Assembly: GCA_002722935.1 (NCBI GenBank)
Contig: PBMX01000024.1
Coordinates: 1-37,502 of the forward strand
DNA: 37,502 nucleotides
Direction: 5' to 3'
Source of the DNA: Phycisphaerae bacterium
GTDB taxonomy: Bacteria > Planctomycetota > Phycisphaerae > Phycisphaerales > SM1A02
In this document: piece after piece, positions 1-37,502 of the stretch
Numbering within the stretch: position 1 is the stretch's first letter
Layout: each line of letters starts with the position of its first letter
The notes under the pieces: model-generated
The model's input: the letters and a program-made list of their open reading frames with translations, nothing else
Database searches by the model: none
Told to the model about the DNA's origin: nothing
Program-made: the position numbers and the translations under genes

Positions 1-1
1 A

Positions 2-1075
2 CGAAGTGGAAAGCGGCCCGAGCGGGAAGGAACCATCGTGTCCGTCCGCGGAAACGAGGTCTTCATCGAGTTCGGTCCGAAGCTCCAGGGAACCTGCCCA
101 CTTGATCACTTCGAAGAGGCTCCGTCACCTGGAACACGAGAGAAGTTCACGATCGAACGGGAAGACCGTGACGACGGCATGCTCATCTGCTCCCGTCGCG
201 GTGGTGTCCAGAAGGCCAGGTGGGACACGATCGAGATCGGGCACACGATCGAGGCGCGATGCACGGGAACGAACAAGGGCGGCCTCGAGATGGAGGTGGC
301 CGGGCATGCGGCCTTCATGCCTGCAGGTCACGTCGAGCTGCACCACGTGCCCGACCTGGACATCTACATCGGGCAGAAGATGCCCTGCGAGGTGATCGAG
401 CTGGATCGACAGCGCAACAGGATGGTGCTCAGTCGCCGCACCATGCTCCAGGAACAGCGTGAAGACGCGAAGCAGAACCTCCTGGAAACTCTGGAGGTCG
501 GACAGGTCGTCGACGGGCTCATCACGAGGGTGCAGCCTTTCGGCGCCTTCGCCGACATCGGCGGCATTGATGGACTCATCCATGTCTCGGAGATGAGTTG
601 GGAACGAATCGAGGATCCGGGCCAGTTCGTGAAGGTGGGTGACTCGGTGCGTGTTCAGGTCCTTTCAATCGAGCGGGACAGCGAGCCGATCCGGATCGGC
701 CTGGGCATGAAGCAACTGGTCTCCGACCCGATGCATGCCGCCCTCGCCGGGTTCAGCGAGGGAGACGTCGTCACGGGCACCGTGACGAAGACCGCCGAGT
801 TCGGTGCCTTCGTGGAACTGTCCAAGGGAGTCGAGGGCCTGGTTCATATCTCCGAACTGAGCAATGACCACGTCAAGCGGGTTGAATCGGTGGCACAGGT
901 CGGGCAGACCGTCTCGGTCAGGATTCTCAGCATCGACCCTGCAACCCGGCGAATCGGGCTGTCGATCAAGCAGGCCGGTACGGAGGCCGGCGCCGTGGAA
1001 CGAGCCGAGGATCCGGCCATGGCGAAACTGAAGGCGAAGTTCGGAGACCGTCCTCTCAAGGGTGGCCTGGGCTGA
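2..1075 (+). CDS. S1-domain RNA-binding protein, ribosomal protein S1-like (5' end cut by window)
   Basis: The frame is open from base 2. A GTG at 38 lies inside the first S1 fold (EGTIVSVRGNEVFIEF begins before it), so the true start is upstream of the window and the gene is 5'-partial. Four S1/OB-fold repeats are visible: a degenerate one at the left edge, one from GHTIEARC, and two canonical ones from GQVVDGLITRVQPFGAFADI and GDVVTGTVTKTAEFGAFVEL, each with the GLIHVSE / GLVHISE signature. S1 arrays of this kind bind single-stranded RNA. Bacterial S1 positions mRNA on the 30S subunit, and related proteins act in RNA turnover. The product is probably an S1-like protein (RpsA or a paralogue), but which one cannot be decided without the N-terminus. 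Its stop codon directly abuts the stop of the convergent next gene. Confidence 0.88.
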   Translation, partial: RSGKRPEREGTIVSVRGNEVFIEFGPKLQGTCPLDHFEEAPSPGTREKFTIEREDRDDGMLICSRRGGVQKARWDTIEIGHTIEARCTGTNKGGLEMEVAGHAAFMPAGHVELHHVPDLDIYIGQKMPCEVIELDRQRNRMVLSRRTMLQEQREDAKQNLLETLEVGQVVDGLITRVQPFGAFADIGGIDGLIHVSEMSWERIEDPGQFVKVGDSVRVQVLSIERDSEPIRIGLGMKQLVSDPMHAALAGFSEGDVVTGTVTKTAEFGAFVELSKGVEGLVHISELSNDHVKRVESVAQVGQTVSVRILSIDPATRRIGLSIKQAGTEAGAVERAEDPAMAKLKAKFGDRPLKGGLG

Positions 1076-1678
1076 TCAACTTCCGGGCGAACACGCCTCG
1101 ATACGATGTGCCAGTCCCTCGGCATCGAGCATCGAAACCGGCCGACCCGACACGAGGTTCATCGGCTCATGAAGCCGAGCCGGGTCCGGGCATCGAAGCA
1201 GCACGATTTCGAGTTCGACCGATTCGGCCCTGATCTCGTTCATACGCCCGTGTCGGGACATCGTGCTTCCGATCCTGGTGATCTCGAATCCCTGCTCCTC
1301 GAGCAGGTCACACAGGGTTGAATCCTCGATGGAGGCAAGGATGCGCAGGTGCACGGCATCGGACCCGTCGAATCCGGCCTCCGCTGCACGGCCAGTAATG
1401 CGCCACTGGATGTCCTTGACCTCCCAGGAGAGTCTCCCGAGGAACTCGTCGATCGCGATCAACGCGTCCCGCTGGAGTTGCATGTATCCATCGAGGCCAA
1501 GTGACTGCATGCGCATGGCGACGAGATGTCGATGAACCTGACCACGACCGGGGAGCGACGCCGTTCCATCGGCAACTGCATCGCCAGCGGCATGGATCGC
1601 CGAGGAGATCGTCCGAGCGCGGCCATCGTGCAGGAGTCCTGCGGCGTGTTGCGCAATTCGGTCCGTCCCGTCTTCCAT
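1076..1678 (-). CDS. hypothetical protein, about 200 aa
   Basis: I do not recognise the family. The frame stays open upstream to 2041, but that part is antisense to pdxA. The first ATG outside pdxA is at 1678 and gives a 200-residue protein starting MEDGTDRIAQ. It is soluble, with no signal peptide or membrane segment. An acidic/aromatic middle (LGRLSWEVKDIQWRITG) is followed by alternating strand/helix-like sequence (AVHLRILASIEDSTLCDLLEEQGFEITRIG, given here only as a position guide near residues 100-130). The mixed alpha/beta pattern is faintly like a small nucleotidyltransferase or ACT/ferredoxin-like fold, but no catalytic motif can be pointed to. It is divergent from pdxA, with 33 bases between starts, and convergent with the S1 gene with no spacer. 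Confidence 0.6.
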   Translation of the reverse strand: MEDGTDRIAQHAAGLLHDGRARTISSAIHAAGDAVADGTASLPGRGQVHRHLVAMRMQSLGLDGYMQLQRDALIAIDEFLGRLSWEVKDIQWRITGRAAEAGFDGSDAVHLRILASIEDSTLCDLLEEQGFEITRIGSTMSRHGRMNEIRAESVELEIVLLRCPDPARLHEPMNLVSGRPVSMLDAEGLAHRIEACSPGS

Positions 1679-1705
1679 GAGGCCATCATAGGGACGCGGT
1701 GTGGC

Positions 1706-1711
1706 TAGGAT
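1706..1711 (+). promoter_or_regulatory. -10-like hexamer directly before pdxA (possible leaderless start)
   Basis: TAGGAT ends one base before the ATG at 1712. A transcript starting about 7 bases after this hexamer would begin at or next to the second in-frame ATG at 1718, giving a leaderless mRNA. No good -35 is visible and there is no Shine-Dalgarno sequence. The site is inferred only. Confidence 0.25.
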
Positions 1712-2788
1712 ATGACGATGCGAGAAGGCGAAGACATCAAGGACCAGCGGCCGATCATCGGCCTGACCATGGGAGACCCCGCGGGAGTCGGTCCCGAGAT
1801 CATCGTCAAGGCCCTGCAGGCACCCGGGCTTACCCGGGATGCTCGGTTCGTCATACATGGCGCGAATGACATCCTCACACTCGCAGCGGATCGACTTGGG
1901 ATCGAACCATCCTGGCAACGCGTCCCGGCGGACAACCGCGACCTGGCAGGCCGTGCCGGGAGTGACATCGTCGTTCGTGACCACGAGCATGGCGGCACCC
2001 TCATGAACCTGCCACCAGAGCCGAGCAAGCGAGGGGGGCATGCATCGAAGGCATGGGTCGATGCGGCCGTGGCGGATGCAATGCTGGACTCATCCGATCC
2101 ATGCGCCATCGATGCGATCGTCACAGCCCCCATCAACAAGGAAGCCTGGCATCTTGCCGGGCACAAGTGGCCAGGCCACACGGAACTGCTTGCTCACCGG
2201 GCACGCGCTCGCAGGACGGCGATGTTCTTCGAATCACTACGGCTTCGCGTCATCCTTGCGACGATCCACGTCCCGTTGATGGACCTGAGAAACCTGCTCA
2301 CCATCGGCAGCGTCTTCGACCCGATCGATCTCGGGCACCAGGCCTGCCTCGACCTGGGCATCGCCGCTCCCCGGATCGCGGTAGCGGGGCTCAATCCGCA
2401 TGCAGGCGAGTCGGGTCTCTTCGGTGACGAGGAGACACGTGTCATCGAGCCGGCCATCCGCATGGCCAGGGACGCCGGCATCGATGTCCATGGCCCGCTC
2501 CCCGGGGACAGCGTCTTCCGCGAAGCCATCGAGGGTCGCTGGGACCTTGTCGTGGCCATGTACCACGACCAGGGCCTGATTCCGATGAAACTTGCGCAAC
2601 ATCGATCCGCAGTCAACTGGACCGTCGGGCTGCCCTTCGTTCGAACCAGCCCCGACCACGGCACCGCCTATGACATCGCCGGAACCGGGAAGGCCGACCC
2701 TGGATCGATGGAAGCAGCCATCAGGCTCGCAACGCACCTTGCCCGGCACCGGGTCGCATCCCGGATGAAGACCGAGGCGGGCGAATAG
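1712..2788 (+). CDS. pdxA: 4-hydroxythreonine-4-phosphate dehydrogenase PdxA
   Basis: This cytosolic, NAD- and metal-dependent enzyme of pyridoxal-5'-phosphate synthesis (the DXP-dependent route) oxidises 4-phosphohydroxy-L-threonine, which loses CO2 to give 3-amino-1-hydroxyacetone phosphate. At 358 aa it has the usual length. Family blocks run in order: GLTMGDPAGVGPEI near the N-terminus, TAPINKEAWHLAG and GHTELLA (substrate and metal-binding region), GLNPHAGESGLFGDEE, GPLPGDSVF, AMYHDQGLIPMKL, and a C-terminal VRTSPDHGTAYDIAGTG. The ATG at 1712 (MTM) or 1718 (MREG) may start translation; neither has a clear ribosome binding site. The gene lies 32 bases upstream of glyS on the same strand and the two may be co-transcribed. 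Confidence 0.95.
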   Translation: MTMREGEDIKDQRPIIGLTMGDPAGVGPEIIVKALQAPGLTRDARFVIHGANDILTLAADRLGIEPSWQRVPADNRDLAGRAGSDIVVRDHEHGGTLMNLPPEPSKRGGHASKAWVDAAVADAMLDSSDPCAIDAIVTAPINKEAWHLAGHKWPGHTELLAHRARARRTAMFFESLRLRVILATIHVPLMDLRNLLTIGSVFDPIDLGHQACLDLGIAAPRIAVAGLNPHAGESGLFGDEETRVIEPAIRMARDAGIDVHGPLPGDSVFREAIEGRWDLVVAMYHDQGLIPMKLAQHRSAVNWTVGLPFVRTSPDHGTAYDIAGTGKADPGSMEAAIRLATHLARHRVASRMKTEAGE

Positions 2789-2820
2789 CACCCCCCGGGG
2801 ATCGACGCACATCGGATACC

Positions 2821-4350
2821 ATGCCTGCTCCAATGAGCGACCTCTCCTTCTCCATGGACGACCTGGTTTCACTCTGCAAGCGGCGTGGTTTCATCTCCCC
2901 CGCCTCGGAGATCTATGGTGGACTCAACGGGTTCTGGGACTACGGCCCGCTTGGAACCGAGTTGAAGAACAACCTCCGGGATGCATGGTGGCACGACATG
3001 GTCCGCTGCCCACCGACCGGTCCGGACAGCGAACCGCTCTCGATCGTCGGGCTTGACTCGTCGATCATCCAGAATCCCCGGACATGGGAAGCCTCCGGTC
3101 ACGTGGGCGGATTCAACGATCCGATGGTCGACTGCCGTGAAACCAAGTCCCGCTACAGGGCCGACCACCTGTTCTGCCTGGGAGTCAAGGGCGACACCAG
3201 CGGACAGATCTACGCCTACCTTGAGAACGATGACGAGTCGCTCGCCAGCGCACGGAAGAAACTCGGCAAGTACGTCAAGCGCGATCTGGCCGACGAGGAA
3301 CTCGACACCTGCCCGCTGACGGACCTTTCGCCCGAGGAACTGGCGATCACGGTCGGACCGGACACGAAGACCGTCGGAACGCTGACCGAGCCTCGGCAGT
3401 TCAACCTGATGTTCAAGACGTTCGTGGGCGCCGTGCAGGACGAGGACAGCGCCGCCTACCTTCGACCGGAAACCGCCCAGGGCATTTTCCTGAACTTCGG
3501 CAACGTCGTCGACACCATGCGCGTAAAGGTGCCTTTCGGCATCGCCCAGGTCGGCAAGGCCTTCAGGAACGAAGTGACGCCACGCAACTTCATCTTCCGC
3601 TCTCGCGAGTTCGAGCAGATGGAGATCGAGTGGTTCTGCCACGGTGACGATGCCGCCCAGTGGTTCGAGTTCTGGTGCGATGTCCGCAAGTCCTGGTGGG
3701 AATCACTTGGACTCACCAGTGACAATGTCATGATGCGGAAGCACGATTCCGATGAACTGGCCCACTACGCCAAGGATGGATGCGGGACCTTCGACGTGGA
3801 ATATCGATTCCCCTTCACGGCCCCCGGCTACGGTGAGCTCGAAGGCGTCGCCCACAGGGGCGACTACGACCTGCGCCGGCACGAGGAGTTCTCGAAGAAG
3901 AAGCTCCAGTACTTCGACCAGGCCAGGAACGAACGCTATCTGCCGCATGTCATCGAACCATCCGCAGGGCTTTCACGCGGCACGCTGGCGATCCTGTGTG
4001 AGGCGTACACGCCGGATCCGGAACGAGCGAGCAAGGTGTACATGGCCTTCAGCCCGAGGTTGGCACCCATCAAGGCGGCAGTCTTCCCCCTGGTGAACAA
4101 GGACGGCATGCCGGAGATGGCGATGAAACTCCACGAAGACCTGCGGCGCAGGTGGCCCGTCCAGTACGACGCGAAGCAATCCATCGGCAAGCGATATGCC
4201 CGGATGGACGAAGCAGGATGCCCCTGGTGCTTCACGATCGACAGCGACTCGCTCACCGACCAGACCGTCACCATCAGGCACCGTGACAGCCTCGAACAGG
4301 AACGCATCGGGATCGATGCGGTCGAGGGCTGGCTGGCACAGCGGCTGTGA
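2821..4350 (+). CDS. glyS: glycyl-tRNA synthetase, alpha2 (GlyQS) type
   Basis: This enzyme charges tRNA-Gly with glycine using ATP. It is the single-chain class II homodimer form (about 500 aa) shared by many bacteria, archaea and eukaryotes, not the alpha2beta2 form. The protein is 509 aa. It shows GGLNGFWDYGPLGTELKNN at the N-terminus, the motif 2 region FRNEVTPRNFIFRSREFEQMEIEWF near residues 250-275 (position guide), motif 3 around EPSAGLSRGTLAIL, and a C-terminal anticodon-binding domain (RLAPIKAAVFPLVNKD to the end). The motif 3 segment reads GLSRGTLAIL, where many relatives have GVDR; the arginine is kept. The start is ATG at 2821, or 2833 (MSDLSF); neither has a good SD. The stop overlaps the next gene by 4 bases. 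Confidence 0.94.
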   Translation: MPAPMSDLSFSMDDLVSLCKRRGFISPASEIYGGLNGFWDYGPLGTELKNNLRDAWWHDMVRCPPTGPDSEPLSIVGLDSSIIQNPRTWEASGHVGGFNDPMVDCRETKSRYRADHLFCLGVKGDTSGQIYAYLENDDESLASARKKLGKYVKRDLADEELDTCPLTDLSPEELAITVGPDTKTVGTLTEPRQFNLMFKTFVGAVQDEDSAAYLRPETAQGIFLNFGNVVDTMRVKVPFGIAQVGKAFRNEVTPRNFIFRSREFEQMEIEWFCHGDDAAQWFEFWCDVRKSWWESLGLTSDNVMMRKHDSDELAHYAKDGCGTFDVEYRFPFTAPGYGELEGVAHRGDYDLRRHEEFSKKKLQYFDQARNERYLPHVIEPSAGLSRGTLAILCEAYTPDPERASKVYMAFSPRLAPIKAAVFPLVNKDGMPEMAMKLHEDLRRRWPVQYDAKQSIGKRYARMDEAGCPWCFTIDSDSLTDQTVTIRHRDSLEQERIGIDAVEGWLAQRL

Positions 4351-5567
4351 GCCACCTCTTGAACATCGGCATCGGCCTGTTCCTCGCCTGCCTGACGGCA
4401 GGCGATTCGTCGGCCATCGAGTTGGAACCTCCCCCGGCCAGGCCCGGCTCCCTCGCACCGTTCCTTGCAACGACTGAGGATGGAGCAATGCTCAGTTGGC
4501 TGGAGCCGGTCGCTTCATCCCCGGATACGAAGACCTACAGGCTGCAGGTGGCGCGACTTGATGGCTCGACCTGGTCGGATCCAGTCACCATCGTTCAGCG
4601 AAGTGATTTCTTCGCGAACTGGGCCGATGTTCCGACGATCAGCCATGATGGAACGCGATGGCTCGCCACGTGGCTGCAGATGTCGGGCCCCGGGACCTAC
4701 TCCTACGACATCGCCGTCGCCAACTCACCGGATGGCCTTTCCTGGACTCACATGGGCACGCTCAATGACGATCGAACGATGACCGAGCACGGCTTCGTCA
4801 GCCTCGTCCCCGATGGAGATGCCACCCGGGCATTCTGGCTTGATGGAAGGGAGATGAGCGCCGGCTCGGATTCACATGGGCATGGCTCAGGTGCAATGAC
4901 GCTGCGAACGGCCCTCATCAGCGACACGATCGGCGAAAGCAGTGTCATCGACGAGATGGTCTGCGAATGCTGTCCCACATCCGCAACAATGACTGCAGAA
5001 GGGCCGATCGTGCTGGTTCGAAATCGAACTGGCGAGGAAGTACGGGACATCGAGTGCCTTCGCTCACAGGACGACTTTTCCTCTCCTGTCATGGTGTACG
5101 AGGACAATTGGACCATCGCGGGCTGCCCGGTCAACGGGCCAGCCGTCGAAGCGAAGTACAACCTGGTTGCAGCGGCCTGGTACACCGCAGCTCCGGAACG
5201 AAGGGGTGTATGGGCCACCTTCTCCGATGACGCGGGCGCAACATTCGGCACACCGATTCAACTCGATGGCGAAGATGCGATCGGACGTGTCGACCTGGTG
5301 ATGCTGGAGGATGGTCGAGCCGCGATCTGCTGGCTCAGCAGTCGAGATGATGGATCACTGCTGCTTCGCACGGTCCACCGGAGCGGGCGCATGGGCGAAG
5401 TGCAGTCGCTGGCATCCATCGACTCCGGGCGTCGCAGTGGTGTTCCACGACTCGCAGCTCTGCCGGGGACAGGCGACCGGCTCCTGGCGGCCTGGACGAG
5501 CGTCGGTGACGAATCCCATGGGCTTCGAACAGCCATCGTCGACGCCTGCCCGGACGCGACACCATGA
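4347..5567 (+). CDS. exported BNR/sialidase-like beta-propeller protein with CxCC motif
   Basis: The 406-aa protein starts at GTG 4347, overlapping the glyS stop by 4 bases. An N-terminal hydrophobic stretch (LLNIGIGLFLACLTAG) looks like a signal peptide. The body resembles the BNR-repeat fold of exo-alpha-sialidase-like proteins, with repeated strand units such as SDDAGATFG near the C-terminal half. A cysteine cluster, VCECCPTSA (C206, C208, C209), and a second block, WTIAGCPVNGPAV, mark a subfamily often labelled 'sialidase family protein' whose substrate is unknown to me. The clustered cysteines suggest metal binding or a disulfide. I see no classical sialidase FRIP motif, so glycosidase activity should not be assumed. 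Probably periplasmic. Confidence 0.7.
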   Translation: MSHLLNIGIGLFLACLTAGDSSAIELEPPPARPGSLAPFLATTEDGAMLSWLEPVASSPDTKTYRLQVARLDGSTWSDPVTIVQRSDFFANWADVPTISHDGTRWLATWLQMSGPGTYSYDIAVANSPDGLSWTHMGTLNDDRTMTEHGFVSLVPDGDATRAFWLDGREMSAGSDSHGHGSGAMTLRTALISDTIGESSVIDEMVCECCPTSATMTAEGPIVLVRNRTGEEVRDIECLRSQDDFSSPVMVYEDNWTIAGCPVNGPAVEAKYNLVAAAWYTAAPERRGVWATFSDDAGATFGTPIQLDGEDAIGRVDLVMLEDGRAAICWLSSRDDGSLLLRTVHRSGRMGEVQSLASIDSGRRSGVPRLAALPGTGDRLLAAWTSVGDESHGLRTAIVDACPDATP

Positions 5568-6175
5568 GCAGTCCAACCCATGCAGCTGACGTTTTGATCA
5601 TCGGTGGCGGTGCCGGGGGAATGTCTTGCGCCATCACGCTGGCATCGGCGCAGAAGAAGAACTGGTTCGAAGATCGTCGCATCATCATCGTGGACGATGG
5701 AACTTCGGATCTGCGCAAAGCGAGGCTGTACAACGCTCCGGGCGTGGAACCGGGACTCCTCGGCGAGGATCTGCTCAAGCGACTCGAGGAACAATTGCTC
5801 CAGTACGACTGCGCCACGCCGATACCCGGAACGGTGCAACGGGCCGAGCGTCTGCCAAGCGGGAAGTTCATCTCGACGCTGGAAAGTGGTGAGGAGATTC
5901 TTGCGGACACGTTGGTCCTGGCGACCGGGTACAAGCGATGGGACGTCGAGGGACTGGACCACATGCCCCAGCAGCACCCGCGTGGCGGCAAGGCGGACAG
6001 GATCCACCTGCCACACGATGGCTGCTACCACATCGAACCGGACCTGCACGTGGCCGGCCTGCTGGCCGGGGGCTCGAGCCAGTTCGCCATCGCGGCGGGA
6101 ATCGGGGCCCAGGTGGCCGTGGAGATTCTCAGCGCCTGGGCGGGCAAGCGCACCCACGTGCATGACACGCCATGA
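5564..6175 (+). CDS. FAD-dependent thioredoxin-reductase-like oxidoreductase, short
   Basis: The 203-aa protein starts at an ATGA that overlaps the preceding stop. An N-terminal Rossmann dinucleotide motif (VLIIGGGAGGMSCAITLA) is followed by a strand ending in an acidic pair (IIIVDD), as for FAD binding. The second FAD motif is seen as ADTLVLATGYKRW, and the C-terminal block LHVAGLLAGGSSQFAIAAGIGAQVAVEI matches the closing FAD segment of thioredoxin-reductase-like proteins. It is much shorter than the usual 300 or so residues: the inserted NADPH domain and its redox CxxC are absent. It is therefore probably a single-domain flavoprotein, and its electron donor and acceptor are unknown. It may be co-translated with the BNR-like protein and glyS. 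Confidence 0.72.
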   Translation: MSSPTHAADVLIIGGGAGGMSCAITLASAQKKNWFEDRRIIIVDDGTSDLRKARLYNAPGVEPGLLGEDLLKRLEEQLLQYDCATPIPGTVQRAERLPSGKFISTLESGEEILADTLVLATGYKRWDVEGLDHMPQQHPRGGKADRIHLPHDGCYHIEPDLHVAGLLAGGSSQFAIAAGIGAQVAVEILSAWAGKRTHVHDTP

Positions 6176-6202
6176 CCGCTGTTTCCAGGACGTTCAACAA
6201 CC

Positions 6203-9200
6203 TCAGACGTTGAAGTACTTCGCCTCGGGGTGGTGCACGATGATCGCAGAAGTACTCTGCTCGGGATCGATCTGCCAGTTCTCGGTCAACCTGCACCCGA
6301 TGCGCTCCGGCTGAAGCAGCCTGAAGAGAATCTCCTGATGGCTCATGTCCGGACACGCCGGGTAGCCGAATGAATAGCGGCTCCCGCGATACGTCTGGGT
6401 GAAGAGATCCTTCACATGCGGACTGTCCTCGGTTCCGATGCCCAGCTCCTCCCGCATCCGCTTGTGCCAGAACTCCGCCAGGGCCTCGGCGCATTCCACC
6501 CCCATGCCGTGAACGTAGAGGTATTCCTGGTAGGCGTCGTCTGCGAAGAGCCTTGCAGCCAGTTCACTGACGGCCGTTCCCATGGTCACGCAGGAGAGGC
6601 CAAGCACGTCACGCTCCCCGGCATCCACCGAGTGGAAGAAGTCGCTGATGCACAATCGGCGTCGACGTGACTGTCGCGGGAAGGTGAAGCGCTCAATCTC
6701 GCTGGACTGGTCGTCGGGATCGAAGACCACCAGGTCGTCGCCATCGCTTCCGACAGGCCACCACCCGTAGACGACTTTCGGCTGCAGGACACCATCCTCC
6801 CGCAGACTCGCCTTGAGTCGATCGAAGATCGGGTGTACTTCCTCCTCGAGGTAGTGCTGGTAGTCGCCCTTGGATCGCTGGCCCTTTCGGAACCCCCACT
6901 GTCCCCTGAACAGGGCCTTGGTATTGACGTAGGGATAGATCGTCTCGAGCGGCACATCCTCGACGAGGCGAGAACCCAGGAAGGGTGGTTCGGGTACCGG
7001 GACGTCATCGGCGACATCGCTGCGTTCGGAGGTGGCTGCATCGGCGTCCCCCTCGCCTTCCTCGCGTGCAGTCATCGCGCTGACGCGTGTCTCGACCGCC
7101 GCCCGCTTGGCCAGGCGAAGATCGATTTCCGTCGCGAGCGCCTCGGCACGGTCCTCGGCAAGCGCATTGCAGATCCGAAGGCCGTCGAATGCATCCTTCC
7201 CGTAGTACAGCGAACCCTTGTAGATCGACCGCAGGTGGGATTCGCAGTAGTGACGCGACAGCGCCGCCCCACCCAGCAGGATGGGTACGCCGATTCCCAT
7301 CTCGTTGAGGGTCTTGAGATTCTCTTCCATGACCATCACGCTCTTCACGAGCAGGCCCGACATGCCGATGGCATCCGCCCCGGTCTCCCTCCAGGCCTGG
7401 ATGATGTCCTCGATGGGCTGCTTGATCCCGATGTTGTGGACCGACCAGCCGTTGTTGCTCAGGATGATGTCCACCAGGTTCTTGCCGATGTCATGCACAT
7501 CTCCCTTGACCGTGGCCAGTACCACGCGGCCCCGGGCATGGCCCTCGGTCTTCTCCATGTGCGGCTCGAGGTGGGCCACGGCCATCTTCATGACCTCGGC
7601 CGACTGCAGCACGAACGGAAGTTGCATCTGGCCCGAACCGAAGAGATCACCGACGGTCTTCATGCCCGCCAGCAGGTGATGATTGATGATCTCCACAGGT
7701 GCGTAGCGTTCCATGGCCTCGTCGAGATGCTCGACGAGTTGCTGCTTCTCTCCATCGACGATGTGCGCCTGCAGCCATTCCTCAAGGGAGAGGTCCCGCA
7801 CCGCCTCCTCCTTCATGGCCTCCTCGTCTCCCGTGAAGAGATCGATGAACGCCTTCAGGGGATCGTGGTTCTCGTCGGTCATCCCGGCCGGGAGACCGGT
7901 GCCGCCCCTGGAGAGAGCACGCCGGTCGTAGATCAGGTCCAACGCCGCCTGCTTTCGTTCCGCATCGATCCGGTTCATCGGCTGGATCTTCGAGGCGTGC
8001 ACGATGGCCGATGTCTGACCCGCATCCATCAACTCCCACAGGAAGACCGAGTTGAGCACCTGCCGTGCCGCGGGCTTCAATCCGAATGAACAGTTGGACA
8101 GGCCGCAGGTGATCTGGATCTCGGGCCACGCGGTTGCGATGCGACGAACACCCTCGACCAGTTCAAGAGCGCTGCGACGATCATCGTCCATGCCGGTGGA
8201 TATAGGCAGTACCAGCGGGTCGATGAAGAGATCGACGAGCGGAATGCCGTGCATGTCGACGGCCCGATCGATGGCTCGCTGCGCAATGGAGAACTTCCGG
8301 TCGGCCGTCCGGGCCATGGCTGCCTCGGGATCCTCGTCGATGGTGCCGACGACGAGCCCCGCCCCGTAGGTGCGGGCCATGCGGCACATGGCATCGAACT
8401 TCTCGTCCCCCTCCTCGAAGTTCGCGGAGTTGATGATGCACTTGCCGCCGGCATGGACGAGCCCCGCCTCGATCGTCGCCGGCTGTGTGGAATCGAGCAT
8501 CAAGGGGACGTCGACCTGGCGAACCACTTCCTGCACGATCCTGGCCATGTCGGCAGCGTTGTCACGTCCTGTCGCATCGACGTTGATGTCCAGGCATGTC
8601 GCCCCCTCTCGTGCCTGCTCGCGCGCAAGCGAAATCATCTCGTCCAGATCGCCTGCTTCAAGGAGTCGCTTGAACCTGCGTGAACCGGACGCGTTCATCC
8701 GCTCCCCTACGATGAAGAAGGAGTTCTCCTGCCGGTAGTCCCGCGGCGCATAGAGGCTGCTGCATCCCGGCGTCCATCCCGAGACGTCGCGTCGAGAGCG
8801 CTGCTGCTTGCGTGACTGGTCGACGAGCAACTCGATGTGCCCCGGCGTGGTCCCGCAACATCCACCGATGAAGTCGACGCCGTAACGTTCGATGAACTCG
8901 CCGACGGTTTCAGCCAGCGGCTCCGGTTTCAATGGGAAATGCGCCTGCCCATCGACAAGTACGGGCAGGCCGGCGTTGGGGACGCATGAAATGCGACGCG
9001 GCCAGTTGGCTGAAAGGTACTCGATGTGCGACGTCATCTCCTTGGGACCCGTTGCACAGTTGAGTCCCAGCGAAAAGATCGGATAGGAACGAAGCGCATT
9101 GACGGCGGCTGCGATCTCGCTCCCCACGAGCATCGTTCCCGTGGTCTCGATCGTAAGACTGACCATGATGGGGACGTCCTGGCTCGAACGCCCAGCTTCA

Positions 9201-9742
9201 TCAATCGCCTTCAGGCAGGCATTGATCGCGCACTTCACCTGCAGCAGGTCCTGACTCGTCTCGATGAGGAATGCATCGACACCTCCCTCGAGGAGCCCCC
9301 TCGCAGCCTCCGCGTAGCTTTCGAGCATCGTTTCCCAGTCGACCTGGCCGAGCGTGATGAGCTTGGTCCCCGGCCCCATCGACCCGAGGACGAACCTCGG
9401 CTCCTCACTGGTTGCATGCGCATCACATGCGGCTCGTGCAACCTCGGCGGCTTCACGGCAGAGTGATCTCGCCCAGGAAGCGGCCTCGTCGTCGAACTCG
9501 GAGAGCACGAGTGGATTGGCGCCGAAGGTGTTCGTTTCAACCGCATCGGCGCCGATCGACAGGTAGTCCTCGTGGACCGCATGGATGAGGTCGGGTCTGG
9601 AACGAACCAGGATGTCGACGCAGTTCTCACGACCGAGGTAGTCACCCTCGATGGACAGATCGAGCTCCTGGATCTTCGATCCCATCGCCCCATCGAGGAC
9701 CAGTGGCCGCAGGTCGAGAATGTCTGCAAGATGTCGTTTCAT
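6203..9742 (-). CDS. metH: cobalamin-dependent methionine synthase MetH
   Basis: This enzyme transfers the methyl group of 5-methyltetrahydrofolate to homocysteine through methylcobalamin. All four modules are present in 1179 aa. The homocysteine domain begins VLDGAMGSKIQ and has zinc cysteines C229 (LNCATG) and C295/C296 (GGCCGTTPGH). A pterin-binding domain follows (FFIVGERMNASGSR, then DINVDATG). The B12 domain has GDVHDIGKN, with H750 as lower cobalt ligand, and GMSGLLVKS. The C-terminal AdoMet reactivation domain ends RLTENWQIDPEQS. The frame opens at 9772, but the ATG at 9742 (MKRHLADILDLRPLVLDGAMG) fits the family start and has an AGGGAG two bases upstream. A perfect hairpin lies about 40 bases upstream. 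No B12, SAM or SAH riboswitch consensus was recognised. Confidence 0.96.
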   Translation of the reverse strand: MKRHLADILDLRPLVLDGAMGSKIQELDLSIEGDYLGRENCVDILVRSRPDLIHAVHEDYLSIGADAVETNTFGANPLVLSEFDDEAASWARSLCREAAEVARAACDAHATSEEPRFVLGSMGPGTKLITLGQVDWETMLESYAEAARGLLEGGVDAFLIETSQDLLQVKCAINACLKAIDEAGRSSQDVPIMVSLTIETTGTMLVGSEIAAAVNALRSYPIFSLGLNCATGPKEMTSHIEYLSANWPRRISCVPNAGLPVLVDGQAHFPLKPEPLAETVGEFIERYGVDFIGGCCGTTPGHIELLVDQSRKQQRSRRDVSGWTPGCSSLYAPRDYRQENSFFIVGERMNASGSRRFKRLLEAGDLDEMISLAREQAREGATCLDINVDATGRDNAADMARIVQEVVRQVDVPLMLDSTQPATIEAGLVHAGGKCIINSANFEEGDEKFDAMCRMARTYGAGLVVGTIDEDPEAAMARTADRKFSIAQRAIDRAVDMHGIPLVDLFIDPLVLPISTGMDDDRRSALELVEGVRRIATAWPEIQITCGLSNCSFGLKPAARQVLNSVFLWELMDAGQTSAIVHASKIQPMNRIDAERKQAALDLIYDRRALSRGGTGLPAGMTDENHDPLKAFIDLFTGDEEAMKEEAVRDLSLEEWLQAHIVDGEKQQLVEHLDEAMERYAPVEIINHHLLAGMKTVGDLFGSGQMQLPFVLQSAEVMKMAVAHLEPHMEKTEGHARGRVVLATVKGDVHDIGKNLVDIILSNNGWSVHNIGIKQPIEDIIQAWRETGADAIGMSGLLVKSVMVMEENLKTLNEMGIGVPILLGGAALSRHYCESHLRSIYKGSLYYGKDAFDGLRICNALAEDRAEALATEIDLRLAKRAAVETRVSAMTAREEGEGDADAATSERSDVADDVPVPEPPFLGSRLVEDVPLETIYPYVNTKALFRGQWGFRKGQRSKGDYQHYLEEEVHPIFDRLKASLREDGVLQPKVVYGWWPVGSDGDDLVVFDPDDQSSEIERFTFPRQSRRRRLCISDFFHSVDAGERDVLGLSCVTMGTAVSELAARLFADDAYQEYLYVHGMGVECAEALAEFWHKRMREELGIGTEDSPHVKDLFTQTYRGSRYSFGYPACPDMSHQEILFRLLQPERIGCRLTENWQIDPEQSTSAIIVHHPEAKYFNV

Positions 9743-9781
9743 AACTCCCTGAAGTCTACTCGCGCTGAGCACCTATTTCAC

Positions 9782-9801
9782 CCGTTCATGCAGATGAACG
9801 G
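9782..9801. promoter_or_regulatory. perfect 8-bp inverted repeat in the metH / exported-protein divergent region
   Basis: The left arm CCGTTCAT (9782-9789) and right arm ATGAACGG (9794-9801) are separated by GCAG. The repeat lies 39 bases upstream of the metH start and 114 bases upstream of the divergent gene. It could be a dimeric-repressor operator or an RNA hairpin in the metH leader. There is no T-run, so a terminator is unlikely. Confidence 0.4.
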
Positions 9802-9867
9802 ATAAAGTTTGGAGAACCGCATTTATGCCCCTACAAACCTGCACTTCGGCCAGATCAAGCCGAGTCC

Positions 9868-9876
9868 TGCTAGGAT
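9868..9876 (+). promoter_or_regulatory. extended -10 promoter candidate for the 9916 gene
   Basis: TGC followed by TAGGAT matches the extended -10 form (TGn plus hexamer), 39 bases upstream of the ATG at 9916. No convincing -35 lies 16-18 bases upstream, which extended -10 promoters can lack. This is sequence resemblance only. Confidence 0.3.
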
Positions 9877-9915
9877 TTCGCATCCGAGCACAGGGGCACC
9901 CCCTACGAGGCCTCC

Positions 9916-10776
9916 ATGGCAGCCCACATCGCATTTCGATACCGAAATCACGCCCCTTGGCTGCTCATTGTTCTATCCCTCGCCTGCATGGTTCCTGCAC
10001 AGGTGATAGAGCACCCCCCCCCCCCTGCCACTCCGATGCCCGATGGCACCCGCCTCCTGACACGGTGCTTCAGGGCCATGGGTGGCCCAGGCGAGTTGGA
10101 ACAGGTCCATTCAATGCATGTGAATGCCGTCGTGAAGGCCGGTGATGAATCGCTTGGAGAGATCGAGATGTTTCTTGCCAAGGGAGACAGGTGCCTCTTT
10201 CGATTCACCCAGGCCGATGGTGATACGAACAGTTTCGGCTCGAATGGAACCGTCTCCTGGGAACAGGTTCCCCCGTCGGAGGGTGGCGGCTGGAAGCTGC
10301 TTCCAAAGGAACAACTGGCACGGCGGATCGCCGGCAACAACTGGCTTGGAAGAGTTCTGCACCTGGGTGCGGAGACCACCAGCATGAAGACCACCGGCAA
10401 GGTGGAGTTCGATGATCGTCCCTGCTGGGCCGTGGATCTCGAGTTCCGCAACGATGAACCCATGACGGCATTCTTCGATGCCGAGACGAAACTCATCACC
10501 GGATTCCAGCGCCGCTTCGACATGCCGCAGGAAGAAGATGTCGAATCATTCGTACTTGAGATCGTCTTCGACGAGTGGAAGCCCGTCGGCAAGGTCACAC
10601 TCTTCCACGAGGTCAGGCTGCAGATCAAGCCGGACATATCGAGCCTGCGACTCAACTACGAGACACTCACGATCAACGATGTTCCAGACTCAACCTTCGA
10701 CCTCCCCTCCCAGGTGAAGGCACTTGTCCCCGGGCTGCCATCGTCCCCATCGAAGGAATCTCCCGATGGCGGGTGA
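9916..10776 (+). CDS. exported LolA-like (outer-membrane lipoprotein-sorting-like) protein
   Basis: The 286-aa protein starts at ATG 9916, with GAGG 8 bases upstream. Residues 13-29 (PWLLIVLSLACMVPAQV) form a signal peptide. The mature part is a beta-rich domain (EIEMFLAKGDRCLFRF, AVDLEFRNDEPMTAFFD, the C-terminal DVPDSTFDLPSQV) typical of proteins annotated as outer membrane lipoprotein-sorting-like, with an unclosed LolA/LolB-type barrel; its ligand is unknown. A run of 12 C directly after the signal peptide encodes His-Pro-Pro-Pro-Pro. The end of the gene overlaps the ABC ATPase gene by 11 bases, so the three genes to 13059 are likely one operon. Confidence 0.65.
   Translation: MAAHIAFRYRNHAPWLLIVLSLACMVPAQVIEHPPPPATPMPDGTRLLTRCFRAMGGPGELEQVHSMHVNAVVKAGDESLGEIEMFLAKGDRCLFRFTQADGDTNSFGSNGTVSWEQVPPSEGGGWKLLPKEQLARRIAGNNWLGRVLHLGAETTSMKTTGKVEFDDRPCWAVDLEFRNDEPMTAFFDAETKLITGFQRRFDMPQEEDVESFVLEIVFDEWKPVGKVTLFHEVRLQIKPDISSLRLNYETLTINDVPDSTFDLPSQVKALVPGLPSSPSKESPDGG
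10014..10025 (+). repeat. 12-base C homopolymer inside a coding region
   Basis: Twelve consecutive C lie in the codons for H-P-P-P-P just after the signal peptide of the LolA-like gene. Gain or loss of one base would shift the frame and abolish the mature protein, so the tract is a candidate contingency locus. It is also a likely place for sequencing error. Confidence 0.85.
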
Positions 10777-11716
10777 AGCGACGATCAGCCTGCGTGACGT
10801 CAACAAGCAGTTTGGAAACGTCCATGCCGTTCGAGACCTTTCCCTCGACGTGCACAAGGGAAGCCTGATCGGTTTTCTCGGGCCCAACGGTGCCGGCAAG
10901 AGCACCACCATCAGGATGATCATGTCGATCATCTATCCCGACTCTGGTTCGATCGATGTGCTCGGGGACTCGGCCCTCGCTGCCAAGGACCGGATCGGAT
11001 ACCTCCCCGAGGAGCGAGGCCTCTACCGGAAGATGCGGGTGGCCGAATACCTCCACTACATCGGAAGGCTCAAGGGCCTGCCGCGGTCCAGCGCGAGATC
11101 CGCCGCGAAGTACTGGCTTGACCGGATGGAACTGGTCAAGGTCGAACGGAAACGATGCGAGGAACTCTCCAAGGGCATGCAGCAGAAGGTGCAGTTCATC
11201 GCCTCGATCCTGCATGAACCGGACCTGCTGATTCTCGATGAACCCTTCTCCGGCCTGGACCCGGTGAACGCTGAACTCCTCAACGAGGTCATACGCGACC
11301 TCAATGCACAGGGTCGCACGATCATCTTCTCGACACACGTCCTGCACCAGGCCGAACAACTCTGCGACAGCATCCTCCTCATCGACCGCGGTGAGAAGAT
11401 CCTCGACGACACCATGGAGGGCATCCGAAGCACCTTCAATCCACGAACGATCGAGGTCGAGCCGGTCATGGGACAGCAACTGCCGGTGACCATCGAGGGC
11501 GTCGAGCGCCGCTCGAACCAGGGAGACGAAGGCGTCGAACTCCATCTCCGGCCCGACACCGATCCCCAGGACGTGATGCGATCGATTCTCGGCGCCTGTC
11601 CTGTCCGCTCGATTCGCCTTCGCCGTCCGACACTCGATGAAATATTCGTGATGCTGGTCCGCGATCGAAAGCATGAAGCCCGCGAAGAACATCCAGCGGA
11701 AGGGGTCCTCTCATGA
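10766..11716 (+). CDS. ABC-2 type exporter ATP-binding protein (NatA-like)
   Basis: This is the cytoplasmic ATPase of an ABC exporter, paired with the permease that follows. The start is ATG 10766 (MAGEATISL) with AAGGAA 8 bases upstream; the frame is open from 10724, but those residues precede the domain. Walker A is GPNGAGKST (G39-T47), the Q-loop/YLPEERGLYRKM segment follows, the signature is LSKGMQQKVQ, Walker B is LLILDEPFSGLDP, and the switch His is in STHVLHQAE. The C-terminal region of about 90 residues ends RRPTLDEIFVMLV, as in NatA/YhaQ-type subunits. The substrate is unknown; NatAB relatives are linked to sodium or peptide/drug export. It overlaps the permease gene by 4 bases. Confidence 0.9.
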   Translation: MAGEATISLRDVNKQFGNVHAVRDLSLDVHKGSLIGFLGPNGAGKSTTIRMIMSIIYPDSGSIDVLGDSALAAKDRIGYLPEERGLYRKMRVAEYLHYIGRLKGLPRSSARSAAKYWLDRMELVKVERKRCEELSKGMQQKVQFIASILHEPDLLILDEPFSGLDPVNAELLNEVIRDLNAQGRTIIFSTHVLHQAEQLCDSILLIDRGEKILDDTMEGIRSTFNPRTIEVEPVMGQQLPVTIEGVERRSNQGDEGVELHLRPDTDPQDVMRSILGACPVRSIRLRRPTLDEIFVMLVRDRKHEAREEHPAEGVLS

Positions 11717-13059
11717 AGAAGATCCCCGCCGTCGCCTGGAGGGAGTTCAAGCACACGGCCCTGACAAAGGCCTTCATCATCGGTTCGATCGTCGTACCGG
11801 TCCTGATCATCCCGCTGCTGGTCGTCCTCCCTGCATTGTTCAGCAAGGAGGTCGAGCCACTGAAGGGGACGGTCGTACTCATCGGGCCCGATGTCCTGGA
11901 AGCCGCCGATGAACTGGCCGCGTCCGAGCGGGGCCGATCGGGACAGCAGGCCCTTGAAGAGACCCTCGAACAACTGCCCGAAGGAACGGTGGACCCCCTC
12001 TCGAAGCAGATGGCCTCCTCGATGCTGGGATCGGATGCGGAGCTCGACCTGTCCTTTCGACGTGGCGAATACGCCGAGCTCGAGGACCTGAAGGAACAGG
12101 TCCGTTCCCATGATTTGACGGCGGTCGTCGTGCTCCAGGATGGAATCCTCGAACGACACCCGACTCGCGAGTTCAATCGATTCGAGGTCTTCGTTCGACC
12201 CGGCCTCTCGGCGAGACACCTGGAGATAATCGACGACCTCATCTCGGATGCGGTCGTGGAAACCCGGGTCGGCGCGACCGGGATGAAGTACGAGGAACTT
12301 CGCACCATGATGCGAGCTCCCCGATCCGAGACGATGCGACTTCAGGAAGGAGGCGGTGAAGCCGTCGAATACGAGTGGGCCAAGCGCCTGATCCCGATCG
12401 CCTTCATGTTCCTGGTCTGGATCGCAACCTTCACGAGCGGCAACTACCTGCTGACATCGACGATCGAGGAGAAGTCGAACAAGGTGATGGAGGTGCTCCT
12501 GAGCGCCATCAGCCCCTTCCAACTCATGGCGGGCAAGATCCTCGGGCAGGCCTTCGTGAGCCTCGTCACGCTGGTGATGTACGGGGGCCTGGGCATCGCT
12601 GCGCTGATCGCACTGTCACAGGCCGATCTCGTGCCGATCTCCATGATCATCTGGCTGCTGCTCTTCTTCGGGATGGCCTACTTCATGATCGCCTCGATCA
12701 TGGCGAGCGTCGGCAGCGCAGTGAGCGATCTGCATGACGCGCAATCCCTCATCGGACCGGCCATGATGGTCCTGATCCTGCCGCTGATCCTCTGGATGCC
12801 CATCTCCGAAGCGCCCAATGGCATGCTTGCCATGGTGACAAGCTGGATACCACCCCTGATCCCCTTCATCATGATCCTTCGCGTAACGGCCTCGGGTGAT
12901 CCCGTGCCGCTGTGGCAGATTCTCGGCACCCTCGTCGCCGGGTACGGCGCCGTGATTCTCATGATCTGGCTCTGTGCACGGATCTTCCGCGTCGGCGTGC
13001 TGATGCAGGGCAAGCCTCCGAGTCCACTGCAACTGCTCAAGTGGGTGCGTTACAAGTAA
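11713..13059 (+). CDS. ABC-2 type exporter permease (NatB-like)
   Basis: This 448-aa inner-membrane partner of the preceding ATPase starts at an ATGA overlap. One N-terminal membrane segment (AFIIGSIVVPVLIIPLLVV) is followed by a large extracytoplasmic loop of about 170 residues. Five or six C-terminal segments follow, with the family motif TIEEKSNKVMEVLLSAISP and PFQLMAGKILG after the second membrane segment. This is the architecture of NatB/YhaP-type ABC-2 permeases. The 3' end overlaps the convergent MFS gene by 23 bases. Confidence 0.88.
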   Translation: MKKIPAVAWREFKHTALTKAFIIGSIVVPVLIIPLLVVLPALFSKEVEPLKGTVVLIGPDVLEAADELAASERGRSGQQALEETLEQLPEGTVDPLSKQMASSMLGSDAELDLSFRRGEYAELEDLKEQVRSHDLTAVVVLQDGILERHPTREFNRFEVFVRPGLSARHLEIIDDLISDAVVETRVGATGMKYEELRTMMRAPRSETMRLQEGGGEAVEYEWAKRLIPIAFMFLVWIATFTSGNYLLTSTIEEKSNKVMEVLLSAISPFQLMAGKILGQAFVSLVTLVMYGGLGIAALIALSQADLVPISMIIWLLLFFGMAYFMIASIMASVGSAVSDLHDAQSLIGPAMMVLILPLILWMPISEAPNGMLAMVTSWIPPLIPFIMILRVTASGDPVPLWQILGTLVAGYGAVILMIWLCARIFRVGVLMQGKPPSPLQLLKWVRYK

Positions 13060-14335
13060 CCGCCCTGCCTGAGACCTTCTTCCATCCTGGAATGAGGATT
13101 CCAAGGACTGCAAGGACATTGAGCAGAAGGTAGACCATGGACAGGCCCACGAAGAGTGAAACCCATTGAATCTCCACGACCCCTGGAATGTCCTGTGGCT
13201 CCCCGCCTGGAAATCCCGTAACCCAGATGCCGCTCAATACGATCGCGGAAACATATCCGAATTGTCCCGACCCCTGAAGCAGCCCCATGTCGGTCGCCCC
13301 GCCACCTGAACGAGCCCCCAGCGCGAAGGTTGTCGGAATGAGGCCTGCTCCTCCCAGTCCCATGATCACGAACATGAGAGTCAGCCACGACGCCCCGAGA
13401 CCTTCGCCTGCGGATAAACCGAGGAAGGCCAGACCATAGAGGCTGAAAGCGACAATGCGCACACGGAGCAGACCGACGCGATCGGCAATCCAGCCCACCG
13501 GTCCATTGAAGACAGCCATCATCAGGAGCGTGATCGACGGGAGGAGCCCGGCCATGGCCGTCGACATGTTCAAGGAATAGGTCAAGTAGATCGCCCCTGC
13601 AACAGTCAACGCGCCACCGAGGCCCCGATCGCAGAAACTCATCAACATCGCCGGCCATACCGGGTACCGGCGTCGCAAGCGCCTGCCTTCATCGGGATGG
13701 TCTACATGAGCTCCACGTGGCGGCAGCTTTCCCAGAAGCAGACAGGCCACCACTGCAAGAACGCCACACTCGAAGGCCCCGATCAGAAAGACGCCTGAAG
13801 GAAAGGTTTCACCGTACAGCCCCCCGGAAACAAGCCCGATGACGAGACCGAGCATCATCACCGTCCCAGCCAGGCCGAAGCGGAAGCCGCGTTGTTCCAC
13901 CCTGCCGCTTCGCGAGACGACGGACAGTATGCCGGCGAGCACGACCATGTCCGGCGCTCCTTCGAACGCCCTCACCGCGAGTGTCCAACCAAGACCGAGT
14001 GGCATCGACATCAGCCAGTAGCAGGCGCCGTTGAGGAGAGCCGCGGTTGCAATAAGGATCCCCGGACTCATTCTGCGACGCATCCATGGCAACAGCGGAA
14101 GTACGCCCAGAACACCGATCATGTTGACGGTCATGAACCAGAATGCCGCCTCGAGACCCACTTCGTAATGATCCACGAAGAGCGCCTTCAGAACCGGCGG
14201 AAACATCGCATCCGGCATCGTCGCAAGCAGGAGCATCAAGTACGCGCCGCACGAGATGACCGGCGACAGTGACATCGCGGAAGAATCAGCGACTTCGTTC
14301 AGATCCTCGACGGGGGTCGATTCATTCAACGACAC
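13037..14335 (-). CDS. MFS transporter
   Basis: This is a polytopic inner-membrane carrier of about 432 aa with roughly 12 hydrophobic segments. GPVGWIADRVGLLRVR, in the second half, is the MFS loop motif (G-x-x-x-D-R-x-G-x-R type). The frame is open to 14425, but that stretch is antisense within the heme oxygenase gene. The GTG at 14335 has AAGGGA 7 bases upstream and gives a 14-base overlap with the upstream gene, so it is preferred; ATG 14275 is an alternative. The substrate is unknown. Overlap with heme oxygenase suggests co-expression, so a role in heme, iron or tetrapyrrole handling is possible but only inferred. Confidence 0.82.
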   Translation of the reverse strand: MSLNESTPVEDLNEVADSSAMSLSPVISCGAYLMLLLATMPDAMFPPVLKALFVDHYEVGLEAAFWFMTVNMIGVLGVLPLLPWMRRRMSPGILIATAALLNGACYWLMSMPLGLGWTLAVRAFEGAPDMVVLAGILSVVSRSGRVEQRGFRFGLAGTVMMLGLVIGLVSGGLYGETFPSGVFLIGAFECGVLAVVACLLLGKLPPRGAHVDHPDEGRRLRRRYPVWPAMLMSFCDRGLGGALTVAGAIYLTYSLNMSTAMAGLLPSITLLMMAVFNGPVGWIADRVGLLRVRIVAFSLYGLAFLGLSAGEGLGASWLTLMFVIMGLGGAGLIPTTFALGARSGGGATDMGLLQGSGQFGYVSAIVLSGIWVTGFPGGEPQDIPGVVEIQWVSLFVGLSMVYLLLNVLAVLGILIPGWKKVSGRAVTCNAPT

Positions 14336-14984
14336 CCGGCAATCCCTTGGACAGACCGATGAGAATGAGGCCAAGTTGATGGAATGTTTCACTGGCTGCC
14401 CTGATGACACGATCCTGGTCCTCAATGGACGGCACGGACATGTTCATGCGAGCCTTGAACTCCATCCAGTTGGGCATGACCTGATTCCCATGGGCCGAGT
14501 AGTAGGCCAGGCCGTGTTCCGCATCACACCCGTACATCTCAGCGATGCACTTGCTGAGAATCATGCCCCCAAGCGTCGATCCTTCGAGGACATACAGGAT
14601 CCCCAGCAGGGAGATCGGATCCGAAGCCCCGATTGATTCCACCCACTGCACCATGTCCGCGGTGGCATCTGCTGCCTCTGCAGGCACATCAGCGTCTACA
14701 TGCCATTCCAGATCGGCGGCAAGCAGTGGCGCACGCTCGGTCGTACCAGTCCATGCTGACATGACAGCCGTGTTCGAACTTGCATTCAAGGCCGTTTCCA
14801 GCACCTCATGGACACGCTTCCAGCAGGCGAGTTGACCTGCATACCGGGCCTGGGGCATCGTCTTCGCCATGATGCCGGCATTGAAGGGGATCGCCTCGGT
14901 TTGTGCATGGGCTTCGGCGGTTTCCGCCTTCAGCCGATCCATCAGCGTGGCTTGATCCATCGTGCTTTCCGTTGGTGAGTGCAT
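14322..14984 (-). CDS. heme oxygenase (biliverdin-producing)
   Basis: Heme oxygenases cleave heme to biliverdin, CO and Fe2+ in the cytosol. This 220-aa all-helical protein has the family start (LKAETAEAHAQTE), with H26 as the probable proximal iron ligand, and a distal-helix block LYVLEGSTLGGMIL of the kind seen in bacteriophytochrome-linked heme oxygenases. The start is ATG 14984; ATG 14960 (MDQATLMD) is an alternative. No phytochrome gene is in view, so iron acquisition or heme detoxification is as likely as chromophore supply. It shares a 38-80 base divergent promoter region with the CoA-transferase gene and overlaps the MFS gene. Confidence 0.85.
   Translation of the reverse strand: MHSPTESTMDQATLMDRLKAETAEAHAQTEAIPFNAGIMAKTMPQARYAGQLACWKRVHEVLETALNASSNTAVMSAWTGTTERAPLLAADLEWHVDADVPAEAADATADMVQWVESIGASDPISLLGILYVLEGSTLGGMILSKCIAEMYGCDAEHGLAYYSAHGNQVMPNWMEFKARMNMSVPSIEDQDRVIRAASETFHQLGLILIGLSKGLPGVVE
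14343..14348 (-). promoter_or_regulatory. ribosome binding site deciding the MFS start
   Basis: AAGGGA on the minus strand lies 7 bases before the GTG at 14335 and inside the end of the heme oxygenase gene. It supports this GTG over the downstream ATG at 14275. Confidence 0.5.
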
Positions 14985-15064
14985 CCTGAACTCGATCCTG
15001 TATCTGGAATTTTGCCTCGTAGATGTGGTTGCGTCATTTCGTCGGACCCGTCATCATCCCTGAA

Positions 15065-15763
15065 ATGGGTTCCAAAGTCCAGAACGACCCGGCGAATGCC
15101 CTCGAGGGAGTGGTGCGCGACGGCATGACAATCGCTGTCGGCGGCTTCGGTCTCTGCGGCATTCCCGAGCAGTTGATCCTCGCCCTCCGGGACACGGGCG
15201 TCGGCAACCTCACCGTCGTCTCCAACAACGCGGGCGTCGATGACTGGGGGCTGGGCCTCCTGCTGCAGACACGCCAGATCCGGAAGATGGTCAGTTCCTA
15301 CGTGGGTGAAAATGCCGAGTTTGAACGCCAGTTCATGGCGGATGAACTTGAATTGGAATTCACGCCTCAGGGCACTCTTGCCGAGCGACTCCGCGCCGGG
15401 GGCGCAGGCATCCCCGGGTTCTATACACGCACCGGGGTCGGCACGATCGTGGCGGAGGGGAAGGAGACCCGCGAGTTCGACGGTGACACCTACGTCCTTG
15501 AGCGTGGCATCAAGGCGGACCTGGCCCTCGTGAAGGCCGCAAAGGGTGATGAAGCAGGCAATCTCATCTACAGGATGACGGCCCGCAACTTCAACCCGAT
15601 GGTGGCCATGTGCGGGGCGATCACGATCGCCGAGGTCGACGAACTGGTGCCCATCGGGGACCTTGACCCCGATTCCATTCATTCGCCCGGCATCTTCGTA
15701 GATCGGATCGTCGAGACGACCTCCGAGAAGCGAATCGAGCAGAAGACCGTCCAAACAGCCTGA
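15065..15763 (+). CDS. 3-oxoacid CoA-transferase subunit A (SCOT alpha)
   Basis: SCOT enzymes move CoA from succinyl-CoA to acetoacetate or similar 3-oxoacids, which needs subunits A and B. The family blocks are DGMTIAVGGFGLCGIPEQL, VVSNNAGVDDWGLGLLL, FTPQGTLAERLRAGGAGIPGFYT and GNLIYRMTARNFNPMVA. The frame is open from ATG 15023 (246 aa), but ATG 15065 gives 232 aa, the usual subunit length, with GSKVQ leading into the first strand. Neither start has a good SD. The catalytic glutamate lies in subunit B, which is not encoded next to this gene; it must be elsewhere if the enzyme works. Confidence 0.88.
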   Translation: MGSKVQNDPANALEGVVRDGMTIAVGGFGLCGIPEQLILALRDTGVGNLTVVSNNAGVDDWGLGLLLQTRQIRKMVSSYVGENAEFERQFMADELELEFTPQGTLAERLRAGGAGIPGFYTRTGVGTIVAEGKETREFDGDTYVLERGIKADLALVKAAKGDEAGNLIYRMTARNFNPMVAMCGAITIAEVDELVPIGDLDPDSIHSPGIFVDRIVETTSEKRIEQKTVQTA

Positions 15764-15831
15764 TCCGTGATTTACCGGCCCCATTGGTGCACTTGCAGGG
15801 CACTTTTTCACGATGACATGCGATATTCTGG

Positions 15832-15878
15832 CCTGCATGGGCGTTCAACCCCATGCTTGGGGGAACTGCCCCTGCAGG
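15832..15878 (+). promoter_or_regulatory. structured leader upstream of the exported-protein / T2SS operon
   Basis: This lies in the 202-base gap 15764-15965. CCTGCA (15832-15837) can pair with TGCAGG (15873-15878), enclosing TGGG/CCCA (15838-15841 with 15850-15853) and GGGG/CCCC (15860-15863 with 15869-15872), a three-way junction. A competing 7-bp hairpin, GCATGGG/CCCATGC (15835-15841 with 15850-15856), shares bases with the outer stem, so the two folds exclude each other. An AT-rich GATATTCT precedes it. It matches no riboswitch consensus I recognise. The rest of the gap shows nothing clear. Confidence 0.35.
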
Positions 15879-15965
15879 GAGAAACATCGACGCGTTGTCG
15901 AAGCCTGCAACCGACCCCGATGAGAGAGGGGCCCGCACCTGCCAGGAACTGGCTTGAACGGGCGG

Positions 15966-17315
15966 ATGACCATGTCACAAACGACCACGATCACGACTCG
16001 AGCCCTCAGGCAGTCACTTCTGGCCATTCCACTGCTGATCTGTGCCATCGCCATGCCCGTCATGGGTCAGGTTGCGGGGATCGGCAAGGCACTGAAGCCC
16101 GAGTTCTTCACCCGGGATCTCATCATCTTCATCGAAGGCCTCGACCTGGATGAAACCCAGCAGATCATCGTCGAGGCGCTCTTCGATGACTACGAGCAGT
16201 CATTCGCCGAGGGAATCGATCGAATGGAAGGTCGGATCGAGGACATCCAGGGTGACATCGAATCACTGAAGGACGATCCGCAGAAAGTTCTTCGACTGGT
16301 CATCGGCCCGATCGAGGAATGGATGATGGAACGCGATGTCCTCGGTGACCAGCTCATCGAGAACGTCCGAGTCATTCTCGTACCGGCCCAGGAAACCCTC
16401 TGGGTCGAGTTCACCCGGAAACTCTACATCGAGCAGCACCTCTCCGACGGCGTGATGAGCGGAGAGAACGTGAACCTCTTCCACGTACTTCGCGACCTGA
16501 GCCTCGACGAGTCGACCACGAACCAGATCAAGCCGACGGTCGACGAGTACGCCGTCGAACTGCACGAGTCGCTCAGGAACAGGACTCGCCTCGTGCAGGG
16601 ACCGCATGCGACGCTGCTTGAAACGATCAATGCAGCCGACACGCCGGCCGACCAGGCACGCAAGCTCGACGTCATCGACGCGAGAGTCGCCATCCGGAAC
16701 ATCAACGACGATGGAATCAACGCGATCGCCCGGGCGCTTCCCGAGGACAAGGGCATCGAGTTCTGGAACGAGGCCATGAAACGCGGCTATCCGCGCATCT
16801 TCAGACGTACCGCCGCCCAGCGGGTCCTGGAGTCCGCCGCTGCGATCACGACCTATCCGGAAGATACGCAACTGGCCATCGACCAGTTGCTCGCCGAGTA
16901 CTACGTCGAACTCGACGACTTCAACACCAGGCTGCTCGACAAGCAGCGGGTCTTCGATCCCGATCGATTGCGGGAAAGCATCAAGAACAGGCAACGGAAA
17001 CGTGACGGTGAAGAGACCGTCCGCCTGGAGGATCCCACGAGGGAACTGATCGCCCAGCGCAAGGCGATGGGCACCCGGTACATCGATCGCCTTCGTGAAC
17101 TGCTGTCTCCCGAGGAATTCGACAAGCTCGAGGGAGCCCGTCGATACGCGCCTCCACCGGCCAGCATGACACCGAAGGAAGCCGAGCAGCTCCAATTGAA
17201 CTTCAACCGCAACGTCAACTCGACTCCCCAGGGCAAGGGAAACGATCCCCGGACGAAACCCACTGCGCCCGGAGGCAAGAAGCCGGCGGAAAAGGGTGAT
17301 CGGGGACGTGACTGA
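15966..17315 (+). CDS. exported helical protein of unknown function, first gene before gspE
   Basis: I do not recognise the family. The protein is about 449 aa from ATG 15966 (MTMSQ); TTG 15954 and ATG 15972 are alternatives. A signal peptide (LLAIPLLICAIAMPVMGQ) is followed by a strongly charged, mostly alpha-helical body with coiled-coil-like stretches (YEQSFAEGIDRMEGRIEDIQ). A Lys/Pro/Gly-rich tail (APGGKKPAEKGDRGRD) ends the protein. No cysteine pattern or catalytic motif stands out. It ends 27 bases before gspE, whose SD lies in that gap, so it is probably co-transcribed with the secretion genes and may be a periplasmic accessory or a substrate. Confidence 0.62.
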   Translation: MTMSQTTTITTRALRQSLLAIPLLICAIAMPVMGQVAGIGKALKPEFFTRDLIIFIEGLDLDETQQIIVEALFDDYEQSFAEGIDRMEGRIEDIQGDIESLKDDPQKVLRLVIGPIEEWMMERDVLGDQLIENVRVILVPAQETLWVEFTRKLYIEQHLSDGVMSGENVNLFHVLRDLSLDESTTNQIKPTVDEYAVELHESLRNRTRLVQGPHATLLETINAADTPADQARKLDVIDARVAIRNINDDGINAIARALPEDKGIEFWNEAMKRGYPRIFRRTAAQRVLESAAAITTYPEDTQLAIDQLLAEYYVELDDFNTRLLDKQRVFDPDRLRESIKNRQRKRDGEETVRLEDPTRELIAQRKAMGTRYIDRLRELLSPEEFDKLEGARRYAPPPASMTPKEAEQLQLNFNRNVNSTPQGKGNDPRTKPTAPGGKKPAEKGDRGRD

Positions 17316-17342
17316 CACCAGCATTCTTCCAGGAGTTGGCGC

Positions 17343-18986
17343 ATGACGCCCGACCAGGAACCAATTGAATCCGAGCAACTCCTGGCAACACAGGAATCTT
17401 CACTTGGTGGCAACACGGAGGATGAGATTCGTGAACGTTGCCGGGTGCTTGGCCTGACCTGGCATGAACGACCGACACAGGCGGATCCCGCCGCCACCTC
17501 GCTGATCGAAGCGGACGTCGCGGTACGACTTCGCGTGGTCCCACTCCGATTGGAGGGATCACGCCTGATCCTGGCCATGCTCGACCCCCTCGATACGGAT
17601 GCCGCCGATGAGATCGCCACGCTCACGGGAAAACCCGTCACTCGCGAAGGCATGGAGAAGAAACACTTCTCGGAACTCATGCGGGAGCACTACGGCACGA
17701 CCGCCTCGAAGATGGCCGACGCCCTCGCCGGCAGTTCAGAAGACCTTGATGACGACCTGGAACACAATCTCGAGGCCATCGAGGCGGATGACATCCACCG
17801 CATGGCCGAGGAACCGACCCTCATCAACCTGGTCAACCTCATCCTCCTGGAGGCGATCCAGGGCCGCGCCTCGGACGTCCACATCGAACCCTTCGAGAAT
17901 GAACTGACGGTCCGGTACAGGATCGACGGTCTGCTGCACACGCAGAAGCCTCCGCCGAAGCATCTCCAGCCGGCGTTGATCGGCCGCATCAAGATCATGT
18001 CGGGAATGAACATCGCCGAGCGATACGTTCCCCAGGACGGGAAGATCGCCCTTCGCTTCGAGGGAAGGAAGGTCGACATCCGTGTCTCGACCGTGCCCAC
18101 GCTCTACGGCGAGTCCGTCGTCATGCGTATTCTCGACAAGACCTCCTTGTCACTGGATCTCGAGACGCTCGGAATGAGAACGGAGCTCATCTCGACGATG
18201 GATGAACTCATCCAGAAGCCCCACGGGATGGTCCTCGTCACCGGACCAACCGGCTCGGGCAAGACGACGACACTCTATGCCTCGTTGACGAGGCTCTACG
18301 ATCCGAGCAAGAAGATCATCACGATCGAGGACCCCGTCGAATACGAACTCGGCGGCATCAACCAGATCCCGGTCAATCCGAAACGTGGCCTGTCCTTTGC
18401 CAGCGGTCTGCGATCGATTCTCCGCCTGGACCCCGACGTCGTGTTCGTCGGCGAGGTCAGGGACGGGGAGACCGCGGACATTGCGATCCGATCCGCCCTG
18501 ACCGGACACCTGATCTTCTCCACCCTCCATACGAATGACGCCATCAGCAGTATCGGCCGGCTCGTCGACATGGGGGCCGAACCGTTCCTCGTCGCCTCCG
18601 TGCTCGAGGGACTCCTTGCACAACGACTCGGACGACGAACCTGCCCTCACTGCAGGGAACAGGTTCCGATGACGGACGAACAGGGCCAGCGACTCCGGAG
18701 CGACGAACGGGACATGTTCGACGGACGCGTATGGCATGGTGTCGGCTGCGAGAAATGCAACAACACGGGATACCTCGGTCGAATCGGGTACTTCGAACTG
18801 CTGAAGATCAACGGACCGCTCCGCGCAGCGATTTCATCGGGAATGAGCTCCAACGATCTCCGGGATGTCGCACGGAACGACTACGTGACCATGCGGCAGG
18901 ACGGGCTCCTCAGGGCCGTCGAAGGCGAAACGACCATCGCGGAAGTCCTGCGGGCGACGCAGGACGCCGACGACATGGAAGGTTGA
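17343..18986 (+). CDS. gspE: type II secretion ATPase GspE
   Basis: This hexameric cytoplasmic ATPase powers pseudopilus assembly and sits on the GspL/GspF platform. The start is ATG 17343, with AGGAG 7-8 bases upstream. The N-terminal GspE/MshE_N-type domain (residues 1-130) is followed by the ATPase core: Walker A GPTGSGKT (301-308), the Asp box/Walker B region RLDPDVVFVGEVRD, and the His box HLIFSTLHTNDA. A zinc site, CPHC ... CEKC, near the C-terminus is typical of GspE/PilB. At 547 aa it has the expected length. PilB cannot be strictly excluded on this gene alone, but the H-I-J-K-C-D genes that follow favour GspE. Confidence 0.93.
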   Translation: MTPDQEPIESEQLLATQESSLGGNTEDEIRERCRVLGLTWHERPTQADPAATSLIEADVAVRLRVVPLRLEGSRLILAMLDPLDTDAADEIATLTGKPVTREGMEKKHFSELMREHYGTTASKMADALAGSSEDLDDDLEHNLEAIEADDIHRMAEEPTLINLVNLILLEAIQGRASDVHIEPFENELTVRYRIDGLLHTQKPPPKHLQPALIGRIKIMSGMNIAERYVPQDGKIALRFEGRKVDIRVSTVPTLYGESVVMRILDKTSLSLDLETLGMRTELISTMDELIQKPHGMVLVTGPTGSGKTTTLYASLTRLYDPSKKIITIEDPVEYELGGINQIPVNPKRGLSFASGLRSILRLDPDVVFVGEVRDGETADIAIRSALTGHLIFSTLHTNDAISSIGRLVDMGAEPFLVASVLEGLLAQRLGRRTCPHCREQVPMTDEQGQRLRSDERDMFDGRVWHGVGCEKCNNTGYLGRIGYFELLKINGPLRAAISSGMSSNDLRDVARNDYVTMRQDGLLRAVEGETTIAEVLRATQDADDMEG

Positions 18987-18993
18987 ACAGGAC

Positions 18994-20253
18994 ATGCCGA
19001 CCTTTCAATACCAGAGCCTGACGGCCGACGGCACGAGACAGAGCGGCGTGATCACGGCGCAGAACAGGGCTGATGCCGTTCGACAGCTTCTCGGCAGGGG
19101 GGAAACCGCAACGAGCATTTCCAGCGCTGCCGGTGACGAGCATGGTGAAGAGGCGTACCCGGAAGCACCCGTTGCTCGAACACGCATCGGCCGAGGCTCC
19201 TCCAGGCCTCGCATGTCACGGGCCGAAATGGGAACCTTGATCAGGGAACTCGCCACGGCACTCGAAGCGGGCCTCCCGCTGATGCAATCGTTGAAGACCA
19301 TCAGGAAGCAGGCCTCGGGCAAGGGAGCCCCGGCTGTGCTCGACTTCATGATCGAACGGGTCGAGGCCGGTGAACCGCTCTACAAGGCCGCCCAGGACTA
19401 CGGCCGACCCTTCGACGACCTGATCGTCGGCATGCTTCGTGCAGCCGAGGCCTCGGGCCGTACGAGTGAGATCCTGCACCAGCTCGCTGAACTGCTCGAT
19501 CGGGGCGTCGAGCTCAGGCGCGAGCTGATGGGCGCACTCTTCTATCCCTTCATCGTCGCCATGCTGATCGTCGCGAGCATCGTCATTCTCGTGACGGTGG
19601 TCGTGCCGCGCATCATGGAACCGATCATCGCCGCAGGAGGCGGAGTCCACACCCTCCCCCTGCCGACGAGGATCATCCTCGGTGCCGCGGACTTCGCGTC
19701 CAGCTGGTGGCTCGCCTGCATCGTCGTCGCCGCCATCGGCTGGTATGGATGGAACTCGTGGGTAGGTCAAGCCGAGAACCGGGTCCGCTTCGATCGATTC
19801 AAGCTCAGGGTCCCGATCCTCGGACGGCTCAATCGGGACGTCGCGGTCGCCCGCTTCACCCGTACCCTCGGCACACTCACCACCGCAGGCCTCCCACTGC
19901 TCGATTCCCTCCGAATCACGCGGGACACGCTGGGCAACACCGCCATGATGAATGCGATCGATGAAGTGGAGCATCAGGTCACCGAGGGCAAGCCGCTGGC
20001 CGACCCCCTGGAACGATCCGGGCTCTTTCCCCCGCTGCTCGTCCAGGTCGTGAACCTCGGCGAACGCTCGGGCAAGCTCGAGAACATGCTGCTCCACGCC
20101 GCGACCGCGTTCGATCGACAGGTCAATGTCTCCATCAAGATCGTGACCAAGGCTCTCCCCCCCCTCCTGATCGTGATCATGGCCTGCCTGGCCGGGTTCG
20201 TGCTTGCGGCCATTCTCCTGCCCCTGCTCGAGATGCAGGCACTGATGCAATGA
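18994..20253 (+). CDS. gspF: type II secretion inner-membrane platform protein GspF
   Basis: This 419-aa polytopic membrane protein links the ATPase to the growing pseudopilus. The N-terminus MPTFQYQSLTADGTRQSG is the classic GspF start. Two repeated T2SSF domains are visible, one around LIRELATALEAGLPLMQSLK and one around FTRTLGTLTTAGLPLLDSLR. Each is followed by hydrophobic segments, with three membrane helices in total (near 190-210, 228-250 and the C-terminus). The gene lies 7 bases after gspE, and its stop overlaps an ATG in the gspG frame. Confidence 0.93.
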   Translation: MPTFQYQSLTADGTRQSGVITAQNRADAVRQLLGRGETATSISSAAGDEHGEEAYPEAPVARTRIGRGSSRPRMSRAEMGTLIRELATALEAGLPLMQSLKTIRKQASGKGAPAVLDFMIERVEAGEPLYKAAQDYGRPFDDLIVGMLRAAEASGRTSEILHQLAELLDRGVELRRELMGALFYPFIVAMLIVASIVILVTVVVPRIMEPIIAAGGGVHTLPLPTRIILGAADFASSWWLACIVVAAIGWYGWNSWVGQAENRVRFDRFKLRVPILGRLNRDVAVARFTRTLGTLTTAGLPLLDSLRITRDTLGNTAMMNAIDEVEHQVTEGKPLADPLERSGLFPPLLVQVVNLGERSGKLENMLLHAATAFDRQVNVSIKIVTKALPPLLIVIMACLAGFVLAAILLPLLEMQALMQ

Positions 20254-20287
20254 AACAGAACCAGTTCGAGTTCGTTGAACTCGTGGA

Positions 20288-20293
20288 AAGAGG
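20288..20293 (+). promoter_or_regulatory. ribosome binding site favouring the internal gspG start
   Basis: AAGAGG lies 10 bases before ATG 20304. The in-frame ATG at 20250 overlaps the gspF stop but has no comparable purine tract. Confidence 0.45.
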
Positions 20294-20303
20294 TACCAGA
20301 ACA

Positions 20304-20750
20304 ATGCATGACATGAATGACCGAAGAAAAAGACGCAGACGACATCGACGCGGCTTCACGCTCGTCGAGATCATCGTCATCGTGACGATCATGGCGATTC
20401 TCATGACCGTCGTCGCGACGACCCTGACCCAGAGATTCGGCGCAGCCAAGAGCAGCCTGGCCAAGACCGGGGCCGCTCGCCTCAATGCCGCCCTGCAGAA
20501 CTACCTGATCGACCAGGGCCTCTCGGCCCCACCACCCGACTTCGACTTCGAGACCCTCATCCTCCGAAGTGACGAAGGTGGAGGAATCAACGGGCCGTAC
20601 GTCGAGAACGTCGATCACATCAAGGATCCATGGGGCAACCCGTACGTGCTCGTCATTCCCGGAGAGGTCAACCTCACGTGGGACATCATGTCCTACGGCG
20701 AGGGTGGTCAACCAGGAGGCGAAGGTCCGTTCGCAGACGTCACGAACTGA
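20304..20750 (+). CDS. gspG: major pseudopilin GspG
   Basis: GspG is the main subunit of the T2SS pseudopilus, cleaved and N-methylated by the prepilin peptidase. The start chosen, 20304, gives a 17-residue very basic leader (RRKRRRRHRRG) cut before FTLVEIIVIVTIMAIL, with Glu at +5. ATG 20250 would give a 35-residue leader. The C-terminal domain carries the conserved DPWGNPYVL block and an Asp-rich loop like the calcium site of GspG. At 148 aa it is near the family size. It is followed by three minor pseudopilins and gspK. Confidence 0.9.
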   Translation: MHDMNDRRKRRRRHRRGFTLVEIIVIVTIMAILMTVVATTLTQRFGAAKSSLAKTGAARLNAALQNYLIDQGLSAPPPDFDFETLILRSDEGGGINGPYVENVDHIKDPWGNPYVLVIPGEVNLTWDIMSYGEGGQPGGEGPFADVTN

Positions 20751-20753
20751 ACC

Positions 20754-21338
20754 ATGCGTCCCGCCGCCTCCAGTTCGCACCGCCGCGGGTTCACGATGGT
20801 CGAGATCATCATGGTCTGCGTCATCCTGGCGCTGCTGCTCTCGGCGATCCTCGTACGGCTCACGAGCCTGCAGGGACGGAACTTCGATACGGTCGTCGAC
20901 CAGGCCGGCGACCTGCTCATGATGTACGCACTGCGCAGTGAACACGCCCGCCAGCCGGTGGGACTCTTCGTCGACGAGTCCAGGAGCTCGATCAGGCTGA
21001 TGCGACGGGAGTCCGGGGACGATCCCGGGGACACGTCCCTCTGGAAGTCGGATCCGACCGTCCGGGAAGTCCGCCTGCCGGACTTCATGAGCATCTACGA
21101 ACTCGAAATCTACATCGACGGGGACCAGGCGGACCTGACCCAGTGGCCCCTTTCCACCATGCCCGGTGAAGATCGACCCGCCGTCGAAATCGTCCTGTAC
21201 CACGAGGACCGCGAGGTTCGACTGAACCTTCCGCCGACGGCACTGGCGCCTGTCCGGATCGAGGATGGACGCGACACCCTCCCCGTTCGCGAGATGGAGG
21301 ACCTCGATACCACCGGTCGCTGGCAGGAGGACTGGTGA
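20754..21338 (+). CDS. gspH: minor pseudopilin GspH-like
   Basis: The 194-aa prepilin-like protein has leader MRPAASSSHRRG, cut before FTMVEIIMVCVILALLL, with Glu at +5. The C-terminal part is beta-rich without the DPWGNP motif. Its place between gspG and the I-J-K genes fits GspH, a minor pseudopilin of the shaft or tip. Sequence alone separates minor pseudopilins poorly, so the letter rests mainly on gene order. It starts 3 bases after gspG. Confidence 0.78.
   Translation: MRPAASSSHRRGFTMVEIIMVCVILALLLSAILVRLTSLQGRNFDTVVDQAGDLLMMYALRSEHARQPVGLFVDESRSSIRLMRRESGDDPGDTSLWKSDPTVREVRLPDFMSIYELEIYIDGDQADLTQWPLSTMPGEDRPAVEIVLYHEDREVRLNLPPTALAPVRIEDGRDTLPVREMEDLDTTGRWQEDW
21325..21330 (+). promoter_or_regulatory. 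strong ribosome binding site deciding the gspI start
   Basis: AGGAGG lies 9 bases before ATG 21340. The frame is open further upstream, inside gspH, but this site marks the real start. Confidence 0.7.
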
Positions 21339-21339
21339 G

Positions 21340-21837
21340 ATGACTTCTGCACGAAGACATGTCCGGCGAAGAGGTGTCGTGCTGCTCGACGTGATTCTCG
21401 GCGCCCTGCTGCTTGCGACCGGCCTGGCGATCGTGGTGTCCCTGAGCACCCAGTCCCTTGCGCGGCAGGTCGAGGGTGAGCATCGGATGACCGCGGCCTG
21501 GTTGGCCGACGAACTCCTGTCCATGGTCCTCGTGGAAGGCCCGCAGCAACTCGCCGGCAGCTCTCCGGAGATCTGGATGGGCGAAGGCGGAGGGAACGGT
21601 CGGTTCGACGAACCCTTCTCGGACTACACCTATGAACTGGACATCAACTACATCGATGACTTCCAGCCCTACGTCGTGACGGTGTACGTGCGATGGCCCA
21701 ACCGGAGCGGGATGGGCGAACTCTCGGTCTCCACCCGGATCTCGCACCGGCGAGGGGAGGACGAGGAGGAACCCCCCAGAGAACCCCTCGAGCCACTTGA
21801 CAGGGACAGTCGCTACTTCGACGAGGAGGGCGCATGA
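21340..21837 (+). CDS. gspI: minor pseudopilin GspI-like with Asp at position +5
   Basis: The 165-aa protein is a prepilin with leader MTSARRHVRRRG, cut before VVLLDVILGALLLATGLAI. In most pseudopilins other than GspK residue +5 is Glu; here it is Asp, which may affect N-methylation or docking. Identity as GspI comes from position before gspJ and the general V/T-L-L-E/D-V-I-L helix start. The C-terminus is acidic and Pro-rich (EDEEEPPREPLEPL). The gene overlaps gspJ by 4 bases (ATGA). Confidence 0.75.
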   Translation: MTSARRHVRRRGVVLLDVILGALLLATGLAIVVSLSTQSLARQVEGEHRMTAAWLADELLSMVLVEGPQQLAGSSPEIWMGEGGGNGRFDEPFSDYTYELDINYIDDFQPYVVTVYVRWPNRSGMGELSVSTRISHRRGEDEEEPPREPLEPLDRDSRYFDEEGA

Positions 21838-22718
21838 CGGCTGTACGCAGCATCCATCCACGTGTACGAAGAGGATTCACGATCGTCGAACTGATCCTGG
21901 CCGGCGTCATCGCGTCCCTGGTCATCGGAGTCCTGACGATGTCGATGTCGCAGATCATCAAGTCCAAGTCGATCAGCAAGGAACGACTCGACGCATTCGT
22001 GCGGGCCGACGTCGCCCTGAAGAACCTCCGACGCGACATGATCTCGATTCTCAGGCGGGACGACCTGTTCTTTACTCGCCTGAAGATCGAGGATGACTCG
22101 ATCCAGACACCCAGAGGTGAGTTCAACCGTGATGAGATTCTCCTCTTCAACCATCGACTCAGGGCATCGAGGGAAATCGACTACAACGGAGAAGGGGTCG
22201 AGTACGAAACCGCCTACCGTGTCGATGACGACGACTGGGGGCCGGTTCTCTGGCAACGACGAGACGCCCTCCCCGACCAGTACCCGACGGCCGGAGGAAT
22301 CGTGACCCCGATCTCGGAAGGCGTCGTCGAACTCTCGGTCGAGGCCTGGGATGGAGAACAATGGCTGGAGGACTGGGACTCCGACTACGACGGGTTGCCT
22401 CACGCACTGCGCATCTCGGTCCGGGCAAGTGGACACCTTCCCGGCGAATCCGCGTGGGACGCGCCCATCGCGACACTTCGGACGATCGTTCCGCTTGATC
22501 GCGTCCCACCACCCGATGACGTGATGGAGGATCAACTTCAGCAGTTGATCGCCCTGCTCAACAATGAAGGCGGCGACGGTGAAGGCGGCATCGGACTCAA
22601 TGCCGACGGCGGAGAGGATGGCGAGGGCGCGATCAACAACGATGCCGCCGAAAGTTCCGATGGACCTCCCGACATCAACACCATTCTGAATGAACTGAAC
22701 ACGGAGCGACCGGATTGA
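21834..22718 (+). CDS. gspJ: minor pseudopilin GspJ-like
   Basis: The 294-aa prepilin-like protein has leader MTAVRSIHPRVRRG, cut before FTIVELILAGVIASLVIGV, with Glu at +5. The globular part (DVALKNLRRDMISILRRDDLFF, then VELSVEAWDGEQWLEDWDSDYDGLP; position guides) matches GspJ, where the W-D-D-G style loop is common. The last 75 or so residues are Gly/Asp/Glu-rich low complexity, longer than usual for GspJ. It overlaps gspK by 4 bases. Confidence 0.82.
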   Translation: MTAVRSIHPRVRRGFTIVELILAGVIASLVIGVLTMSMSQIIKSKSISKERLDAFVRADVALKNLRRDMISILRRDDLFFTRLKIEDDSIQTPRGEFNRDEILLFNHRLRASREIDYNGEGVEYETAYRVDDDDWGPVLWQRRDALPDQYPTAGGIVTPISEGVVELSVEAWDGEQWLEDWDSDYDGLPHALRISVRASGHLPGESAWDAPIATLRTIVPLDRVPPPDDVMEDQLQQLIALLNNEGGDGEGGIGLNADGGEDGEGAINNDAAESSDGPPDINTILNELNTERPD

Positions 22719-24076
22719 AACGCCATGCATGCACAGTCCGGAGGAGTTCTGCCACGAGACGCGGCTCGGTGATCATCGTGATCATCTGGGCGATCTCCAT
22801 CTGCGCCCTGCTCGTCACATCCCTGATGGTGTTCGCAGGTCGCCAGTCGATGCTCGGTCACGAGACCGTCGACCGGATCCGCGCACGCTGGGCCGCGAGA
22901 GCCGGCATTGAATCGACCCTCGCCGTGATGGGGCACCATACGGAGGAGCCGGAGATCGATCATGCCCTCGCGATGAACCTGGACATGGAAGTCGTCGCGG
23001 CTGGTGAAACGGACCACGGCACATGGTCGATTCTCTACGACGATCTCGACGGACAGCGATGGCCCGGCCCGATGGATGAACACATGAAACTGAATGTCAA
23101 CGGCGACGGCCGAGGGTACATCGCCGTGATCTTCTCACCGCTCTCCTGGGGAGTCGCTCCGGCGATCGAGGACTGGATCGACGAGGATGACGACCCCCGC
23201 GACCTCGGCGTCGAGCGTGATTACTACCTTTCTCTGGATGCACGCTACGAGCCCCGGAACGACTACCTCTGGCACATCGCGGAATTGGAACTCATCGCAG
23301 GCCTGGACCCTGAAGACATCCGTGGCGAGGACTGGAACCTCAACAATCGACTTGATGAGAACGAGGATGACGGCGACGGCTCCCTCCCCGAAGACGAGCC
23401 GGACAATCGCCTTGAGGGAGGGTGGGCCGCCTACCTGACCGCATCGACCATCGCCGACGGAGCCACCGCCAGCGGACTGCCTCGGCTGTATTTCCCCGCG
23501 ACCACGGTCGAGGAACTGGCTGAACGAACTGGTCTCCAGCCCAGCCAGGCTGAAGCCCTGATGAACATGGCCAAGGAGGACGGATTCGAGCTCGAATCAC
23601 TGATAACGACCCCCTTGGGAGTCGAAGCGGATGAGGACGGTGGAGGGCCTGGCAGCTCCGCCAGCAGCGGGGATTCAAGCGTTCCACCCCTCGAGGATTG
23701 GCAGATAACGGCGATTTTCGATGAAACCACGACAAACAAGCCACACCAGCAGGCCGTCGGCAAGCTCAATATCAACACGGTCCCCCGGACACTCCTCCTC
23801 GACATGTACACCGGACAGGAGGATCTCGTCGAAAACATACTCAGCATGCGAAGAAACAGGGCCGAGGGCATCACGAGCATCATGGACCTCCGGGAACTGC
23901 CCGGCATGACAGATGATCTTCTCTGGCAGTTGGCGAGGACCTTCACGACCCGAAGCAACGTCTACACCATCACTTCGCGAGGCCGAAGTGGCAGTTCCGG
24001 GGCAGAAGTTGAAATCGTGACCACCGTTGATCGTTCAACTGTGCCGGTTCGGATCCTCGAATACAGGGAGGAATGA
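22715..24076 (+). CDS. gspK: minor pseudopilin GspK
   Basis: GspK caps the pseudopilus tip with GspI and GspJ. The likely start is TTG 22715, overlapping the gspJ stop (TTGA), with GGAG 8-9 bases upstream; no ATG in frame precedes the membrane helix. The leader ends RRG before SVIIVIIWAISICALLVTSLMV. As expected for GspK there is no Glu at +5. A large domain of about 400 residues follows, with a helix-hairpin-helix-like block at the C-terminus (KLNINTVPRTLLLDMYTG ... DLRELPGMTDDLL) typical of GspK. The central Asp/Glu-rich loops (DENEDDGDGSLPEDEPD) may bind calcium, as in known GspK. Confidence 0.88.
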   Translation: MKRHACTVRRSSATRRGSVIIVIIWAISICALLVTSLMVFAGRQSMLGHETVDRIRARWAARAGIESTLAVMGHHTEEPEIDHALAMNLDMEVVAAGETDHGTWSILYDDLDGQRWPGPMDEHMKLNVNGDGRGYIAVIFSPLSWGVAPAIEDWIDEDDDPRDLGVERDYYLSLDARYEPRNDYLWHIAELELIAGLDPEDIRGEDWNLNNRLDENEDDGDGSLPEDEPDNRLEGGWAAYLTASTIADGATASGLPRLYFPATTVEELAERTGLQPSQAEALMNMAKEDGFELESLITTPLGVEADEDGGGPGSSASSGDSSVPPLEDWQITAIFDETTTNKPHQQAVGKLNINTVPRTLLLDMYTGQEDLVENILSMRRNRAEGITSIMDLRELPGMTDDLLWQLARTFTTRSNVYTITSRGRSGSSGAEVEIVTTVDRSTVPVRILEYREE

Positions 24077-24089
24077 GCCGTAAGGGCTC

Positions 24090-26012
24090 ATGAGGGCCTC
24101 CAGGAGCGCCAAGGACAGGGTTTCATCCATTCTGGATCACGCAGTGACGAGTACACCCAGGACATCTTCAGGGTTCAACGAGGCCTTCATACTCCACCTT
24201 CGTGGAGCTGCATGGCATGGTCTTCTTGCAGAATTGGACCCAGTGCTCGGCCCACGCGTGCTGGAAACCGTCTCCTTCGAAGGCCAGGGGGACCAGGCCG
24301 TCCAGGACTGGATCGATCATCGAGGCGTCAAGACCGTTCGAGCCATCCTCCCGGCCTCGAATGTGATCTGTCGAACATGCAGTCTGCCGGTAACCGATGA
24401 GGCACAACTCGAGTCCGCCCTGCAGTTGCAGGTAGAGACACGCCTGCTTGGTGCCGCCCCGACCCACAGGACTGGAGCAGCACTCCTGCCAGCCGCCTCC
24501 CATGCCAGCACGCGGACGGGCTTGATCCTCGCCTGGCCTGAAACCTCGAGTTTCACAGGCCCGCAACTCGAGGAATCCCCCTATTTCATACCGGATATCG
24601 CGGCGCTTGCTTCTCTGGTGGATGGACTTCATCCCGCCGACCCATTGGTGTGGTGTGATCGGACGGACGGCTCCGTAGGCCTCGTCCTGGCCCAGCAGGA
24701 ACGCGTCCTTGTCCGCGCCACCCGCGAAGAACCCGGCCTCGACCAATCCGCAAAGGACAGGTTCCACAACCTGCTTCTTGAAACCGCCCTCCAGACCGGC
24801 AGTACCCAGGACTCGGCCGAGTCGATGGCACAACGAACAACTTCGTCGATGGAAGCCCTCCAGGGCAGTCAACTCCTCCTGTTGCCACAGGAGGTTGTCG
24901 ACAGTATCCATGAACGTGCCAGGGATGTACCCACTGATCCGGACTGGCTCAACGAGTGGGGCATCTGCCTTGGAGCCGCCATGGCAATGGGAGACGACCT
25001 GGTCCTGCTGACGTCCTTCAGGCGCGAGATTCCCATGGAGGCTCCCGCCTTCCTTGAAATGAGCACCGAGCGGCTGGGGATGAAGAACGTAGCCGCACTC
25101 CTTGCACTCGTTGCCGTACTCGTTCTTGCCTTCGGTCCCCTTCTCGTCCACGGCACGAGGCTCGGCCTTCTTTCGATCCTGCACCCCGAGATCGATGCAC
25201 AGGTTCGTTCCTACGAGGAGGGCACGAACCAGTCGACGATGTACAGGGCCATGATGAACGAGGCATGGCCGATGTCGAAGCTCATGGCCGACATCGCGAA
25301 CAACACGCCCGAAGGCATCGATATCGAATCCATCAAGATCGGGCATGGTGAACCGGTGAAGATCCGCGGAGTCGCAAAGCCAAGTGGTGATGGAGATGCC
25401 GCCGCGCTGGCGACCCTGATGAAGGCCCAGCTGCAGGGCTCCGGGGTTTTCGATGACGTGACCCTGCGATGGGAAAACTCCGAGACCTACGGGGACCGCT
25501 CCTTCGACATCAGTGCCGAGGTGAAGCGGCCTCATTTCAGGCCCGCCTACGCAACCGAGCAGGACTTCGGAGCCTGGACTCTTTCCGCGAGGCGAAGTGG
25601 AGAAGGGCCCGGCGGTGAGGAGTCGGGTGACACGGGCGATGTACTCGTCGAGGCCGAGACTCCCAGGACCCCGGTGGTGGCCACGCCACCCCAAACGAAT
25701 GACCTTGTCGAATCGCAGTCCCCTCGCACCTCGAGACCAAGCCGCGGCGGCAATGACGGGCTGGCTTCCCGAGGAAACTCCGACAATCAGGGAGCCGACC
25801 TGACGAGTGTTCCCACCGGGCGTATTCCCGAACCGCTCACCGAGGACCAGATCAGCACCCTGTCGATGGACGAGGCGAGGATCAAGCTCAAGGAAGTCGC
25901 GGATGCACGGAAACACGTCAGGGATGAAGCCGTGAAGGATCGACTTCAGACCGAGTTCAGGATGATCATGAACCACATGCGAGTACTGCGTGAAAGCGGA
26001 GGATCCCGATGA
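24090..26012 (+). CDS. gspL: GspL-like type II secretion platform protein with long C-terminal extension
   Basis: GspL is a bitopic protein whose cytoplasmic domain holds GspE and whose periplasmic domain pairs with GspM. This 640-aa protein has a cytoplasmic half of about 325 residues with an actin-like pattern (VLETVSFEGQGDQAVQDWI, then LPVTDEAQLESALQLQVETRLL; position guides). One membrane helix follows near residues 335-355 (ALLALVAVLVLAFGPLLVHG), then a ferredoxin-like region containing DIESIKIGHGEPVKIRGVA. After about residue 500 comes a low-complexity Ser/Pro/Thr/Gly/Glu stretch, and a charged helical tail (DEARIKLKEVADARKHVRD). GspL is normally about 400 residues, so this tail is unusual. 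It overlaps gspM by 4 bases. Confidence 0.78.
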   Translation: MRASRSAKDRVSSILDHAVTSTPRTSSGFNEAFILHLRGAAWHGLLAELDPVLGPRVLETVSFEGQGDQAVQDWIDHRGVKTVRAILPASNVICRTCSLPVTDEAQLESALQLQVETRLLGAAPTHRTGAALLPAASHASTRTGLILAWPETSSFTGPQLEESPYFIPDIAALASLVDGLHPADPLVWCDRTDGSVGLVLAQQERVLVRATREEPGLDQSAKDRFHNLLLETALQTGSTQDSAESMAQRTTSSMEALQGSQLLLLPQEVVDSIHERARDVPTDPDWLNEWGICLGAAMAMGDDLVLLTSFRREIPMEAPAFLEMSTERLGMKNVAALLALVAVLVLAFGPLLVHGTRLGLLSILHPEIDAQVRSYEEGTNQSTMYRAMMNEAWPMSKLMADIANNTPEGIDIESIKIGHGEPVKIRGVAKPSGDGDAAALATLMKAQLQGSGVFDDVTLRWENSETYGDRSFDISAEVKRPHFRPAYATEQDFGAWTLSARRSGEGPGGEESGDTGDVLVEAETPRTPVVATPPQTNDLVESQSPRTSRPSRGGNDGLASRGNSDNQGADLTSVPTGRIPEPLTEDQISTLSMDEARIKLKEVADARKHVRDEAVKDRLQTEFRMIMNHMRVLRESGGSR

Positions 26013-26584
26013 TCGATGCGAACACGCATGTCGAGCGATTCAAGGGACTGCCGAGATCCTGGCAGTGGATCCTCCTCGCGACCACGTTCATGGTCGCCTT
26101 CCTGACCTGGGCATATGTCATCGCCCCGATCGGGGACGGCTGGGCCGAGCAGGCGAACCGCATCGAAGCGGACCTCGACCGCACCAGCAGCGGCATTGCG
26201 ATGGATGCCCACACGAAGAACGCCGTCATGATCTTCGGCCCACTCGATCTGCCCAACAAGAAGGCCGACGGGTCGTTGACGCTGATCGAGAACGTGCAGA
26301 TGATTCTCGCCGATCGCGGAATCACGAATGACACCTTCTACCAGTCGCAAAGTGCGAACATCAAGGCAAGCGTGCTTCCGTGAGTTGCGCGTGCGGGCGA
26401 GAAGATCGAGCGCATCAAGGGTGAACTCGACTTCGAATCGAAGCCCGAGGTGGCCATCGCCATCATCGCCGACATGGAACGAAGCCCTGAGATCGAAGCG
26501 ATCTCGAACCTCAAGATGGACAAGTTGGGCAACGGCCAGGTTCGAACCCGCCTGACCGTGGAAGCATGGGTGAGAACACGATGA
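26009..26584 (+). pseudogene. gspM: GspM-like gene interrupted by an in-frame TGA
   Basis: The gene starts at ATG 26009 (4-base overlap with gspL). One membrane helix (WILLATTFMVAFLTWAYVIAP) is followed by a PilO/GspM-type periplasmic part. TGA at 26381-26383 would end the product at 124 aa (...SANIKASVLP). The same frame continues without another stop to 26584: ARAGEKIERIKGELDFESKP ... TRLTVEAWVRTR, which completes the ferredoxin-like domain. The final stop overlaps the ATG of gspC by 4 bases, as elsewhere in the operon, so the intact gene clearly spans 26009-26584 (191 codons before the stop). CGA to TGA is one C-to-T change. Options are a real null allele, a sequencing error, or readthrough. 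No good start for a separate second half is visible. Confidence 0.82.
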
Positions 26585-27378
26585 ACACATCGAAACAGTC
26601 ATCACTTCGCGGCCCCCTGGGGATCAGCCTGCTGGCTCTCCTGATCATCGGCGTGTTCCTCGTGGCCATGATGCCGGCCATCTACAGGTCGGCATCCACG
26701 GTCTTCACCTCCGGTACTGATGAGGCCGGTTCGATCGACAACCTGATCGTGGCCCATTCGGGAAACATGGACACGGACCTGGACCGGTTCAACGGCCGGT
26801 CCTTCTTCTACCTGCCGCCGATCAAGCGACGCCCGGCTCCACCACCCCCACCGCCTCCGCCGCCGGTGGTCACCGAGCCGGTTGAACCTCCTCCACCACC
26901 GCCGCCCACCTACCCACCGAACTACACGGGGCCGAAACTCATTGCCATCCTGGGCGATGAAGCCTGGTTCCGGAAGCCCAGCAGCCTCAAGTTCGGTGTC
27001 GAGGATCCCAAGACCCGGATCCGGGTCGGTGAAACGATGCATGGCATCGAACTGCTGTCGACGAATCCACCGCGTGGCATCGAGGTCAAGTACAACGATG
27101 GAGGCCCCTACGAGGTCCCCCTCATCGACATGGACTCGGATCCCTTCTCGAAGGACATCGACACGTCGGTCCCCCGGGGAATTCTCGAGGATATCGACCA
27201 GGAGGATGCCGCCCCGGCATCGCCTCCTCCAGCCGTCGAAACCCCCGCTGAACCGGCCCAGGAGCCCCCTTCAAAGGCAGTTTCTCCGGAAACCCCCTCT
27301 GAAACCCCTGCCGAGCAGGATCCACCCCCACCGCCGGTCCCCTCCCAGTCACCCGGCGGGCTCGATGAGTTCGAATGA
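26581..27378 (+). CDS. gspC: GspC-like inner-membrane protein with polyproline linker
   Basis: GspC joins the inner-membrane platform to the secretin. The start chosen is ATG 26581 (MNTSKQSS), which overlaps the full gspM frame; ATG 26566 is an alternative. One N-terminal membrane helix (LGISLLALLIIGVFLVAMM) is followed by a periplasmic linker with two proline runs (9 and 7 Pro). Then comes a small beta domain (GPKLIAILGDEAWFRKPSS ... RIRVGETMHGIELLS) that resembles the HR domain of GspC/PilP. The tail is Pro/Glu/Ser-rich. There is no PDZ domain. Assignment rests on topology, the small beta domain and place before gspD; PilP-like is the alternative name. Confidence 0.72.
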   Translation: MNTSKQSSLRGPLGISLLALLIIGVFLVAMMPAIYRSASTVFTSGTDEAGSIDNLIVAHSGNMDTDLDRFNGRSFFYLPPIKRRPAPPPPPPPPPVVTEPVEPPPPPPPTYPPNYTGPKLIAILGDEAWFRKPSSLKFGVEDPKTRIRVGETMHGIELLSTNPPRGIEVKYNDGGPYEVPLIDMDSDPFSKDIDTSVPRGILEDIDQEDAAPASPPPAVETPAEPAQEPPSKAVSPETPSETPAEQDPPPPPVPSQSPGGLDEFE

Positions 27379-27465
27379 CCCTCGATTTGGTGGAATAGAG
27401 CCCCTCTCCGATTCGTTCAACAGGCCCAGTCGATCCGATACAGGGTGCATGGACCTATTGAAACC

Positions 27466-27471
27466 GGAGGG
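27466..27471 (+). promoter_or_regulatory. ribosome binding site deciding the gspD start
   Basis: GGAGGG lies 9 bases before GTG 27481, which opens directly into a signal peptide. An earlier in-frame GTG at 27445 lacks such a site. Confidence 0.6.
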
Positions 27472-27480
27472 AATCCAGAC

Positions 27481-30312
27481 GTGGCATCCAGGCAGTTGAT
27501 CCGATTCGTATTTCCGACTCTTCTCTTCGTAGCGGCCCCGGCTCTCCTCGCCCAGGCCCAGGAAGATGAGCGACCGGCCCCCGAACCACCGACCACTGCG
27601 GGAGCACCGGAAGAGGACACGTCCGACCCCATCACCTTCCCCGGGACGGATGAAACCGTCTCGACTCGAGAAGGTGCGTCCTCGCGTCCATCCGACAGGA
27701 TCGATCCCGAGGAAGAGGCTCACCTGGAACGACGGCCCATACCGGAAGGCAAGATGAACCTCGCGCTTGACGAGGTTTCCATCTCCGACCTGATTCCATG
27801 GATCGCCGAGATCACCGGGAAGATCGTCATGCCCCTGGGCCTGGAAGGATCGGGCATCGGGCTTGGAACCGGCGGTGGGAAGATCACCCTCATCGTCGAC
27901 GAGCCGATCGAGAAGCGTGAAGCTCTGGAGATGATCTTCAGCGCCCTGCGCATGAACAAGATCGCCGTCATCGAACGACCTGATGTCATCATCCTGACCA
28001 AACTCGAGATCACCCAGATCACGAACGAGATGAGTGACATCCCCGTGCTCGACTCGGCGGTCGACGTGCGGGATCGCATGGACCGCGGCACCATCGTCCT
28101 GAAGATCTTCAACGTCGAACGAACCGATGCCGTCGAGATCTCGGAAAAGCTGGCCGACATGAAGCCGGACTACGCCGAGGTCTGGGTGGACGAGATGTCG
28201 AACCAGATCATCGTGCTCGGTGACATCGGCCTCTGCCAGCAGTACGACAAGATCATCCGGGAACTGGACCAGAAATGGCTCAACAGGAAGCTGCACACCT
28301 TCCGGCTCAGGTGGGCCGACGCCAACGAGGTCTCCAACAACATCCTCGACATCTTCGAGGAAGGGACGGCAACCGCATCCTCCCGTTCTCGATCGTCCAG
28401 CACCAACCGGTCGAATACGCAGCAGCGGGGCAACACGCGAACCACGTCCACGACCACCGCCTCCGGCGTCGAGCTGCGCCTCACGGTCAACGTCCAGCAG
28501 AACGCGGTGACGGTGCAGTGTGAACCGGAGGTCATGGAAGAGATCGCGATGCTGATCCTGACCGAGTGGGATGTCCCCCGTTCGCCCGGAACTTCGAGGC
28601 TCTTCGTCCTCAAGTACACCGATCCATTGAAGGTCAAGACCCTGCTCGAGGAAGTGCTCGGTGAAAGCACCGGGGCCTCGGCGACCGCCCGGGGTGGGCA
28701 GAACGCCCAGCGCGCAAATGCGACCCAGGCGATCTCCGGCATCTACTCCATCGATGCCTACCCGGACAAGAACGCCCTGCTCGTACTCGCCAAGACCGTC
28801 GAGTCGTTCGACTTCATCCAGACCATCATCAATGAACTGGATCAACCCAGCTCCGTGGGCGTCCCGCGAATCGTTCCCTTGAAATACGCCCGGGCCGTGG
28901 AACTGGCCGAGGAACTCAACGTGCTGCTCTCGAAACCGGGCGCGAACGTTTCAATCCCGAGACCGGAGTCGGGACTCAGCGGCGAGGGATTCGAATCCCC
29001 AAGCGGCACCGGTACCGGCAGTTCAACTGCCGACAGTTCCGGAAGCCAGGACCTGTCCTTCCCATGGCAGCGAGGGAGCGAGTCGGATGACCAGTCGCCG
29101 GAGTCCTCGCTGATCGGCAAGGTTCGAATCGTCCCCGTGGTGCGGCAGAATGCACTGGCCATTCTTTCTCCAGCCGCCTTCGTCGAGCCCATGGTGGACC
29201 TGATCCAGAACTTCGACATTCCCCGCAGGCAGGTCCTGCTGTCGGCGACGATCGTAGAGGTCGACATCACGGATCAGTGGAATCTCGGGACCAAGTGGGG
29301 CAACAACCCGCAGGCCTCCAGCAGCGTCAACGGGCAGTTCTTCGGTGGCGGCCTCTTCGATGCCGCAGCCGGCACAGCTGGCGCGGCCGGAGGATTCAGC
29401 TTCGGGATCACCGACTTCCTCGACAACCTGCTCGATGGAACAACCAGTTCCACACTGAATGTCAGCGCATTCGATGTCCAGGTGATCATCGAGGCCCTCG
29501 CGCAGGTCACCAATACCCGCATCATCCAGGAGCCGCGTGTCTTCACCGCGGACAACGAGGAAGCGATCTTCTTCTCGGGCAAGGAAGTCCCGATCCCCGT
29601 GAGCAATACGACCGACCTCAGTGGCGGCAACTCGCTCAATACGCAGATCGAGTACAGGGACGTGGGTGTCTTCCTCAACGTGAGGCCGCGAATCACCCAG
29701 GAAGGAACGGTCGACCTGGAAATCAGCCTTCAACTCTCGGATTCGGTCGGCAATGCAACGGTCGGCCAGATCCAGGGTGAAGTCTTCTCCAGGAAACAGG
29801 TCAACAGTCACGTCATCGTGCTCGATGGACAGACCGTCGTGCTCGGCGGCCTCCTGAAGGAGACTGAAACCCAGATCAAGCAGAAGATTCCGCTGCTGGG
29901 CGACATTCCCATCCTCGGTGAACTCTTCAAGTACAACGACGAGAGCCTGGAGCGGCTTGAACTGCTCGCCTTCATTACGCCGACCGTCGTCCATCGCCCC
30001 CTGGACAACTACGACAACTACAACAGGGAGGATCTCATCCGACTGGAAGAGGTCTCCCAGCCTCTGGCCGATCAGGTCGTCGGGCGGTCATGGTTCTCCG
30101 AAGGCGAGATGCAGTTGAACATCTCCGAGCGCATCACGTCCAGCAAGAACGCCAAGGAAGCCAAAGGGCGTGTCGACGATGGGCTCGTGGAGCCTCCGGA
30201 CCGTGACGCGATCCAGACCGAGATCGACAACATCGAATCAACCGAACCCGATGATGTGCCAAGTGATCTTGACGACATCGACGACATCAAGCCAGAGAAA
30301 CAGCCGGAATGA
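27481..30312 (+). CDS. gspD: type II secretion outer-membrane secretin GspD
   Basis: GspD forms the multimeric gated channel in the outer membrane. From GTG 27481 the protein is 943 aa; GTG 27445 would add 12 residues before the signal peptide (RFVFPTLLFVAAPALLAQA). Periplasmic N domains follow: an N0-like region (MNLALDEVSISDLIPWIAEI), then N1-N3-type repeats (IVLKIFNVERTDAVEISEKL; FVLKYTDPLKVKTLLEEVL; IVPLKYARAVELAEELNVLL). The secretin core runs from about VRIVPVVRQNALAIL to VVLGGLLKETETQIKQKIPL, with the LLGDIPILGELF signature and AFITPTVV. Ser/Thr/Gly-rich inserts separate the N domains. An Asp-rich tail of about 90 residues ends the protein. The 102-base gap before it (27379-27480) holds no gene. 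Confidence 0.93.
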   Translation: MASRQLIRFVFPTLLFVAAPALLAQAQEDERPAPEPPTTAGAPEEDTSDPITFPGTDETVSTREGASSRPSDRIDPEEEAHLERRPIPEGKMNLALDEVSISDLIPWIAEITGKIVMPLGLEGSGIGLGTGGGKITLIVDEPIEKREALEMIFSALRMNKIAVIERPDVIILTKLEITQITNEMSDIPVLDSAVDVRDRMDRGTIVLKIFNVERTDAVEISEKLADMKPDYAEVWVDEMSNQIIVLGDIGLCQQYDKIIRELDQKWLNRKLHTFRLRWADANEVSNNILDIFEEGTATASSRSRSSSTNRSNTQQRGNTRTTSTTTASGVELRLTVNVQQNAVTVQCEPEVMEEIAMLILTEWDVPRSPGTSRLFVLKYTDPLKVKTLLEEVLGESTGASATARGGQNAQRANATQAISGIYSIDAYPDKNALLVLAKTVESFDFIQTIINELDQPSSVGVPRIVPLKYARAVELAEELNVLLSKPGANVSIPRPESGLSGEGFESPSGTGTGSSTADSSGSQDLSFPWQRGSESDDQSPESSLIGKVRIVPVVRQNALAILSPAAFVEPMVDLIQNFDIPRRQVLLSATIVEVDITDQWNLGTKWGNNPQASSSVNGQFFGGGLFDAAAGTAGAAGGFSFGITDFLDNLLDGTTSSTLNVSAFDVQVIIEALAQVTNTRIIQEPRVFTADNEEAIFFSGKEVPIPVSNTTDLSGGNSLNTQIEYRDVGVFLNVRPRITQEGTVDLEISLQLSDSVGNATVGQIQGEVFSRKQVNSHVIVLDGQTVVLGGLLKETETQIKQKIPLLGDIPILGELFKYNDESLERLELLAFITPTVVHRPLDNYDNYNREDLIRLEEVSQPLADQVVGRSWFSEGEMQLNISERITSSKNAKEAKGRVDDGLVEPPDRDAIQTEIDNIESTEPDDVPSDLDDIDDIKPEKQPE

Positions 30313-31523
30313 CGCGAACGGCCCTCATCATCATGCTTGCCGGATCGATGGCGCTGCCTGCCTGCACGACGTCCAATCGACAGAACCAGCCTCCACCGAT
30401 GAGCGCGCAAGCAACGAAGCGACTCCAGGAAATCGCAGAGCAGGAACTCCGACGTGGCAGCACCTTCTCGATCAGGTTCCAGGCCCAGCTCCAGGACATG
30501 GGTGAAGTCCCATACGATCAGTCGCCCCTGCCACTGGTGAGCCCGGACGGTCACTACATCGCGACATCGGTAGGCGTCGCCCCCGAGATGGCCACCCTGC
30601 TCGCCGAGCCGGGCAGTCCCTCTCCTCTGGCCACGGGCATCGAGATCTGGAAGATCGACCACCAGACAGGCGCCCTTTCGGCCACGTGCACCCTGCCTCC
30701 CCCGCTGCTCCTTGGTCGCTCCGCGGATACCGAGGGCTTCCTCGTCGAGTCCCCCACCCCACAGGGCCCGAGGAAGATCGGCAAGGTTTCGTGGACCACC
30801 GGGGAACTGGACTGGCTCGTCGATGACGAGAATGTCAACGCCTTCGCGACCATCGGACCCCGAGGTCAACTGGCCTACTCGACCCGGCCCGTCGGCCAGG
30901 AGGGATTCAGCCTCGTGGTACGAAACAGTGGTGGGACCGAGCTCGAAGTCGGCACGCTTGAGGGCAACTGGTACTTCCCGACATGGAGCACCAGAAATGA
31001 CCGCCTCTACGCCTTCTGGATATCTCCCGAGCACGACCTGCGCCTCGTGAGCATGCTCACCATCTCACAGGAGGCCATGGCTGCATCCATGAAGGACCTC
31101 GACCTCGGCGGCAATGCCACTGCACGAGTTGCCTACAGGGCGGTCGCGGTGCAACCTGTCGTGCAGGGACTCGGGTCGACGCCGACGGAGGAACTGCTCT
31201 TCTGGCATCCCGGCGAGGAACAACTGGTTGCATGGAGTCCGGGAGACAAGTCCCCCTTCATCCTCATGGAAAATGCCCTCGCTGCGGTCCACGACATCTC
31301 GGGCCGTTACCTCGTCACGACCGCCGACGAACTTCGGTACGTCGATCCGACGCGGATGAATCGATCCGTCCGCCTACACGACCAGGTTGCCATTCCCTTC
31401 AGGACGACCGCAGCTACGGGGCACTACCTCCTGCTGACACCCACCAGTGATCGTGTCAGCATCCGCGCACTGATCCCGAGCAACCAGTCCAGAACGATCC
31501 TCGGCACGGCCCCTTCATCCTGA
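30309..31523 (+). CDS. lipoprotein, possible beta-propeller, at the end of the T2SS operon
   Basis: The 404-aa protein starts at an ATGA overlapping the gspD stop. The lipoprotein signal is MTRTALIIMLAGSMALPAC, with C20 as the lipidated residue (LPAC lipobox). The mature part is rich in short strand units with dipeptides such as SPDGHYIA, GPRGQLAYS, WSTRNDRLYAFW and DISGRYLVTT, suggesting a WD40/TolB-like propeller. I do not recognise the family. Translational coupling to gspD suggests a T2SS accessory role, for example at the outer membrane, although it is much larger than the usual pilotin GspS. It ends one base before the stop of the convergent POT gene. Confidence 0.6.
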   Translation: MTRTALIIMLAGSMALPACTTSNRQNQPPPMSAQATKRLQEIAEQELRRGSTFSIRFQAQLQDMGEVPYDQSPLPLVSPDGHYIATSVGVAPEMATLLAEPGSPSPLATGIEIWKIDHQTGALSATCTLPPPLLLGRSADTEGFLVESPTPQGPRKIGKVSWTTGELDWLVDDENVNAFATIGPRGQLAYSTRPVGQEGFSLVVRNSGGTELEVGTLEGNWYFPTWSTRNDRLYAFWISPEHDLRLVSMLTISQEAMAASMKDLDLGGNATARVAYRAVAVQPVVQGLGSTPTEELLFWHPGEEQLVAWSPGDKSPFILMENALAAVHDISGRYLVTTADELRYVDPTRMNRSVRLHDQVAIPFRTTAATGHYLLLTPTSDRVSIRALIPSNQSRTILGTAPSS

Positions 31524-31524
31524 A

Positions 31525-33567
31525 TCAGTCGTCGGCCTCCTGCTCTTCCTGCAGGTAGGTATGCGGTCGGTACAACCAGCCGACCGGCACGAAGAGAATC
31601 GCGGTCCCCAGCATCACCCATGTGAAGAACCAGAAGTAACCGGCTCCCGACAGCGTTTCGCCTCCACCGACATCCCAACGGACGGAATGGGAAAAGGCGT
31701 CATCGGTATCCAGGTCCACTGCTCCACCGTCGCTGTTCTTCGATGGATCCGAAGTCTCCATGCCGAGTTCAGCCTTGCGACGCTCCAACCATGTCTGCTG
31801 GGGGTGTGCCCATGACAGCAGGTCGGATGAACCGGAACGGGCCGCATCCTCGGTCTTCTGTTCAGAGGTGCGCGAGGTCACTTCGACCTCCGCCCGGATG
31901 TCGAACTGGCTCTGCCATGTTGCATCGGGTCCTTCACTTGCAACGATGAATGAAACCCTGTTCTTCAACAGGTAACGCAGCGGGTTCCCCCACGGGTCGT
32001 CGATGTCGCCGATGAGTTCGGACCCGTCACTCGTCAAGGGCAGTCGCCCATTCGCGGTCCAGTAGCTGCCGATGCGATCGATGGCATCCTCGATGCTGGA
32101 GGCCTCCTCGCCGATGAACCCCGTCATCGTGCCGGTCGGAGCGAAGCCGAGACGGATGTCGTCATCTCCACCGAGAACACCGTCTACACCGGCAAGATCG
32201 AGTGCGAAGTTGCCGCCGGAGAGTTCGGTGTACCCGAGTCCATGGTTCGCGGATTCACCGGCCCGATCGACGGTTTCACCCTGCTCCGCCGCCGAGGCGA
32301 AGCCCGCCGCGACGATCTTCGCATGCTCGGCCTTCGAATCGACGAGAATCACGCTGTTGACGCCGGCGGTGAAGATGTTCCCCAGCGAGACACTCATCAG
32401 GAAGAGCGCCATGATCAGGGATTTCATCGTTCGTGGAGCCTGGGTATAGGAGAACTCCAGGCAGGTGATGGAGACCATGACCTCCGAGGCGGTGAGAATC
32501 GCATAGGCCGCGATCTGCCACCCGATGCTCGGTCGTTGTCCCGCATCGACCCATTCCTGCACCATGGAAACCATGGAGAAGCCGATCACCATGATGAAGA
32601 GGCCGATCGCGATCTTGCGTATCGGCGTCAGGGGGAAGACCTTGTTGATCGCCGGGTAGATCAGGTAGGTGAAGAGAGGGATGTAGATCAGGATCATGAT
32701 CGGGTTGACCGCCTGGATCTGTGACGAGAGCCAGGTGACGCCAAGCCAGTCGCGATCGAGATCCTCCGCCTGGAGGACCCAGGAGGAGCCGGTCTGATCG
32801 AAGAGCGCCCAGAAGACGGCGACGAATACGTAGATGATCCCGAGTTTCAGGATGGCGCTGATGCCCTTCCAACTGAAGGTCTCCTTGAACCACTTCAGTC
32901 CACCGGGTGGCACATGGATGAACTTCTTCCTCCCGCACCAGAACAGGAAAGTAGCGATCACCATGAGTACCCCGGGCACTCCGAAGGCCAGGTGGGGCCC
33001 GTACCACTCGAGGAACCATGGAGTCATGAGGGTCGACAGGAAGGCCCCGACGTTGATCGAGAAATAGAACCAGCCGAAGACCTTGCTCAGCAGGTGTCCG
33101 TTCGTCTTGCCGAACTGGTCACCGACGTGCGCAGACACACAGGGCTTGATTCCGCCTGACCCCAGCGCGATGAGTCCAAGGCCCAGGAAGAGCATCCAGC
33201 CGGGATTGATCCCCTCGCCCATTCCCATGAAGGCCAGGGCACCATGACCCAGGCAGTAGACGATGCTCAGTCCGATGATCGTCCGGTACTTGCCGAAGAT
33301 GATGTCACTGAGAAGCGCCCCGAAGATCGGCGTGAAATAGACGGCGGACGTGAAGCCGTGGTAGTTGGCGATGGCCTCCGCCTCCGGCATCGGCTCGTTG
33401 CTGACCGCCCCCGGAAGAAGGAACAGGTAGCTGGTCATGAAGATCGTCAGGATGCCCTTCATCCCGTAGAAGGAGAATCGCTCTGCCGCCTCGTTGCCGA
33501 TGATGTACGGAATGCCGCCGGGCATTCGCTTGGTGGAAATCGGCGCGGTTGCGTACTTGGCTGCCAT
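31525..33567 (-). CDS. POT-family proton-coupled peptide transporter with inserted GspG-like domain
   Basis: POT (PTR2) proteins import di- and tripeptides with protons. The protein is 680 aa, against about 450-520 for bacterial relatives. The start is ATG 33567 with AAGGAG 6 bases upstream. The N-terminal NEAAERFSFYGMKG holds the ExxER proton-coupling motif; the ALGSGGIKPCVSAHVGDQF and FYFSINVGAF blocks are POT signatures. After the penultimate membrane segment (ends near V406-D410), about 230 residues are inserted before the last one (about 643-666). Within the insert, IEDAIDRIGSYWTANGRLPL ... DDPWGNPLRY (D524-P529) and VASEGPD match the GspG/pseudopilin C-terminal domain. POT topology places this insert in the periplasm. 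A hydrophilic linker follows it. Confidence 0.88.
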   Translation of the reverse strand: MAAKYATAPISTKRMPGGIPYIIGNEAAERFSFYGMKGILTIFMTSYLFLLPGAVSNEPMPEAEAIANYHGFTSAVYFTPIFGALLSDIIFGKYRTIIGLSIVYCLGHGALAFMGMGEGINPGWMLFLGLGLIALGSGGIKPCVSAHVGDQFGKTNGHLLSKVFGWFYFSINVGAFLSTLMTPWFLEWYGPHLAFGVPGVLMVIATFLFWCGRKKFIHVPPGGLKWFKETFSWKGISAILKLGIIYVFVAVFWALFDQTGSSWVLQAEDLDRDWLGVTWLSSQIQAVNPIMILIYIPLFTYLIYPAINKVFPLTPIRKIAIGLFIMVIGFSMVSMVQEWVDAGQRPSIGWQIAAYAILTASEVMVSITCLEFSYTQAPRTMKSLIMALFLMSVSLGNIFTAGVNSVILVDSKAEHAKIVAAGFASAAEQGETVDRAGESANHGLGYTELSGGNFALDLAGVDGVLGGDDDIRLGFAPTGTMTGFIGEEASSIEDAIDRIGSYWTANGRLPLTSDGSELIGDIDDPWGNPLRYLLKNRVSFIVASEGPDATWQSQFDIRAEVEVTSRTSEQKTEDAARSGSSDLLSWAHPQQTWLERRKAELGMETSDPSKNSDGGAVDLDTDDAFSHSVRWDVGGGETLSGAGYFWFFTWVMLGTAILFVPVGWLYRPHTYLQEEQEADD

Positions 33568-33643
33568 GGATCACTCCTTCATGAGGGGAGGACAGATTGT
33601 GGTCGCTTCTGGCCTCCCGTCAAGTTTCCCCACGATCCGGGCC

Positions 33644-36031
33644 TCAGGACCCCAGTGGAGGCAGGACCTTGATGGGGACCTGCTCCGTCCTGGGCATCAG
33701 GCAGGTGCGGTCGTTGCAGGACTGCCAGGTGATGCTCATGCGACCACTGCGACCGATGTCGCCCGTTCGCGTCAGCGTGATCGGAATCTCCACCCTGCCC
33801 TCATAGACGTTGACCGGCCCGTCAGGGCCGTTGAAGGCGTGCCCATGGGGATAGGCTGCCTGGACCTGCAGGCCCGGTGTCAGGCTCATGATCTCAAGGG
33901 CCACGTTGAACTCGTCCTGCTGAACATGGGCGTTGACGTGCCATCCCTTGTCGATCTCCAGGACGAGGGTCACCGTGGCCGACTCTCCTACGGCGAGGCG
34001 GACCTGCCGATCCGCTGAGGAAAGAGCGACATGCGACCCGGGCTTCTTCGTCGCACCTCCTCCACCCTTGCCGAGCAGGGTCGGATGCGAGCGTTCGAGT
34101 CGATGCAGCCCCTGGACCGAATGGATCGCGCTGCGAGGAGCCTGGACGATGTCGGCACTGACTGCATCCAGGGCCGCCACCGCGTCCTCGCCCCAGTTCT
34201 TCCGACCAGTCCGCTCGTAGAGTTCGATCATGTTGTTGATCATGACGGCGTTGGCGCTGGGCATCGCCCCGTCGTAGAAGGAACGACCTCGAACGAAGAG
34301 GTCCTCCTGGTCGGCCAGAGTTTCATACCAGCCACCGCCCGACTCGTTCCAGAATCGCTCGCGGGCCTGTTGAGCGAGCGTCGCCGCCTGGTCGAGGTAC
34401 CTGCTGTCTCCCGTGGCCTGCTCCAGGCGAAGCAGTCCCCTGATCATGTAGGCGTAGTCCTCGAGGAAGGCGTTGATGCGTGCATCATCACCTCGCCTGG
34501 TGCGAAGCAGTCCACCCTGCCGCGTCCACATGCTGGACATGACGTCATCCGCCGCCTTCGTGGCCGCTTCGACGTATCGCTGCTCCTGGAGTATCCGACC
34601 CGCATCGGCCATGCCACCGATCATCAGCCCATTCCATCCCGTGATGACCTTGTCATCGAGGCCGGGTTGATCACGCCGATCACGGGTTGCAAGGAGAGCG
34701 GCGTTGACGGCCTGCCATTTCCGATGGAGGTCCTTGCCGCTCATCCCGAGTCGCTTGGCCGTGTCCTCGGGTTTTTCCGAGAGGAAGAGTACGTTGCTCG
34801 GAGCTTCGGCCGGATGGTGTGGGTCCTGGAAGTTCGTACCCTTGTTCAGGCCGTAGACCTCGAGCGTGAACTCCACCTCCTCGCCCAGCCCTGCAGCTTC
34901 AAGGGAGGAGCGGATCTCCTCCGGGGTCCAGAGGTAGCTCTCCCCCTCCCTGGCATTGGATTCGGCATCCAGGGCCGAGTAGAAGGCTCCGTCAGGACTC
35001 GTCATTTCTCGAAGAACCCAGTCGAGGGTCTCTGCCGCAACGGCGCCGTACCAGGCATCCCCGGTCTTTTCGAAGGCGTCGGCATAGACCGATGCGAGCA
35101 TCGCATTGTCGTAGAGCATCTTCTCGAAATGCGGCACGAGCCACTGCTCATCCGTGCTGTAACGATGGAATCCTCCGCCAACCTGGTCGTACATGCCACC
35201 CATGGCCATGCGATCGAGAGTGTGCGTGACCGCCTGGCGCGCCGGGGAGAGATCCCAGGCCGAGGTGAGCAGGAACTCGTGCAGTACGGGCATCGGGAAC
35301 TTCGGCCCCTTCTTGTCGAAACCCGCGTGGGTCCGGTCATAGGTTGCGACGAGTTGCGAGATGGCCGCATCCACCTCGCTCCGACCGATCGGGACGGCGT
35401 CGGCCCTGGCCGACATCACCTCGGTCACCTTGGCGGAAACACTGTCAGCCTGCGTATAGACGGCATCCCGCTGCTCGGTCCAGAACTGGTGGATGCTCTC
35501 GAGCATTCGTGGGAAACCCGGTCGCCCCAGGCTGTCGGTCGGGGGGAAGTAGGTGCCGCCGAAGAATGGCTCCAGCGTGTCGGGTGTCAGCCAGACCGAC
35601 AGGGGCCATCCCCCCTGGCCCGTCATGACCTGGACGGCCGTCATGTAGATGTCATCCACATCAGGTCGTTCCTCGCGATCGACCTTCACGCAGACGAAGT
35701 AGGAGTTCATCAAGTCCGCGATCTGCTCGTTCTCGAAACTCTGGCGTTCCATGACGTGGCACCAGTAGCAGGTCGAGTACCCGATGCTCAGGAAGATGGG
35801 CTTGCCTTCCGCCCTGGCACGCTCGAAAGCGGCGTCACCCCAGGGATACCAGTCAACGGGATTGTGGGCATGCTGGAGGAGGTAGGGACTTGTTTCATGC
35901 ACCAGTTCATTCGTGAACCGGGCTTCGGGGGCGGGCGAATCGTCGTTCAAGGCGGATGCTCCACAGACGGGAACCGTCGAAAGTACAAGTGCCAACACCG
36001 GCGCAACAGGCATGGTTGAGTTGGAGTTCAT
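33644..36031 (-). CDS. exported DUF255/thioredoxin-like protein (YyaL/SSP411 type) with C-terminal DsbD-alpha-like domain
   Basis: The protein is 795 aa. A signal peptide ([19 protein letters not shown]) precedes the DUF255 thioredoxin-like domain: [24 protein letters not shown], the redox site C88-Y-W-C91-H, then [13 protein letters not shown] and [13 protein letters not shown] long alpha/alpha-barrel-like region resembling N-acylglucosamine 2-epimerase folds follows ([17 protein letters not shown]). The last 130 or so residues are a beta-sandwich like the N-terminal domain of DsbD ([10 protein letters not shown] ... [12 protein letters not shown] ... [12 protein letters not shown]), with C772 and C777. 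YyaL-type proteins are usually cytosolic without this tail. A periplasmic thiol-redox role is inferred. The gap to the POT gene (33568-33643) holds only that gene's SD. Confidence 0.86.
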
Positions 36032-36075
36032 TCCACCATGCTAACCCACCATTCTCCACGAGGAGACCCCACGGG

Positions 36076-36109
36076 CCGGACAGGCCTCCCTGCAGGGACT
36101 CCTGGCCGG
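36076..36109. repeat. 34-bp imperfect palindrome in a divergent promoter region
   Basis: CCGGACAGG (36076-36084) pairs with CCTGGCCGG (36101-36109) with one mismatch. The centre, TCCCTGCAGGGA (36087-36098), is a perfect palindrome on the same axis. In total 14 of 17 pairs match. It lies between the divergent starts at 36031 and 36162 and could be an operator or a cruciform. The rest of this 130-base gap shows only the SD (GGAG, 36151-36154) of the next gene. Confidence 0.45.
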
Positions 36110-36161
36110 TTCCTCGGGAGACTCCATCCATCACGCCGATAGAACACGCTGGAGATTCGGC

Positions 36162-36962
36162 GTGAACCCGGTACTCATCGAACAACTCGTCATGTATGGA
36201 GTGGCCCTGCTTGCGGGGCTGGTCCTCTGGGGCATGGGCGGCCGCCTGCTGAGGCCCGCCCTGGGCCTCGTGGGCGTCGTCATCGGCGGCGCCATCGGGT
36301 GGATCTGCTGGTCACTCGTCGAGAACCTCGTTCCGCTCTGGGCCCTGGTGGGTGGGACCGCCCTTCTCATCGGCTGCATCGGGATGCTCGTCTACAGGCT
36401 CCTGCTTGCGGGCCTGCTGTCACTGCTGCTTGCCATCGGGTGCATGGTCGGGGCCTGGTGTTTCATGGATCAGGGTGAACTGACTCCCGTACCGCTGGCG
36501 ACGCTTTCCGAAATCGTCGCCGGGGCTTCGGTTCTTGAGCAGGTCACTCCAGCATTTTCGGATTCATCCTCGTCGACTTCCATGGCATCCGCCCTTGCGA
36601 ATCACGCCGATGCCGTGCGTACCGAGATCCTCGACCGGGTGGGAATACTCCACGCCGCATGGCTCCTGCTCTCGCCACTTGGGCAGTTGGTCGTGATCGG
36701 CAGCATCATCGGGGGCCTGTTCTCGGGACTGCTCCTGGCCACCTTCACCCCACGCTTCTCGGCCATCTTCCTGACCGCCTCGCTTGGAAGCCTCCTCATC
36801 CTCGGAACGCTTGTCCGCGTCGTGACGATGACCGGTGCCTCACTGACGGATGCCATCCTCACCTGGACCCCCCTGCCACTGGTGCTTTGGGCAGCCCTCG
36901 CTTTCATCGGCATGTGTATTCAATTCACGATGCAGGCCAGGCGAGGTGCAGAGGCCGACTAG
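36162..36962 (+). CDS. polytopic membrane protein of unknown function
   Basis: The 266-aa protein starts at GTG 36162, with GGAG 7 bases upstream. Three or four hydrophobic segments in the first 105 residues, some Gly-rich (ALLAGLVLWGMGGRLL; LGLVGVVIGGAIGWICW; LIGCIGMLVYRLLLAGLL), are followed by a polar loop (EQVTPAFSDSSSSTSMASAL). Three more segments close the protein (VVIGSIIGGLFSGLLLA; FLTASLGSLLILGTLV; PLVLWAALAFIGMCIQF). The Gly-rich paired helices recall DUF4203/TMEM198-like proteins, but this is only a resemblance. Its TAG stop overlaps the nuoN stop by 3-4 bases at CTAG. Confidence 0.65.
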   Translation: MNPVLIEQLVMYGVALLAGLVLWGMGGRLLRPALGLVGVVIGGAIGWICWSLVENLVPLWALVGGTALLIGCIGMLVYRLLLAGLLSLLLAIGCMVGAWCFMDQGELTPVPLATLSEIVAGASVLEQVTPAFSDSSSSTSMASALANHADAVRTEILDRVGILHAAWLLLSPLGQLVVIGSIIGGLFSGLLLATFTPRFSAIFLTASLGSLLILGTLVRVVTMTGASLTDAILTWTPLPLVLWAALAFIGMCIQFTMQARRGAEAD

Positions 36963-37502
36963 GACGATATGTCCGTCACCGCGTAGAGGAGGCCGAGGAT
37001 GATCGGAAGGATGATCAGCATCCCGGCCAGGACGAGGGCCGCCAGCCGTGGCCATGGTGAGTCGATGCGCTCGACCGCGTCACTCCGTTCATTCCTGTCC
37101 GCCATGAGAGGCAGCCCGACCAGACGCAGGTAGTACCAGGCGCTGATCGCGCTGTTGATGGCTGCGACAAGCACGAGTACGAGTCGCCCTGATGCGATAC
37201 CGGCGATGAAGAGTGCCAACTTGCCCCAGAATCCAAGCAGCGGCGGGAAGCCCAGCAGCGACCCGGCCGAGATCGCCATGGCCGTCGCAGACCATGGGTG
37301 CTTGTGTCGCAGGCCTGCCAGGTCCTCGACGGACTCGATTTCGACTCCGCCACGTTGAAGGCTCGACAACACCGCGAAGGACGCCGTATTCCCGAGCCCG
37401 TAGATGAGCAGGTACAGCATGACGGCGTTGAAACCGGCTCCCGGCCCGGCGATGATCCCGATGAGCAGGTAGCCGCTGTGCGCGATCGAGGAACAGGCGA
37501 GC
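36959..37502 (-). CDS. nuoN: NADH-quinone oxidoreductase subunit N, C-terminal part (5' end cut by window)
   Basis: NuoN is a proton-pumping, antiporter-like membrane subunit of respiratory complex I. The frame is open to the right edge; residues before the ATG at 37420 read LACSSIAHSGYLLIGIIAG, which is the conserved SSIAH-GY segment of NuoN, so the gene is 5'-truncated by the window. The visible part, about 180 residues, includes LLGFPPLLGFWGKLALFIAG and the last two membrane helices (SAISAWYYLRL; LAALVLAGMLIILPIILGLL). NuoM and NuoL share some of these motifs; the short C-terminus and the position of the GFWGK block favour NuoN. Other nuo genes would be expected to the right. Confidence 0.88.
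   Translation of the reverse strand, partial: LACSSIAHSGYLLIGIIAGPGAGFNAVMLYLLIYGLGNTASFAVLSSLQRGGVEIESVEDLAGLRHKHPWSATAMAISAGSLLGFPPLLGFWGKLALFIAGIASGRLVLVLVAAINSAISAWYYLRLVGLPLMADRNERSDAVERIDSPWPRLAALVLAGMLIILPIILGLLYAVTDISS

Follow-up and report, generated by a model that had tools for sequence, protein, structure and literature searches.

The window analysed in this study is an entire contig (C24) of 37,502 bases from a MAG of an uncultured Phycisphaerales bacterium (1,402,068 bases in 46 contigs, 65% complete). On its forward strand it carries a type II secretion system (T2SS) operon, in which the secretin, the ATPase, the platform protein F and the major pseudopilin G are found together (PF00263, PF00437, PF00482 and PF08334, respectively). 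The operon comprises an intact GspE-like ATPase gene (17343–18986), an intact GspF-like gene (18994–20253) and an intact gene for a GspG-like major pseudopilin (T2SSG; 20250–20750), followed by GspH/I/J/K-like pseudopilin genes (20754–21338, 21265–21837, 21834–22718 and 22715–24076) with no stops inside; the names GspH and GspI derive from gene order only, those of GspJ and GspK from weak to clear Pfam matches. Further downstream lie an intact GspL-like gene (24090–26012), whose PilN and T2SSL matches are both under the Pfam cut-offs and which ends in a TGA inside an ATGA overlap, then the gspM-like gene described below, an intact gene for a proline-rich protein in the GspC/PilP position (26581–27378; named by place only, no Pfam match) and the intact GspD secretin gene (27445–30312). 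An earlier sequence-only reading of this DNA had described the neighbours of gspM as intact, and none of the operon genes around it contains an internal stop.

In 10 further operon genes, dN/dS ranged between 0.05 and 0.16, indicating that they are still constrained. Of the 11 genes of the operon that were compared, the proline-rich one evolves fastest, with a dN/dS of 0.164. A conserved gene at 30309–31523 on the forward strand, which shares a 4-base overlap with gspD and has a lipoprotein-like start (judged by eye) and no Pfam match, is an operon companion.

The gspM-like gene itself (26009–26584, forward strand; 191 codons plus stop) is interrupted at codon 125 by an in-frame TGA (26381–26383). 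Direct reading and translation place this codon in the frame opened by the ATG at 26009, and behind it 66 sense codons (26384–26581) lead to a terminal TGA at 26582–26584. The next gene opens with an ATG at 26581, which creates a 4-base ATGA overlap with the end of this frame; such an overlap also joins gspL and gspM (26009–26012) and, according to the ORF coordinates, recurs at 20250–20253, 21834–21837, 22715–22718 and 30309–30312. The first in-frame start codon past the internal TGA is located 22 codons downstream, and the base directly after the TGA is a G. The position of the stop, the open continuation of 66 codons, the overlap and the lack of a good start behind the stop had all been described from the letters, and correctly so. 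Since the TGA lies in the contig interior, it is not an end artefact.

Predicted fold and identity of the interrupted gene

Based on its predicted fold and its place among the genes, and not on a sequence model, the product is a GspM/PilO-type inner-membrane platform protein. A Pfam scan matched the protein to no family, and the NCBIfam GspM model NF040576 gave 15.8 bits over residues 19–58 only, against a cut-off of 60. Because a family-profile sequence search of solved structures yielded weak, unrelated-looking matches only (best E 0.0016, ribosomal protein L9), the comparison was made at the level of folds. The structure model is that of the closest relative's protein, which is 86% identical to the window frame, and was built on 28 homologues with a pLDDT of 86.3. 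It consists of a long N-terminal helix (residues 16–62), which together with a hydrophobic stretch in the window translation indicates an N-terminal membrane helix, and of an alpha-beta-beta-alpha-beta-beta domain, a C-terminal ferredoxin-like domain of the GspM/PilO kind. The top solved-structure matches to this domain are PilO proteins, and EpsM and PulM rank within the top 11 rows. The plain Foldseek list was mixed, with PilO, Amuc_1100 and phage tail terminators all at low TM-scores; it is the VIA-align comparison, together with the gene context, that supports the PilO/GspM reading.

PilO of type IV pili (PDB 2rjz, 3jc8 and 5uvr) provided the best structural matches, with 2rjz reaching a Z of 12.8 and an rmsd of 1.8 over 95 residues. 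Unlike PilO, however, the window gene sits in an operon with GspD secretin, GspE, GspF, GspG and GspK-like genes, and it is this context that gives the T2SS name. With GspM of the T2SS (PDB 1uv7, 8a9x and 8ab1) it shares the place after a GspL-like gene, the single N-terminal membrane helix and the C-terminal ferredoxin-like domain, and the closest relative's model aligns with EpsM (1uv7) and PulM (8a9x) at a VIA-align Z of 8.7 each; it differs in scoring far under the NF040576 cut-off, in having no Pfam match and in being interrupted by a TGA. The matches to PilO, EpsM and PulM and the place in the operon are thus in line with the GspM/PilO-type name given in the sequence-only reading. In the predicted C-terminal domain of the relative, the TGA maps to the loop that joins strand 1 (108–118) to strand 2 (132–144), so that a 124-residue product would lack three of the four strands and the second helix of the domain.

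Conservation of the reading frame in relatives

A gspM homologue was found in 45 of 60 relatives, none of which has an internal stop, while the other 15 gave no match. The closest relative aligns unbroken over residues 1–191 with 86% identity. Taken together, this alignment and the 45 homologues without a stop show that the open frame past the TGA is not due to chance. Across the family, 161 of the 181 genomes, counting that of the window, gave a match, and no internal stop was present in any of the 149 relative matches listed (150 listed of 162, including the window's own with its one TGA; the other 12 were weak matches). One of the matches listed (G192) covers only query residues 10–88; its open frame is 130 long, and the match may be incomplete. 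Of the five columns that are invariant in the family alignment, three (F142, E157 and W187) lie behind the TGA.

Across 29 aligned relatives, the column of the TGA is occupied by Gly (14), Ser (5), Glu (3), Arg (3), Ala (2), Lys (1) and Asn (1), with Cys in none of them. All five nearest relatives (L003–L007) have glycine here, and the closest reads GGA. A change of one base had been proposed as the origin of the TGA, which agrees with the GGA of the closest relative; the particular change suggested, CGA to TGA, finds no support, given the glycine in the five nearest relatives and the arginine in only 3/29. To judge from these codons, a transversion in a glycine codon would be the simplest history of the TGA. 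Had the protein been found to terminate naturally here in relatives, the view of an interrupted gene would have been contradicted; 0/45 matched relatives stop at this position, and that view stands.

Selection on the codons downstream of the TGA

The dN/dS comparison indicates purifying selection on the 66 codons that follow the TGA. Compared with the closest relative, codons 126–191 show 28.5 synonymous and 6.5 nonsynonymous changes (dN/dS 0.038), which are distributed over the three codon positions as 6, 0 and 29; for codons 1–124, dN/dS is 0.094. With the next relative as outgroup, the window branch was assigned 12 synonymous changes in the codons after the TGA and 2 nonsynonymous ones, where about 37 of the latter would be expected had this part been unconstrained for the whole branch. 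The upper bound of the unconstrained fraction is about 0.17, or roughly the last 17% of the window branch, a rough value owing to the few changes and to the 8 synonymous and 2 nonsynonymous changes left unpolarised.

Such strong purifying selection leaves three readings of the stop: a recent origin, an error or readthrough. The codon record shows that gspM was maintained whole until very recently, or is so still; for a real stop, we infer a recent origin. The conservation of the downstream codons is also in keeping with the options put forward in the sequence-only reading, namely loss of function, an assembly error or readthrough.

A probable recent nonsense allele or consensus error

We consider it very probable that the TGA is either a nonsense allele of recent date or a single wrong base in the MAG consensus, an ordinary finding in both cases. 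That it is a real nonsense allele of the strain has about an even chance; an error of the MAG consensus is a serious possibility, somewhat short of even. The case resembles an ordinary nonsense mutation or pseudogene in a draft MAG in that one premature stop stands in a conserved frame and is absent from all relatives seen, and we found no feature that would distinguish it.

On this explanation, gspM would have been intact and functional until very recently, when a single-base change, most simply in a glycine codon, would have produced the TGA at codon 125. If the TGA is real, translation would yield the membrane helix and, of the C-terminal domain, helix 1 and strand 1 only. The ferredoxin-like fold, which pairs with GspL, could then not form, and the T2SS platform would be expected to fail. 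In Xanthomonas, type II secretion was lost upon deletion of xpsM (PMC11981180). By analogy with the XpsM and OutM work (PMC3815138 and PMC11981180), a truncation inside the C-terminal domain should inactivate GspM, and a loss of GspM function is what we infer for a real TGA. The strain would then be one that has just lost type II secretion. Since gspM is kept in 161/181 family genomes, a broken copy should be rare, which favours error or readthrough over lasting loss.

Caution is warranted because a lone premature stop in a MAG, followed by conserved codons, has the look of recoding, yet the same picture also results from a mutation of very recent date or from one wrong base in the consensus.

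Less likely readings: leaky readthrough, recoding and a divided gene

If the TGA is real but leaky, basal misreading by a near-cognate tRNA could yield small amounts of full-length GspM, which might suffice for a platform protein of low copy number, with no dedicated signal involved. In E. coli reporter work (PMC11126739), TGA was the leakiest stop, with 14 of 40 TGA reporters above the threshold, and a G following the stop favoured readthrough. The leakiness of TGA and the G that follows it in gspM make a small amount of full-length protein plausible, and the conserved downstream codons would also fit; however, a stop that arose very recently would leave the same conservation. Moreover, the TGA occurs in no relative among the matches listed, giving no sign of selection that keeps it, and the RNA fold downstream is not unusual (z −0.93). 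Programmed readthrough would be recognised by a stop and an extension that are both conserved in relatives; here the extension is conserved and the stop is not. Overall, we regard leaky readthrough as improbable. Still less probable is that this planctomycete makes its GspM in this manner and tunes secretion by termination efficiency, raised for instance at low temperature or starvation. A TGA that is read through would mean a secretion system set by translation termination.

Programmed recoding, by selenocysteine or a reassigned TGA, is highly improbable. A frame that stays open across a TGA with conserved codons beyond is a classical sign of recoding, and a first Rfam scan returned tRNA-Sec matches over the cut-off in 4/4 genomes. 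ARAGORN, however, identified these as tRNA-Ser(TGA), and the Rfam Sec model also matched in 14/14 control genomes. With the top tRNA-Sec matches being tRNA-Ser, selenocysteine was rejected, and neither the relatives (no TGA in the 45 matched, no Cys at the column in the 29 aligned) nor the downstream stem-loop speaks for it; the latter was rejected as well, as 32 of 200 shuffles were equally good. The 30 tRNA loci found in the MAG include neither a Sec nor a suppressor tRNA, none having a TCA anticodon, which at 65% completeness is not proof. Reassignment was rejected because release factor RF2 is present and whole, with no stop inside in the three of three genus members searched, and because TGA terminates 14/14 genes checked in the window, one of them gspL, whose own TGA precedes that of codon 125 by about 370 bases. 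The false-positive tRNA-Ser(TGA) loci (L040–L043) score about 49 against the 47-bit gathering cut-off of the Rfam tRNA-Sec model.

That the gene truly consists of two pieces, with a natural end at codon 124 or two proteins made through a restart, is just as hard to credit, since nothing favours it beyond the TGA itself, no relative among the matches listed ends at codon 124, the break lies within one predicted domain and the first in-frame start comes 22 codons later; two half-proteins had already been judged less likely from the letters, rightly on this evidence of homology, domain and restart.

In-frame stops elsewhere in the MAG

A scan of the MAG for in-frame stops with strict limits had a sensitivity of 0.22. 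A second scan based on codon usage, covering 271,688 bases with a sensitivity of 0.61, returned 23 candidates, among which gspM scored highest (20.0). Judged by eye only, many of the other 22 resemble neighbouring genes that start just after a stop, or shadow frames.

Further observations on the contig

On the reverse strand, a gene at 31525–33567 encodes a POT-family transporter (PF00854), in which a stretch at residues ~490–570 contains a DPWGNP motif resembling the one in the GspG-like pseudopilin encoded on the same contig. This patch matches the pseudopilin weakly (BLASTP E 0.003 over 24 residues), and a pseudopilin-like patch in a transporter would be odd. The window also contains, at 33644–36031 on the reverse strand, a whole DUF255/thioredoxin gene, whose counterpart in a relative (L036, G001:C7:41225-43614) is split over two frames; this split is a frameshift or an assembly error in the relative.

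Follow-up and report, generated by a model that had tools for sequence, protein, structure and literature searches.

The window, a 37,502-nucleotide stretch of a contig from a Phycisphaerae bacterium, carries a gene for a POT family oligopeptide:H+ symporter (Table 1), whose reading frame, strand and coordinates had all been given exactly in the initial annotation. The 680-residue product belongs to PF00854 (E 3.2e-79; 267 bits against a curated cut-off of 27), scores 318 bits against TIGR00926, under the cut-off of that model itself, and over its full length matches PTR2 and MFS models only in a profile search. The full-length AlphaFold (AF2) model has 12 membrane helices, with a mean pLDDT of 84.6 and a pTM of 0.87. 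The closest solved relatives are PepTSo (PDB 2xut/4uvm; E 5e-91) and PepTXc (6ei3; E 8e-81), followed by mammalian PepT2 (SLC15A2) and PepT1 (SLC15A1). POT proteins couple the import of di- and tripeptides to protons, and the transport core of the window protein is intact: E26, E29 and R30 of the proton-coupling motif ExxER are nearly invariant, and the other core motifs are invariant or nearly so. The gene product appears to be a functional symporter of the PepTSo/PepT1-2 branch that couples uptake of di- and tripeptides to protons.

Table 1. Features of the locus in window coordinates.
Feature	Position	Strand	Basis or remark
T2SS operon (GspE, F, G, J/minor pseudopilins, K, D)	17343..30312	+	context
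Window's own GspG, with pilin helix and divergent calcium loop	20250..20750	+	PF08334 E 1.5e-16; TIGR01710 E 7.1e-21
POT family oligopeptide:H+ symporter gene with insert	31525..33567	-	680 aa, 12 predicted TM helices
TM1-TM11 core, residues 1-407	32347..33567	-	motifs ExxER (E26-R30), GGIKP, FYFSIN, FWALFDQ
TM11-TM12 region with extracytoplasmic insert, residues 401-642	31642..32367	-	alignment with insert-free relatives; insert-only model
N copy (residues 444-475) of the strand-strand-calcium loop-strand unit, with loop AGVDGVLGGDDD at 459-470	32143..32238	-	hhalign and loop tally
GspG C-terminal-like domain, residues 485-565	31873..32115	-	helix without pilin alpha1-N, LP, DPWGNP, three strands
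DPWGNP motif, residues 524-529	31981..31998	-	D524 kept in 55/56 and G527 in 53/56 inserts
C-copy calcium loop EGPDATWQSQFD, residues 545-556	31900..31935	-	putative ligands D548, S553, D556
Conserved helix WLERRKAE after the domain, residues 593-600	31768..31791	-	W593 in 56/56, R597 in 50/56
Invariant GG joining insert to TM12, residues 634-635	31663..31668	-	56/56 inserts
TM12, residues 641-665	31573..31647	-	AF2 model
DUF255/Thioredox_DsbH protein with C-terminal DsbD_N domain	33644..36031	-	PF03190 E 2.7e-75; upstream, 76 nt from POT

The POT gene lies head-on to a type II secretion system (T2SS) operon, as had been noted: a 404-aa plus-strand gene runs up to 31523, and the POT gene, on the opposite strand, terminates at 31525. 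The GspG encoded in this operon does contain the DPWGNP motif that had been ascribed to it. It is a divergent member of its family, sharing 27% identity with the relative listed first in the GspG alignment, and its calcium loop reads GEGGQPGGEGPFADV. On the other side, the DUF255 protein is the most conserved neighbour, adjoining the insert-bearing POT gene in 13 of the 14 loci for which upstream sequence is available. In the loci examined, with only the window's own genes as queries, no peptidase gene emerged as a conserved neighbour.

The extra residues that had been reported between the last two membrane helices are there: about 240 of them sit between TM11 (ending near residue 407) and TM12 (starting near 641), which places the insert at residues ~408-640. 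In the POT family helix 1 begins in the cytoplasm, so the TM11-TM12 loop is periplasmic. This loop spans 193-257 aa in the main insert clade and 145-148 aa in two further proteins (L091 and L092), and is usually 9 aa long in insert-free relatives from the same family. The TM9-TM10 loop of the window protein has 5 aa and holds no Ig-like insert of the PepT1/PepT2 type.

The initial annotation had proposed that the last periplasmic loop holds a domain like the C-terminal domain of the pseudopilin GspG, and both profiles and the AlphaFold model bear this out. The C-terminal part of the insert matches the GspG profile (hhalign with a set of 56 inserts, 97.3%, E 2.6e-11), as does the whole insert (19-member alignment A3, 95.9%, E 5.8e-9). 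The best of 150 column permutations of the C-terminal part scored 19.9 against 60.3 for the real profile, and the reversed profile scored 11.9, ruling out a chance motif match as the source of the likeness; the motifs first used to recognise the domain do lie within this part. A search of the PDB with the insert profile placed GspG in all of the best four positions among 177,635 sequences (E 0.03-0.1). The insert-only AlphaFold model has a pLDDT of 75; when the whole protein is modelled, values rise to 91-95 at residues 491-560. When we carried out the suggested comparison of the predicted insert structure with GspG, the top five VIA-align matches were GspG entries (Z 7.2, rmsd 2.1-2.8 over 76-86 residues), ranking above type IV pilins (Z 6.8-5.8) and unrelated chains (4.3 or less). 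Plain Foldseek with the insert model gave no significant PDB match and did not rank GspG as significant, so the fold match rests on the VIA alignment and the sequence profiles. The single insert sequence retrieved nothing from the PDB with phmmer, and Pfam on the insert gave a sub-threshold T2SSG match only (PF08334, 13.1 bits against a cut-off of 21). Taken together, the profile-profile, PDB profile and structural matches make it very likely that residues ~485-565 are homologous to the GspG C-terminal domain.

The insert shares with the major pseudopilin GspG/PulG (PF08334, TIGR01710) its fold, its LP and DPWGNP motifs and a calcium loop. Unlike GspG/PulG, it is lodged between transporter helices, carries an extra duplicated unit, and scores under the PF08334 cut-off. 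The hydrophobic pilin helix is absent, as had been stated, and so is the prepilin cleavage motif; both are marks of GspG membership in TIGR01710.

Residues ~444-475, N-terminal to the GspG-like part, are a second copy of its beta/calcium-loop unit that had previously gone unnoticed. Residues 446-475 (YTELSGGNFALDLAGVDGVLGGDDDIRLGF) align without gaps with the strand-strand-loop-strand end of the GspG-like domain (YLLKNRVSFIVASEGPDATWQSQFDIRAEV), and a profile comparison of the two copies gave 83% (hhalign), a result matched by none of 150 permutations. The calcium ion of E. coli GspG (3G20) is coordinated by the side chains of loop positions 3, 8 and 11 (Asp, Thr, Asp) (PMC3396595), and the C copy of the window insert has putative ligands at these same positions (D548, S553 and D556). 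Both ligand aspartates are present in 52 of the 56 inserts in the C copy, with Ser or Thr at loop position 8 in 55, and in 24 of the 56 in the N copy. Because the ligand aspartates are conserved across inserts, the domain likely binds calcium. The aspartates have been lost in L006, L007 and L133, two of which come from the window's own genus, and the exact PERCAL consensus (G-x-D-G-x-x-[GN]-[TN]-x-D-D) occurs in only two of the 56 inserts (L136 and L143), the window's not among them. The initial annotation also missed a conserved tail between the domain and TM12 (W593...R597 and GG634-635).

Strong matches to the insert in POT reading frames occur in about 45 of the 181 genomes of the window's family, and a phylum-wide sample of 392 genomes placed the insert in three further planctomycete families. 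Named insert-bearing records comprise Phycisphaerales MAGs and a complete genome, CP036290 (Planctomycetes bacterium Pla163). This recurrence rules out an assembly artefact or a local fusion. Across ten close pairs, dN/dS ranged from 0.07 to 0.32 in the insert and from 0.01 to 0.15 in the core and was higher in the insert in all ten pairs; the insert is under purifying selection that is weaker than that on the core. This appendage of a peptide transporter from marine planctomycetes is old and conserved.

On a tree of the transport core from which the loops were left out, 48 of the insert-bearing proteins fall into a single supported group, with four others placed elsewhere. A single origin of the insert on this tree is disfavoured: two changes are needed, and an AU test rejects one clade (p 0.0135, on a quick tree with long branches). 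The shared tail (W...R and GG) points to a single insert with subsequent relocation or loss, and less to two separate captures. The 80 proteins on the tree comprise 52 with a TM11-TM12 insert, 17 with a TM9-TM10 insert, 11 with neither and none with both; as these are related sequences, the mutual exclusivity is an observation and not a test. In a single genus, the locus next to the T2SS is occupied in some genomes by a POT with the TM11-TM12 insert and in others by a distant POT with a TM9-TM10 insert (G163/G165 versus G164/G166/G167/G168), which suggests replacement at this locus. Related POTs without the TM11-TM12 insert occupy the same locus in G072, G164 and G166-G168.

Other large inserts occur among these transporters. 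L010, L011, L013, L014, L154-L157 and their relatives are POTs with an extra 50-248 aa between TM9 and TM10; the insert of L010 has weak matches to Sad1_UNC and F5/8 type C. A more distant POT (L031, 180-2975, a 932 aa frame) has an insert of several hundred residues in its last loop, with repeats that resemble flagellin IN motifs by eye and have no Pfam match.

Matches to the insert profile also include T2SSG domains that lack a pilin helix and sit on planctomycete DUF4190 (PF13828)-type membrane proteins, and these modules are the nearest to the insert by profile (98.9%, E 2e-17). Their bit scores are mostly 26-40, compared with 17-29 for other GspG and 7.8 for the window GspG, a ranking to be read with caution because the insert profile had itself served to select the DUF4190 proteins. 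Derivation of the insert from the neighbouring GspG is unsupported, the window GspG scoring lowest of all candidates. The module of the DUF4190-type proteins is C-terminal on small membrane proteins, whereas that of the window is inserted in a transporter. Its occurrence without a pilin helix on such proteins marks the GspG-like domain as a general extracytoplasmic module. L080-L090 and L094 are proteins of this kind, and their genes often lie as adjacent pairs. Two tandem GspG-like DxWG/calcium-loop motifs are seen in L148 and several in L151 (a frame of ~1180 aa), outside any pilin context.

The arrangement invites comparison with mammalian PepT1 and PepT2, in which an extracellular domain binds trypsin and is not needed for transport (PMC4597091, PMC8565842). 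PepT1 and PepT2 have been described as the only known MFS transporters with a TM9-TM10 extracellular domain, bacterial POTs lacking one (PMC8565842, PMC4597091). Like the window protein, the mammalian transporters have a POT core of 12 TM helices with no HA-HB pair, and carry a single large extracytoplasmic insert on the C-bundle. As had been claimed, site and fold differ: the mammalian insert lies between TM9 and TM10 and consists of two Ig-like folds, and that of the window lies between TM11 and TM12 and is GspG-like. PepTSo and PepTXc have no large periplasmic insert, and PepTSo has about 73 more residues at TM6-TM7, the site of HA-HB. POT proteins, GspG domains and extracellular POT domains are each known; searches of the open-access literature turned up no bacterial POT reported to carry such a domain, and neither this combination nor this loop.

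We tentatively read the insert as a calcium-stabilised, PepT1-like periplasmic docking platform on a working symporter, a proposal to which we would give slightly less than an even chance. Position, fold, duplication, conservation of the calcium-ligand aspartates, purifying selection and the absence of a pilin helix are computed properties of the insert. The appendage consists of a repurposed GspG C-terminal domain and a duplicated strand-strand-calcium-loop unit, and would bind one or two Ca2+ ions that lend it rigidity. Placed on the C-bundle, it may serve passively for docking or capture; in the simplest case it would gather a periplasmic peptidase or a supply of peptides beside the import pore, as proposed for the PepT1/PepT2 domain. 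It would not be polymerised into the T2SS pseudopilus.

The initial annotation had raised binding of peptides, proteases or the secretion machinery. The domain may bind peptides or proteases. As for the secretion machinery, it could be imagined as an adaptor that mimics a GspG subunit, contacts the pseudopilus or T2SS platform and ties peptide uptake to protease secretion. The GspG fold would fit such a role, as would the T2SS genes found in every insert-bearing genome checked and the 25 insert-bearing genomes in which, as in the window, the POT gene is convergent to the GspD gene within a few kb. However, the suggested survey of gsp loci found the T2SS to be universal in the family, where all 181 of 181 genomes have GspG whether or not they carry the insert; T2SSG or GspG matches were present in all genomes checked, insert-bearing ones included. 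Adjacency, too, occurs regardless of the insert: about ten insert-free POTs are also convergent to the T2SS (e.g. G013, G072, G083, G085, G095, G164, G166-G168), and about 20 insert-bearing ones lie far from GspD or on other contigs, counts read by hand from position tables in which contig ends leave some cases undecided. In single-contig genomes of other families (G219, G490, G562), a wide distance separates the insert from the secretin genes. These tables rule out the insert as a mark of T2SS adjacency. The insert is also nearer to the orphan DUF4190 modules than to GspG and lacks the helix for pilus packing. The special tie is thus not upheld: the secretion link is weak, the insert probably does not belong to the adjacent secretion apparatus, and an adaptor role seems quite improbable.

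An unlikely but somewhat better-placed explanation dispenses with a partner protein: the domain would brace the C-bundle and tune transport to periplasmic Ca2+, as a calcium-dependent stability or gating element. The conserved calcium-ligand positions are consistent with this, as are the conserved W593 helix and the GG hinge beside TM12, but related transporters exist without the insert, some members have lost the calcium aspartates, and mammalian transport does not require the corresponding domain, which sits in another loop (PMC4597091). The extracytoplasmic loops of this POT branch might also simply accept domains of little function, a prospect helped by the differing inserts at TM9-TM10 and TM11-TM12, or none, and by the insert's higher dN/dS in every pair. 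Retention of the insert in four or more families, the purifying selection acting on it and the residues unchanged in 56 of 56 inserts argue against such tolerated decoration, to which we assign little likelihood.

It is also possible, though we hold this a shade more loosely, that Planctomycetota independently evolved the PepT1/PepT2 design of a peptide symporter with a recruitment domain of its own, using a pseudopilin calcium domain in loop 11-12, with sister lineages carrying unrelated inserts in loop 9-10, the mammalian site. Here a pseudopilin C-terminal domain stands apart from pili and serves as a general calcium-type module, and a bacterial POT branch with large inserts at either of two loops offers a simple system for testing the role of such domains.
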